64,000 bases of DNA from Isoetes taiwanensis (taxonomy: Eukaryota; Streptophyta; Lycopodiopsida; Isoetales; Isoetaceae). The stretch spans positions 5,098,284 to 5,162,283 of the forward strand of contig JAJEKV010000019.1 in the NCBI GenBank assembly GCA_021234155.1, written 5' to 3'. A program made the translations under genes and the position numbers. Below, in pieces: positions 1 through 64,000 of the stretch. The notes beneath the pieces are model-generated. The model did no database searches. It saw only the letters and a list, made by a program, of their open reading frames with translations, and had not been told where the DNA came from. Numbering within the stretch: position 1 is the first letter of the stretch; each line of letters opens with the position of its first letter.

Positions 1-92
1 ATCTTTTAATCAATCAATCAATCAATATATTAATCATGCCATTTTGGAGGACCCTCAGGTCCATATGGCAAAAGATTTACATTTGTTGTTTT

Positions 93-470
93 TTAGACAA
101 CAACATGGTCTATAGGCGAAGGTTCCAATATGTAATTAAATATGCCAGAATTCTCAAGCAATGACATGTGCTCATACAACTGTATAACATCTGTCATTTC
201 CTTAAAAATGGATTTCAAATATGCCCCTAATCTATTTAGATGTATACTGAACAAGTCTGCAAGATTATCAGCCCTGATATCAAAAGCATCTCGAACATGT
301 TCATATGATGGACAAGAAAGGAAGGCGTGTACCTCATCTTCAATCTGCGGTTCAGTCAGGCAGCAGGGGCACAGCCGATCTTTACGTTCTAAGCCTTGCC
401 ATCTACCAGTTTCAATGGCACGGTGGTGGGAAGAGAGTCGCACCCTGGAAATGGTTTTCCTTAAGCCCAA
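93..470 (-). pseudogene. LINE-A C-terminal Cys/His region
   Basis: This open stretch contains CPCC, then a spaced H and C (in VHAFLSC). That is the usual zinc-binding signature at the C-terminus of LINE reverse transcriptases, thought to help bind template RNA. It lies just before the 3' repeat tail of the element. It is separated from the reverse transcriptase core by about 350 bases (roughly 470-830) in which the reading frame is broken. The stretch 810-1172 nearby still reads a thumb-like segment (LVKPVMLYGCPSWAPG) typical of the region after the catalytic core. Confidence 0.7.
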
Positions 471-984
471 TCTTAGATCTGACCCCAGATATGGCTGCTC
501 ACAGTAGGTGGCAAGATTATTAATTTCCTTCTTATAGAAGGATGCTTTTACACTTTTGTCACAATCTAGCCAAAGTTTGGCAACTGCCTTTGCTAATACA
601 AATGCTTGCAGTTCTTCCCATTCATGTGGCCAACTGCCAGGTGAAATACCCCATTTGTTTGCTCACTTAATTACTGCAGCATACCATCCATTTAGTTTTC
701 CTTGAGAATGCACAAGCGCTTGAGATGGAATCCGTTCTGGGTCAAGATGCGAGATTCTATTCAAGTAATGCAGCGTCTGGCATAGAGCATCAACCTCAAT
801 CGGAACAAATCATGTTTCAGCTAAGAGCATAATGTAAGGTGTTTGGGCTTTTGGTCCCAATTCTTCAAGGAGGAATTTCTTTTGTACTCTTTCTAGCTTA
901 GTCCACCCTGACTCTGCTAATCCAGGTGCCCAAGATGGGCATCCATACAGCATTACTGGTTTAACCAGTGTACCAAAGAGCAAC

Positions 985-2001
985 TTGCTAAATGCCACCC
1001 TTACATACCTGAAGCATACCAAACAATGCTCGTAAGCCACCTGTTGCCCTCTTAGATGCTGCTGCTGTCCACTTATAGTTAGAACACATTTCAATTCCCA
1101 GGTATTTGTATTGCATAACCGCTTCAAGAGCAACACCTCCAATTGAAAAATCAGCGGGAGAGCGTGATCCAAATATCATTATTTTGGATTTGGAATGATT
1201 AACGGACATACCTTTATGTTTGCAGAAGTCATGGAAGATATCAAGGTGAGACTGCAATCCAGATTGAGTTCTAGAGACGAGCACAATATCATCAGCAAAG
1301 AGTAGCAGTTTAATAACATGACCACATATTTCAGCTCCAATTCCACTCTCATTTTCAAGCCAAGATTCAACTTTTCATCAATAAAAAGCCCAAAGAGCAC
1401 TGGAGAGCAGGGGCAGCCCTGCTTGACTCCTATGGTGCTATGTACCTATGTGTCAGAGTGAAGGGGAAATGAGAGCTCTATCAAGACTTTCTTGTATAGA
1501 CATGCTATTGCTTCTTTTAGAGCAAGAGGGACTCCAATTTCATCCATTCTATCTTGAAGTTTGCCTCGATCTACACGGTCGAAGGCTTTAGTCAGATCCA
1601 TGAAAGAAAGGTATAATTGGTTCCCTCTGCCCTTGGCATTTTCCATGAGCATCCGAAGTGTCACTAAATGGTCTACTGTAGAGTAACCAGATCTGAAACC
1701 TGCGACATGCTGCTCTAGCATCTACTTTTGTAGCCCAATCCACTAACTTTCGTTCAATCAAAGAAGCAAAAATCTTGGCCATACAATTGCCAACTAGAAT
1801 TGTTCTGTAATTATGTATGTCTTTTATGTCACCACATTTATAAACTGGAACAGCCCTGCTAACATACCAAGTATCTGGAAGACTGCCTTGTTTGAGCACT
1901 AGATTGAAGAGATAAGCAAGTTTATCAAGGAGTAGATCACCTCCCCATTTACATAACTCTGACACCATGCCTAGATTATCAGGAGATCTGCCATTTTTCA
2001 T
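985..2001 (-). pseudogene. LINE-A reverse transcriptase, frameshifted
   Basis: Minus-strand translation gives fingers/palm blocks in more than one frame. From 2001 there is the conserved lead-in with NYRTILVGNCMAKIF. The 1721-1446 frame carries AGFRSGYSTVDHL and motif A as DLTKAFDRVDR. Around 1300-1285 is motif C as FADDIVLVS, followed by LDIFHDFCKHKGMSVNHSKS. The enzyme would copy the element's RNA at the nicked target. At least two frame changes (near 1700 and near 1400) break it. The catalytic aspartates of motifs A and C are still present in the relic. Confidence 0.85.
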
Positions 2002-2061
2002 GCGAGATAGCGTTTCTTGAACAACCAGTGGGGTAAAAATGCTTTCACTTACAGGATACTT

Positions 2062-3312
2062 CTACATCATTTCCCTTTGAGGAGGAACCATAAAGAGTTC
2101 ACGAAGCCAAATGATCATCTCTTCTGCGGCAAAATCAGCTTTTGAAAGAGACTTTTTTGTTATGTTCCAAAAAGTTTTCGGCTCTTCTAGTAGCCTGCTA
2201 GTCAAATCTGCTTCATGTATGCGCTGCCAATCATTCTTCTTTTGCCTCAGAAGCTTTTTATATGCCTTTTTGACTTGCTGGTAGTCAGCAACCGCGCTCA
2301 AAGCCTTTTTAGCAAACACACATTCCTTGTCAAACCACTTTTGGTTGTGCTGCCTGAACCTGCGTTTAGTAGTCCCAAAGACTTCTTTTGCCACTGTGAG
2401 AATGTTTTCAATCAGGGTATGGCTGTATTCAAATGCATCAGCTGTCCATTTCACCTGTTCAAGTCTGCATGTCAAAGCATCCGCATAGTGGTCTATATTT
2501 TTATAATGAGCCTTGATGCGCTGAGCCATCAAAATTTGCTTAGGAGCAGGCAACTTATTAGCCTTTAGCGTCAGGCTAAGGGGTGCATGATCAGAAACAA
2601 GTTTCTTGTTAAGAACATGAAATTTTTGAAGCATTGTGCAAGCAGGATTACCTTGTAGAAGATCAACGACAGAACTACAAATTGGTTGAAAGCATGTATA
2701 GTTTTGAGTATCAGGAAATGCTTGAATACCATTGAAAACAATCCATTCTAGAGCTCCACATAACTGCAGCACATGATTTCCCATAACATTATTACTATGA
2801 TCATTAAACACACGTTTCCAAGGATGTTCTGAATCTGCATATTCCTGTAGCCAAAATTCATTGCCATCATCTCGAAATAGCGGAGCTTGTCTCATTCCCA
2901 ATCTTGCATTGAAATCTCCTGCCACATAAACTGACCCCTTTGCCTGATATTTAGCAATGTCTTTGGTAAGATGCAAAAAGGGATCTTGCGGATCCAATTC
3001 TGGTTGGTCATAGACTTTTGCAGGCATAGGCTCTAAGGGAGCAAAATAGACACCAGCAATGTAAAGAGGTGTTTGCCCATCTATGTGTATCCACAGATAT
3101 TGCTTGAATGGACAGGTATGCACAATTTTCACTGAATCAAAGCAGGAAGAGCGGACATAGCAAGCCAATCCTCCCCAACCTCTATGAGAGGCGCCTTTCT
3201 GGTTATGCAAAGTAACAAGCTTAGTGAAGCCATGGATGTCAATTAATGGTCTCACGTCATATTCCCAGGTTTCCACTAAGACCAGAATATCATGCTGTTC
3301 AAACAAATCCAT
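2062..3312 (-). pseudogene. LINE-A apurinic-type endonuclease domain and linker
   Basis: This 416-codon open stretch is the endonuclease-exonuclease-phosphatase fold that nicks target DNA for LINE insertion. Visible motifs in order are LVETWE (catalytic Glu), GGLACYVRSS, YIAGVYFAP, VAGDFNARLG (the GDFN motif) and VSDHAPLSL (the terminal SDH motif). The remaining roughly 170 residues are the linker toward the reverse transcriptase. It is the longest intact part of LINE-A. The frame opens further upstream in the element and the first Met shown is not necessarily the true start. The frame ends just before the reverse transcriptase blocks, so endonuclease and RT are no longer joined. Confidence 0.85.
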
Positions 3313-3381
3313 ACTGGTTAAGAATTTAAATTCATTTGCACCATGGATATTCCATACTAAGACTCTGAGGGTCCGTGTTTC

Positions 3382-3897
3382 CTATGCTTTATTTCCTCTG
3401 ACAATGACCTTGTTTCCAAGGATGTATGATGTTTTCCCATCAGCTTTGTACTTCTTAACTTCTTCCAACAACACTTTTCTATCTCTTTGCTGTTGAGGAG
3501 TTAAATCCTCATTTAACCAGATGTTTTGTCCCTTGAGATTCCCTTTATGTTGCATTGCGCGATTACGCAATTCTACACTAAAGAATCAAACAATAACTAG
3601 TCTGTCTCGTCCTTCTATTTTTCTACCAATTCTGAAGCAAGATTGAATCCTAGGTTCATGAAGAAAGATCTTGTTTTTGAACACATCATTTACTATATCA
3701 GATAGATTTTTACCTGGAGTCTCTTCAATATCTGAGATCTTGATGTTACTTGCTTTGTGTTGTCCAACTTCTAATTCTAAGACTCTATCTTGTCCCTGTC
3801 GGAAAAGATCAGAGACTTTAGATTCAATCTACGTAACCAAATTCTGGGGCAGCTGAGTAACAGAGTTTTGGTTCAATTCTGCCCTAAGACGATTCAG
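3382..3897 (-). pseudogene. LINE-A ORF1, C-terminal part (downstream of the LINE-B insertion)
   Basis: The minus strand of 3897-3590 encodes a coiled-coil to RNA-binding-like stretch (RAELNQNSVTQLP, then LSDIVNDVFKNKIF, IQSCFRIGRKIEGRDR). The 3570-3382 frame contains IWLNEDLTPQQQRDRK. The latter two are characteristic of the ORF1 / pre-endonuclease region of many non-LTR elements (cf. RIG and LTP-QQ blocks). The segment resumes the same coiled coil that is cut off at 5892, which shows that 3898-5886 is an insertion. Function is inferred to be RNA binding and packaging. Confidence 0.75.
3860..3897. repeat. Target-site duplication of LINE-B, left copy
   Basis: The 38 bases match 5892-5929 at 32 of 38 positions. 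The first 20 are identical (ACAGAGTTTTGGTTCAATTC) and all differences lie in the last 18. This copy abuts the T8 run at 3898-3905, which is the minus-strand poly-A tail of LINE-B. Confidence 0.75.
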
Positions 3898-5886
3898 TTT
3901 TTTTTAATTGAAGGCTAAAGTATATTAAAATCCGTATGGTAAAAGTTACATGCAAAGCTTTTCAGTAGCTTTTTTGAGAAAAAACCTTTAGAAAAGGGTA
4001 GTTAAGGACCCTGATCAAAACAGAACTATCAAAGTTCAAAATAGAGCATAAAGAATTCCTGATAGCTCAAAAATAGCAAAGATAGCAAAGTATCCAATTT
4101 CAAGAGTTTCAAGATTAGCCTGGTGGTCAGTATTCACCCGAAAATCTTCTTTTCTTAGGCTCCCTCCGAGAGTGATACTTCCTGCCCATTCCCTTGTTAG
4201 CTACAATGAACAAGCAGTAAGGGCATTTGCATAGGTGAGCCTTCCCGGGATTGAATCTGTCTTTTTTGTCTTTTGCAGTGCACAATATATATCTTTTCTC
4301 GTCAAAGTAGGAGGTGCAGGCGCAGTTGCATTGACACTCCTCTCCGTGCTCATTAGGTACCTCGACCCCAAACTGAGTAAGCCATAAGGCATTCGCATGG
4401 AGATTCATCCTTTTCCATCTCAGCCTTTTAAACATGATAAGAGTATTACCTGCAAACAGTAAGAATACAGGCATTAGAAAATAGGACAAAACCTCAATTC
4501 TGATTGCCATAAACTTCCAAAACCCAATTGATGTCATATTGGGCTTGTTTAATGATGGCATTGGGCCAAACGATCTCATCCTTGAAAATCAAGGCATTTC
4601 TTCCCTTCCACATTCTCCATAGGAGAATATATCTCCTCCATTCAACTGGGTTGGCAGGGAAAAAAAGTTCAATAGCTTGCATATCGGCTAGACCGGGGAT
4701 GTTGAGCTCAGTTTCTGCTAACTCCAGAGTCCATTCTGCCCATAGACAATTTTTAAATAAATGTTCTTCATTTTCCTGATCCTGCAAACATCTAACACAG
4801 ATGTCAGATTTAGACATGTTGAGCCTCCACCTTTTTCTGTTGGTAGCAAGGGCTCTATGCCAAAGATGCCACATGAATGCCTTGATTTTTGGATGGATGG
4901 GACTTTTCCACATAAAGGTCAAATTTCTGAAGACTCTATCAGGATCAATATTCCATTTATTGTGAATGGATGTTTCTTGGTTCCTGTTAAGATACCTATA
5001 AGCCAATTTAACTCTGTATCCACAAAAACCATTAATGTGCCAGAACTCATTAGTGTTGTGCCATTCTCCAATTGCCAATCTCTAAGAAACACTATTGAAT
5101 AGCTGCCTAGAGTCCTCTCCCAAATCTCTAAGGGTTGATTCCTGATAAAAAATCATCAATAATATCCCTTATAAAAATTATGCATCTATTAGTCCACTGT
5201 TTGGTTAATTTAGAAAAAATAGTGGCTAAACACATATTCGGATCATCCAAGGTTAGAGAAGGACTCCAGAAAATAGGCTGGTCCTGAGAAACACCTTCTT
5301 TCCATGTGTACATACCTCTCACCTTTAACCATGCTCTGATCCATTTCTTGATAATCAAAGGCATGGAGGCCGGGACAGTAAAGTCAAAGTAAATGCTATG
5401 AGGCAGCTGCATTTTGAGGTTTCTCCAGCCAAAGGGATGACACTTTTCAATATAATGGGAGATGAGAACACTCACAGGGTGGTTGATCTGGTTGTTGCAG
5501 GTCCTGAAGAAATATTTTGCAGCCAAAGCAGTGCTTCTCAATATTGATAACTCCCAGACCCCCCTTACTTTTATGCTTGCAGCATTCATCCATGGAGATT
5601 GGGACCCAGCATCTCCTACTAGATCCACCTGCAATAAACCTTCTCGTAATACCTTGCATTTTAGCCAATACCTTCTTAGGTGCCATGATGATGGAAGATT
5701 GGTAGACCTGAGAGGAAGAAATGACTGAATTTGCCAGAATGGCTCTCCCATTTTTAGATAAAAATTTAGAATTAAGGGAATCAACATAACTGTAGAATTT
5801 ATCTAACAGATCCTCGCAAAGGTCACAGGCATCATCTTGTATCTTTGCCAATTCAAGAAATTTGTTCTTTTCCTATAATTGTTGCA
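3898..5886 (-). mobile_element. LINE-B, 5'-truncated LINE inserted into LINE-A ORF1
   Basis: The insert has a poly-A tail on the minus strand (T8 at 3898-3905) and a long 3' untranslated region (about 3906-4490). Its coding part keeps only the reverse-transcriptase thumb and the zf-RVT domain, as expected for a 5'-truncated LINE. It is flanked by the duplicated target sequence 3860-3897 / 5892-5929. The host ORF1 reading resumes on either side. LINE-B is therefore younger than LINE-A. Confidence 0.85.
4494..5851 (-). pseudogene. LINE-B reverse-transcriptase thumb and zf-RVT domain
   Basis: From 5851 the minus strand reads LDKFYSYVDSLNSKFLSKNGRAILANSVISSSQVYQ. This is the typical post-core segment of plant L1-type reverse transcriptases, where a K-LS-GR-L--SV pattern is common. 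From 5078 it reads the plant zf-RVT module: WKSPIHPKIKAFMWHLWHRALATNRKR, then CVRCLQDQENEEHLFKNCLWA (C-x2-C, H-x4-C) and WRRYILLWRMWKGRNALIF. Frame breaks near 5450 and 5100 separate the blocks. The catalytic palm is missing because the copy is truncated at its 5' end. Confidence 0.85.
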
Positions 5887-5891
5887 TGGAT

Positions 5892-6170
5892 ACAGAGTTT
5901 TGGTTCAATTCAGCCTTGAGACGGCTCATCTCCGTAGCATCCTGCGCTTTTTCAATTTCTAAGGCTTGGTTTCTTTCTTGCAATTGACTGTTGGTTTCTT
6001 GAAGCTCATTCTTCTGTGCTGTTAAATCCATCAACAGGGTTTTCATCTCTGAAATATCTTGCATCATCATCTTCATCAAATTGTGAAGCAAATCAGAGTC
6101 ATCTGATGGATCTCCTTTACTGGAGGTACCTGCGTTTCCCTCCCATCTGGGAGGGGTTTGTGGCTACGAA
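5892..6170 (-). pseudogene. LINE-A ORF1, N-terminal coiled-coil part
   Basis: The minus strand from about 6120 reads GDPSDDSDLLHNLMK and then a heptad-rich stretch (QKNELQETNSQLQERNQAL, ATEMSRLKAELNQNSV). This is the trimerising coiled coil typical of LINE ORF1 proteins. It stops where LINE-B is inserted and continues at 3897. The start of ORF1 lies further up, toward 6250, and is not clear. Confidence 0.65.
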
Positions 6171-6477
6171 AAGGTCTCCCTGGAGCTTTACAGAAACGTT
6201 CCTAAAAAAAATATCTTCATGGACAAATGTGCTATCAGGTACCGTTGTGGGCTATAGGCACGTGTGAAACTAATCTAGTTACATAATGTACTTTGCCATT
6301 CCAAAGCTTACTGAGGAAGCATCCACTCAGATATTGCTTCAACCGAGTGTGATTTTCATTGCTCTGCACTCGTATGCATGCTTGTTCCTACACATTCCCA
6401 TCCGGAGAACCAGCCTGTGTGTTTCTCCTTCGAAGGGGCTTTAAAACGATGTGGATCCATGGCCACTGTGTAGGCAA

Positions 6478-7990
6478 GGTTTGGAAGTCAATAGTTCCCT
6501 ACATTGACCATCTTTTTTACAATAGAGTATGTGTCATTCCAGACCAGTACATTGAAGAGGAAGGAATCTTATGTCTTACAGAAGAATTGGATAGGGGACT
6601 GTGGACTTGACTCCAAGAGCCAGATAGAGAAAGGCTTTCTAGACATGTTCCAGTCTTTCCCAAGTGGCAAGTGATATGACTGGACCTATACTTCCACTCC
6701 ATATAGAAAAATCAGCTCCACCAAAACTTGATATAAGTCAAGGGGGATTCACTTGTGTTATGCGTATAAATCATCTGCGTATACGCTAAGGAGTTCTTTT
6801 ATTGCCTATTTCATAATTATAATAAGGGGTATTTACCATTTATTTCACTTGTCTAGTTGTATTATAAGGAGTATAAGAGTATATCAAGCCAGTTTTCTGC
6901 GTATGATAAGGGGTTTTGTCTGACCCTAGGAATGCAGATGCTATATCCAAAATACATATAGGTGAATCCCCTGGGACACAAGTATGCATGATGGGAACAG
7001 TCATAAAGCTCTGCTTTGTGGCAATTATTCTCCATGGCATACAAAGCCTTCTAGCCTCAGGTCACCTATTGTTGGATACAAGTCTCCTAGTATGTGATGG
7101 TTATAAACTCCACTCCAAGCTATATGTATGTTTGCACCACTCCATGTGTTGACCCTAGTAGTGAAGTGAGGTTTTCTATGCTACCTAGAAGACGATACCA
7201 GAAGAACCTTGGTCTTCGCCAATTTGACATGCATTTCAGTGTTTTAACAAGAAGTACCTAGCATGTCCAGATGGTACTGGATACTTGCAGGGGTATAGGC
7301 TAAAAGATCCGCATCATCTGCATATATTAGCTACCTAATGAAGTGATGACAAAGGCGGGCCCCTCCACCTCCATGTTGAGCCAGTTCTTGTGATGACCAA
7401 TGTATAATCCAAATAGTATGGGAAAACACTCCCATGCAATTGTTGAAAGATGGGCTTGATGTGGGATTCAGGTTGAGATTCTTTCATAAACTATGTAGAC
7501 TTCATTTTGCAACTTTTTAGGGACACCTAATTGTGACAATCTCACACGTAGCTTCTCCCTAGGAACTATATCAAAAGGCTTCGCAAAATTCATAAAGCAG
7601 TAATAGAGATCTTGTCATATATTTCTACTATCCTCTAACAGGGTGGGCAATGTGAAAATATGACCAATAATAGGGTACTTAGATCTATATCATGCACGTC
7701 CAAGTGCAGGCACCCTTGATTCCTCTGGTCATGCTGTCAATTGTTGTTCATTCTTGGAGGGATCTATTGAACTTACTAGTCAAGACTGGAACAATCTGAG
7801 GTCCAGCACCTTCAATAATTTTGCCTGCTATCCTATAAATCTATATCCTTGCCATTCGTGAGTCGTTGCAAGCTTTGAGCAACATAATACATCTTTTATA
7901 GTTAATGTAGCACCTGTCTGTTTGGAATCATGCTATGATCATAAAGTTGAATCAAGTATTGCACCTACTGCTCTAAAGAGATAGGAGGTT
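6478..7990 (-). mobile_element. LINE-C, heavily decayed LINE reverse transcriptase relic
   Basis: No long frame survives, but the minus strand carries the expected blocks in order. Around 7850-7780 is IAGKIIEGAGPQIVPVLTSK and NRSLQE. Around 7600-7500 is a motif A remnant (AKPFDIVPREKLRVRLSQLG). Around 7330-7300 is motif C (ADDADLLAYTPASIQYHLDML). Around 7220 is MHVKLAKTKVLLV. Around 6710-6600 is a thumb-like region (LIFLYGVEV, then LGKDWNMSRKPFSIW). Stops and small indels are frequent. It is a different LINE family from A and B and looks the oldest of the three. The boundaries are approximate. Confidence 0.7.
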
Positions 7991-8220
7991 GCATGTGTTT
8001 ATGTAGTACTCTACGACATATCCTGGGATGGCAGTCAAGAAGGAAAAATAGAGCCATCAATAGTGGACCATGATCCAATTTTGGGCCATTGAAAAAGGGC
8101 ACACCAATAGTAGGATGTGACTCAATTCGCATAGACTTGGGGTGGAGGTAGGGAGATGGAGTAATTATGGTCTCAGCCTTAATCTTGATCTTGCTCCACT
8201 CCATGTCAAGATTCATAAAC

Positions 8221-9010
8221 AGAAAAGACTGCTTTTTAAATTAGGAGAAATTACTACATACCATTAATGTTTTGGCTAGTATTAATAAATTACCAATTTT
8301 TCATGCATTTTCTACTCTACATATACTTATTGCTCATAAGCATGGATCTAGACCGAAACCATTGTGTTGTTGGTATTGTCCATGTTTTTACTTTCTATAA
8401 ATTTAGAACCTTACACCCCCAATCTATTAGGCAAAAAGAGATTTGATGAATCGACTTTTAGTTATTAACGTTGTTGACATCATGGGAGTCACTATAATTA
8501 TTTTCCTTGTAGTTGAAATGGGCTGACCATTTTGGGTGATTTTTGTTGAAGGATGCATTCCAAAATCATTGATTCCACAAAAAATCAGCATCTTTGTACT
8601 TTAATATCGGTTGGACATTTTTTCCCTAGAACTATGCTCCATATGCTCCATATAAAGAGAACTATGCCTTCCCAAATTCTAGTATATCTAGAGAATTAGA
8701 GGATCTAGAACAAGAATCCAAGAATGAAATGGCAAAGGATGATGTACAACTCCCAAAGGATGATGGTGACAACCATGTTGCGCAAAACAAGTATATAGTA
8801 GAAAAAGTTCTCTTCAAATTCAAGTGGTCAATATCATTTATTTTGCCCACATTTTTTGTCCCTCCTCCTTGTTCCTTCTTTCATGTATATGCTCCACCGT
8901 TTAGTTTCAACGTGCCAGAGCACGGGCGGATTGGATTATTTATTTGGGGGATTATGGCAGGAATAAGATGCCAAATTCTAGCCATCAAAGAAAAAAAAAG
9001 GGATGCCAAA
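8221..9010. other. AT-rich intergenic stretch, nothing recognised
   Basis: Short frames on both strands show no domain, no splice-supported exon and no terminal repeats that I can support. The right end is the likely promoter region of the lipid-transfer-like gene. Confidence 0.5.
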
Positions 9011-9017
9011 CTAGTGC

Positions 9018-9023
9018 TATAAA
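9018..9023 (+). promoter_or_regulatory. Possible TATA box of the lipid-transfer-like gene
   Basis: TATAAA lies 39 bases upstream of the preferred ATG at 9062. That would give a very short 5' leader (roughly 10-15 bases), so the assignment is tentative. Confidence 0.35.
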
Positions 9024-9061
9024 TGCAAAGCAAAAACGTTGATAAGGAAGAGCAAGGAAAA

Positions 9062-9340
9062 ATGGGAAGGGGGTTGGTAGTGCTTATTTTTATGTTAGTG
9101 GTTGTGGCAATGGTTGCAGAAGTGGAGGGCCAAGGGAATGTTTGTAGCAATGTCGTCATGTTTTGTGCACCTGCTGTGCTTGGAAATACTCCCCCTACCA
9201 GAGAATGTTGTGATATGCTCAAGAATTCCAAGCCCGAGGATCTGTGTGGCTGCTACAAATCCCTTCCGCCCAGGCTTGTTGCTGATTCTAAACGGGTTGG
9301 CCATGCCTGTGATCTGCAGCAGCTCCCTTGTTCTACCTAA
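9062..9340 (+). CDS. Non-specific lipid-transfer protein-like, eight-cysteine motif, secreted
   Basis: The product is 92 residues from the ATG at 9062. An in-frame codon upstream would add 13 polar residues before the signal peptide and is less likely. The N-terminus (MGRGLVVLIFMLVVVAMVAE) is a clear signal peptide with cleavage expected near VEG-QG, leaving a mature part of about 67 residues. Eight cysteines follow the plant lipid-transfer/2S-albumin pattern C-x6-C-x13-CC-x11-CxC-x18-C-x6-C, with G at the CxC centre. The small size and short spacings resemble type-2-like nsLTPs, which bind lipids in a hydrophobic cavity outside the cell. No intron is needed. It is one of the few plausibly intact host genes here. 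The exact nsLTP class is uncertain because two inter-cysteine spacings are off the type-2 norm. Confidence 0.8.
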   Translation: MGRGLVVLIFMLVVVAMVAEVEGQGNVCSNVVMFCAPAVLGNTPPTRECCDMLKNSKPEDLCGCYKSLPPRLVADSKRVGHACDLQQLPCST

Positions 9341-9499
9341 AGCACTTTCTATTTTCAATTTGAGCAATGCTTTAGCACATTCAATCAATTAATATTTGAT
9401 TTCGATATTTTTGATCTTGTAAAAGCTCATGCCTCAAGGGATTTTCCAGAGTTTTTGTGCTTTGGCTATTACAAGCTGATCGTTACAAAAGTAGATGTT

Positions 9500-9580
9500 G
9501 GTTTTTCTTGTCCCTCCCTTCTCTCGATTAATGTACAATCTAGTGTGTTCTTGTCCCTCCCTTCTCTCGATTGATGTAAA
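9500..9580. repeat. Two copies of a short pyrimidine-rich repeat
   Basis: A segment of about 27 bases around TTGTCCCTCCCTTCTCTCG occurs at about 9508 and again at about 9552, followed each time by ATTRATGTA. It lies in the 3' flank of the lipid-transfer-like gene. Confidence 0.7.
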
Positions 9581-9960
9581 AGGCAGTGAATATTGTAGTA
9601 TATATCATCAACAGAGTACAGAGGTAGTTCAAAAATGTATTCCGGAAAGCATAATCTGGTCTTAAACATACTATTGAGGGACTCAAAATATTTGGGTACA
9701 TATATGATGTTCACTTGTCAAAAGGTGAATGCAAAGCAGGAAAATTATCTAGCGCTGCTACTTGCTGCATGTTTCTGGGATAGGGAGAAACAATAGGGAT
9801 ATAAATTATTCATTTCCAACATTATCATACCAAGGAGTGTATTGTTTGATGAGCAAGATTTTAGCATTGGACATGGCAAAGGGAACCCTTTTGTCCCTCC
9901 TCTGACCACCGCACTGGAACATGATACAGCAAGCTTTGAATCAAATAAAGAAAAAGAAGA

Positions 9961-10486
9961 TCTCTCCTCAAATACACCTCTTGGTTGATGATGAAATACC
10001 CTTTGATCCATGACATCGACATTGAGGCTGCTCCCGTGGACTTGCCCCAAGCAGCTACTCCAAGGAGACTCTACGAGACTCCAAAGTCCCACCAAAAAGA
10101 TGCTGGACTATATGAGCAATAGAAAACCTTGAAGTTCAGTATATTTGGCTGTGGCTAGCCCTACCATCAAGGAAGAACCAAGCACTTACTATGAAGCTAT
10201 CAACAATTCTAAAAGGGCCCTTTGGGAAGAAGCCATCAATGACGAGTATAATTTCCTCATTGAGAACCATACATGGGACCTTTGCCCGCTACCAAATAGG
10301 AAGGCCATCACTTGTAAGTGGCTTTACAAGCTGAAATATAATCCACAAAATGAGATCTCAAGGTATAAGGCTCCTTTAATGGCCAGAGGTTGTTCACAGA
10401 AGGTAGGTATAGATTTTCACGAAACCTATGCACCAGTGGCAAGATTGACATCTGTTCAAGTTGTTCTAGCAATTGCAGAGGCTTAG
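9961..10486 (+). pseudogene. Ty1/copia polyprotein fragment, linker and start of reverse transcriptase
   Basis: From 10145 a 113-codon frame reads the N-terminal part of the copia reverse transcriptase (RVT_2): YEAINNSKRALWEEAINDEY, ENHTWDLCPLPN, ITCKWLYKLKYN, RYKAPLMARGCSQKVGIDF and ETYAPVARLTSV. It lacks the later catalytic YVDD block, so only the first third of the domain remains. Upstream (about 9985-10110) the acidic/proline linker before the RT can be read in shifted frames (VDDEIPFDP, then TPRRLYETPKSHQK). No LTRs are visible near it, so this is an isolated relic. Confidence 0.85.
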
Positions 10487-10893
10487 ATCTTGACTTCAGT
10501 CTATGTTGCACAATAGCAAAGTTCATACTCTTCTCCAATTCGACATGCTCAGCATGGTACTGAATGAAGCAAGTCGGTCCTTCTGGGTTTCATTGGTATA
10601 TAGCCTTTGTGAACCTACCAAAAACTAAATGCCATGATTGATAAAGATTAGAGAGACAATAATACCAACGCAAAATGTCATGGCAAACTCACATGTACAC
10701 TTCAAATTTTTATTTTGAATCTGAGTATTTCGGCAACTTGATCTTCTTGCATAGATATTCTCTCATTGTGCATGCCTGCACGCCACCATGGCAAAAATAG
10801 ATTTCAAGTCTTCTTATAAGAACCCATAAATAATGTTTTCTTAAAAAATCCCCAAGACATCTAAGGTGACAGTTTTGTCACCCCATTCAGGGT

Positions 10894-11259
10894 TCAGAAT
10901 TCCATGGGCATGGGAATACTCTCACCATTATCTGAACATGTCAATCTACAACTATGAGGTAATGCTTCATTATCATCCATCGATTCAATTTGTCCCAGGC
11001 ACTTTAACTTCTCATTATCTTTAACTTTGACATGTTTAAACAAAGCTGGACATTTCCCAAAATACAGGTCAAATACCATGGTTTTGTAATCCTGAATCAC
11101 CCTTTGCAACACTTGGTATGTTGTCTTTCCATGAGGTACAAATATCTTGGATGAGCAGAATAGAGCCGCTCCTTCTCTGCTACATGGATCCAAAACAACC
11201 AAAATCATGAATTTGAGATTAGCCCACATGCTTTTCACGTCCTTCAAAAATTGGAACAT
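10894..11259 (-). other. Unrecognised 121-codon open stretch, possible exon
   Basis: The frame reads with ordinary composition (SKIFVPHGKTTYQVLQRV, MVFDLYFGKCPALFKHVKV). It is longer than most chance frames in this AT-rich region. I recognise no domain. A second unexplained frame lies upstream in gene order at 12688-12506 (MYLLIAVGKDSVNQYDIKF) and a third at about 13174-13007, all on the minus strand. They could be exons of one decayed or real multi-exon gene, but I could not connect them by phase. Confidence 0.25.
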
Positions 11260-12505
11260 TTATATGGAAAGCTAATTCCTTTAGATTACGATCGTCGCAT
11301 CTTATATCAGTTTTCCCAATAATTTGTTTTCAGTTATCTGCTCAACATGAGAACAATCAATTCCATGAGGATCTAAGAATGTAGTCTTTTAATAGATTCT
11401 AAAGGCTTCTAGGCTAGGTCAGACTTAAGTTTCCAGAGGGGATTGCAGATTTATTCTATATTGACCCAATGAGGTGGCACAAAAGCTATCTTTCCATCTC
11501 TACACTAATAAACAAAGAACAGGGACACACCTGAGCACGCTGCTCGAGCTTCAAAGGGCATGAGCAACAAAATTTACAGAAAAAGTATTACTTCCTAAGT
11601 CTCGGGGCTAAATAGATATAGTACCCGTTACATAAGAGTTCCACCATTGCTTCTTGATCATTTGATTGCATTAGCTTCCTTCCAAATGCTGCATAGAATT
11701 GGTACCACGTGCACACAAAAAAGCTATTTTCAAGCTTCTGTTTCTATATCGCAATCGAATGAAATAGAATGAAAATAAAGCTCCTATAGTCATTTAGCCA
11801 GAGGGAATCAAAGTATTAGAAGTCCTGGACCCTACCTTTGCCATAACATCGACAGAAACAATGATATTTCAAGCAGCCTATGCTTCTTTTTGCAGTGGAA
11901 AGCATTAACTTTGTCCAACAAACCAACTGATTGCTTAATCACATGTCCAGCCACCTCTGGCAGAAATGGATGGAGGAAACCTGAGCTCTAGTTTAGTTGG
12001 GCTCAAACAGTCGCCCATTGCCTGTCTCTATAAAATGAAATTAAAATTTGTTACCTCTTATGGAGTACTAATTGCGCATGCACAAGTTAAAAAAGTATTG
12101 AATCTAACACAAAATACTAAACTGGGACATTAAACTTAGATCAATTCAAAAGCAAGAAACGGGAAGTTTGCAAGAGCTTACATTCATGATATGACACAAT
12201 TGGATCAGTTGCTAGAATCTGTGTTCTGTTGCCTCAAATGTATCAGGACTTTTGTGCTAGAAATAAGCCTCAAATGTTTTCAGTCTCACAGCTACAAACA
12301 TAGCTGCAAACGTGAAAATGGTTAGAGAAATGAATGATGAAGCCATAGACTCGATGACAAAAATTGAAAAAGCACTTTGTTCCATGTCCTGCTACCTTTG
12401 AAGCTTAGACAATAGATATAGTAGTACTTTTGCTAGTTCTATGGGCATGACAATCTGCAATCCCTTCTTCTTACATCAGGTGTCCACGGCATACACACGA
12501 AATAG

Positions 12506-12688
12506 CTAGTGTCTTAGAAACGCTTCTTTAGAATGTAGGGATTTAAAACATGGCGTGCATATGTTGCATAGCTCAATCATTTTGTGGCACTCCACCAAAA
12601 ATTTTATGTCGTATTGATTAACACTGTCCTTGCCTACTGCAATCAGTAGATACATAAAACGTGCATCATCCAAATGTATTGTGTCCAC
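12506..12688 (-). other. Unrecognised short open stretch, possible exon
   Basis: Sixty codons on the minus strand read DDARFMYLLIAVGKDSVNQY, then ECHKMIELCNICTPCFKSLH. It has a protein-like composition but no domain I know. It lies between two other unexplained minus-strand frames. Confidence 0.2.
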
Positions 12689-13006
12689 TCAAGTGGCCCG
12701 CAGAGTCTTTAGTTATCTCTATGCTTCCTTTACTCAATATGGAGTCTCCTATAATAGTAGGTTTGAAGAAGCATCAAATGAACTGAAACAGAAGCTGATT
12801 TCTTGAGAATATGCATAGGTGATCAGAAGAAAGAGTAGAAGACATAAGGGTTTTCTCAATTTGATCATGAACATATGGTTAGACATGGCTGTGTTCTTCA
12901 TCCTGATACAAGACAGAAGAAACATAAGGATTTTGAGACCTGAACTTTGAAGTAAGAGAACCCTATTGCAGATCTGGATATGATCGGATGCAAGCATGCC
13001 TGACCT

Positions 13007-13174
13007 CACCGATTGATCATTCATTTGCCTGATACCTTGTTCAAGTCTCACGCGCTGTTTCAGAAGCGTTGGCTCTATACCAAGCTCCCAGCTCGGACTA
13101 AAAACATTGAATTTGAATTGCAAATTCTTACAAAACCCTCCAACTGCGCCCATCGCCTCATCTCCTCCGTGCAC
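13007..13174 (-). other. Possible first coding exon of an unrecognised gene
   Basis: The minus strand reads a polar, protein-like sequence (MGAVGGFCKNLQFKFNVFSP, ELGIEPTLLKQRVRLEQGIR) and reaches a good splice donor (CAATCG|GTGAGG) at about 13007. An ATG for the MGAV start is near 13153. The frame is open further up but has no clear earlier ATG. No domain recognised. Confidence 0.3.
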
Positions 13175-13199
13175 ATTGATTGGCCTTAACAGATACGGG

Positions 13200-13980
13200 T
13201 AAGATGGGAATTTTAGAAGGTTATGTAATAATTTCCCTTGGCTGTTACTGAAAATTAAGGAGATCCAACATGAGATAAATTTAAATGACTGGAATGGCAG
13301 GTGTACAAGCTAAAATTGCAGGAATTATTCCGGGGTTATACAAGCATGCCAATAAGGAGCAATTGTTAACCAGTCTGAATGAAAGCTTCTTTATGGAACA
13401 ATATCTCAAAGGAGATAAAAAGGGAACTATTAAGCAACACTAGCAGGCATCATCTAAAAACATGGGGTTAGCCTCCTTAATTTCCTGTTACAATTTTTCA
13501 ATCCGAGTTTTTATTTGCCGGCAAAAAAGTTGTGGGGTTTCTGTTCAAAATCCCACAGCCACAGTAAGCAGTTGAATAAGCGACGGCTCATCAGCTGATT
13601 CCGCTACGTGTTACCTATCCCGCAAGAGCTGAGGCCCAATTTTGCATCCTTCTGATCCATTTTTAGGTAAGCGCTTATAGCCGTGATCTTTTCACATGAA
13701 AAAATCATAATCTGTTCCCATTTCGGTTTGGAAAATCAGTTCATCTGATATTTTTTCAGCGAACAAGATTACATGCCACGTGAACAAATGGCTAATTAAA
13801 TTGATCAGCTCTGATGTATCCCGCTGGGTTCTGCTTTGAAAAAAGCGTGCATTTGAACCCTACTTCATTAGCTCTTATATGCAAAATCCAGTGGAGCATG
13901 CAAAATCCAGTGGCCAATTTACCGTCCATGCTGGATTTTAGGCGGAATCAATCCCGCCAAAAAAACAGCCATTTTCGGAA
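13200..13980. other. Intergenic stretch, nothing recognised
   Basis: AT-rich DNA with a small direct duplication of ATGCAAAATCCAGTGG near 13880-13915. No coding or terminal-repeat structure that I can support. Confidence 0.4.
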
Positions 13981-13985
13981 CACTG

Positions 13986-14053
13986 CCGCCTGCGATTTTG
14001 GATGCCTGCGATTTTGGATGCCCCCTGCGATTTTGGATGCGATTTTGGATGCC
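13986..14053. repeat. Four direct copies of GCGATTTTGGATGC
   Basis: The 14-base word GCGATTTTGGATGC occurs four times in about 65 bases with spacers of 0 to 5 bases. It sits about 500 bases beyond the 3' end of the hAT transposase and could be a subterminal repeat of that element. That link is unproven. Confidence 0.8.
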
Positions 14054-14554
14054 GGATCAGCGTTGGGGAAACCTTTTTCCTCTGAGCGGAAAATTTCCTG
14101 TAGTTTTCTCACTGAATCGGAAATTATAATTTTGAATCGGATCGTTCCTGCGAAAGAAATTCACAACCGGATCCTACTTCTGAAGGCAAAAAAATTAAAG
14201 TATGCATTCAACAATGAATTCATTGCCACTATTTACCAAGTACTCAAATAGTTATAAATTAACATAATATAACATCAAAACCAAATCAAAATGCTACATT
14301 AAGGATATGCCATGTAAATAATAACAGAAATAGACTTCAAATATCATATCACATTATAATGCTATGGAACTTACACAAAATCATAATATGAAGTTCAAAA
14401 ACGTTTGCCTTATCATAACATTGTAGCTACATCATATAGATAATAGCATAAATAAAATCCGCTTATCATATCATAATATTTTAGAGTTATAAGAACTTAA
14501 AAGCATAAGCACAATGTCAAGTTAAGAAAAAAAGTTTGTCTCATCATAATAAGT

Positions 14555-16773
14555 TCACGATAAGTCTTCACCTACCTCTTCAATAAGCATGTTGTCTTCT
14601 TGAAATCTCCTCTCCCGCCTCTCAAGTGGGCATCCCGTAAAGATTTGTCGATATTGTGCACTATTCCGCCACAAATTAATACTTTCACCAAAGTCAAAAT
14701 CCCCTAACTTGGGGCCCTCTATTGAGATCCGAAGCAATGCATCAAGGCCATCTCTTTGTAGTCTATTTCTAAACTTGTTTTTGATGCATTTCATGCGGCT
14801 AAAACCCCTTTCACAAGTAGCCGTACTTGAACATTGAATAAGGCCAATTTCTGCAATTTTTAGTAGCTCGGGAAACTTTTGTTTCCAAGTCTCATTGCAA
14901 CGGATCATACCCCATATGTCCAAGAAGCCTCTACCAAGCCATTCCGTAGTAGCTTGCCTTTTATAGTTCCCAAACTCAACAATCAACGAAGCTTTATCAA
15001 CAATTGGAACAAACTCTTTTGAATTCACCCTTTTTCCATTCCCATAGAACTCACCTAGTGCCCTTATCTCCTCCAACCCTATACTTTTACGTGGTGCACC
15101 AATGGGCATGTTACATGGAGACAACACCTTCATAGATGAGAGAGTTACTTGATCTTGGAGTCTCTCTTTCAAGCAATCAATCAAGGCATTAGCAAATGCC
15201 TTTTGGAATAGAATAGCCGCATCAAGATCTTCTCCATCAATACTTCTATCCATTTCAATACTCCTATACATATTCCCTTTCACGGATGACCTTAAGGTAG
15301 CAAGGTATCCTTTTCATTACCATAATCAGGGATGATGGGATAATTCTTACTATCTCTTTGGAAGCCATTCAAATCTATTCCCGCATGTAAAAAGTCCTCC
15401 TCAATTTCCATAACTTTGCCTCTACATAAACTTGCTATCGTGGTAATGTCAACATACTCTTTTTGAAATTCAAGACTCAAGTCACTTGTGATCTTAAGGA
15501 TATCACCAAGAAAATGAAGAATGTAAACAATTTTAAAACTTTTCAAGCTCAAGTAAATTGTCTTACCATCACTTTGAACTCGTAGGGTCTCCATCAATGG
15601 TTCATAAACATCGCAAAGTCTTGCAATGGCGCCATGTCTACTCAACCAACGTGTCTTCGCAATACCTAAGACACGCAAGTAAGAACAATCCAATGCCTCT
15701 TGCATTTTCTCGAAAACACCTTGGCGAATGGTGCTCCTATGAAAAAAGCCGGCCACTTGATTCACGATCTCATCAATAAACTTGCACGTGGTCTTTATTG
15801 CGGGCTTCTTACAAACTTCTTGAACACATAAATTTGTTCGATGCGCACAACAATGAAGGGTAGTCATATACGGATTAAGTGCTTTCAATCGTGTTGCTAC
15901 TCCCATATTTGTGCCCACCATGACGGATGCACCATCACTTCCAAATCCCATCATTTTCTTCACATCCAAGTCCCATTCTTCCAATATTTCCAATATGCGT
16001 TCGGTAATTGATTTTGCATCACTATCTTTCACAACAACAATGCCTAGGTAGCAAGTACATACCCGCCTTCCTTCCATGAAAGTGGCATAAAGAATCATAT
16101 TTTTTGTCACACTTATGTCGGTCGATTCATCAACCATTATTCCAAACCATGGGCTCTTTTTCAAGCGTGCATATATCTCAATTTCAATGGCTCTACTCAT
16201 ATGAAAAATGAAGCTTGCACATGCCTTATTATCATTATACATGGTAGGAAGATCTTCCACTCCACATTCCCTCAAGAGCTCCAAAAGGTTTGCAAGTTTC
16301 ATGAAAGCCATGTCCTCTTTTGCTATAAAATAAGCGCATTTAAATATCTTCTCTATTGATGCCTCCACATTAGCTTTCCTCTTTTGCGTGCATCGTTCGA
16401 GCCCATCCTTCTCTTGGTCCATAAGTAGAATAGCTTCTCTATGTGCTTGGCTTTTTGCGTGATCTTCAAGGGCGGAAGTCTTGAAATTTTTGGCACCCGT
16501 TGTGCCAAATAGGCTCTTGCAATGCCGATCTTTCTTACAAATAGTACACCAAAGAAGGCCTTGTTCAAGATCTTCTTCTAACCAACGAAACTTTTCCAAC
16601 CAATCATCTTGGAATTTTCTTTTTGCTTGGTTTACTCTTGACATCTCTCCTGCTAGCTCTTTTGTATGCTCTACAAATTCATTATCGAAAGCTTTACTTA
16701 CGCTTGAAGAACTTGCTAATTCCGGTCTTACAAATCCGGGCATCGCAAAGAAGCTTGCTTGTTTTTTTGCCAT
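14555..16773 (-). pseudogene. hAT-superfamily transposase (ZNF862-like), one frameshift
   Basis: The first frame (16773-15292) starts at MAKKQASFF. It has a TTF/BED-type zinc finger (LLWCTICKKDRHCKSLFG, then H-x5-H in EDHAKSQAHRE) and the RNase-H-like catalytic fold: WFGIMVDESTDIS with the first Asp, KKMMGFGSDGASVMVG, TLHCCAHRTNLCVQEVC and RWLSRHGAIARL. The second frame (15283-14555) carries the hAT dimerisation end: STATCERGFSRMKCIKNKFR, then ALLRISIEGP. The two frames are offset by one shift near 15285; otherwise both read about 735 codons with no other break, so inactivation is recent. Such hATs cut and paste DNA with 8-bp target duplications. I could not locate its terminal repeats. Confidence 0.9.
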
Positions 16774-16859
16774 ATTTGATAATAAGTATAACGAGCATAA
16801 AAGCAAATTAAACCTGTAATATCAAGAAAAATAAATTAGAAGCAATCAAGTGCATTACA

Positions 16860-17350
16860 ATACATTACAAAACCAATTCTTTATGATAAGTTTGTAAAAG
16901 AAAAAAATATTTCAAGTAAGAAAGCAAACAATAAAATACAATGACAAGATTAAATTATTGGATGCTTTGGACTCAACAAATGTCCTCTGTTATTAGCTTT
17001 TAAATTGCATGGAAACGGAATTTCCTAGATTCTATAAAGTAACCTAGGCCTCATGCTATATCTTCTAACGTGCATATATGCTTTCACTAACTAGAACATT
17101 TCCTTATCTGTTTTCTTCCAATCCAAAACCAACAATAGGCCCTACTGATGACTCACACCAAAAAGGGTTCACTAATCTATCTTGCAGAAAACAGGTGGCA
17201 TCATAATTCTGGATGAATCAAACTTTAAGCTAAAAGACGAATCACAAAAGAGGGATAAAAAAAATACAGAGGGAGAGATCGGATTACCTTTGCTTTGTTG
17301 AGACAGTAATAGAACGATTGATTCTTACTGCATTGTAGTCGATTCTTATT
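16860..17350. other. 5' flank of the hAT gene, nothing recognised
   Basis: AT-rich sequence upstream (minus sense) of the transposase. It probably holds the untranslated leader and 5' end of the element, but no terminal inverted repeat was identified. Confidence 0.35.
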
Positions 17351-17351
17351 T

Positions 17352-17567
17352 CACAGTTATACAGATCGATTTGGAGCATTCATAACACTGCTTGGTTGAG
17401 AAACCGTAAGGCCCATTCAGTTTATATTGCCCACAGTTTTATACAGATCGATTTGGAGCATTCATAACACTGCTTGGTTGAGAAACCGTAAGTCCCATTC
17501 AGTTTATATTGCCCACAGTTTAACACTGCTTTGTTAAGCCCATTCAGTTTATATTGCCCACAGTTCC
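17352..17567. repeat. Tandem repeat, about 80-bp unit, 2.6 copies
   Basis: Units begin at about 17352, 17432 and 17514. Each contains CAGATCGATTTGGAGCATTC (absent from the third, shortened copy), AACACTGCTTGGTTGAG and CCCATTCAGTTTATATTGCC. The third copy has lost about 28 internal bases. Confidence 0.85.
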
Positions 17568-17915
17568 AATTCAGTAAAAACTCTCTGTATACAAGGCGGG
17601 AGGCCTCATGAATCACATCGATTTAGAACTTTAGAAGAAAACAGAGAAATGGAGCAGAGATGGAACCTAGTTGCCAGTGCCACATAGTGCTTGATCGACC
17701 TCTTGAATCTGTTATTCTGATTGTTGAACGGATCCCATGTCGTAGAAGAGAGCAAGCCGATATTACAGTACAGAGATAAAAAGGATTTTCGATTTTGTTT
17801 CCCTCCTTTCTTTCTGTTTCTTTGCATTAAATTTTTGCAGCGGGTTAAAGTTTTGCAGCGATGGGATGGTGGGCGCTTCATTTTGTTACAACCAGACAAA
17901 TTTGTTGCTTGCTAC

Positions 17916-18385
17916 TGTGACGGTCCTAACCGACATGCCATTAACCAACTGGGCAAAACCGTCTAGACGTTTATGAGTAGTCGCTTTTACCCATTTATGC
18001 CGGTGTCTCGGGAACGCCCCACAGGCACATTCAAGGTTCGAATACTCGAGCGGTCTACCATGAGCCCGTTACACTCTCTCCCACTAGAACTATGCTCGTC
18101 CTCGAGCATCCAAGGCTATACCATGTCTATGTCATACCAAGTCACAATGATTACCAAGTCTTTGCAAATTACCCATGCATATAGACACCCATGGAGACTC
18201 GAACACAAGACCTGCTCTGATACCAACTGTGACGGTCCTAACCGACATGCCCTTAACCAACTGGGCAAAACCGTCTAGACGTTTATGAGTAGTCGCTTTT
18301 ACCCATTTATGCCGGTGTCTCGGGAACGCCCCACAGGCACATTCAAGGTTCGAATACTCGAGCGGTCTACCATGAGCCCGTTACA
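17916..18385 (-). mobile_element. Complete TRIM (miniature LTR retrotransposon), 470 bp
   Basis: Two direct LTRs of 158 bases (17916-18073 and 18228-18385) start TG, end CA and differ at only one base. A perfect 5-bp target duplication GCTAC lies at 17911-17915 and 18386-18390. Read on the minus strand, the 5' LTR is followed after two bases by TGGTATCAGAGC (18225-18214), complementary to the 3' part of plant initiator tRNA-Met, the usual primer site. The 154-bp interior ends with a purine tract (GGGAGAGAG, 18082-18074) right before the 3' LTR. It has no coding capacity and must borrow proteins from an autonomous LTR element. Near-identical LTRs mean a recent insertion. Confidence 0.95.
18214..18225 (-). 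promoter_or_regulatory. Primer-binding site of the TRIM (initiator tRNA-Met)
   Basis: The minus strand reads TGGTATCAGAGC two bases inside the 5' LTR. This is the canonical plant initiator-tRNA-Met primer site and fixes the orientation of the element. Confidence 0.9.
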
Positions 18386-18710
18386 GCTACAGTAGTATTA
18401 CTACTAGTAAGTGCCGGTTGAGGATTGGGCTGTCGGCAGTAATCCGAAATTTCCTTTATTTTGTGCGGAAGGTGTTCCGCCACTCTGCCACCCTGGACGG
18501 CCATCTGGCAATTCAAATCGGAATAGTTGCCTCTGCCCCGGACTTTCCCCAACGCTGTGCCGGATGTCATTTTTATTTCCATTTACCAATGCAAAGCTTT
18601 TGTTTCCTAGTTTTTAATAGATTGCGAAGCTTTTGTTTCCTAGTTTTTAATAGATTACATTGCCATTCTCCTTCGCTCACACTATCTCCTCCCGATTTGG
18701 GTTGGAGATA

Positions 18711-18780
18711 TGGAAACCCTTCCAAATTTCAGTAAAACTCGGTAGGGTTTCCGCTAAGTTTGAAGCCCGGAAGGGTTTCC
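18711..18780. repeat. Small cluster of the GGAAACCCTTCC word
   Basis: One forward GGAAACCCTTCC (about 18712), a partial GGGTTTCC (about 18745) and one reverse GGAAGGGTTTCC (ending 18780). The same word builds the large array at 21963-22431. Confidence 0.85.
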
Positions 18781-18927
18781 AAAAAGAAAAAAAAACATCG
18801 AGAGAGGAGCCAATTTTTGGGTGGTCGAGCTCCGCCGCTAAAATTAATTTTGTGCAATTCAATTCTTTCGGGGCTGTTTTTGGAAGAAAATTTTTTTGGA
18901 AGAAAGGTTTTCTTTTCTTAGCACAGC

Positions 18928-19435
18928 ATGATCATTCCTGAGCAACAGGAGCCGGATTTTGAAGCGCTAGATGCTTCTCTGAATGATTTTAGTATTAGCA
19001 GCAGTTCACGTTGGCGCCATATTGGCTACCCAAAACAGAGCTTTAGCATTTTAGAATCCCGCCCTGGGTTTGTGCATACTTGTGAATCTGCTACCTACAG
19101 CCAAAGCATGACCACGCCTGATGGGTCTTCTAATCTCAGGCCTACTAAGGCAGATATTATCTGCCATGCTGAAGGAAAAGGGGATTAGCTACCGGAATGA
19201 TGGTGTAGCCACTAAAAAATCTATGCTGGAAGCAGTAGCAAAAGAGGCTGGAATTGATATTCTTGCAAAGGAAAGAGAATGGGCTGTGGGGAAGCGACCG
19301 GGATCCAGCATTGAAGCATGCATGGTGACGATACATGGAAAAAACAACACCACATCTGTGGATACCAGGAGCAAGCTGAACATTCCAAGCAGTGAAATAA
19401 ACGATCTGGAGGAGGAGGAAGTACCACTTAATTAG
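18928..19435 (+). pseudogene. Unrecognised gene piece with a SAP/HeH-like helical motif, one frameshift
   Basis: From ATG 18928 an 86-codon frame reads MIIPEQQEPDFEALDASL and runs to GSSNLRPTKADI. The natural continuation is in the next frame (to 19435): LSAMLKEKGISYRNDGVATK, KSMLEAVAKEAGI and a C-terminus with NDLEEEEVPLN. The join KADI-LSAMLKEKG with a one-base shift near 19155 gives a helix-extension-helix pattern reminiscent of SAP-like DNA-binding motifs. That family call is a weak inference. It lies just downstream of a GGAAACCC cluster that would fall in its leader. It may be a decayed host gene or cargo of a foldback-type element. Confidence 0.4.
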
Positions 19436-19439
19436 GTTT

Positions 19440-20110
19440 TTTATGCTTCTAGAAAAGTTGAAATGAACTTAAATGGAAAAGGGTAGTAAAGAATACACAA
19501 GCATAATGCTTATTTCTGAAAAATGCACTATCTTAGATGTCTACTGTCATATATGTGGTTGGCTATTGTAATCTGTTATAACTGTTTGTGTTTTCTTATT
19601 AAGTGAATGCAATATTCATGGGCATAACATTTAAGAGACTGGCCTTTTTATGCTGAATGTGTTGGCTGGCTGATCTACTTCCTATGCTGAGACTGTAGCT
19701 GTTTTAATGGACTGAAAAAGCAAGGGACAGCGATCTACATTATGGTTCTTATGCATACTATCTATTCCACATTGGCACAAGTGACTGATGAAGTTATTAG
19801 AGTAATCTAACAGGAAGTACTTCTATCTTTGACTCTATAAGCCTTTGTTCACGTATTTATTGGTTTCTGGGTTGAAAGGCTAAAAGCCAAGGGATTCTTT
19901 TGCTTACCTGCTAGTCTATTCACTTTTTACCCTATTTTGGCTAACTAGTGTCTGTTGGACTGCAGGTAACCAGGATCTCTTCTGCCTACTATTGTTTTTG
20001 ATGAAGCATTTTTGCTATTGCTGTGGTAACTTCCAAAGTCTATGAGATGGCAGTACACACTCTGTTTATGGGTCTTTACTGCATGATAACTCCATCATGC
20101 TCCCATTGTT
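19440..20110. other. Intergenic or intronic AT-rich DNA, nothing recognised
   Basis: No coding exon of the downstream methyltransferase piece could be identified here, although a complete gene would need several upstream exons. Confidence 0.4.
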
Positions 20111-20114
20111 AAAA

Positions 20115-20435
20115 GGGTAAAAGCATGTTAGGGTGTCCCTTAAAAAGTATTATTTAGTGACCAAAAAAGTACCTAAAAAGGTACCCAGGACTGGGTACTG
20201 GGTACCCATGTAATATCTCAATAAAAGTTACATTTTAGAACTTTTATATATATTTTGGTCTCCCGTAGCATTATCTTTATCGTAACTTTGAATATTAATG
20301 CGTCCTTGACTTTTATTTTGGACCTTTGTACTAGTTTTAATGAAAATAAAAATGAGAAAGTACCCAGTTCTGAAGTACCTAGTGTATGTACTTTTGCAGG
20401 TTCCAAAAGTGGTACACCCTAACATGCTTTTACCC
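20115..20435. mobile_element. MITE with long terminal inverted repeats
   Basis: The left end reads GGGTAAAAGCATGTTAGGG and the right end is its exact reverse complement. The match runs for about 22 bases, then weaker inverted similarity continues inward (an ACTGGGTAC block near 20190 and its complement near 20360). The 321-bp element has no coding capacity. The flanks are A-rich (TTAAAA | AAAAAA), so the target duplication cannot be fixed and the superfamily is left open. Confidence 0.8.
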
Positions 20436-20762
20436 AAAAAAGCCCTCTATATTGGATGTGGTAAATCTGCGGATTGAGTTCCTACAGGTCATGTATTTTC
20501 TCTCTGGTATTTTGTTGCAGAAAAGACAGTTTCATTCTGGAATGGTAAAGGTGGATAGGTGATCTTGGGTCCTATAAAACATGGTTAATGATATTATTAC
20601 AGTTCTCGGGAATGTCTTGCTCAAACCATTATATGCTGAATTTACTTTTTGATTGCATTCCAAATCTGCATGTAAACTCATTTCTATACATGTTGCTTAT
20701 TTGGGCAAAGTTTATAATTTAATAGACCTACTTCTTAAAGTTTAACTGGTAATCTTATCCAG

Positions 20763-21201
20763 GCAATACAAAGTTACGCAAGCCTGGGGGCGTAATTGCT
20801 GCATGGTGCTGTGCTGCATTGCCTTATGTTTCCTCTGAGGTTGATGATGTGACCAAAGCATTTTCTAAGAAAGTTGATCCATATTTTGAACCTCCAAAGA
20901 AGTTTGTAGATGATGAATACCGAACCATTGATTTTCCATTTGATCCCGTTGTGGATTCTGCTCGGTTGGTCCTTTTGAGTTTAAGTGGAAGAAAGACATG
21001 ATTCTTGAAGAGCTTATTTTGTACTTTAAATCGTGGTCTCCAGTACAAACAGCACTTGATAAGGGAGTTGTACTGTTGGATGATGAGGTCAAGTCACAGT
21101 TTGAGAGGGCTTGGGGAAATCCTGTGGTGGTTTGGACTGTCACATTTCCAATTTTTCTGCTGGTTGGATGTGTGGCATCTCCTGACAGTCCTACATTTTA
21201 A
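20763..21201 (+). pseudogene. SAM-dependent methyltransferase, last exon only, frameshifted
   Basis: After a splice acceptor (CTTATCCAG|GC) the frame reads NTKLRKPGGVIAAWCC, VDPYFEPPKKFVDDEYRTID and FPFDPVVDSA. After a shift near 20960 it reads GPFEFKWKKDMILEEL, YFKSWSPVQTALDKGVVLL, FERAWG and TFPIFLLVG, ending at 21201. This is the C-terminal third of the plant type-11-like methyltransferase family (KPGGVIA-W, DDEYRTIDFPF, SW-P-QTA-DKG). The SAM-binding N-terminal exons (GxGxGQ) were not found upstream. One base gained or lost breaks it. It lies between the two GGAAACCC-word clusters. It is either a remnant of a local gene or a captured fragment. Confidence 0.75.
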
Positions 21202-21962
21202 AGTAATTATTCTCGAACTTTAATGTCAACATATCATGGAATTTTTTCTGGACATTGTGATCATTTGGTGGGCATTAAAGCTTGCCAACTTCTGGTTGGT
21301 CATGTTGATACTTTTCCTTTACATGTCTCTTATTCTGAATATGTCAAAGAATGATGAAAGATCTAAGCTTCTTACCTTATGTAAATATTTCTTAAAATTT
21401 ACTTTTAGTAGAACATCACCATGATATGGTGAAACCACTCTGTTAAGAATGGCATTTCTCAGCGTCTAGTCTGAGAAAGTTGTGTAACTGCAGTTTTGCA
21501 AAATATACATTTTCTTGGAGTCCATGAGCACCAAGCTTGTATCTTACACAAGATTTAGGTGTTTCCATCAGTTTTCTATGATCAAGATATCATAGCATTC
21601 TCGGATTTATGTCCCCTTGTTGGCAAATTTTTGAAGACATTGATACATACATTCCAAGAAGGGCACTTTTGAGGCCTCAGTCTCGTAACCAAATATATAG
21701 ATGATATGCTTAGAATGGCGAGAAGATATGCTTTTGTTCTGTGTTGGCATTTATATTGCTTAGATAAGGCCAAGCAAGCAAAGAGGCTGAGTAGTAGAAC
21801 AATAGTAGAATGCCGATTGTAGTTTATCAGATGTGTAGTATCACAGGGTGTTTGATAGGACCAACAATATGCCTACTGGAATCGTTCATTGGTTTTTCTT
21901 GTCTAATTTGTTCCTTTTCCTTCTGTAGTGTTTGCCCTTTGTTAAAATTTTTTTATGAAACG

Positions 21963-22431
21963 TGGAAACCCTTCCTATTTTCCCCCATTTGTGGAAACCC
22001 TTCCTATTTTCCCATGGGTTTGGAAAATAGGAAGGATTTCCATTTGAATTAAAATTTAAATTCTTGAGTGTCGTGCATATTTATGAGCATGCACCATTAA
22101 TGGCGGCGTGCGTGTTGGGCGGCGTGCGCCTTGAAAAAACAAAAAAAAAAAAAAAAAAAAATGGAAACCCTTCCTATTTTCCGAGGAAACCCTTCCGATT
22201 TTCAAATTGGAAACCCTTCCAATTTTCCATTAAAATCAGGAAGGGTTTCCATGGAAACCCTTCCTATTTTCCAGGTTTGGAAAATAGGAAGGGTTTCCAT
22301 GGAAAATAGGAAGGGTTTCCATGGAAACCCTTCCTGGTTTTAATGAAAGCCGGAAGGGTTTCCATGGAAACCCTTCCTATTTTCCATGGAAAATTGGAAG
22401 GGTTTCCATGGAAAATAGGAAGGGTTTCCAT
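21963..22431. repeat. Self-complementary word array, GGAAACCCTTCC in both orientations
   Basis: Between 22163 and 22431 the 12-base word GGAAACCCTTCC occurs six times forward and its complement GGAAGGGTTTCC six times, often joined through CCATGG or TATTTTCC so that neighbouring copies form perfect palindromes. Two more forward copies (21963, 21993) and one imperfect reverse copy (22031) precede an A-rich run. The single strand would fold into a series of hairpins. No coding frame is credible here. Confidence 0.9.
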
Positions 22432-22616
22432 GGGAGCCCAACCCAAATAGGGAGTACTTAGAACCATCGATTCTCCTTGTTACGATTCCTATCTACTCTT
22501 TGTTTAGCTATTTTTTATTTTATTCTATTCCTTATTACAATTCCTATTCTACTCATTATTTAACTATTATTTCTCCTATTCTGCTCCATGTATTTTCTCT
22601 GAAGTTTTTGCATAGC

Positions 22617-22746
22617 TCTTTATTTTCCAATGCTAATTAACATCACAGGCTTATTCATATTCTTCGCATATATGTAGCATGTCTTTATTTTCCAATGCTA
22701 TTTAACATCACAGGCTTATTCATATTCTTCGCATATATGCAGCATG
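22617..22746. repeat. 65-bp tandem duplication
   Basis: 22617-22681 and 22682-22746 are adjacent copies with about two base differences. Each ends in GCATATATGYAGCATG. Confidence 0.9.
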
Positions 22747-23250
22747 GCTTCCGAACCAGAGAAAAGTATTCCAAGAAGCAAACAAGTGGAGAATATATTT
22801 GGTGGAGGATAACTTCGCGGAGGAGAACTTATTAGTTGGTAAGACGATGATGAATATGTACTTGGAATTTCCTATTGATCATATGTTTTTATTGCTTAAA
22901 AACCCGCTGTTATTGAGTATTCTATTCTATTCTGTTCCTATTGTAGAGATATTTTTGCTTTTTCAATTACACATTTGTAACATTCTCTAATACAATGGAT
23001 ATAACCTTGTGCATTTATATTAAGGCTGAAATTACTTTTTGAAGCAAAATTTGTCAACTAGATCATATTTTAGTATATATGTTTCCGGTTTCATAAATTT
23101 TCACAGGGAGCTTCCGGATGGAATTAAGTAATTCCGATTAATAGGAGGGCATGTAGGAAATTTTCCTAATGGAAAAATAAACTTTCCCCAACACTGTATA
23201 CTGGCAAATTATCTCGGTGCATTTATTGGCACCCCATTTGGACTTGGATT

Positions 23251-23334
23251 CCGGGGGGTATTTGACTCGTGGAATAGGGGGTATTAGACTCGTGGTTTCG
23301 GCATGCACACTTATTCCACAAGTCGAATACCCCC
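23251..23334. repeat. GGGGTATTCGACTCG-type words, left cluster
   Basis: Forward words (GGGGGGTATTTGACTCGTGG, then GGGGGTATTAGACTCGTGG) are followed by the inverted word (CACAAGTCGAATACCCCC). A related cluster lies at about 24073-24260. Confidence 0.7.
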
Positions 23335-23690
23335 AATTCTGCAAAGAAATCTGCAAAGAAATCTGCCCCCAAATCTTCAACTCCGGCCAAGGAAGAGAAG
23401 AAGCCTACCCCCTCAACCCCTGCTGCTTCGATCAAAAGCTCTGTCCTTGAATCATCCCTTAAATCTACTAGATCTGCCTCTGCTGCTGCTGCATTAGTCC
23501 AGTTGTCTCCACTCCAGGATCTGCCGCAAAATCTGCCAAGAAAAAAACCCCTGCTAAGAAGGTTACTAAAGTGAAGACTGTGGCCATGAAAGTTGTAAAA
23601 ACTGTTATTGCTAAACCCGGAGGTTCTGCAGCAAAAAAAACTCCTGCAGATTATGCTCCTCCTTCCAAGAGGCCAAAGAGGGCCAAATGA
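23335..23690 (+). pseudogene. Lysine/alanine/proline-rich histone-H1-like tail, frameshifted
   Basis: From about 23335 the plus strand reads repeated SAKK/SAPKSSTPAKEEKKPTP segments and, after a one-base shift near 23505, continues TPGSAAKSAKKKTPAKKVTK. It ends with SKRPKRAK just before the stop at 23688-23690. The composition and AKKxxPAKK repeats match the disordered C-terminal tail of plant linker histones or similar chromatin proteins. The KRPKRAK end looks like a nuclear localisation signal. The globular H1 domain is absent. The frame opens immediately after a cluster of GTATTCGACT-type words, so the upstream part may have been replaced by rearrangement. Confidence 0.55.
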
Positions 23691-24072
23691 AGTGTTGCAT
23701 CCTCTTCTCTGTAGCATGTTCTTCATAGTTTTTTAGCTTTAGTTAGTTTGATGCTGCTGCTGCTGGGATTGAATTGGATTAATCCTTGTAGGGCAGTGAC
23801 GGTTTGCAAAAAGAGGCGCAGATTGAGGCTGCATTGCCGGAGCAGCTTGCCTTCGGCAACAATCTTGCCATGCTTCCATTTTCAACCTAACCATATCCTC
23901 GCCGCTGCTGCATGAATCAATCCCCAAGCTTCTTCTTCTTGCTCCTCAAATCCCGAATATGCCACATTTCCTTTCACTGTCTGCTTCGGACTTGCGCCCC
24001 ACTGCCCACATTTTGAAAAAGAACCAAAGATCAATAAAGAAATCTGCAGAAATAGCCTAAAACCTCAAGAAC

Positions 24073-24260
24073 TGGGGTTTCGGTTGGGGCGTATTCGACT
24101 TCGGAATTTCGGCTGGGGCGTATTCAGCTCACAGTTTAGATTAGGTTGAATAGGCAGGTCGAATACCCCTTATGTCGGTTTTTTCCGCCGATAAACAAAA
24201 CAGAAGATGCAGGCCGAATACCACGCTAGGGTATTCGGCTCAAAGTTTACTGGAATCAAG
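24073..24260. repeat. GGGGTATTCG-type words, right cluster
   Basis: The stretch contains TTCGGTTGGGGCGTATTCG, TTCGGCTGGGGCGTATTC and inverted forms GGTCGAATACCCC, GGCCGAATACC and GGTATTCGGCTC. With the cluster at 23251-23334 it brackets the H1-like fragment. Confidence 0.65.
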
Positions 24261-24588
24261 GCCGAAATGTGGTGCCAATATTTCCTTCGAAATTATCTAG
24301 TTAGAGCCTGGCAAGAAGCATTAAACATGTTTGCAATACCTGAATCTGAAAAGAAGAAGAAACCTGAGCTTACTTAGGGTATGGTCACATGAACAGGTCT
24401 ACATGAACTAACCATCATTCATTTAAATTGGATTTATGTCAGGATTTTGGACCATTTTGGCACTGCAACTTTTTCCGGGGTTAGTAAATTTGCATCGAGA
24501 ATGAGAACTTTTTTTTATAACATCACAACATGATTGCATTAAAAATTAAAAATATTTCACATATGCATGTCGAGTTACATATTGCCAA

Positions 24589-27435
24589 TTACTTCTCAGA
24601 AGTGACCCCTAGAGATATCATAGCTTTCTTCCTCACTTCCACAGGTATTGTAACCCTAGCAGTCTTGCCTGGGATGACCTTTGGGGTCCATGAAAACAAA
24701 ATAGTATCTAACTCAACCCAATCATCCCCTTCAATAGGGTTTCTCTTCCATCTCTTTGTCCAACAGTCTCTATACCTTTCTTCATCTGCCACTGCATTTA
24801 ACTGGTGCACTGGACACCACCACTCCACACGAACTTTGTTCACATTGCGGTCACCTACTTCTTTGCAAACCTCTGAGATGGTGTAACCCATCCACACAGG
24901 GTATATCTCTTTGCGCTCTGGTACTATAAGTGCAAATTGATGGCAAAGCAAGTCATCTTTGGGATCATAATCCTCCAGCCCGAGATATTTAGGCCTTCCT
25001 TTCCTAGGACCAACATAGTGTTTTTCAGCAGCTGGAGGAGCCATGGACTTGCGAATACTACTAACCACATCATCAGCTTCCTCATGTGTTATCACGTCTC
25101 TCCACCTGTCTTAGGTAGCCATCCATCTTTGAGTTCATCAGAGGATGTGTCTACTTGTCCCAATAATCCATGTACCTGTGTCCAATAATCTATCAATGCA
25201 AGGTTGGTATTATCGGGGTTATTTTTCCAATACTTGATGTATTCAGAAATGCCGTCCAATGTGCTTTGCAATGAATCCACCTCTAGAAAAGGCTTAAGAG
25301 CTTTTGGTTGACCCCTTGGAATCTTAGGTTTACCATTTTCATCTTCGTGCCATATAGGTACTCCCTCATCTGGCCTCCATTTATCATCTGAAGGTCTCAT
25401 CTTCCATTGCATGATTGGCTTATTTCCCATGACCCAGAAAGTGTACTGAAGAGGTCTAGATTGACCTTCCATATCAAGAGCATAACTTTCGATAAAGTTC
25501 TTCCAATCAGGCACCTCTTGTATGATCAACCCTATAGGAGAAGGTGAAATGCATTCACTAAGAACTTCCATTAGTCTAGGAAGATTGGTCACAGTTTGAG
25601 ATTTCAATCACAAGACTATACTTCCCAAACAATGCATCCACATCCTCATGAGTATGTCCGGGCATTAAGAACCCTAAATTCACTCTTTTCAAAGACACCC
25701 ACGGCTGTTAAATAAGATAGGAATGAGAACATATAATTTTTTATTCTCGGTCCAAAGACAATTGTCAAGTTGGAGGAGGAACCTTGGTGGTAGATCTCGA
25801 GGTTGGGGACGTGAACTTGAGGCTCCAACATGTTCAAAAGCACCTGACTTCCTAAACCTTGCCTTAGTAAACTTCTCTAAATTATTAGGCTTTCTATCCA
25901 ACAATGCCTTTGAAGAGTGGTTGGCTACCACCTCCAGGGTTGTGGAGGTCACCAGAATAACCACTCTCATAGTTCCTCAAGCACTTCATCACACTTCCAA
26001 TATGAAAATCAGGACCATCACTCCATAATTGCAAACTAAAATGGCCATAATAAATTGGCACCGAGCCATGCACTATTGCACCTGTCAGAGAGACTTGCAA
26101 AGGATAAGCTCTATTGATTTGCTTGGGTATGTAACTATAATGTGGCAAACAAGTCTTGATTTGATCCATCTTGTCATGTATAATACAAACATAGTTATTG
26201 GGTTCCAAACATGATAATGTTCTCCACATCCAATAAGTACATGATAGTTGGTCTGTCATGTGATCTTTCATTTGCTCCCTTATCTTAGCCCTTTGGCTTG
26301 GTTGCTTGGTCTTATCAAGAATCTCTTTCAACTTAGCACACAAGTTGCACTTTGCAAAGTTGTTCAAGTGTCTATAGTGACATGCTTGAAGTGCTTGCTC
26401 CATAGTCTTCATCAATTTGGGTTGAGATATTGCAGGTACCTGTAGTTCTCGAAGCAAAGCATTCACTTCCTCCAATATGCTCTTCTGGGTACAATGGGAT
26501 GGCAATCTCTTCTCGACAACTATTTTTCCCTGTTGATCTTTCCTACTTTTATGTGGCATATTCTCAGCATTGAATTCAACATATTTTTCAAAACCTCCCT
26601 AGCAGCCAGGATCCTAGAAGTTGGCCTCAACATGCCATTATTTCCATGTAATGCAATTTTACTCCCCTTTGCATGACTTGCTTGCCAATTTTGCCAAGAT
26701 GAAATTGGAATGCCATGAATATGTATCCATGCAACTTTACATATCCATGTCCCTAGCAGTGGGTATTTTTTTTTTCTTTGGAAATTTTTTATCTTGAAGT
26801 GCAAGCTCATGAATGGAGTACATGTAAGTCCTCCTCTCATCACAAGTATACTCTTTGAAGGTGGCTCTTGCTTCCACCAATTCATCAATTTCAAACTTCG
26901 AACACAATTAGCCCAACAACATTCCATTCCCCTTACCTTAGTCGTGAGCTTCACGTGAACAATCACTACTTGACTTGGACCTCTTGCTAGGATAATGTTT
27001 CACCACCGAAAGTGTGCCCTCTTCTCTGAAAATGTGGTCCTGGCAGCTATTGGAGGTGCATTAAGAAAATCAGTGTCATCCACAACCTCTGGCTTTGGTA
27101 AAAGGAATTCTTCTATAAACTCAATGCAGGCTATAGGCCATGGCATGATGCATGGAACCTCCAATTGTTTAATACAAGCAGTGCAATCCTGGTGATTTGA
27201 TCCTTTTTCCTTCCATTTTTCCTCTAAAACTTGTTATGGCCACACCCACTTTATCCTCTCCTAACCTTTCATCATTGACAGCCTGGATAGGATCAGCTAG
27301 TATGATAGTTCCTTCACCTACTAGCTCCTTATTGCATTGGTGCTTCACTTTCACCTTCTTATTCTTCCAATCCAACCTACTGTAGAGGACAATTTGCTTA
27401 GTACTCTCAGCCTCAACACCCTTTGGGAGGTCCAC
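24589..27435 (-). pseudogene. Decayed transposon-like gene with a DUF7869-like core
   Basis: Minus-strand frames follow one another in protein order. 27435-27169 is LVGEGTIILADPIQAVNDER, resembling domains linked to plant transposases. 26966-26520 contains TWICKVAWIHIHGIPISSWQ, SKIALHGNNGMLRP and SRILAAREVLKNML. 26559-25894 contains ACHYRHLNNFAKCNLCAKLK, WRTLSCLEPNNYVCIIHDKM and DQIKTCLPHYS, then PLQVSLTGAIVHG. 25607-24589 is a C-terminal region (YTFWVMGNKP, PDEGVPIWHEDENGK, CHQFALIVPERKEIYPVWMG). The HDKMDQIKTCLPH and LTG-IVHG blocks are what I associate with DUF7869, a repetitive family of presumed transposon origin in many eukaryotes. Several frame changes make it a pseudogene. No terminal repeats found. 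Confidence 0.55.
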
Positions 27436-27690
27436 AGCATTGACCTACAAGAACAATGTTTACAATGGGGTAACAATGTGATAAGAACATGTGGTAACAA
27501 TGTTGAAACATGTTGGGGGGATAGGCATTACATTTTTACCCTCCACACGCTTCACCTATATAAAGTGAAATGTCTTAATATTAGTTCGAAAAAAGGACAA
27601 AGTAATTTTGAGAACCGATTAAAGGGAACTTTAAGAAATACCAAAAAAACCATTAAATGGACAAATATATGTTGTAAGTGCAGCCAAAAA

Positions 27691-27915
27691 TAGGTTGTAA
27701 GTATAGCTCAGGTGTAGGTAATTATTGCAAAATTAATGGTAACATAGGGTGTATGCTAGTAGTACTAATGAGGTAAGTATAGGTCGTGAATCTAGATGGG
27801 CGAAAGTTGGTTGTAAGTATAGCTAGGGTCTAGGTAATTATACAAAAGTAATGAAAACATAGGTTTTAAGTATAGCTGACATGTGGGTAATTCTATAGAG
27901 AATTATGATAACCTA
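27691..27915. repeat. Diverged repeat, about 55-bp unit, three copies
   Basis: Copies start near 27692 (GGTTGTAAGTATAGCTCAGG), 27809 (GGTTGTAAGTATAGCTAGGG) and 27864 (GTTTTAAGTATAGCTGACA). Each continues into GGTAATT and a AACxTAGG block. Confidence 0.7.
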
Positions 27916-27992
27916 GGGCGTAATTAATTCAATAGAAGTAATATGATATAAATCTTTGTATGATGTGATGGAATCATAATTACAACCGCGCC

Positions 27993-27997
27993 TATAA
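27993..27997 (+). promoter_or_regulatory. Likely TATA box of the acidic-tail gene
   Basis: CCTATAAGAA sits about 97 bases before the ATG at 28090, a normal TATA-to-start distance with a leader of about 65 bases. Confidence 0.5.
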
Positions 27998-28089
27998 GAA
28001 ACCTTGCATGCATGAAACCCTCCATTCTTTCAACCGCCAATCCTTTCTTCCTTCTAGCGCCAATCCTTTCTTCCTTTCTTCCTTCTACC

Positions 28090-28560
28090 ATGGTGAGCCA
28101 TGCTGCCCGGCCTCGTCCAGCTCCATCTCGCCGGACTCGCCTCCGAGAGGCGAAGAGGCAGATAAAAAAATTGATAAAGAAATCCATTCCCTCCTCCCGC
28201 AGATGCCGCTGTGGCTGCTCTCCGCACCACAGTCCGGATAATTGCGAGGAGTTATTTCTTCAGGGCAAGCTTCGCCCGGGAAAAGATTATCTGAGCACCA
28301 GCACCAGCAGCCCCGAGTCCCCCCATACTCCCCTTGATTCAGATGAGGAGATGGAGAACGAGATTGAGAAAGAAGAAGAAATGGAGGAAGCAGATGAAGA
28401 ATGGCGGGAAGAATTAGAAGAAGAAAAAAAGCAGCTGATTATGGATGCCCGCTCCTCCTCTGAAGACGAAGATGCTGTCGAAGACATCCTGATGAGGATG
28501 GCAGATGAAAGCTCAGAGGAAGAAGAGGAGGAGGAAGAAAAGGAGGAGGTAGAGGGCTGA
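28090..28560 (+). CDS. Small protein with basic N-terminus and strongly acidic C-terminus, unknown function
   Basis: The ATG at 28090 has a strong context (ACCATGG), preceded by a pyrimidine-rich leader. An earlier in-frame ATG at 28012 would add 26 hydrophobic residues and is less likely given the TATA at 27993. The 156-residue product starts MVSHAARPRPAPSRRTRL with a basic segment (REAKRQIKKLIKKS), has a short cysteine cluster (CRCGC), a Ser/Pro-rich stretch (STSSPESPHTPLDSDEE) and ends in long Glu/Asp runs with heptad character. Basic-then-acidic layouts occur in nuclear and chromatin-associated proteins, but I recognise no family. The gene appears complete and intronless, with AATAAA at 28716. 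Confidence 0.55.
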   Translation: MVSHAARPRPAPSRRTRLREAKRQIKKLIKKSIPSSRRCRCGCSPHHSPDNCEELFLQGKLRPGKDYLSTSTSSPESPHTPLDSDEEMENEIEKEEEMEEADEEWREELEEEKKQLIMDARSSSEDEDAVEDILMRMADESSEEEEEEEEKEEVEG

Positions 28561-28715
28561 ATTTTTTTTTTGTTTTTGTTATTTAGTTTTTGGTTCAGAA
28601 GAGCGAGCTGGGCATCTCCAAAAAAGGCCTCAAATGAGGATTATGAATGGAGCTAGGCATCTCCTTAAACTGCCTAGAACTTCTGTAATTTTGTAACACA
28701 GAGCTGGGCAACTCT

Positions 28716-28721
28716 AATAAA
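28716..28721 (+). terminator. Polyadenylation signal of the acidic-tail gene
   Basis: AATAAA lies 156 bases after the stop codon at 28560, a typical 3' UTR length. Confidence 0.5.
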
Positions 28722-28967
28722 AGGCCTTATGTAAAATTTTTCAATGGCAATACAAGGATTTACTGACTGCAATATGTTTCTTTAGTTTCTACTCTAACTT
28801 GAAAGCAGAACTGTAATTTCTGCAGAAGCTGTTTTGAATTCTGACAACTCTAATGAAAGGAATAACAGTACTGCTTTAAAGTACAATATAGGATACACGT
28901 ATGGCATTTAAATTACAAGTGATTGGTATTAGCTCATGGCGTGAAATCACTAATTTGTTTTTTCAAT

Positions 28968-29035
28968 GAATTCGCGCCTGGCGCCAGATTCAATGAACAA
29001 CATACCGGGCGCGTATTCAACTGAAGTTCCTCCTG
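28968..29035. repeat. Isolated copies of the GCGCCTGG / GCGTATTC word
   Basis: GAATTCGCGCCTGGCGCCAG, then CCGGGCGCGTATTCAAC, resemble the words that build the intronic arrays at 32195-32640 and 34706-34768. Confidence 0.55.
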
Positions 29036-29059
29036 TGCCAGCATAGGCTACAAGCATAA

Positions 29060-29870
29060 GCTTATTCAATGAGTAGTGTCGTGCTCTGGAGGGGCTTGAA
29101 ATGGAGAATGCTAAGCTGATAATTAGAGTTGCAGACCTCGAAGCCATTTTGGGTAATATCCCAATAGCTGCACCATCTTATTTGCCAGAATCTTGTATGC
29201 CAGTTTATCTTTTTTCAACAGCATTTGAGACTATTGTGCCAAAGATTTGAGACTACCGAGGAACAAACAACACGAGATGAATAACAGATAGATGAATAAC
29301 ACACAGATATAATTAAAACAATGTAAAGAATGCAGGTTTTTTAAAGAATATCCCATCCATGTAAATAATACAAGTGTTTTTAAATTCCTCGAATGCTCGT
29401 CTGCAGCAGCCTTATAGTTTTGTAATATTGAATGAATGGTCGGCATGCAAGCGTTTTAATTTCATACATATGATGTAATCAGCTTGTGCATTTTAGTATG
29501 AGCACTCAATCTTCCTCTATGTCTTCCAAGAAAATGAAACTCACCTTCTTTTAATTCATCGGCCATGCAACAAAGGTTCCGGATGCTTTCACCCATTGTG
29601 TCTCCATCGGGATGCCTTCCGGGTAATGCTTCGCCGTTGAAATGGCAACCGGGTTACTAGAATCTTCACATGATCATTTCCAAGAGGAACTCCATGGCAG
29701 ATTGCTTCGGATCGACCGATTCTATCTTGCAATTTCCCACCCTCCTCTTCAAATTCTTCACAAGATGTAGCATTCTTCTCCAACGTTGTTCAATGTCGCA
29801 AGATCATGGGATTAATTTGGAGCTTGGGTTCTGGAAGAGTAGATGAACTTACATGAAGGCGCTCGACATC
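29060..29870. other. Stretch without a recognised gene
   Basis: Short frames only. A minor ORF (minus, 29783-29589) shows no domain. Confidence 0.4.
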
Positions 29871-29879
29871 GCTCAGGCG

Positions 29880-29945
29880 CCGGCTTCTTCCCAGTTCTTC
29901 CGAAGTTCTTTCGAAGTTCTTCCCCGTTCTTCCAAGTTCTTTCGA
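29880..29945. repeat. Short repeats of AAGTTCTTCC
   Basis: Variants of TTCTTCCRAAGTTCTTTCG occur about five times in 65 bases (CAGTTCTTCCGAAGTTCTTT, CGAAGTTCTTCC, CGTTCTTCC, AAGTTCTTTCG). Confidence 0.7.
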
Positions 29946-30125
29946 GCTCGAATGACAAGAAAGGTGGCGGCAAGATTAGGTGGTAGTTTCAAATTATCCG
30001 TTAATTGTACTGCTTTTCTAGCCGCTGAGTGAAATCTAATTATGGGATTTGACAATACGGCGGTCGTAGAGCCATTTATCGCCGACGATCAGCGTCCCGC
30101 CCATTAGGCCCAATCGTAAGATTGC

Positions 30126-30290
30126 TAACCGCCGATTAAAAGTCGACCCGCGAAATTTAAATATCCGCTTCCCTTCTATCGGACCGTCGATTAAAAGTCG
30201 ATCCGCTGAAATTTTAATAACCGCCGCTTCTATCGGACCGTTGATCAAAAAGTCGATCCGAATGAAACCGCCGATCGAAGTCGACCTAAT
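30126..30290. repeat. Promoter-proximal repeat with TCGATTAAAAGTCGA palindromes
   Basis: Three diverged copies contain (CTATCGGACC)GTCGATTAAAAGTCGATCCG and an AACCGCCG block. They lie directly upstream of the TATA box at 30307, so they may act as upstream elements of the ParB/HAD gene. Confidence 0.7.
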
Positions 30291-30306
30291 CGCCTTTATG
30301 GAAATC

Positions 30307-30313
30307 TATATAA
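30307..30313 (+). promoter_or_regulatory. Likely TATA box of the ParB/HAD gene
   Basis: TATATAA is followed about 30-190 bases later by a purine-rich leader with repeats of AAGAACTCCGAG. A candidate donor (CTCAAG|GTCGAT, about 30496) and the acceptor CGTTTGCAG (ending 30949) suggest an intron in the leader. Confidence 0.5.
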
Positions 30314-32125
30314 GTTTTTGAATTCCATTTCTTGCTTTTTGATTGTCGACTTGCTCAGGAGACGGCTCAAGAACTCCGAGGGCTCAAGAACTCAAGAACT
30401 CCGAGGCGCTCAAGCTCATCGCGAAGATGCCGCCCAAAGGTCGTCTTTGCTCCAAACTCAGCCGGGGGCAGAGAAGATGCTCAAGGTCGATTATTATCAT
30501 CACTCACGTGTGTTATTCATTCATTGTTCATTGCTCTGATTAGTGTGCAGTGTATGCTCTGTATTTACTGTATTTGCTCAGATCTTTCATTATTTGCTCA
30601 GATCTATTATTTACATACTTGTTGACTTAAATTTCTATAGCTGATCACACTCCTGTCTATCATTTCTTTAGCTGCTCATTTCTGCATATGCATAATAAAT
30701 GTCCTTCCTGTGTTAAATTGTCCTGCTCGTGATTAACTGTTATGTCTATGATTTGTCCACCTGTGTGTAAAGTAGTATGACCGTGTTTAGTTGGCCTGCC
30801 TTCGAGTGTCTGTTTGGCATGCTGTAATTGGCACGCCTTATGAGTGCATGTCTGTAATTGGGGACTGTATGCCATTCTGTACTTTAGCCTGGCCGGAATT
30901 GATGACCACTCGAAATCGCGCTAAGCGTGTATTGCACCCTCGTTTGCAGGGAAGAAGAGACAAAACCGAATGGTAGCTCCTACACCTCCTCCTAAGAAAG
31001 CAAGAGGCTCGGAAGATACTTCAGGGAGCTCCAGCTCACAGAAGAAAAGAAAGCCCAATGAGGACGCAGTATCCTATGCATTGTCGATGGATGATAGCGG
31101 ATCCATTATCAGGGCAGACACAGATCCTCCATGCCCCGAGGAGAAGATGGATGACAGTGCGGAGTGGTATGTTGATGTAGGCAAAACAAATGGTAAGGTG
31201 GATCTTGTGTTACACTCCAGAAAGAAAGAGACTGATCTTATGAAGAAACAAGATATTCTTATCACTTGTGAGGAGCAGGATGACATATGTTGTCAACTCC
31301 TAGTGGAGGTTGTGAAGAACCACAAGAAAGATCTCGTCAGATTTACACATGCCAGGGCAACTGGTTTCAAAGATGGTCTGATGAAGAAGGACGCGAGTGC
31401 TGAGTCATGTTTCAAGTACGGATGGCCTCAAAATACTGTCCTCACTCCAGTTTCTATTAGTGAAGGGGTGTCTGCAGTGAGGAGAGCTTTGCGAGGACCT
31501 TCTCCAAGTTACTACCTGGAGGAGATGAAGCATCAAAATGATATCAGGGATGTACCTAAGATTCTTTGGACTTAGGAAAGGACATCCCCACTGCAACAGT
31601 TGATGGCATTTTGGCAGAAAATGACTCCGAAAAGAAATTGTAGCTGGAGGCAATGAGTAGGCTAGTCAAGTATGCAGACAACTACCCACTTGGCCAATCT
31701 TTTACACATCCCATCCATGTTGACCGCCTGGTGAGATCACATAAGTCAAGTCTTGTTAGCAGGAGGTATGACCCTGAGCATGCAAGAGAAATATTGAGGG
31801 CGATGGTGAGGAATCCAGGCCAAGTACCTATGCCAGCTGACGTGCTTCCTTGGGATAAGAAAAAGGATGCTCCACTCCAGTGGACAACACTAGAAGAGCT
31901 AACGGTGGAGAACCCTAATGTATGCTTCCTTATTATTGACGGACAGCATTCTATTGAGGCACAACGATCCCTATCCAACCAGGCTAAGCAAACCGGACAA
32001 ACAATGTATCTGCTACATTACAACCACAGGAGATGTCGGTTTCTGAGCCCCCATACCCCTGCAGAGGACCTGGCAGAGATTAGTGCAACATTGAACGAAA
32101 TGGGCGAAGTCTTTCTTTATAAAAG

Positions 32126-32741
32126 GTTAATATATTTGGTGGAATTGAAGCAAGTAGCAATAACACTAGTAGACTAGGTCCAGCGTTTGTCAAGGCGTGC
32201 CAATTCGCGCGTGGCGTGTATTCATGCTGCCAATTCGCGCCTGGCGTGTATTCGTCCGCGAATTGTCAGCATGAATACACGCCACGCGCGAATTGCCAAT
32301 GTACTGCATTTTCATCAGGCGGACGAATACACGCCAGGCGCGAATGCAGTGCGTTGCGTTGCCAATTCGCGCGTGGCGTGTATTCATGCTGCCAATTCGC
32401 GGACGAATATGGCGTGTATTCGTCCGCGAATTGGCAAAGATGAATACCGCGCCACGCAGCAATTGCCAACGCACCGGCCCGATCAAAATGCAATACATTG
32501 GCAATTCGCGCGTGGCGTGTATTCATGCTGACAATTCGCGGACGAATACACGCCATATTCGTCCGCGAATTGGCAGGATGAATTTGCGCCACGCGCGAAT
32601 TGGCAGCATGAATTCACGCCAGGCACGAATTGGCACGGCTGCCTTTGACGTTTCCTGATTATCCTTTTTGCTTGATCTAAAAAGCGGTTACTTTTTGTAT
32701 GCCTTCTCATATTGGCTGACATGCTTTCCTTACACGTGCAG
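32126..32741 (+). other. Intron of the ParB/HAD gene carrying a word array
   Basis: Donor AAAAG|GTTAAT at 32126 and acceptor with a pyrimidine tract (CCTTACACGTGCAG) at 32741. The exon ends with two bases of a codon and the next exon supplies the third, giving S-PYVE. The intron is almost filled by the GCG-type palindromic array. Confidence 0.65.
32195..32640. repeat. Palindromic word array, AATTCGCGCSTGGCGTGTATTC in both orientations
   Basis: The word AATTCGCGC(G/C)TGGCGTG, continuing TATTC, occurs about four times forward (about 32203, 32233, 32364, 32503) and about four times inverted (about 32271, 32325, 32441, 32578). Between them are linkers ATGCTG/CAGCAT and a second palindromic word CGCGGACGAATA / TATTCGTCCGCG. 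The whole 445 bp is built from these modules and would form a multi-branched foldback. The GC-rich, CpG-rich composition contrasts with the AT-rich surroundings. Confidence 0.9.
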
Positions 32742-34703
32742 CCCATACGTGGAATAACTCCGTCATGTCCGCCAGCAATGGATAGAATATGGAAGACCCC
32801 TGCAAACAAAACAGGGAGGAACGAAGTCTGAGGAGTTTAAGGCATTGGAAAAGACCTTGGCTCAGACTATCATCCAAGATAAGAAACCAAGAGCCAAAAA
32901 AATAGGAAACAAAACTGGGGAGGAAGCAGGCGAGACGTCTGAAGCAGCTTCCAGAGGTCCTACAGATGCCTACAAGATCGTCTTCGCTAAGGACGAAGTC
33001 TGGGCGAAGTGGAACGAGTTCTGGGATGCTTATGCACAGAAACAGCTACCAGACCCAATGGGACGAGTGCCTCCTCAAGATACTTCAATATTTGATCTCA
33101 AGACTACCGAGATGAGAAAAGTACAGGGCCTTCAAGATGATGAAATCATTTGATTGTTAAATCAATGCATAAACAAAGAAGTTCTGTACAAGAAGGCTTC
33201 TTCAGTTAAGGACAAAATGTCCTTCATTGATTATTGCACTCATATAAAGAACATGCGAGTTATGAAGGTAGCAGTTGGTGAAGAACTTCAGAAGCTATCT
33301 GGTGATGTAACATTGTCTGAAGTCGGCCTGCTAGACAAGTATGGTGTGTCTGCTGATGACATCAAGAAATACGTCTTTTGGTCGAAGGAATTTCTGCAAA
33401 ACAGGAAATCAAAGAACCAACAGCACACCGCAAAGCTACCAGATAAGGTGATGGCTGAGCTGAGAAGAAAGGTTGCCGTCCTAAAAGATGTTGGTGGTGA
33501 CTTACCTGCACTTCAATACCTGGTCTCTACTGGCTATAAAGATCTCCTACCCGATACAACAATAGGCCCTCGTAATATTTCTCTGTTTGTATTGGATAGC
33601 AGGACTGCAAAAGGAGAGAAGGGGATGACTCAACAGGACTACTTAGTAGCTGCATAGGCTTAACAACTCAGAAGCTCTTTACTATTATCATCATATGCCC
33701 CCCAGGAGAGCCTCATATGCATGCTTTGGTGGCTTCATACGACTTGGAATGCCTAAAGGTCGTTAGGGAAGGTTCTCTTCTCTTTGAGACAAAGGATACT
33801 GATATGAGGATGCAGTTTAAAAGCGCTTGTATAATCTTCATAATGATATCCCTTGTGCCGGATGACGACTATGAGGTAGCTAAGAACAAAGGGGCATCGG
33901 ATAAAGGTGCATGGCAGTGTTTTCTTTTGGATGAACCCAACTTGAAAAATGTCTTCTACAAAGCAGATGATGAGGATGAAGCAAATGAATGCCAGGAATT
34001 TAATGTTCCTGACCTCTACCGGAAAGACATCACTCTGGAATTGCTGACAAAAGAAAAGGGGCCCTTGAATAAACATGGGTTTGCAATCAATCTGGCAAGC
34101 TATCTTGTTGAGGCATTTGCACCACTTGATACCACTTGTCGTGGAATTGCATGTTGGAGGGTATATTGGTAGAGAGGCCCTGAAGACATCAAGAAGATGT
34201 TTAAGTTTCGTCAACGATGACCAGTCCAGGGATTTCCTTGAAGTGTTTTTCGAAAAGGTACTAGCCACGGCTGATTGGAGTCCTGTCAAAGATAAAAACC
34301 CGTGGGCTTTGGTACCTTACAAAGGGCAGAAGCAGAATACTAGTTCACAAAAGCCTCCGAGTGCAAATCCAGAATGTTCAAAAAGCAATGCAACCCCTGA
34401 GGAGAAGGCCGAAATGCTAGAGCGGGAACGTGAGACCATGGAGAAAAAATTGGACTTCATGCTTGATAACATTCCAACTGGTAATGTCCAGCTTGGGGGT
34501 ACGACTGCGGCAGTTGCTGATAGCAGCCAGGATGATCATGCAAGCTCAGATGCAACCACTGAGGTTAGGAATCAAACCCCTGTGGTAGCTTTCATAGAAG
34601 AGAACGTGTCCGAACTTAATGGTGGCATTCATGCTTCTGACAGTAAGCATCCGGGGAGTGAAGTAGACGCTGCGGATGCTGCGGATGACGGCGACGAAGA
34701 AAG

Positions 34704-34812
34704 GTAATTCACGCCAGGCGCGATATGTAGCTTATTAATGAAGGATAAAACGCGCTTGGCGTGTATTGCAGAACACTTTTGCATGGCTAACTCTTTGTTT
34801 TCCATGGTTCAG
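34704..34812 (+). other. Short intron built around an inverted pair of the GCG word
   Basis: The intron (109 bases) starts GTAATTCACGCCAGGCGCGA and ends CCATGGTTCAG. The words CACGCCAGGCGCG (34710-34722) and CGCGCTTGGCGTG (34751-34763) pair at 12 of 13 positions around a 28-base loop. Splicing joins AG|G (Arg) in phase to PPPACDKIIVFDLNG. Confidence 0.75.
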
Positions 34813-35452
34813 GCCTCCACCTGCTTGTGACAAAATCATTGTCTTCGATCTGAATGGTGTCCTGTGTAAAACATTTCCTAAGAAGCTTATTAACAGGGAT
34901 GACTTCAAGCAAGTCCCTCTAGAATCGAATACTAAGTGGATCTATCCTCGTCCACACTTAGAAGATATGATGAATGAGGCGTTCAGATTGTTTCGAGTTG
35001 CCATCTGGTCCTCAATGGAACGCAGAAATGTTGATGAAGTATTTAGGGTGTTACCAGGCATGAATCGAGATTTTGTGACGATTTGGGACCAAAGTAAGTG
35101 TATAAAGTTTCCACATCCAAGATATCCGGATGGCAAACCGGTCTTCGTGAAACATCTTGGTACTATGATGGATCAGCTTGGCATTCAAAAGAAAGAGGAC
35201 ATCATAATAGTAGATGATGATGCTCTTAAGTGCTTTTATAATCAAGGTCAGGCCCTAAATCCACCAACTTATACTCCACAAGATTACTCAACAGATGAGT
35301 TTCTAGTACTATTCATGTCCATCATGAGTGGCTTGGCTTCTGGTAAAACAGTATCAGATGTTGTCAAAACGCATCCAGAACTAGATCGGACTAAGGAGAT
35401 GGATCCCTATCTTGAGAGTTATTTGACAAAGAAAGGACTAGTCCCTCCATGA
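34813..35452 (+). CDS. FCP1/NIF-type HAD-like domain, C-terminal exon of the fusion gene
   Basis: This 213-codon exon is open to the stop at 35452 and is the best preserved part of the gene. It starts right after the acceptor with the HAD core IIVFDLNGVLC. In active FCP1/SCP phosphatases the loop is DxDxT/V; here the second Asp is Asn, so the general acid/base is missing and phosphatase activity is doubtful. Further FCP1-like blocks are YPRPHLEDMMNEAFRLFRVA, IWSSMERRNVDEVF and FVKHLGTMMDQLG, then IIIVDDDALKCFYNQGQALN. Plant relatives of this DLNGxL type are mostly uncharacterised. Whether it is ever expressed apart from the upstream domains is unknown. Confidence 0.7.
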
Positions 35453-35459
35453 TGTAATC

Positions 35460-36319
35460 TTCATATCAAGTGAATACAATGTAAAAAGTGTTCTGTGTAT
35501 ATTGATGTGTTGTTATCTACAAATGCTATTGAAACACCACATTCTTCTTACTAAAACAAGAAAATGTTAAACCACCCACTACTACAATGCAAAAATTTGC
35601 AACAATGCAAAACAGCATGTCACACAACAAAACACTATATTGAGAAAAGGGTATGCAAAAGTGGCGTGCTTTTGGAACAGACATAAATCCAATTTAAATG
35701 AATGATGGTTAACTACTCCCTGTCGACATGAAGGCTTCAATTTCGAGAGGGTCATATGAAGATTAAAAGGAACCCGTGGGCTTCCCGTTTCTTTCTTCCC
35801 TGCTGATTTTGGATCATTGCCAATTGTCATGAGTTTTGCCACGTGCTCAGCTCTGAGGGATTCATGTTGACAATTCTTTCAACCGAGAAGAGAGACGGCT
35901 GAACGGATCGATGTCAACTTGGATCTCTTCATGTCAAAAATCAGCATGAGACCCTTTCAATTTCAGTTTTTGACATCTAAGGAGAGATGTCGACCTGTTC
36001 ATGTGACCCGACCCTTATGTTGTGTGAGCACTGCACACCACTCCAAGTGTAATTCACATCCCTGTTGCATGAAGCATGTCCAAAAATCAAATATGCATTT
36101 CAAGGTATAATACGTTAAGGTAAGTTAGTCTTCATTCTTGTTTGGTGTCCAATGGGATGTCGCCATGTGGCGATCATACTAATCAAGAATGGCAAATAGG
36201 TAGAGCATTCTTGACGAACCTGAGACAACCGGTCTGCTTACCATCTGTCGAAGCTCAACTGCATGAAAACTCTTTCACCCTGCTTACCTTGACATCGTGG
36301 AGCAGCAACAATTCGCAGA
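35460..36319. other. Stretch without a recognised gene
   Basis: 3' flank of the fusion gene; only short frames on both strands. Confidence 0.4.
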
Positions 36320-36322
36320 TTC

Positions 36323-37241
36323 CACTACAAGAGGATAGGGCAAAGTCGCATTTCCTACCCGTTTGTATTGCTATAATAGTTAATGACTTGTATCATCTTA
36401 AATTATAATAAATATATGATCAAACTCCATTTACAAAGGAAATGCATCTTCGTAATGCCTTAATTTGTAACGTGTTTTAAATTTTTAATGTCTCAATTGA
36501 CACTATCAAGTGACACGTTTCAAATTAACTTGGTGACACCATTTTAAAACTGTAATGTTATAAAAGAGTTTAAAAAAGGTATCAAAACGTGTTACAAAAG
36601 TAGAGGTTTATATTAGTGCACATAGAAGACTTGCAATTTGAACACAAAAGACTTGCAATTTGGACACAAAATTGACAATTGTCATATTATGTGTGCCCAT
36701 CAAAATGACACAAGATGTCACAAAAAGACCTAGATGGCGACACAATTTTGTTATGCAAATATCAAAATGAGTTTGACATATCAAGAGTAATGTGTAGCTA
36801 TGAAGGTCACTATCATATCATAAAAACAAACAAAATAAGATTGTTATAATTGCATAACAAAATGATGCAAAACAGGTCATACGAGTCACAAATATGACAC
36901 AAAGGACTTGAGCCTATGGAAGATAAGAATGTCAAAATGATGTAATAATTTAGTTGCAGAGTCGAGACTAATGTGATATAGAATGCGATACAATTATTGA
37001 ATAACTTAGATATAAGCTTGATGCAAATATATCATGCAATTGCCATAAATATTTTTATTATGTCATTTTTGCGTTGTATAGCAGTGACACAATACTTGAG
37101 ACAAAGTTGACGCCCATGCGACATCAAAGTATAGGACTTTTAGCGTCAATTTTGTGACATTTAAAGGGAATCTCAAAACATGCATAGCGTCACTTTGCTT
37201 GACGGTATACCTGACAAAAAAACCCATATTCTGTTGTAGTG
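36323..37241. mobile_element. Non-autonomous CACTA-type element (MITE-like), 919 bp
   Basis: The left end is CACTACAAGAGGATAGGG and the right end, read on the minus strand, is CACTACAACAGAATATGG. They match at 15 of 18 positions and begin with the diagnostic CACTA. A 3-bp target duplication TTC lies at 36320-36322 and 37242-37244, as expected for CACTA elements. The interior is AT-rich without coding capacity, so it depends on a transposase elsewhere. Confidence 0.85.
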
Positions 37242-37321
37242 TTCCTGCTCTGGAATGGGAGCTGGCCACTGGCGGTGCGACTGGCTGCTGCCAGTGGCCA
37301 GCTCCCATTCCAGAGCAGGAA
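37242..37321. repeat. 31-bp perfect hairpin next to the CACTA right end
   Basis: Arms 37242-37272 and 37291-37321 are exact reverse complements (outer bases TTCCTGCTCTGG, inner bases GGCCACTGG), with an 18-base loop. It is GC-rich in an AT-rich region and starts exactly at the CACTA target duplication. Confidence 0.95.
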
Positions 37322-37329
37322 TCTGCTCA

Positions 37330-40100
37330 TTGTTGCTTCTCCACATTACAAAAAGTTACATGATGTGATCGTGAAAAGCTATGTGGCATCTAATTGTGCT
37401 TGTCCAGAAATTATACATAGATCCTTGTCCGATTCTTGTGGCCCTTCAATAAGAAAAGCTTGTCGATTTATAGCAAAGTAGAACATTTAAGTTTCCAATC
37501 AAAGAATTATTATACAATAAGAATAGCACAACTACCAATTGATCATACAAAAAAAGATTTGACATTCGTATTGGATATAGAATATAAGCTCAAAATTTCA
37601 TGGCCTCTAATTTGTGACAAAGATTCAGGAGTGTAATACATTGGCTTGTCTTATAGTTTGATATATATCAGAATAATATAGATTATGGATTACTGGCATT
37701 TGAAAGCAATGAGAATCTTATAACCAGAGATTATCACATCTATGGAATGCGAAGGAGTGCTACAAAAGCCTTATTGTCAAAAAGTTTTGGCATTCAACTA
37801 GGACACAAATCAAATTTGGGGCATTCCTATATGCCACTTGCACATTGGTTTTACTTCTCTATCCCATCTTATCTCTCTTCCTGTGTAGAGGGCCAAGAAA
37901 CCACCAATGAGCCTCATTTACAGATAACGATTCAATAAAGACCCTAAATATATCCGCTAACCTACGTAATTCAATGTGGCCTTACCTACAATTTTTTCGA
38001 GTGTCTTATATTGTATATATCTATACCTCATTTTTATATGTTGCATGGTCTTAGCGTATCACTACCTCCATGTCCTTGAGTATCCTTCCAAATATAACAT
38101 TGCTTGAAAAATGAGATATTAATACTTCAGAAAAACTGAACTTTTATATTCAAATGATGTTGGATTTAGTATAATAACAACTCGAACTGCATGTCAATCA
38201 TATCTGGATGCCAAAAAAAGCATTATTCAGATAGACTAAACCTTAAGATATGTATTGTTGCTCCTGTTTTCAAGTAGATTGGACCTTATATAGCCCATCA
38301 GTCGTATACTCTGATGCCTTCTGCTCCTATAGGATGCCTCGATCATATATGACAAGGAGATTCCCTCCTATCAGTAACTATTTTGCCAATATGAGGATGT
38401 CTATCTAATGCTAGACTCTTCATGGTGAGCAAGATCCAACGTTGGAGGAATATACATGTCATTTATCCCGTCTCCCCTTCGGGAACAACCTAGCTGTGGA
38501 AGCGCATAAGAACATGACCACATGACAGAATATAACAGAGAATATAGACACCTCGAAGAGTGAAATTACCATAATCTAGATGACAACATGAATAGATCCA
38601 ATATACATCAATACATGGATATTCTTCTCAAGCCCAAGACTCATGGGGATCGACCGACAGCTTGGTCTTTCAAAGATTAATCAGATAGATTAGATAGGGT
38701 TGGAAAGGGAACATGACCGTTGGGTAGTCCACTCTATGAACCCCTCCTTTGCATACTTTACAGATAAGCTAAAAAGTATTGAAACTTGATTAGCTGAAAA
38801 ATTCTTGATTGTAGCCTGCCGGGGATATAGTCGAGAGGACTACTCCAAGGTTGCATCCCTTCTGGCCCGATGAGGCAGGAAGAGATTAATCCCCTCCAGA
38901 AGGTCCACGCCAATTATAGGTGGCTAGAGGGTTATAGTTCTCCTATGTTCATACATGACTTTAACCCACTGAGGTAGTGAGCGCATGCCTAGGAGGTGTC
39001 AAGCACATAACTTGTCCATATGCAGCGGCGATTCATTAGGCTTAGCACACTACGACCCTCCAGTAGACTCTACACGCCAAGGGACCAACTGCAGTCGGAC
39101 AAGTCTTCATTGCCATCCAGTCTAGCCCCGCCACCCACAGTCAGGCATGCTTCTATGCAGGCTTCGATGCACAGGTTGCATTTATTTGGGAATTAAAGAG
39201 AGTTGTTCTAGAATCATCTCTAAACATAGCTCTTGGTCTCTTCCTACCTTCCCCAAGCACAAGAAGTATGCATTGAAATATCATATATCATCAACAGAAT
39301 GAATCGTAATAACAAAAATAACATATCTACTCTAACTACTCTAATTAACATGATTAGATTTCATTCATTAGCTTGTGATACAGGTTAAAGTTCCTAGGCC
39401 CTAAAGGTTGTCTATGGCTAAGAACATGTGCTAATCTAGCTTAAGGATTGCCAGAAGCTTGCATTGACTGACAGAATCACCACTCACTGAATCCTTGGCT
39501 GGTCCCCACTACTTGGAATGCGTTCATGTTATTAAAATGGTCGAAGATCGTGATGGCACCTCAAGATATGAGCTTGGCTATTGCTGGTAAGCTGGATTCT
39601 GTTAGGCGTTGCTCCCAATGCATGGTCTAAGGCTGGAATCCATAAAGGACATCTTTTCGGGTTCCTGCCCTTTTGAACTCCCAGGCTTTAGGCACACTCT
39701 TGGGGTTAGAATCTATCGGTCCATATGACTGCTTGGGGTATTGCCATATGGCAATGGAGGTTATATTCACATGTTGTATAGGCATGTGCAATATAATGGT
39801 CCCTAATGGTTGTGCCCCATGGTATAATCATGTTTGTTATTGGTGTACATGTTGCCATACTTGACATGTACTAGTGACATGGTAGTATAACATATGTATT
39901 TTATACCGTATATTATCTTGGAACATCACATATACAATTTGTATATCATGCATAGGCCTATGGAAACAAATCAACTTTTGGACACAAGCAACATTGATTG
40001 CAGTGACTAATTTGATGTACATTATCTTATCTGGATGCATATTTCATAGGTGCTTTACTAGTGCCATGTCTTAGATACCCCTCTATATATAGTGTATTTG
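37330..40100. other. Long stretch without a recognised gene
   Basis: About 2.8 kb of moderately AT-rich DNA with only short frames on both strands. It may contain very old transposon sequence, but I see no domain block, terminal repeat or splice-supported exon that I can stand behind. Confidence 0.45.
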
Positions 40101-40116
40101 CTTGAAAAAATAGATT

Positions 40117-40960
40117 TTTTTTTTTTCGGTGCCAAGATATTTAGATTTTATTAGACCTGCCCCAAAAGGGCGGTCTAGTCACTTCCCTTGCTCATTCTCT
40201 AGCATAGCACCCTGATGCTCCATGTAGCAGTAAAGAACCTTGAACTCCCGTCCTAGGATACCTTGTTTGATTTCTTTCCTTTACCAATCTGACGGATTCA
40301 ATGCTGACTTGTGTAACCTGATCTTTCCCTACTTGGGACGGGGCATGGTTTGACAGTAGGTAGCTCTAAGGCCCATGTGCTTTGGAAGCGCAAGAGCCCA
40401 AGCATCCGACTGTGCATTAGGCTTGTAACCAAGATCCCTGCAAACAACACAAAAGCCTAGCTCAATCTGAAAATAGTTAAAGTGAGTGCAACCTCTAGGT
40501 TACAGTGAGGTTGCAGAGAGTGCAACCACAAAATCAGAAGAGGGTAATCTGTTCAGAACTGAAAAAACATGCCTGGATATAGACCGCAAGCCCTAGAAAT
40601 AGCACGAAGGATTCAAGGACACCAAGGAACTAGAAACCATGGCTAACTACTAGTTTGAGCAGCATCCTTCAAGCACATTTCAACAACAAAAGAGAGCATT
40701 CCCTACCATGTCATGATCTTCTACAAGAGGGCAAGAAACCAGGAATAGCGGCCATATCCCCACGAACCCTCCCCTTTCGCAAGAAGATCTGGAAAGCAAC
40801 GAGGCAAATGTACCTTTCTACCATTTCCACCACTTGAATCGATCCTGCAGCAGCTATTTTAGCTGCTCTTCCAGCTCTGCTCAGGTTTCGTGAGCCTTCA
40901 CTGGTCGGGCAACCGCCGTCGTCCCCCTAGATAGAAACCCTAACCATCCCCGCTCCCCTA
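40117..40960 (-). mobile_element. Short retroposon with poly-A tail and 12-bp target duplication
   Basis: Direct repeats AAAAAATAGATT lie at 40105-40116 and 40961-40972. Adjacent to the left copy is a T run of about 10 (40117-40126), i.e. a poly-A tail on the minus strand. Before it the minus strand reads CTAATAAAATC, a polyadenylation signal. The 5' end on the minus strand is GC-rich (GGGGAGCGGGGATGG). There is no long ORF; a short plausible coding run reads LGYKPNAQSDAWALALPK. It is either a LINE-mobilised short element or a processed retrocopy. Confidence 0.75.
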
Positions 40961-41559
40961 AAAAAATAGATTACGACCTTTTGTAACATTAATTTACCAT
41001 TTAGTTCAAAGACGATGGAGCAAGTGTGATAAAAAAGAAAGACATGTTCATGATTAAGAAGCTCTCAGGAAGCTTTGCAGATCTGCTTACTAACGCGCTT
41101 GCTTTGTATAGGAGTAGACAACTGTGTCATTTTACCAATTCTACTTCAATTAATTGTGACAATGTTGCATCCTGCTTACCTAACCATAGAACAAAATGTT
41201 ATTATCACAATGAGAATCCATAGTTTCTTGCCATTTCTTTTGCTCATATGGGTATAGCTTACCTTGCCCATTTCAACAAGTTCTAGGCAACAAAGTATTA
41301 AGATGAGCGACTTGAAGAAAACTATGATTGCCTGCATTATTAATAGAAGAGTACAACGTTTATAGAATTGAGAGTGGTGTATGAGCTCAAAATAGAGACT
41401 CTATACCGATACCTAAACTTTGGAATCTCCTCCTTGCTTTTAGGAACTAAACAAAGAAATTGCTAAACAGAATAATAACTAAACACATATTGGAAATGGG
41501 TGATTGACGAGCAAAGGATATTTTCTTGAGGGGAAGGGGATTCTAGTCTATGTTAGGGG

Positions 41560-42420
41560 TATATATTGAGGGAGTAAGAGGGGAATTGCAATTTAGAACA
41601 TCGGGATTTTCTATAAAAAATAAAGAATGGGGGATGAGGAGAACTAGGGTAGTCAAGGGTACTAGGGGTAATCAGGAGTAATAAGGGGATTACAATTTAG
41701 AACATGGGAATTTATTCATGAGTAGCATACTCACCCCTGGGGATCCATACCACATCTACACCCATGGGGCCACATCTACTACCTCTATTACCACCCCTAG
41801 GGATCTATACCACATCTACACCCATGGGGCCACATCTACTACCTCTATTACCATTTCTAAAGTATGTCATTCCAAAGTATCACCCACGTAAACAAATTGA
41901 AGAATGGAGGATGACGTGAAATGGGGTAGTCAGGGTTAGTAGGGGTAATGAGGAAGTAATAGGGGATTGGAATTTGGAACATGGGGATTTTTTGTAAAAA
42001 ATGAAGAATGGGAGATGAGGAGAAATGGGGTAGTCAGGGTCACTGAAGGTAATGAGGGAGTAATAGGGGGATTGCAATTTAGATCATGGGGATTTCTACT
42101 AAAAAAATGAAGAATGGGGGACGACGAGAAATGGGGCAGTTAGGGTTAGTAGGGGTGGGATTGTAATTTAGAACATGGGGATTTCTACGAAAAAAATGAA
42201 GGATGGGAGACGAGAAATGGGGTAGTCAGGATTAGTAAGGTTAATGAGGGAGTAATGGGGGATTCTAATTTAGAACGGGGGATTGCAATTTAGAACCAGG
42301 GATGAGGAGAAATGGAGGCTTGATAGGGGTAATGAGGGAGGGGATTGCAATTAGGAATGGGGGGTGAGGACAAATGGGGTAATCAGAGTTAAACAAGGAG
42401 ATTTGAGTTCGAAATAGGAA
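41560..42420. repeat. Diverged minisatellite, roughly 100-bp unit
   Basis: Recurrent blocks ATTGCAATTTAGAACATGGG, AAAAATGAAGAATGGGGGA, GAGGAGAAATGGGGTAGTC and GGGTTAGTAGGGGTAATGA follow one another about seven to eight times, with indels. The frames inside are artefacts of the repeat. Confidence 0.8.
41732..41851. repeat. 60-bp tandem duplication inside the minisatellite
   Basis: 41732-41791 and 41792-41851 are near-identical (CACATCTACACCCATGGGG within each). Confidence 0.9.
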
Positions 42421-43572
42421 AAGGGTATGAAGAGGATTTAACCTTTTTCTACCATCAGGGGGTCATTATTTATCTTCAAAGGGTTCTTCTTAAATGGTAT
42501 TTCTACTCCTTGTATAAGGAGATGAGTCCTTATTCATGGGATCAAGTTCTGAACCAATCGGTCCCTAAGACGTGATAATCTGTGGATTCAGACATTCCAC
42601 AAGTGTCTTTCTCAGGCTGGGTGAGCGTCTTAAATATCATCTACTGTCATCATGTTGGAACCAAAGACAATACATGATAGTGGATGATATTTAAGACATT
42701 GGTTTAAACATGACAGGGGGATGTTCAAAGACAATACATGACAATGGATGATGTTTAAGTTGTTCAAAGTATAGTTGGCATAGAACGGAACAGTTTTAGG
42801 AATGACCCTTAAGGAACGGATACGGCTAGGGACGGCTAGCTCATTTGCATGAAACGGAACAACATTTCTTCAAAACTGCTTAAAATGATTAGAAACATTT
42901 TCAGAATATGATCTCAAAATATGTTAATTCGTGAGCATAAAAAGCTTGAATAAGTTAAACAATGCATATTCTTTGTCATAAATAATGTATAAAATATGAA
43001 AATCTCTAGGCCTAACCCTAATATATAGAACCCTAATATATACAAATTTGAGAAAATGATTCGATTTGCTCCAGCTTGCCAAAACAAGCTTGCTTATAGC
43101 AAAAATGATCCGGTTTGCTTTGCTGTGTGACATAATTTGTCAAAACAAGTTTGGTCGTGGCAGAAAATGATCTGGTTTGCTTTGCTGTGTAATAAAATTT
43201 TGCAAGGAAGATTCAAAAATGAAATGTATAGTTTTGTTTACCTCAGGTGTTGAAACTCGGGCAGTAGCAACGGATGCAGAAGTCTTGGTGCCGTTATATG
43301 CAGGTCCGATTAAAGAAGATGCAGATCCAATTTTAGAAGATGCAGGTTTGCAGATGCAGGTCCAATTATAGAAGGTGGAAGCAAATACTTTTTCAAGAAT
43401 CAGGAACAAACGGTGGTCTTCGATTTCCACTGTTTTCTTGGTGATAATTCTTAGTCTGGCATTCTTTTGGTCTGTTCACATGAAGAAGTTTTTTTCCAGT
43501 GCTGAAATCGCGCTGGACCATTCATCAGCAGCTTAGAAAATTTCATTCAGCATCGAGCCACTCACGGCGCAC

Positions 43573-43580
43573 GAGCTAAG
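43573..43580. repeat. 8-bp target-site duplication of the 8.8-kb transposon, left copy
   Basis: GAGCTAAG, repeated exactly at 52405-52412 on the other side of the element. Confidence 0.9.
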
Positions 43581-43998
43581 CCCGGGGGGTGCACACAATG
43601 GGACCGTATGGAATACGTGCGTGTACGGAAGGGGGTTTATTTGGTGGTATTTCCGTACGTATACGTACGGGTGACATAAGGGACAAAAAATGTGTACCTA
43701 CGTTAGGGGGTAGGATGCAATAGTCTACCCCCAATTTTTTCGTATACGTTAGGGGTATTGTTTTTTTTTTTTTTTGTTCGACGAGGGCTCCCGATCGGGC
43801 GGTCTGCAGTACCACTGCGCTTCTGGCATTCGAAAGCTCTTGGGAGCTTTCCGGCATGTGGCATTAGGCGTCTCTTCCACGGGTTCTTCCAGTCTCAGTT
43901 CGGGTCTCAGTTGCAGTATTCACTTCTTCAGTTCGGGTCTCGGATCTGCAGTATTCACTTCTTCAGTTCGGGTATTCAGTTGCAGTATTCCGGTCAGT

Positions 43999-44146
43999 AT
44001 TCTCTTCTTCCAGTAGTTCTCTAAGTAAATCTCATTTGGTCGGCATTTGGCATTTCAGTTCGGGTATTGATTTCAAAGATATATGGTGGTATTCTCTTCT
44101 TCCAGTAGTTCTCTCAGTAAATCTCATTTGGTCGGCATTTGGCATG
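43999..44146. repeat. 57-bp duplication in the transposon leader
   Basis: 43999-44055 and 44090-44146 match at all but one or two bases (TATTCTCTTCTTCCAGTAG to GGCATTTGGCAT). The second copy ends in the ATG of the small upstream ORF. Further short repeats of CAGTTCGGGT and GCAGTATTC precede it. Confidence 0.85.
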
Positions 44147-44518
44147 GCACAAGAAGATACAGTAAGGCTAGTGTTCATTTTTCTAGAGAAGACTGAGATC
44201 GGGTATGTGCATTGCCCACCAAACTGTAGTTACAGTGTTGTTCGAAGAGAGATAGAAGTAGATGAGTTAGATGCCTTGAAGGGCAAAAACTTTTGTTTCT
44301 TGGGTTTACGACGCATTCCCATTTCACGAAGGCAGGAAGAGAGGCATTTTTGTCGTGAAAATACAGTTGAAGTTGCATTTCTAAATAACCAGATATTGGG
44401 GCAAGCTGTATGTGAACCCGATCCGGCGATCAATGCCAATGAATGTGATATCCCCAAAGAAACTTTGGATGAATGTGCTCGACCACGGCCAAGAAACCTC
44501 GGACCAAACCGGCATTGA
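44144..44518 (+). CDS. Small ORF upstream of the transposase, unrecognised
   Basis: From ATG 44144 (GGCATGGCAC) a 124-codon frame starts MAQEDTVRLVFIFLEKTEIG and contains cysteine pairs in YVHCPPNCSY, HFCRENT and ANECDIP, ending RPRNLGPNRH. No family is recognised. It lies inside the transposon, between the left end and the transposase start, and is followed by a good donor (ATGCAAG|GTATAG, about 44567) and acceptor (TTCATTGCAG, ending 44619). I could not fuse it in phase to the transposase, so it may be a separate accessory ORF or an upstream exon with an alternative donor. Confidence 0.45.
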   Translation: MAQEDTVRLVFIFLEKTEIGYVHCPPNCSYSVVRREIEVDELDALKGKNFCFLGLRRIPISRRQEERHFCRENTVEVAFLNNQILGQAVCEPDPAINANECDIPKETLDECARPRPRNLGPNRH

Positions 44519-44674
44519 TGTTGTGATAACGAATTCTTCAAAAAACACTACGTAAAACATATGCAAGGTATAGAACTGATATTCATAATATATTTGCTTT
44601 TCCTCATTTCATTGCAGCCATGACGATTAATACACTCGATTGCAACTTTCAGTGATGGCTCTAGAGAGGTCACT

Positions 44675-47600
44675 ATGATGCAATCAAAGCTTGCAAAACC
44701 TGGAGAAGTAGCAGCTCAAAGACGACGTCTAGATAATACAAAGAGCAAACTTGCGGCAATCAACAGGCATGATAAGTTTGAGCTCACTTCATGCGACGAG
44801 GATGGGAAAGCCAGGTTCAAAATATTTTGTCGTGAATGTAATAGTACATATGGAACAGGTAGTGAAGATATGTGGTATAACTTCCTTTCTTCGCATTGCA
44901 AAACCAAGGCCCATCTGGACAAATATTTTGCTAGGGTGAAAGAAGATGAAAGTCTTGGTGCACAAGGTGCAGGTCAGTATTTTTTTTGGATTGTTTAGCT
45001 CATTGTTGGAAATAAAAATTGTAAACTTTGGGAACTATTTGATCCATAACATTTTATTTCTTAACTATTTCCTATTGATTTGATGCACAGAAGAACGTGA
45101 ACAACTTGCATTGGAAGCCAATAAAAAAAGAGTTCAAGACTTGATGGAGGGTGAGCTTGCGAAATGGTCAATGGAAAATGGCACTTCATTCTCGCTATAC
45201 ACCCCATCTGTTGGAGACTACAGCAACCTCAAGAAGATCCTCATCACCTGTGACATTTGCTCAAGGGGTTTAAAACTTTTTCCACCAAGTGGTAAACCCT
45301 CTGTTTCTCTCATTTTATATGAAGCATGATACTTTATATGTTGGAGTTTTAATATAATTTGTTGTTGAAGTTTTAATGGCTGATGTGCCAAAACTTTCTG
45401 AGTTTTAAATTCTGCCACAGCCAATGCGTCAGTCCATAGATTTTCTATCTTTTCATGATGGATCTGCTGGAATGGCAAGGAAATGGAGCAGATCTGTTGC
45501 AGGAGCAGATCTGTGCAAGATTTAACCAGTCAACAGTAGACTGAAACTTAGAAGCGTGAAGGGAGGGAAACTAGCACTAGTGGTTAATTTGCATCTGTAC
45601 AGTAAGGACTTCTAATTACTCTGGTTTCTTGCTAATGAACTTATCCTAAATAGCATCAGCCCGGAGCATCAGTAGATTCTAAATTGCAAGGTAAACTTAC
45701 AAGGTTGATAAATATCAGACTCAAGCATCATTCTTGTCGATGCCCAGCCCGTATAGAACACCTGCATACTTCTCTGTAGATTCACTAAAAAACCCCTGCC
45801 TCAGCTTTCGAAATGTGCACGAAGTGAGAAGACTGTCAGACCCAGCCTGATGGCAGGGCCCTATTCTTTCAACCTCAAGTATTTCAGCAAGACGGCTGAG
45901 TCCACCATGAAGGTTGTCACAGAACTTCATGAGATATTTGATGTCATAAATGGTAGGAAAGTACATCTTGAGGAGGCTGAAGAAATCAGGTTCACTGGCT
46001 GGCAGGTTTTGTGGTGCAAAGAAACATATGGAAAATCTTCAGGCAGTTTCCATGAAGATCCGGCAAAGGGCTCACATAAAATCAAGTGCTAAGCTGTGGT
46101 TTTGAATCAGAGTAGCTGAATGTTGGGGCTGCACTTTGTGAACATATATGGTAAATGTGAATCTTCTTTTTCCATCTAGTCATGCAGGTCTGCTAGTCAT
46201 GCAGGTCTGCTTCATAGCTTTTCAGTTGAAACGTAGTTGGGTGCATTTGACAGGAATGCTTTATTGACTTACATTGTAAAGAATGACAAGACACTTCGTG
46301 CATGCAACTTCACTTACAGTGTGCATGTTAGTAATTTTATTGGATCATTTTCTCCGAAGCTTCAGACAGTTGCCAGAACAGCAAGTGCCTTGGTTCGTTG
46401 ATATTTGTGGATAAAGGTTGCAGGAACTTTCCTGCAAAAATTCAAACATGAGAACAATGACGATGATCAACAAATAATGTGAAGCTCATCTTGGCTATCA
46501 TCCTGGGCTTTGACTCATCTGCCAAAGGCAGAAATATTATTATTTCACTTAATTTACACCTAGTGTTGAGCAAACCAATGACTATATACATACCATCTTC
46601 CCAGATTACCACTTTCTCGCCTTTGCAACCGTGAAGATGCAAGGCTGAAGACAGTGAAGATGCAACATTGAAGATCGGGTGAAGATGCAACAGTGAAGAT
46701 GCAAGGCTTAATTGCAAAATGGGGGATGGGTCTGTTGGCAATTTACTCAAACAATGAGGCGACAGACCAGCCAAATGAGATAACATTTTTGAGCGTTTTG
46801 AAAGCATCTTCAAGTATTGGAGCAATAGATCAGGGCAGACTTATTCATGAGCAATAATTTCTAGCTTTGTGGACCTAATATAAAGATTTGTCTTTTTACA
46901 GGTGATATCATAGTATCAGTGAGAGAACATATTACATCCCAAGCTCATGTTAAGAAATATGAAGACAATAGAAAAAAACCTGGTCGCCCATCTAAGTTCT
47001 CCACTCTAGAGGCAAATCAGAAATCGTTGTTCACTTTCATGCCACGAGGTAAGGTTTTTCAGCTTAGGCACTGCTTTATTTATGTTCAATGTTTAACTTA
47101 TTTTGTTGGTCAATAGTGTCAAGTAGCAGCGATGGCACAAGCGGAGCAGGGTCAAGTGGAGAAGGATCAAGTGCTGCAATGGGAAGTAAGTCGTTAAGAT
47201 TGTAAGAAATAGGAATAGTGGTCCAATCCCGCTAATTTATAAGATTGTAAATCCAGGATATTTAAATTTATGTTGGGGGTTCTGGCAAGGTAGTTACAGA
47301 TATAATAGTCGAACCATAGATATAAGGCCTTTTTTGGGTGATATTAAGCGTGGAGGGAATTGGTATAGTGAGCCACATGTCAGGATTAGCATTCCAGGCC
47401 AAGAAGGCCCAATTCTCGGAACATTTCGGCATGACGGTTGTCTTCGTTTCTCATCTGCCCATGAAAGTTACCAATGCAAGCCTTGTGCCTCCATTCCAAA
47501 AGAAAGGGACTTTAGGATGAGGGTGTTCAGGCAGAAACAAAAGATTGTAGGGAGAGGCCATAGGTCCACCAAGTCGTGTATCAGACTTGGCTATTTAACG

Positions 47601-50451
47601 GCAGGTGAGCTCCTTCATCAAGCTCAAACTACGGCAGCAGCATTTCGTAGCTTGAAGAAGGAATGCTTTTTTCTTAGCAGGCGATGTCTTGCTCTTTCGA
47701 TCAAGGCAAGGACTTTACGTGGAGCCGTGATCGAATCTATGAAGAGGAAGGACATCTCAAAATTCTGCAGGGACATCGAAGAAGCTTACAAGAATGGGAA
47801 GTTCGAAGAAAAGGCAGGGCTTTGGAATTTTTTGGTAGATTTAGCTTCCAATTTGAACAAGCCTGGTGTGCGAAAGAGATATCATGAGACCACCAAACAA
47901 ATATTTGAAATTGTGAAGATATGGGGTGGTGCTAGAATGCATGACTTCCTCAGCACTAATTTTGGGGGACCCCATATTTCCACCACAAAACGAAGATGTA
48001 GAACCCAACATCAATACAGGGTTGGGATACGCGAAGAGAATTTTGAGATGCTGGCCAAAACATATAAAAAAAAGATGGAACATCTAGGTTTTTGTCCACC
48101 GTGCAAGGTACCATGCTTGGCTGCTGAAGATGAAACCGTTGTTAAGAGATCAGTTAGGTGGAATGCTCGGGATGATGTATTGAATGGTTTCTGTGGGCTG
48201 AAACAGGACCATTCTTGTGATGAATTTTTTGTGGTAGAGGTTGGAGAAGGCGTTGAAGGCTTCTCAAATATAAGTAGAGCCTATGATGAATGTGCAATTG
48301 CACATTATGCTCGTGTGATAATAGTGAACCCTCTACATCCTAAGCTACCTCGACTTGTGCTGGCAATTCAACTAACTTGCAACAAGTTCGATGCAAGTGC
48401 GGTTGCAGACCAATGGCAGCGTATACAACTTTTATGGCAGAAACATGTCGAGGGAGTTCTTGGCCCTTTAATTGGCCATGCTAGTGATGGTGATGGTAGG
48501 AGACGAAAATGCATGATTGAAGATTATTGTAGTCCCGATTCCTCATTTCATATTCCATGGGCAGGTTGGGTTTTAAAGGGGAAACGTAGAAGTGACGGAA
48601 GTATTATCGGTTTGCATGATCAAGATTACATACATAATGGTAAGAAATTAGTTAACGCCCTAGATAATGCTTCAAGGCGACTTTACTTGGGAAAATGGTT
48701 GGTCACCTTAAACGATATTTGGGTGGTTTTTGAGACATTTGGGAAGGAACACGGATTAGAGCTCGGTGATATGAAGCGGGTGGATCGTCAAAATTGGGGA
48801 GCTGCACAACGACTTGCAAGTCGTAGTGTTCAGAAATGTCTCCGATTTTTGAGAGAAGAGAACAGCAGCAAAAGAGAAAATAACCTTGGAACAGAAATTT
48901 ATCTCAGGGTAGTTGCGTTATACATAGATATTTTCTTATCCCCACACAAGGATCTGGCAGCCCGAGTGGAAGCTGCAGCGACAGTTGCCTTCTTCTTTAG
49001 GTAAGTTTCTAGTTGTTAACGTGCTCTTTTAGAAGTCATTTATAATGTGTTCTTTCTTTTAAAAACCAGATTGTGGAGATTGTGGTTGGTTAACCACCCT
49101 GTTTATTCTGTGAAGGAGAATTTCGTCAGCCAACAAACTTTTTTAGATGTGGAGATATCATGCCATTTCGTGGTGTTATTGGTAAAGTATTTTAGAGATT
49201 CTTTTCCCAAACTAGCGGTTCCTCTTGACTTAACGGGCAGCGATTGTTGTGAAAATTTCTTTTCTAAAGTAGGAGGTATGGTTGGGAACGAGCGTAGTTA
49301 TGACGGAGCAGACCTTCTCCATAGTGCAGGGGCATTGAACAGAGTAGCTGAATATCAAGCACAAGCTGATTTGCTTTTTCCCAAAGCACACGCAAAGATG
49401 GAAAATATCTGGGCTAAGTTAGAAAGTTTGTTTGCTGGTCGTGTTCCTATTGAAGAAGCTGATCTGGCAGATTATAGGGGTGTGGCTACAGATGAACTCA
49501 TCATAGGATTGCTAAAGGTAGGATTTAGAAATGCACAATCTCTTTGCAAGGATTGTGGAATGGAGCCAAAGGCGGGTGCTGAATGGTGGGAAGAACCTTG
49601 GCTGCAAGAGAAATTCTTCCAGGTTGCACATGAAGTGGCCGATGCAAGTCCAACCATCGACGAGTGTGATGAGTTTGAGCTGCCACCTGCCTCAAGCATC
49701 GAGGATGACGAGGTTGCAGCTGATCAATCCCAATTGAGACATGTATTTGACGAGATGGTAGACTCTGCAGAAGGATTAAAGCATAAGGTGCAACATCATG
49801 TGATGATGGATGGGAATGCTATTTGCAAGAGCACATTAGTAAGTCAACTCAATGGCAATCCATGGCTGTCAAAGGACAGATTGACCAAGGTTAAATCTAG
49901 GTTTTTGAAAAGTGAAGGGTCTGTTGAGATTGATGCACGAACGAGCTTAGGTATAGGCAGAGTGATCACTGTCTACTTTGAAATTGAAGTAGGACAAGAG
50001 AGAAATAGAAGAAGTGCAAGGCTTGAGAAGAAAAACCAGAAGACCTTGAAGTCTGCCTGGTATATTGGTCGGGTGCTTAGCATGAGGAAGAAAATAAGTA
50101 GGTCATGGAAAGAGACACGTGAGCCTGTTGACTTGGCGAATAGGCCGTCTTATCTTGTCGAGGTGAACATGGCTTGGTATAAAGTTTGTGATCAGGTGGC
50201 TGGAGATTCCCGTCAATGGTACACATATGACTTGCTGGAGAACCAAATCATAGAGTTAGAAAGTGTGATTTCCCTTGCCAATTTAAAATTCAGTTCTTCT
50301 AATAACAAATATGCATTGTCTGAAAGTGACAAGACAAAGTTTGATGACTTTGTGAATTCTCGTAAGTAATATCTTTGCCACAAGTTGCTTATGGTGAAGA
50401 AGCTAACTGTTTGAACATTTTACAGAGGCCAAAGGGAAGCGTCCAGCATGA
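44675..50451 (+). CDS. Intact P-element/THAP9-like transposase, seven exons, 1,247 residues
   Basis: Exons 44675-44972, 45091-45291, 46902-47048, 47117-47185, 47290-49000, 49070-50361 and 50426-50451 have GT-AG borders and keep phase; the spliced 3,744 bases read open to TGA. The start is [12 protein letters not shown]. Two zinc fingers follow: FCREC with HCKTKAH (exon 1), and CDIC (exon 2) with HITSQAH (exon 3), the second split by an intron as in BED-type DNA-binding fingers. The large exon carries [48 protein letters not shown] and [18 protein letters not shown] (cf. the D-x-x-H-K-N block of P transposases). The next carries [36 protein letters not shown] and a charged C-terminus NSQAKGKRPA, a likely nuclear signal. 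Role: cutting and pasting the 8.8-kb element. The superfamily assignment is inference; hAT is the main alternative. Confidence 0.75.
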
Positions 50452-50650
50452 TACAAATTAAGACCAAGAAAGGTAGTTTGTTTTCACAACAATGATATAT
50501 TCTTCTACTATAATGATATCAAATTTTATTTGCGTTTCATTTGCTGGTCATTTTGCAGGTTGTTGCTCCTCAAGTTGCGGGTTCTAAGCTTCACAGTTAT
50601 GCTGATTTTTAGCTTGCCTAGCATGGCTGCATGCGGCTCCAGTTTGTAAG

Positions 50651-50960
50651 AAAATACTTGCATGTTTGTTTGCAAATTGTATAACTTCTGCTGCTGGGCA
50701 TGTGACAAAGTTCAGCAGGTATTACAGTATTTGCATGTGACAAATTACAGCAGAAAATACTTGTATGTTTGTTTGCAAATTATATAAGTTCCGTAGCTGG
50801 GCATGTGACAAAGTTCAGCAGGTATTATAGTGTCTACATGTGACAAATTACAGCAGAAAATACTTGTATGTCTGTTTGCAAATTGTATAAGTTCGAAATT
50901 TGGGCATGTGACAAAGTTCAGGTATTAGTGTCGCATGTGACAAATGTGGCAACAGCAGGT
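50651..50960. repeat. 103-bp tandem repeat, three copies, in the transposon 3' region
   Basis: Units start at 50651, 50754 and 50857 with AAAATACTTGYATGTYTGTT and contain GGGCATGTGACAAAGTTCAG. Confidence 0.9.
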
Positions 50961-51355
50961 ATAATTGAAACCATGATGATTTAAGTACTTTCTCATTTCT
51001 TAGGACGTGGACACTATTGCACAGCCTGCAGGTACTTGGCCAACAATTTGATAGGGCAACTCTCAAAAAGATTGTTGAGAAGTTAATGGTTAAGCAGTTA
51101 ATGGCTGTAAGTTAATGGTTAAGCAGTTAATGCAGTGACAAATGGTTAAGTTAATGGTTAAGCAGTTAATGGTTGAGAAGTTAATGGTTAAGCAGTTAAT
51201 GCATGTGACAAATGACAGCAGGTATAATTGAAACCATGATGATTTAAGTACTTTCTCATTTCTTAGGACGTGGACACTACATGTACTTGGCCAACAATTT
51301 GATAGGGCAACTCTCAAAAAGATTGTTGAGCAGTTAATGGTTAAGCAGCAAAAAA
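50958..51355. repeat. Duplicated block and GTTAATGGTTAAGCA repeats
   Basis: A block of about 120 bases (ATTGAAACCATGATGATTTA to AAAAAGATTGTTGAG) occurs at about 50962 and again at about 51226. Between and after the copies are six or more units of GTTAATGGTTAAGCA. Confidence 0.85.
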
Positions 51356-51389
51356 CACTGTTCACAAAGGGGTCTCAATATAAAGATAA

Positions 51390-51690
51390 ACGTTTGAACA
51401 TAAGTTATATCCAATAAGTTATATCCAATAAGTTAAACATTGAACATAAATTAAAGATAAGTTAGGGTCTCAATATTGGACATAAAGTTAGTTTGAACAT
51501 AAGTTATTATCCAATATAAACTTATAATCCAATAAAGTTATCCAATAACTTATGAAAGTATTCATAGAAATCCAATAAGTTAGTGGTAGATATTAAGTTA
51601 ATATGGATAAGTTAGGGTCTCAATATAAAGATAAACGTTTGAACATAAGTTATATCCAATAAGTTAGTGGTCTCAATATAAGTTAGTGGC
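51390..51690. repeat. Degenerate ATAAGTTATATCCA repeats
   Basis: CATAAGTTATATCCAATAAG and GGGTCTCAATATAAAGATAA recur in varied order through this AT-rich part of the transposon. Confidence 0.75.
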
Positions 51691-52404
51691 CTTGTTTTTT
51701 ATAACTAGTTCAAGTGGTAGTTCAAGTGTTTATTTTTTATAGCTAGTATCTAACAAAGCTGAATACTTGTAAAATCATACTATGCTAAGCACTCTCAAGA
51801 TTGCTCCCCCAATGGACCAAGAATTCTGACCTTCAAACTAATAGTTCAATTAAACCATTGATATTAAAATGTGAAAATTCTATCTTGAAAAAACGTTCCA
51901 AGTGCAACCCTTAGAAGAAGCCAATGGTTCACGTGATAAGCCAATGGTTCACGTGATATGTTTCACCTCGAGGGTTATGATTGTCCTTCGTCCCCAAGTT
52001 AAGCCCGAGTTAAACCTTAAATCTACTTAATACTCAACCCATTCAATCAAGTAGTCAACTATATACACAACCCCTACACAATTTGATTGAGGCCCGATTG
52101 AGGGCACTTGTGGACGGGCTTGTAGCGGCTTATAGATGAGGTCTGTCTAAATTTATGAAACTGATTATAAAAATATGGTAAGGGGTTTGGTTGAATTTAG
52201 AAAATTCATTGTACAAATATGGTAGGGGGTTTGAAGGAATTTATAGAACTCAGCGTACGTATATGGTAGGGGGTATATCTAGAGTTTCTAAAAAATTCCG
52301 TATAAGGGGGTTTTTTTGTGGATTTTTAACCGTATAAGGGCCTTTTTCTTTAACCCTGTGCACGCACATGCCATATAGACCTTACATTAGCTGCACCCCC
52401 CGGG

Positions 52405-52412
52405 GAGCTAAG
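52405..52412. repeat. 8-bp target-site duplication of the 8.8-kb transposon, right copy
   Basis: GAGCTAAG, identical to 43573-43580. Confidence 0.9.
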
Positions 52413-52430
52413 TTTAAATTTTGTGTCTGG

Positions 52431-52800
52431 CTGATCTCAAGAAAATTTGTGATGCTTCTCGAAAAGATTGACATGAGAAACTGTTGACTGTTTTGTGGGC
52501 CTACAATACTTACCTACAAAATTGCTATGGAACAAACACTCTTCAAACTTGTTTATGGTCAAGAAGCCTTGATGCCCTTCAAATATATTCTACCAACACT
52601 AAGTCTTCAATTACCTACCACGACCCTCTTGCTACTCTCAAAACGTGTTTATCAACTTCAACAACTCGATGAAATTCATAGAGATGCTTATCTTCGTGTC
52701 CTGGCTGGACACCAATAAGGAAATCCTGGCATGATTATAAAATTAAAGCAAAAGAGTTCAAGGAAGGAGATTTAGTTCTACTTCATCACAAGGCCCCCAA
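52431..52800 (+). pseudogene. Ty3/gypsy integrase fragment
   Basis: The plus strand reads HEKLLTVLWAYNTYLQN and, after a one-base shift near 52530, LFKLVYGQEALMPFKYILP and KRVYQLQQLDEIHRDAYLRV. After another shift it reads KAKEFKEGDLVLLHHKAPK. This is the C-terminal part of a gypsy integrase (W-YRT-----TG-TPF-LVYG-EA--P, then the GDLVL loop). A TGA replaces the Trp before HEKLL. It lies directly beside the right target duplication of the 8.8-kb transposon. Confidence 0.85.
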
Positions 52801-53044
52801 AAAATAATCATTACTAGTTTTTCACAATCTTTTTTACATGAAATCAATATAATAAACCAATGTTACTAAGTGGGTTAATGTGTTGAATAACCACTACTAG
52901 TTACATGGTGTGGTTTGTACTTATTCTTTATTATGCTAGTTTATTATCATGATTATCCATCATGGTTCTTTGTGGTAGTTTCTTCAGTTGGTTTTTAATA
53001 GTGCTTAATTGCTATATTTTATGTATGTACTCTATTTGTTGATA

Positions 53045-53480
53045 TAGGAATGTTATCTCCAAACTTAAAGTGGTTTCCTAATGAATATGTCTAAATCTTA
53101 GGCCGTAAGCCACTAACGACTTTGGTTTTCAATTTAAAGTGGTCTTCTAAGGAAGTTTTCCACATCTTGGCCATAAATCACTAACAATTTTGGCTTTCAA
53201 CTTACAATGTTTTGCTAATGAAGTTGTATACATCCTAGACCATAGACCAATAATAATTTTGGATTTCAATTAAAAGCAGTTTGAAATGAAGTTATATATT
53301 ATTTTTCTTATAAACCAATGATGTTTTACATAATAAAATGTCTCAAACTTATGAGGTGATTGCTCATGGTTATTTGAAAGTTATATATTACTTTTCTTAC
53401 AAACCACTGATGTTTTACATAATAAAATGTCTCAAACTTATGAGATGATTGCTCATGGTTTTGTCATCAAGGTAAGCCAT
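53045..53480. repeat. Diverged tandem repeats, about 90-98-bp units
   Basis: The last two units (about 53288-53384 and 53386-53478) are nearly identical (AAACCAMTGATGTTTTACAT, AATAAAATGTCTCAAACTTA). Upstream units (about 53060, 53140, 53220) share CCACTAACRAYTTTGG and a TTCAAYTTA block with more divergence. Confidence 0.75.
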
Positions 53481-54282
53481 GTTTTTTGTGGTGTTTAGGA
53501 CAATGCAATTGTTGTTGGCATGAGATTTTCATATATGAATGTGTATATCTTAGAAGGCTCAGGGATTTGAACCCTGGTATTCCCGCTTTTTCCACCAGCA
53601 AAGATAATATTTGCCCACCTTACACTTAACAATTTTAAATAGACAGGATAAATTAAGGATAAATTAATGTCTACTGCTATTTTCAATTGTTATTAAACAA
53701 AATGGGCAGATGTTATAAATTTTATTGTTTTCCATTTCTGCTTGTTGTAACAACAAGGCAGATGATAGAGAGCTTTACAATGAGAAACAACTCCATGGAT
53801 AAGTGCATACTGCCTTGCCTTACCTCATTTGCAAATCATATTTTCATATCTTGCTTCAAGTGGCTGAATTTGGAAGCCAAGTACCATTCAAGTTTGCTTT
53901 GTCCTGCAAAAATTCATCCTGCTTCCCGCAAAGAAAACGAGTGCCTTGTTGTCTTAAGAACAACGTGGAACATAAAATCTGAAAACAAGAAGATTCAAGA
54001 AAAATCTGAAAACAAGAAGATTCAAGAAAATAGCACCGCCAGCATTTGTTGTTGTTTGAAGCAGAAGGATAGAACACTAATGAAAATGGGAAATGCCCTG
54101 CCAAGACTGTTTTTTTGCAATTTAACAGCAAACTAGAGAAGCTAGCCGGCCATGTTTCTCCTGCAAGTGAAGTGGAGCATGTAAGGATATTGTAATATTG
54201 TCAAAATTTTAGTAGCAGTTAGAGTGATCACTTTGAAACTTGAATACACATGGATCGGTCTTATAAGCATTTTAAACTGCAG

Positions 54283-54442
54283 AAACATGCCGGTTTTGTA
54301 TGGGGAATGGCCAAATCACAGTTGATCTAGATGATGACGAAAAAGATATCTCAAAATGCATAAACTATGAAGGAGCAAGTTCTATGACCCGTACAATTTG
54401 CCGAGGTTCTGGTCTCCGACCTAGATATTATTTGGACCGCAG
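54283..54442 (+). pseudogene. DnaJ-type zinc-finger exon with lost cysteines
   Basis: Between a good acceptor (TTTAAACTGCAG) and donor (GACCGCAG|GTAAGC), the frame reads TCRFCMGNGQITVDLDDDEK, DISKCINYEGASSMTRTICR and GSGLRPRYYLDRR. Plant DnaJ-type cysteine-rich proteins have this layout (CxxCxGxG, later CINCxGxGxxxCxxCxGxG, then a PRYLDRR-like tail). Here two expected cysteines are changed (CINY, MTRTIC), so zinc binding would be damaged. No neighbouring exons were found. The family match is from memory of the motif pattern, so treat it as probable only. Confidence 0.55.
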
Positions 54443-54966
54443 GTAAGCGTCTTCCCTAAAATCAGAACCTAGAGCTCAGTGTTTGTTTGTATTATTCGTG
54501 TAAAATGCAAGAGGAATTTATAAGAGTGAGTTCCATGTCCACCTTTCAGAGTTCAAATGCTCCTTCTATAGGAGGGAATCCACCTTCTACTGATTGCTTT
54601 GCATGGCATAAAGAATAAAACCACTCTGTAAGTCAAAATCACTCCACACATGGCTGAAACCAGTATAAAATGACGGAATGAAGATGAAAAACCTGAGATC
54701 CATTGCGACTCTGCTCGAAAACATTGCCCTAGGCGCCATTTTTTTCTGTCCTGAATTGTTCATTTGAATAATACAATCTAAATCATGATAAAGAAGAACA
54801 ACAAAGGGTCACTTAGCCCATCTGCAGCCCACTGTACAGGTCCCTCCTCAAGTGGATCGAATGGTGATTGATCAGGTAGTCCAGAACTTTTCTTCCTGGG
54901 CTGATAGTGTTGAGGCATGTGAGGCTTTACAAGGGGATCCTGGACCCTTGGTGCACAACGACCCAC

Positions 54967-55640
54967 ATGGATAAGAAAATTCTATCTTGGAATGTGAGAG
55001 GCATCAAATCCTCTCCGAATAAGCGAGCACGTCTCGCCATGGCTGTGAAGAATCTTAATCCAGATATCTTGTGTTTGCAGGAGCATAAATGTGCCAGGGG
55101 TGATATTACCAACCTAATGAATATCTTGGGTAATCAGTACGTGGCTGCAGCTGCTACAACGGGCAGGGCCAGGGGAGGTACTTTGATTTGTTGGAAAATG
55201 GGTGTACATGTAACCTTTTCAGCCACAGATAGCCAAGGCCAGTGGGCAGTGATTAAATGGAAGGAGGGCCAGTCCGAGTGGGGTTTACTGAATGTGTATG
55301 CACCAATTGGGGCCACTCAGAGAGGTTGCTTATGGGCACAATTGCGAAATAAGCTCCAATCCTTTGGTATGGGTTCTACATGGTTTGTCCTGGGTGACTT
55401 TAACATGGTGGAGCTCCCAGAGGACAGGCATGGTATTGGTTCAGATATTGTGCAGGGTTTTGAGCGTGACCAATGGCTTAGGTTTGTGCAGGAGTGGGCT
55501 TTGTGAGCTTCCGGGGATCGAAATTTTACTTGGTGCAATAATTGGTGGGGCATGGTAGGGCATACTCTAGGTTGGATAGAGTTTATGGCACTCCAGCAGT
55601 CTTGGATTATGCTCCAGCCTTCACTAGGGTGAATGTTCTG
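54967..55640 (+). pseudogene. LINE-D endonuclease domain
   Basis: From ATG 54967 the frame reads MDKKILSWNVRGIKSSPNKR with the WNVRG motif of plant L1 endonucleases, then ILCLQEHKC (catalytic Glu), GLLNVYAP and TWFVLGDFNMVE (GDFN). A stop at 55504 and a shift interrupt it. The end of the domain continues from 55542 as YSRLDRVYG and ATSVSDHTPQII (SDH). It would nick target DNA to prime reverse transcription. Confidence 0.85.
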
Positions 55641-57600
55641 GCCACCTCTGTCTCTGATCACACTCCCCAGATCATTCAGCGGCTTCATGACCACCCACCG
55701 CGGCCTCTCAGGACGGTTTTTAAGCTTAACACAAGCTTTCTTCAGGATCCAGAGTTCACAGCCGGCTGTAAGCTCATTTGGCAGCAGATATTCAGCCAGG
55801 ATAGCGGAATGAGTGCAATGGTTACAGCATTGGCTAGGGTAAAACAGTTTGCGAAAGAATGGGGGCGGCAAAAGGCTTTGGCTCAGCGTCGCAGGTTGGA
55901 TGCCTTATATGCGGAACTGGAGTCTCTTAGAGGGCGGGTCTCTGATGGCTTGCGTGAGCAGCAGGTGCTTCGTCAGATCGAGGTTGAGGAGGAGGCCAAG
56001 GTGTCGCAGGCCAGGGTCAAAGCGGGTTTGACGTGGCTGAAGCAGTCTGACACTTGCTCTAAAGTCTTTTTCCGAGCAGCCCGCCAGAAGAAGTATGCAG
56101 CAGCCATGGCGGACATAGTTACACCCCAGGGAGTGTTGTTGCAGCAACCAGATGCTATCAAGGCCTTTGTAGCAGCGCACTATGAAACATTTTTCAAGGA
56201 GAGCCCGCTTCCCTCACAGAGTGTTTTTCAAGAGCTGGTGCTGGCCAAGGTATCGCCAAGAATCTCAGCCCTTCAAAGACAGAGCTTAGAGGAGCCGTTG
56301 ATGAGGCGGGGAGTTGGGGATGCATGCCGCCTGTTGGCTCGGAATAAGTGTCCTGGATTAGATGGAATACCAGTGGAGTTTTTTCAGAAGTACTGGGAAT
56401 GGGTGGGGGACTCGGTGGTGCAGGTGTATGTGGATCTTTTGGGGAATAACTCGATGCATCCTCGGCTGAATCACAGTTGTATTTCACTTATACCCAAGTG
56501 TAAGCATCCTAAAACCATCAATGACTGGAGGCCTATTACTCTGTTGTCTGTAGTGTATAAAATCATTGCTAAGGCTTTGGCTGAGAGGCTTAAGCCAGTA
56601 CTAGTTCACGCCATTAGTGCGAGGCGATGCGGGTTTTATACCACAGCGGAACATTCTTCATAATGTGGCTGCTGCTTTTGAGGGAGTGCATTGGGCTCGT
56701 AGGATGAGGCAGCCCCTTGTTTTTCTTAAGCTGGATTTTGCCAAGGCTTATGACAGTGTTAGCTGGCAGTTCTTGGCAGATATGATGCAGGCCTTTGGGT
56801 GCGGACCTAGTTTCAGGGAAACGGTTATGAAGCTGCACGTACTGCTAGGGCGACAGTGTGGTGTCAGGGTGAGACCTCTTCAATCTTCTCACGTGGCCGA
56901 GGCATTAGGCGGGGATGTCCGTTGCCCCCTTCCTGTTTCACTATAGTGGCGTAAGCTCTCTCGCTTGACTTTTCGGTGGTGAGTTGCTGACAATGTGGTG
57001 CAAGGTCTCCGCATGGATGATGGGTCGCAACAGGTTTGCAATCAATTTGCGGATGATACATTCCTCTTTCTTCATGCAGATGAGTCAATCTCAGGCTGAC
57101 CAAGAATATTTTGGATGCCTTTTCTTTAGCTTCGTGGTGCTTGCTTGGCGGGTGAAGTGCTCGGCCATGTGGGTACTTGGAGGAACCTCCTCTGCGTGGT
57201 TGAGTCGGTTTCCACGGGCTCTTACACCACCACACCACGGTACCGCCAAACTGTTAGGCATACCATTTGGCTTGGACATTAATGCTAGGGCAATTTGGTA
57301 GGAGACATTCTGTAATCTTAAGCAAAGCATCAACCGGGTGGAGGGAAGTAAACTCACCATGGCTGGTAGGATTTCGATAGCCAAGTCGATTAACTCAGAA
57401 GCACTCATGTTTATCTTTGACCTCGCATACTTGCGCCAGAAAGTGTGGTTAAGGAGTTGGATGACACCATTCGCAATTTTGTTTGGGGAGGAAATGAGGA
57501 GGGGCTCTGGTGAAGGTCGCATGGTGGAAGTGTGTGCGTCCGAGAAAGGGGGGGGCTTAGGTATGCTTGATGTGTCCTTGCACGAAGGTTAAGTGTCGAA
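55640..57600 (+). pseudogene. LINE-D reverse transcriptase
   Basis: The frame 55542-56663 holds a coiled linker and the RT lead-in (ARNKCPGLDGIPVEFFQKYW, LISLIPKCKHPKTINDWRPI-like as SCISLIPKCKHPKTINDWR, LLSVVYKIIAKALAERLKPV). After a shift near 56615 it reads AGFIPQRNILHNV and motif A as FLKLDFAKAYDSVSW. Motif C is FADDTFLF at about 57046. Beyond it are LLGIPFGLDINA and RVEGSKLTMAGRISIAKS, the post-palm segment. Catalytic Asp residues of motifs A and C are present, but at least three frame breaks inactivate it. Confidence 0.88.
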
Positions 57601-60185
57601 ATTCATCTGGCGGTTGTTGCGGGAGCAACAATCCCGGGATTGGCTCTGTTAGCGATGATCGCCGCCACTCTATTGTGTTTAGGAAGCCCCGCAATTCCGG
57701 CTCGGTTGCCGTGGGCTCTGTTTGAGGATTTCGCGGCCATTCCCTCATGCTTTGCCTTTTCTTAAAGGTCTCCTCAAGGCACGGAAGGTGGTCAAGGTTC
57801 TCTTTTCATTGGACCCTAGCGGGTGTATGGTAGCCTCATCGCCCCTTTCTTTGGGTACCCTTGGATTACGCATCTCCCTTGGCCTCTTCCCTACACCCGG
57901 GTACTTTCGGTAGCCCGATGGATTGTCTGCGGGGGTAACATCCATCCGTGGATTGGTATTGGGAGGGTCACCGGGCCGTGGGAGTTTTTTAGGGATCGAT
58001 TTGGCCTTGGCGTTGGGACATTAGGACTTGGGCGAATTGCGAATGCTATTCCATTGCGATTGTCTTCTCAAGTCAATCGCATTTGGAAGTCGCATAGTGG
58101 ACTTGATGCATCTCGGTTTGTAGCATCGGCTTATGGGCTTCTAGCGCGGCAGGACACATTGCCGCCCCGGATAAGTGGTCACTTAAGCTTCCGGGGAGTA
58201 AGTGGCCCGCCATGTGGAAGTGGGCATGGAATACATTGCCTCCTCCTAAAATCCGTACCCTTTTATGGCGGATCTTGCACCGTAGCCTCGGGGTGAATGT
58301 CCAGAATTACCACGAGGTTCAAGCCTCGGTGTAAAGCGGAAACATGCCCTCTATGTGGGGGCGGAGAGACCATTGAGCCTTTGCTTTGTCCTATGCACAG
58401 GAGGTAGGGGCAGCTTGGTCTGGGTGAGAGCCCTCTTTGGGTCTTCACATGCGGTCGAAGCTTCTCATGGGAGTCTTTCCTAGCGGTTGGTCAAGGTGGC
58501 AAAGCAAAGCGAGCGTTCCATTTATCGCGAGCTTGGCCTCGTGGTTGATTTGGAAAAGACGGAGAGCGAAGGTCTTTCGAGAATCGCGGTGCTTAGCCCT
58601 TTTCGGTTGGTTCCGATCTTGAGGCATAAGTTGTGGCAGGCTTACCAAGTCTCAAGCTTGTCTGGCACAGTTAAGCGGGAAATTTGGTCGACATTCTTAC
58701 AGATTGTGAATCATGATGGGCACTTCATTTCTTAGCACCACACTTATCATTGTACTTGATCACATTCTAGTGGTTTAATATATTCCTATATTCTTCAAAA
58801 AAAAAAAAAAAAAATTTATGATATCAGAACGACTTGTGCAACGGGACTTACCAGTTTATGCAATGGGGCTTACGACAAGATATGTAGATCACAAGATATG
58901 TAGATCGCTTCAGCATGCAGCCATTCAAGCCTCTGATAAGCCATATCGATGAAAAACCACAATATTGCATGCAAGAGAAGAGCGGCATCATAGGAGCACC
59001 ACAAAGTAAAAACCTGAAAACTTGGAGAGAAAAATCGATTTGCCAAATGCCTTTTCCCTAAAACTAACGGCCCTATAATCATCTGATGGTATGGTATGGA
59101 ATTGAGGGAAGAAAGAAGGCGGGCCCTGTAATCCAACAGAAAGAAAAGACCAAAGTAGCTTGCAAAATATATGCAATGGATTGCATCCCATTCTACTAGC
59201 AAGAAATAAGCAAAATTCTGAAGTTGAATAATCACATACAAATCACATGCTCATAAATCAGGAGGTTCATCCTCATCATTTTCATTTATTTCTTCCATGG
59301 AAGATGCACTCTACAATAGACAATCTCCTTCAAAGAGCAAGAGTGAGAGAGAGAGAATGAGGAGACGTATCCCTCCTCTTAAACTTACACATCAAAACTT
59401 GACCATTCATCTTCAAGCAATCTCCACCATTAGATCTTCAATAGGATTGCGCCACCTCACCCCATGCTTTAACCATTGAAAAGGACTTTTATACACCTTC
59501 AAGTCCATTCATCCCCAATATTTTCACATTTTTTACATTTTCTTCATATTACACCCATATTATTCTCCATTTTTGCACACATGTCACCAATTTAGGCACA
59601 TCGTGAAAAAATAGTCAGAAAAAACGCACAACATTATTCCCCCCCAAGATTATTCATCGTCCCGATGAATTCTTCAAAAATCTTTTCTTCGATCTTCATG
59701 TCTTCAACTTGGTCCTCTAAATAGCATCACAACTTAACAAAAATCCAATATCCAAATGTCTTCAAGCCTTCAAAAACATCTATAGAAGTCTTCCAAGGAA
59801 AAAAAATACTAAAAACTTCTAACATCACTTCATCTTCATCAATTATAGGGCGGCAAGTCCCATCCAGGTCAGTGGCGCCCTTGCTCTTCTGCCTTGGCAT
59901 GGTGCTCAATCCCCTCTCCACAACATAAGAAAAGATAAAATAGAAAACTTGTACGACTTCCTTTGATAGCTTGAATTCTTGAAAAAACTTGGAAATTAAA
60001 TCCAATCAAATTGCAAAAGCATATGCACTAACCATATAATCTTGATCTTCATAATACAGTATTTGACTTGAATAAGCTTGTTGGAGAATAGTCTTCTCTG
60101 AATAATGATGGTCTTCAAAAATAGTAAAACTTCAACAAACAATGGTTGATTCTTCAAAGGGACTTCAATTCTTCTTAACACATGG

Positions 60186-60267
60186 GAATATGTTTTTTGG
60201 GCACATATATATACTTGCATAAATAGGAATATGTTTTTTGGGCACATATATATACTTGCATAAATAA
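60186..60267. repeat. 41-bp tandem duplication inside the LTR element
   Basis: GAATATGTTTTTTGGGCAC to ACTTGCATAAATAG is repeated twice in tandem. Confidence 0.9.
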
Positions 60268-61283
60268 TATCATCAAGTGCAATATTGGGACTTTGCTAAG
60301 ATTTCTTTAAAATATGAACTTGGTCTGGATTCAAACAATGAACCTCACATTTCCTAGGCCACATCACTTACCATCTCATCCCAACTAACTCCTTTCTTCT
60401 ATTAAATAGCTTTTACTTCCTTTTTCTTTTTCTTTTTATTTTTCTCTTCTTTTCTCTGCTGTGCGCGCGGCTGTTAGGGTATGGCGAAGCAAACAGAGGA
60501 TGGATCTGGCCGATTTAGATATCAAATCTCTTGCAGGCGGCGCTCTTCTTCGGCTATGGCTCGGCTCATGCTCAGAGTTGGCTATGGCAGAAGCGGCAGT
60601 GGTTGAATATGGCAGGATGGAGAAGCAAGGCAAAGAAATGGCATTATGTCAATCGAACAGGGCATAACAGAGCACGATTTTTTTTGCAAAAAGGAAGCGG
60701 CTAGGGCAAAAATCCGGCTTTCTTTGGATGGTTCTTTTAATTAGGAGAGTCGGGACAGAAATCAGATGGTGAAAGATGGTGAAAGATCTGGGTATACCAA
60801 CAGACGGATATGGCAATCAGAGCATATTAGGTATCGGCCATGGCGAGTATCTGCTGTACACATCATGTTCTTAGCATCCCACATCTGTTGTGTTAACTCT
60901 GAAATCTTCTGCAGAGTTTGGCTATGACAATAAATCGCTTTTGACTTAGCTTTTGCACAGGTTTTTGCAATTGGTATGGCACAAAGGTATACACCAGCAT
61001 TTGTTTATGAGAATATGAATTAACTTGAAGCTTACAACTCTATCACAAGCACTCCGTACAAGCTTTACTGGCCAGGCAAAGGAAGAACATATCGTTTTTA
61101 TCTTCAAGTACATTTTTGTCTGCTTAAAAATTAAATCCATACCTCTATGTTGCAACTCTTCTTTGATTTTGAAAGAAGCAATACGCATTATAAATATTCT
61201 GAACTTCTGCAAGATATTTCCAGCGCTGGTGATTTCATGGTGAAGGCTGTTTTCTTGAATATAATGCTAGTAGAATGCTGCTT

Positions 61284-61301
61284 CTCCCGGCAAACGCACC
61301 A
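61284..61301 (-). promoter_or_regulatory. Primer-binding site of the 2.7-kb LTR element
   Basis: The minus strand reads TGGTGCGTTTGCCGGGAG five bases inside the 5' LTR, close to the common plant gypsy primer site TGGCGCCGTTGCCGGGGA. It sets the minus orientation. Confidence 0.7.
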
Positions 61302-61839
61302 CTTTATGTAATCCAACAGAAAGAAAAGACCAAAGTAGCTTGCAAAATATATGCAATGGATTGCATCCCATTCTACTAGCAAGAAATAAGCAAAATTCTG
61401 AAGTTGAATAATCACATACAAATCACATGCTCATAAATCAGGAGGTTCATCCTCATCATTTTCATTTATTTCTTCCATGGAAGATGCACTCTACAATAGA
61501 CAATCTCCTTCAAAGAGCAAGAGTGAGAGAGAGAGAATGAGGAGACGAATCCCTCCTCTTAAACTTACACATCAAAACTTGACCATTCATCTTCAAGCAA
61601 TCTCCACCATTAGATCTTCAATAACTTACATGTCTCCTAGGATTGCGCCACCTCACCCCATGCTTTAACCATTGAAAAGGACTTTTATACACCTTCAAGT
61701 CCATTCATCCCCAATATTTTCACATTTTTTACATTTTCTTCATATTACATCCATATTATTCTCCATTTTTGCACACATTTCACCAATTTAGGCACATCGT
61801 GAAAAAATAGTCAAGAAAAAACGCACAACAGGCCCAAAA

Positions 61840-63770
61840 AATGTAACGCCCTAGCTAGGATTTTATTTCATTAAAAGTAAATTTTTAGCCTAATACTAGA
61901 AGAACCACAACCTTTATGCGTTAATTAAATTTGCTTTTTGCAACATATGCTCCCATCTCACTTTTTTTAGAACCACTTGAAGTTTAGATTACATGGAATA
62001 GTGAAAATAAGATATTTATGGTTTTTACCTTTTCGTGGTATGCATGACCGTCTAGACCACTTTACACTACTCAACTCAGCTTGATGAAATTTATAGCGAA
62101 TGATGAGTGGACTATCCTGGTAATTTTATTTTCCCAAAGTCAACTAAGATGGTCGGCTACAATAAGAATACCTATAAGGGAAAATTCTAAAAATGCCTCT
62201 GTATTCTTGCATATTAACCAAAATGCCCTGTATTCATGATATTTATCAATATCTCTAATTTAGAACAATGAAAATTTTCTATAAAACAAGGTTTGGACAG
62301 AGGCTGGGACAGTTTTGGCCAGATTTTGGCACCTGAATGTTGTTGTCTTTTGCTCCAATTTGCATGCTAGTTCAATTGCTCGATTTGCATGCTGGTTTAG
62401 TTGCTGGAGGTGAGCTATGGCAAGTCGTGAATGATTTGGTTTTTAAAAAATTTGAAAGGATGATAAAAAGTAGGTATATGAGATTGATAGGGGACCTATG
62501 TTTGCGCCAGATTGTGAGCAAGTAATGAGATTGATAGAGAAATTGGGTTTGCGAAAATATTTGATGATGTTATTTTTTGGCCCTATTGTTCTTCTGCACA
62601 CTGTTTCATGGGGACGATAAAAAATCATTCTCATTCTCATTCTATTCTTTCCTTGATCAAAGCACTTTCCTTTAGGTATCAAAGCATTTTTTCTATGATA
62701 TACAACATGGATGTAGATATTGAGGATTCCAAAATGACTACTAAATCTAAACCCATTCTTATAAGGGGCTTAATACCTCGGGTAAGAATTGAGATAATCT
62801 GCATCCATGGAGATGCAAATGCGCAAATAAGGTTAAGTACACTTGGGCTCTTGTGCAAAATCTTTTGGGCCCTCGCTTCTGGATTTAGAAACCTCAATCC
62901 AAAAGAGTGCATTTCAGTTCATTAGGCATTTTGAACATGCAGGTTCTCCTATGAAATCTATTCTGTCAAAGCTTCAAATAAGTTTGAGCTCTAGCTGTGA
63001 AAGATCTGGCAGGCAATGACATGTAAGATTACTTGATGTTAATCTTTGTTTATGATGCTCTTACTTTGATGCCTACCTAAATTTCCAAGTGTAGGTTCCT
63101 TGCTTCCTTATGCCGACAACCGATTTGCTCTTGAGGAGCACTTATTTGCAAGCTTTGCATTGAGAATCGAAGGTTTCTAGCATTTCCTGCCGGAAAAGCT
63201 TAGCAAGTTATGGCGAAAGCAACTTCTCCCTTTGCTCCTTATTGTTTCGACATGCAGGAAAATTCTCACTGTTGTGAAAAAATGCAGGGGAGCTTAAGAT
63301 ACTGGCGAACTGGTTGAGCATCAGAATTATAAGGGCATTTTGACAAATATACAACAATACATGAACATTTTTTAGATTTTTCCTATTATAATTGTCATGT
63401 TTCATGAAAGAAAGATAGACAGATAGATAGTATTTTTGAGATCCACCTATACCACTCACCTTCAAAGTTATACATTCTTTATGTGGTGATTTCACATAAT
63501 GGGCATAATAAAACTAGACTCCAAATCATGTCACAATTCACGGAGTGGTTTTAACAAACCAGTAGTGGCTTTGATGAACCGTCATATTTACATGAAACTA
63601 TATAAAAAGCCCACTATCTTAATAAACCACTACAATCATCATAAAAAACAATATAACAAAACACTATATGTATCGATAAACCACTATGGTATGTGGTTTT
63701 CTTCTATCAAATAGATTCATGCATAGAAAACCATATATATCATGGTTTTTAGATAATATGATATTGGTTA
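61840..63770. other. Stretch without a recognised gene
   Basis: AT-rich DNA with short frames only. A weak repeat of AAACCACTA-type words lies near 63560-63700, similar in composition to the repeats at 53.0-53.5 kb. Confidence 0.4.
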
Positions 63771-63775
63771 AATAT

Positions 63776-63995
63776 AATGGTTCATTTTTGGGTCCTTGTG
63801 CATGACTCCCGATACCAGCACCACCCTGGCAAACTTAAACTTGGATGGTTAGGACCTTATGAGATTAAACAAGCAGTTCATCTGGGTGTTTTTCAACTCG
63901 CCGAGTTGGATGGCACTCTACTTCCATCCTTGGTTAATGGATTTCATCTTAAACAATTTTACAAAGATGATTGTCCTATTCTACCAATAACATAA
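63776..63995 (+). pseudogene. Ty3/gypsy integrase C-terminal fragment
   Basis: The frame reads VLVHDSRYQHHPGKLKLGWL, GPYEIKQAVHLGVFQLAELD and LVNGFHLKQFYKDD. This is the end of a gypsy integrase (VLVYDSRY---PGKL---WLGPY, NG--LK-Y). Nothing upstream continues the integrase. It overlaps the last residues of the fragment at 52.8 kb in protein position, so it is a separate relic. Confidence 0.85.
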
Positions 63996-64000
63996 GACAC

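Follow-up and report, generated by a model that had tools for sequence, protein, structure and literature searches.

A DUF7869 transposon of Isoetes taiwanensis with a putative ParB-like, methyltransferase-like and FCP1-like accessory gene

Sola1-1_Ec32 of Ectocarpus is a 21.5-kb transposon in which an accessory gene, encoding a ParB-like region followed by a DNA methyltransferase, is located opposite the transposase gene (PMC12477816). For algal accessory genes of this ParB-methyltransferase type, binding and modification of the element that carries them has been proposed, and the available part of that report names no target sites or palindrome arrays for them (PMC12477816). Fusions of ParB and methyltransferase domains are also described from prokaryotes and phages, in a paper whose main text contains no word beginning with “transpos” (PMC12704722). 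In the literature searched, we found no land-plant case of a ParB-methyltransferase transposon accessory gene and, in the portions of these sources that were available, no fusion of FCP1 to such a gene; lineage-specific palindrome arrays of such elements were not found in print either.

The locus described here is placed in a window of 64,000 nt from Isoetes taiwanensis (assembly GCA_021234155.1, contig JAJEKV010000019.1, positions 5,098,284-5,162,283). A sequence-only reading had treated positions 30970-35452 of the window as the unit and had called it the best candidate for an undescribed system. The span is too short, since the unit is an element at 24410-35710, and the term is too strong because a ParB-methyltransferase gene opposite a Sola1 transposase has already been published, as seen from the accessible part of the report (PMC12477816). 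The features of the element, in window coordinates, are:

24406-24409, target-site duplication AACT, left copy
24410-35710, whole DNA transposon of 11,301 bp (~11.3 kb), delimited by its terminal repeats and by the end of the right-side homology in other copies
24410-24440, plus strand, left terminal inverted repeat of 31 nt, AACCATCATTCATTTAAATTGGATTTATGTC
24589-27444, minus strand, remnant of the transposase (DUF7869) gene at the left end, in at least five ORF pieces
28969-28989, palindrome-like site in the intergenic region of the divergent gene pair
30913-30933, palindrome-like site close to the start of accessory exon 1, on its upstream side
30970-32125, plus strand, exon 1: N-terminal region and ParB/DGQH-like domain (31644-32123), with weak DndB/DGQHR/ParB matches
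32126-32741, plus strand, intron 1, GT...AG by our reading, with eight palindrome-like sites (32202-32631)
32742-34703, plus strand, exon 2: degenerate class-beta methyltransferase-like region and acidic tail, with weak hhalign matches to the sister methyltransferase
34704-34812, plus strand, intron 2, GT...AG with the phase kept, with two palindrome-like sites (34706 and 34747)
34813-35452, plus strand, exon 3: FCP1/NIF-like HAD domain (PF03031, E 9.4e-16), DLNG replacing DxDx(T/V)
35680-35710, minus strand, right terminal inverted repeat (TIR)
35711-35714, target-site duplication AACT, right copy

The two TIRs are identical at 32/32 positions, counting one extra outer base. With up to three mismatches, the TIR has 1367 forward and 1368 reverse matches in the genome against 0 for the control, and, counted by its ends, the element is present in more than 1,000 copies. 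TIR pairs were recognized at 25 of the 100 places listed, with a median length of 11,768 bp, and a 4-bp target duplication was found in 15 of the 16 elements checked, with the duplications of the family's copies sitting in differing flanks. By its TIRs, 4-bp duplications and high copy number, the window element is a large and mobile two-gene TIR transposon. The 4-bp target duplication is a feature of Sola1 elements, and the window family shares this trait. The accessory gene had been regarded as a domesticated plant gene, laterally acquired from bacteria and later equipped with introns and an FCP1 domain, which would agree with its introns, its location in a plant genome and its prokaryote-type domains. 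However, the TIRs, the target duplications in differing flanks and the thousands of terminal repeats (~1,370 in each orientation), together with stops and frameshifts in many copies, identify it instead as an accessory gene of a transposon; a single host gene is ruled out by the copy number, the TIRs and the duplications, and the host-gene origin, refuted for the window copy, is highly improbable. No support was obtained for a phage or viral origin: of 70 pattern matches to the profile of exon 1 in one scan of viral contigs, none was confirmed, and one tblastn search of phages with the HAD exon came out empty.

DUF7869 is presumably an RNase-H-like DDE transposase. The transposase pieces in the window match PF25273 at E 1.5e-4 and 3.6e-3, both under the cut-off, and the transposase of a class-2 copy matches the same model at E 6.5e-39; aligned to the window, the class-2 pieces are 43-68% identical in their best matches. 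The accessory gene is located on the opposite strand to the transposase in both the window and class 2. It extends on the plus strand from an ATG at 30970 to a stop at 35450-35452, and the previously noted motifs are found in the order given for that strand (FLIIDGQHSIEA at ~31926, ICPPG at ~33693, VVELHVGGYIGREAL at ~34138 and IIVFDLNGVLC at ~34835). The window copy itself is dead: exon 1 contains a frameshift and an in-frame TAG (~31570-31643), a TGA follows at 33151, and the reading frame shifts around 33600-33660 and again around 34070-34170.

Of the first 25 matches to the ParB exon, 15 have a HAD exon listed 2.8-3.3 kb farther downstream in the same orientation. The ParB/DGQH-like, methyltransferase-like and FCP1-like exons are common to classes 1, 2 and 4 in the same order and strand, and all three are constrained between classes. 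The sequence-only reading had the domain order right, and, as it had proposed, the three exons very probably represent one gene. It is improbable that the FCP1 exon belongs to a separate neighboring gene of the element and that the fusion is merely apparent. Such a separation would be compatible with every exon being a long open frame, and with L050, a class-3 copy in which an FCP1 exon was not recognized. Against it, the second intron follows the acidic stretch, has GT...AG ends and, as had been claimed, joins the HAD exon in phase, which is kept in the window class, and the order and strand of the exons are constant in classes 1, 2 and 4 and in a further locus, L082. A simple text search of L009 and L010 did not recover the window's third acidic ORF.

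Among the window's own pieces of the accessory gene, the last exon gives the sole significant Pfam match (PF03031, NIF/FCP1; 58.3 bits, cut-off 21.8), while no ParB or methyltransferase model was matched by these pieces at E <=5. The HAD signature is DLNG in the window, L012 and L058 and DQNG in L014, confirming in the element copies compared that the second HAD aspartate is an asparagine. The DxD motif is retained in the HAD loci L067-L070 and L079. The FCP1-like domain is probably a pseudophosphatase.

Three related DUF7869 elements in the same genome (L059-L061), here called sister elements, contain a ParB-like region and a motif-complete N6/N4 DNA methyltransferase, encoded by a gene in the same divergent place opposite the transposase. 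The motif-I exon of L059 matches PF01555 at E 2.1e-17, and its profile matches M.MboIIA, CcrM and RsrI; the sister exon bearing DLPYG has no significant Pfam match. There are 150 scored PF01555 matches in the genome, listed above the cut-off, and methyltransferase and DUF7869 neighbors are divergent in 20 of 21 pairs picked by eye, with a median of 5.9 kb. The right end alone defines the sister elements, as searches for the left end and the target duplication found neither. L082 yielded neither a ParB-like exon nor a transposase or TIR.

The catalytic motifs IV and I, which are intact in L059-L061, are degraded in the window family. A weak hhalign alignment with the motif-complete sister methyltransferase places the motif-IV strand of exon 2 at LFVLDSRG (~33583) and aligns ICP(P/S), which had been read as motif IV, with the later WRLVVFHSS strand. 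Motif I corresponds to ELHVGGYIGREAL (~34144). The motif-IV match has an E-value of 0.024 and outscores eight cross and reversed controls; the motif-I match, for which no reversed control was run, has an E-value of 0.0055 after adding L082. Both are weak, with hhalign probabilities of 2% and 6.6%, and they are collinear. Pfam identified no methyltransferase in 11 exon-2 members, and PDB searches with exon 2 gave chance-level matches only. The hhalign matches weakly support the earlier suggestion of a degenerate methyltransferase, and exon 2 is probably inactive as an enzyme.

The homology of exon 1 to ParB is weak. The best DndB (PF14072) match has an E-value of 0.0011 and scores 18.5 bits (cut-off 29.1), and 4 of 10 exon-1 members show a weak match to this family. 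Exon 1 scores 12.6 bits against TIGR03187 (NCBIfam DGQHR; cut-off 58.85), and the NCBIfam search of the same 10 members returned no ParB and no DGQHR match. The ParB-like PHROG model 1033 matches L014 of the window family at E 0.097 and the sister L060 at E 0.007, and PHROGs contained no ParB or methyltransferase match for the class-4 copy L056 or for L082. Of the four proteins compared with PADLOC, one had two weak matches and L056 had none. Against the PDB, neither the profile of exon 1 nor exon 1 of the sister elements rose above chance level. In hhalign, exon 1 of the window family and the ParB exon of the sister elements aligned in another region. The N-terminal part of L082 had no match to either of them. 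Single-sequence structure models had pLDDT values of 38 and 37, too low for use.

These results bear on whether the resemblances arose by chance, with an unrelated DNA-binding domain in exon 1 of the transposon accessory protein and no methyltransferase ancestry for exon 2. We consider this unlikely. Neither exon has a significant family or PDB match, the hhalign probabilities are low and the comparison with the sister ParB exon failed, but the weak matches in three libraries (Pfam DndB, NCBIfam DGQHR and PHROG ParB-like) concur on ParB/DGQH, a single PHROG model picks members of both families, and the two methyltransferase matches follow the class-beta order, with the motif-IV match exceeding its controls. 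The best explanation, to which we assign a probability of roughly 0.55, is that a DUF7869 transposase is combined with a divergent ParB-like, methyltransferase-like and FCP1-like accessory gene having the roles proposed below.

The elements also contain noncoding, lineage-specific palindromes, mostly in the introns of the accessory gene, for which AAATCGCGCCWGGCGCGATTT, AGTGTATTCCGGAATACACT and TAACTTCCAACACGTGTTGGAAGTTA are the candidate sequences. The palindrome core has 1,639 genomic sites against 1 in the control. The sites in the window are imperfect and were counted against a 21-bp word; in a strict palindrome scan of the window element, 0 passed. The arrays are reminiscent of parS by analogy. 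We tentatively suggest a ParB-parS-like self-recognition, in which the ParB-like protein of each lineage reads its own 20-26-bp palindromes and co-diverges with them, with one branch methylating itself and the window branch having exchanged a dead methyltransferase for an FCP1-type phospho-reader. The ParB-like region to which this applies is seen in the window and sister lineages, not in L082. The ParB-like domain would load on the palindromes of its own element, as ParB does on parS, after which the sister elements would methylate their own DNA. For the window family, the methyltransferase may have been kept without catalysis as a structural module, and the FCP1-like domain could have taken over as effector by binding phosphorylated partners such as the CTD of RNA polymerase II. 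Marked copies might thereby stay open to transcription or recognizable for the transposase.

Alternatively, the transposase could bind the palindromes, or these could act in the introns as structural elements, hairpins or splicing signals, rather than as sites for the ParB-like protein, which is possible though not probable. In CACTA-type elements, a transposition protein has its sites in arrays, and the placement in introns and between divergent genes would allow promoter or RNA roles. However, the window sites are internal, the nearest being ~0.9 kb from a TIR, and palindromes fill the intron after the ParB exon in both the sister element L061 and the window. Diverged accessory proteins also go with different palindromes, but the transposase and the ParB-like protein diverge together, so that the two are not separated by this observation. 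Self-recognition through the ParB-like protein, if true, would mean that a eukaryotic transposon uses bacterial-type parts to tell its own DNA from that of the host. The arrays provide a concrete candidate target per lineage for the accessory proteins, and the presence of motif-complete families and families with a dead methyltransferase and FCP1 in one genome would show how a marking system may be rewired.

Compared with known proteins, exon 1 resembles DndB/DGQHR and ParB-CTPase fold proteins in the DGQH motif, its local context and weak profile matches, although it scores under every curated cut-off. The window family has the IV-then-I motif order in common with class-beta N6/N4 methyltransferases (PF01555; CcrM, MboIIA and RsrI), but contains LFVLDSRG and ELHVGGYIGREAL where those have DLPYG and LDAFSGSGTT. 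Exon 3 resembles FCP1/SCP (NIF) phosphatases over most of the length of PF03031 and keeps the first Asp, WSS and VDDD, while DxN replaces DxD, a change shared with other, apparently multi-copy, HAD groups of the genome. Palindromic sites in cis, a parS-like trait, are present in the lineages compared here but imperfect in the window class. The domain combination of the phage and bacterial ParB-methyltransferase fusions, as far as described in the accessible text, is shared by the sister elements and, through its putative domains, by the window family. The layout of Sola1-1_Ec32, according to the available part of its description, is matched by L059-L061, and the window family, similar to it by layout, differs in its degenerate methyltransferase, added FCP1-like domain, land-plant host and palindrome arrays.

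The window's feature is a transposon, and not the single plant gene that the sequence-only reading had proposed: it has terminal repeats, 4-bp duplications and many genomic copies. In a BLAST comparison of its surroundings with three other copies, homology stopped at about position 35711, and the left end was matched in inverted orientation. A 4-bp target duplication flanks 15 of 16 elements, that of the window among them, and the only element without one is L036/L037. In the window's genome (1,658,258,908 bases in 1,110 contigs), a 29-nt terminal pattern with at most three mismatches was found at 1,367 forward and 1,368 reverse places, against 0 for the control. Among 100 listed places, 25 plus-then-minus pairs of termini within 40 kb span a median of 11,768 bp (range 4.4-34 kb). 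The right end, ...CCAATTTAA(T/A)TGRATGATGGTT, is present in 10 of the 12 loci searched (L047-L058), and was not found in the stretches fetched for L048 and L057. The ParB-like exon has at least 150 matches in the same genome (3,893 first-look candidates, 150 scored) and the last, FCP1-like exon at least 152 (6,888 first-look candidates, 150 scored).

Features of the window's element and of a class-2 copy
24409-24440: perfect 32-nt terminal repeat, common to both ends (BLAST)
24589-27444, minus strand: remnant of the transposase gene (two PF25273 matches under the cut-off, E 1.5e-4 and 3.6e-3)
30970-32125, 32742-34703 and 34813-35452, plus strand: ParB/DGQH-like, methyltransferase-like and FCP1-like exons of the accessory gene
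3048-17802 of the joined loci L046 and L014: class-2 copy between its terminal repeats, duplication GTTA

The class-2 copy has a minus-strand gene with DUF7869 in its central part (PF25273 E 6.5e-39) and the accessory gene on the plus strand. Four pieces of the class-2 transposase have best matches of 43-68% identity to the minus-strand pieces in the window, which are the remnant of a DUF7869 gene. DUF7869 is probably a DDE-type catalytic domain (LDNxxGQNKN...GHTHxxxD). Of 9,907 first-look candidates for PF25273 in the genome, 150 were scored. A Glu/Asp-rich plus-strand ORF lies between the divergent genes (27964-28560 in the window, 6636-7052 in the joined class-2 stretch), and the element may thereby encode one more protein, small and acidic, in addition to the two.

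The strings and the intron noted in the sequence-only reading are present in the window where it placed them. Of the domains it named, FCP1/HAD stood, with PF03031 as the only significant Pfam match in the window gene, confined to the last exon, while the ParB and methyltransferase domains are without a significant Pfam match there. The window copy is disrupted by stops and frameshifts, and relatives were therefore required for the analysis. Open frames were read from four divergent classes of the family: class 1 (the window, L051 and L052), class 2 (L014, L047-L049, L053 and the right part in L012), class 3 (L050) and class 4 (L054-L058). The order across the classes is an exon 1 of about 400 amino acids (N-terminal region and DGQH domain), a methyltransferase-like exon 2 with an acidic tail, an intron and the FCP1-like exon. 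The latter was not recognisable in the open frames read from L050, and within class 4 it was seen only in L057, where its first part is missing, and L058. In 15 of the first 25 matches to the ParB exon, an FCP1 exon follows on the same strand at a distance of 2.8-3.3 kb; in two the distance is 12.5-13.5 kb, and eight have none among the matches listed. L012 has a 2.2-kb unit (6870-9031) with 40-nt inverted ends (92%). By eye, it combines an exon-2 fragment and two tRNA-like repeats with the right part of a class-2 element, and it looks like a composite that has captured gene fragments. The large intron 1 of L014 contains a 683-aa ORF (2773-4824) with DUF4283 (PF14111 E 3.6e-8), probably a nested retroelement.

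The ParB-like assignment of exon 1 is weak but concordant, as judged from profile matches. Class-2 exon 1 matches DndB (PF14072 E 0.0011, 18.5 bits; cut-off 29.1) and ParB-like PHROG model 1033 (E 0.097), and the window exon matches DGQHR (TIGR03187 E 0.082). Among 10 exon-1 members scanned, four have DndB matches (best 0.0027) and none has an NCBIfam match to DGQHR. The PHROGs search with L056 of class 4 gave no ParB-like match, PDB searches with exon 1 gave no chain above chance level, and the best hhalign match to the ParB exon of the sister elements (score 20.4) was outside the ParB region.

The sister elements, L059-L061, contain a divergent gene with a GGNHSFKARRQLYKE region followed by a motif-complete methyltransferase, with A-D-(L/I)-P-Y-G and LDAFSGSGTT. 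Their transposases share 31-35% identity with the class-2 transposase and are its homologues (E down to 6e-25). The GGNHSFKARRQLYKE region matches ParB-like PHROG models in L060 (E 0.007) and L059 (E 0.018). In L059, the exon with motif I gives a PF01555 match (E 2.1e-17), the exon with DLPYG alone has no significant Pfam match, and a PDB search with the motif-I profile matched M.MboIIA, CcrM and RsrI. No FCP1-like frame of at least 120 amino acids was seen in the three loci. Of 1,444 first-look candidates for PF01555 in the genome, 150 were scored, and those listed exceed the cut-off. Divergent orientation was seen in 20 of 21 neighbouring PF01555/PF25273 pairs, with a median distance of 5.9 kb, and L059-L061 are three such loci. 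As the pairs were chosen by eye, which favours this arrangement, the count describes and does not test. Just outside the right end of the L060 element is, by eye, a minus-strand ORF for a gypsy-type retrotransposon polyprotein (205-2148).

With hhalign, LFVLDSRG...TIVTICPS of exon 2 was aligned to LVVADLPYGFKLKDSRYDD...WRLVVFHSS of the sister methyltransferase at motif IV (E 0.024, probability 2%), with a score of 24.7 compared to 11.7-19.7 for eight cross or reversed controls. With the related locus L082 added, the best match fell on motif I, with ...CWELHVGGYIGREALKLARKCQSVVSDD aligned to ...VLDAFSGSGTTIACALKKGRNCVAVDID (E 0.0055, probability 6.6%); the reversed controls cover the motif-IV match only. 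L082 by itself gave E 0.085 there. The motif-IV and motif-I matches are collinear, in the class-beta order. According to these weak alignments, exon 2 in the window's family has lost the DLPYG of motif IV and the glycine loop of motif I, which makes methyltransferase catalysis unlikely and supports the doubt already voiced from the sequence.

The asparagine reported there for the second HAD aspartate is seen as DxN in place of DxD in the window, L012, L014 and L058, which retain the first Asp, WSS and VDDD. At 14 further PF03031 places, DxD is present in five (L067-L070, L079) and DxN in eight (L071-L078), and L080 ends early there. The DxN places, together with L062 and L063, sort into several groups of multi-copy appearance. 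L082, a member of one such group, has part of the gene plan of the window's family. Its upstream part matches the profile of exon 2 (E 2.2e-6, probability 89%), and a motif-I-like VVEVNCGGNIAREALLMGREVLVF and then an FCP1-like exon come after it; the stretch fetched showed neither a ParB-like exon nor a transposase or TIR. By eye, an FCP1-like DxN domain is joined in L062, L063 and L081 (G000 C1033, C907 and C1051) to a shared N-terminal region and a RING-like C/H region. Such genes are apparently multi-copy, and several repeat families contain the FCP1-DxN module.

Between classes, pS is 0.78-0.95 (0.68 for class 3 vs 4), and most dN/dS ratios could not be computed because synonymous sites are saturated. 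The corresponding pN is 0.27-0.36 for exon 1 (0.11 for class 3 vs 4), 0.24-0.39 for the methyltransferase-like exon and 0.22-0.30 for the FCP1 exon; dN/dS is 0.07 for L050 vs L056 and 0.39 for a transposase piece (dS 0.89). With pN low against saturated pS, selection thus retained the dead-looking domains while the families diverged. Within classes, dN/dS is 0.15 to 1.33, as expected for copies decaying after insertion.

The 21-bp word AAATCGCGCCWGGCGCGATTT, counted at 15 or more of 21 matching positions, occurs 12 times in the window's element, compared with a mean of 0.1 in 20 two-base-block shuffles, 0 times in the 24.4 kb of left flank and once in the 28.3 kb of right flank. The class-2 element also has 12, and its 4.8 kb of flanks 0.

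Sites of AAATCGCGCCWGGCGCGATTT and AGTGTATTCCGGAATACACT
AAATCGCGCCWGGCGCGATTT, window: one intergenic, one shortly before exon 1, eight within intron 1, two within intron 2
AAATCGCGCCWGGCGCGATTT, class 2, corresponding places: one, one, six, four
AGTGTATTCCGGAATACACT, sister elements L059 and L061: upstream of the accessory gene; L061 has further sites in the intron that separates its ParB exon from its methyltransferase exon

Perfect copies of AAATCGCGCCWGGCGCGATTT are found in L050 and L057, and none in the window's element passes a strict palindrome scan. The core CGCGCCWGGCGCG has 1,639 genomic places (backward control 1). The sister elements have a different palindrome, AGTGTATTCCGGAATACACT, with 9 strict copies in L059 (spacing about 41 bp), 13 in L061 and only relaxed copies in L060, and L082 has two perfect and three near-perfect copies of TAACTTCCAACACGTGTTGGAAGTTA. 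Such lineage-specific sites would be expected if they are read by one or the other of the element's own putative binding proteins; that the arrays are parS-like sites is a bold idea. In the left flank, three perfect palindromes AGGGTTTCCATGGAAACCCT lie within 135 bp (22242-22374), and 10-base words of this palindrome recur in the flanks, up to 16 times, perhaps marking another element with its own array.

The proposal of an undescribed system goes too far. PMC12477816 describes Sola1-1_Ec32, in which a 1,104-aa protein encoded opposite the transposase carries two domains, one ParB-like and one of an N4/N6 methyltransferase. The paper also refers to cases in green and red algae and proposes that proteins of this type bind their own transposon and modify it; the general kind is thus already published. 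Compared with Sola1-1_Ec32 as presented there, the window's family adds features not found in searches of open-licence PMC papers: the FCP1 fusion, a methyltransferase that is apparently dead yet conserved, a land plant as host, and the palindrome arrays.
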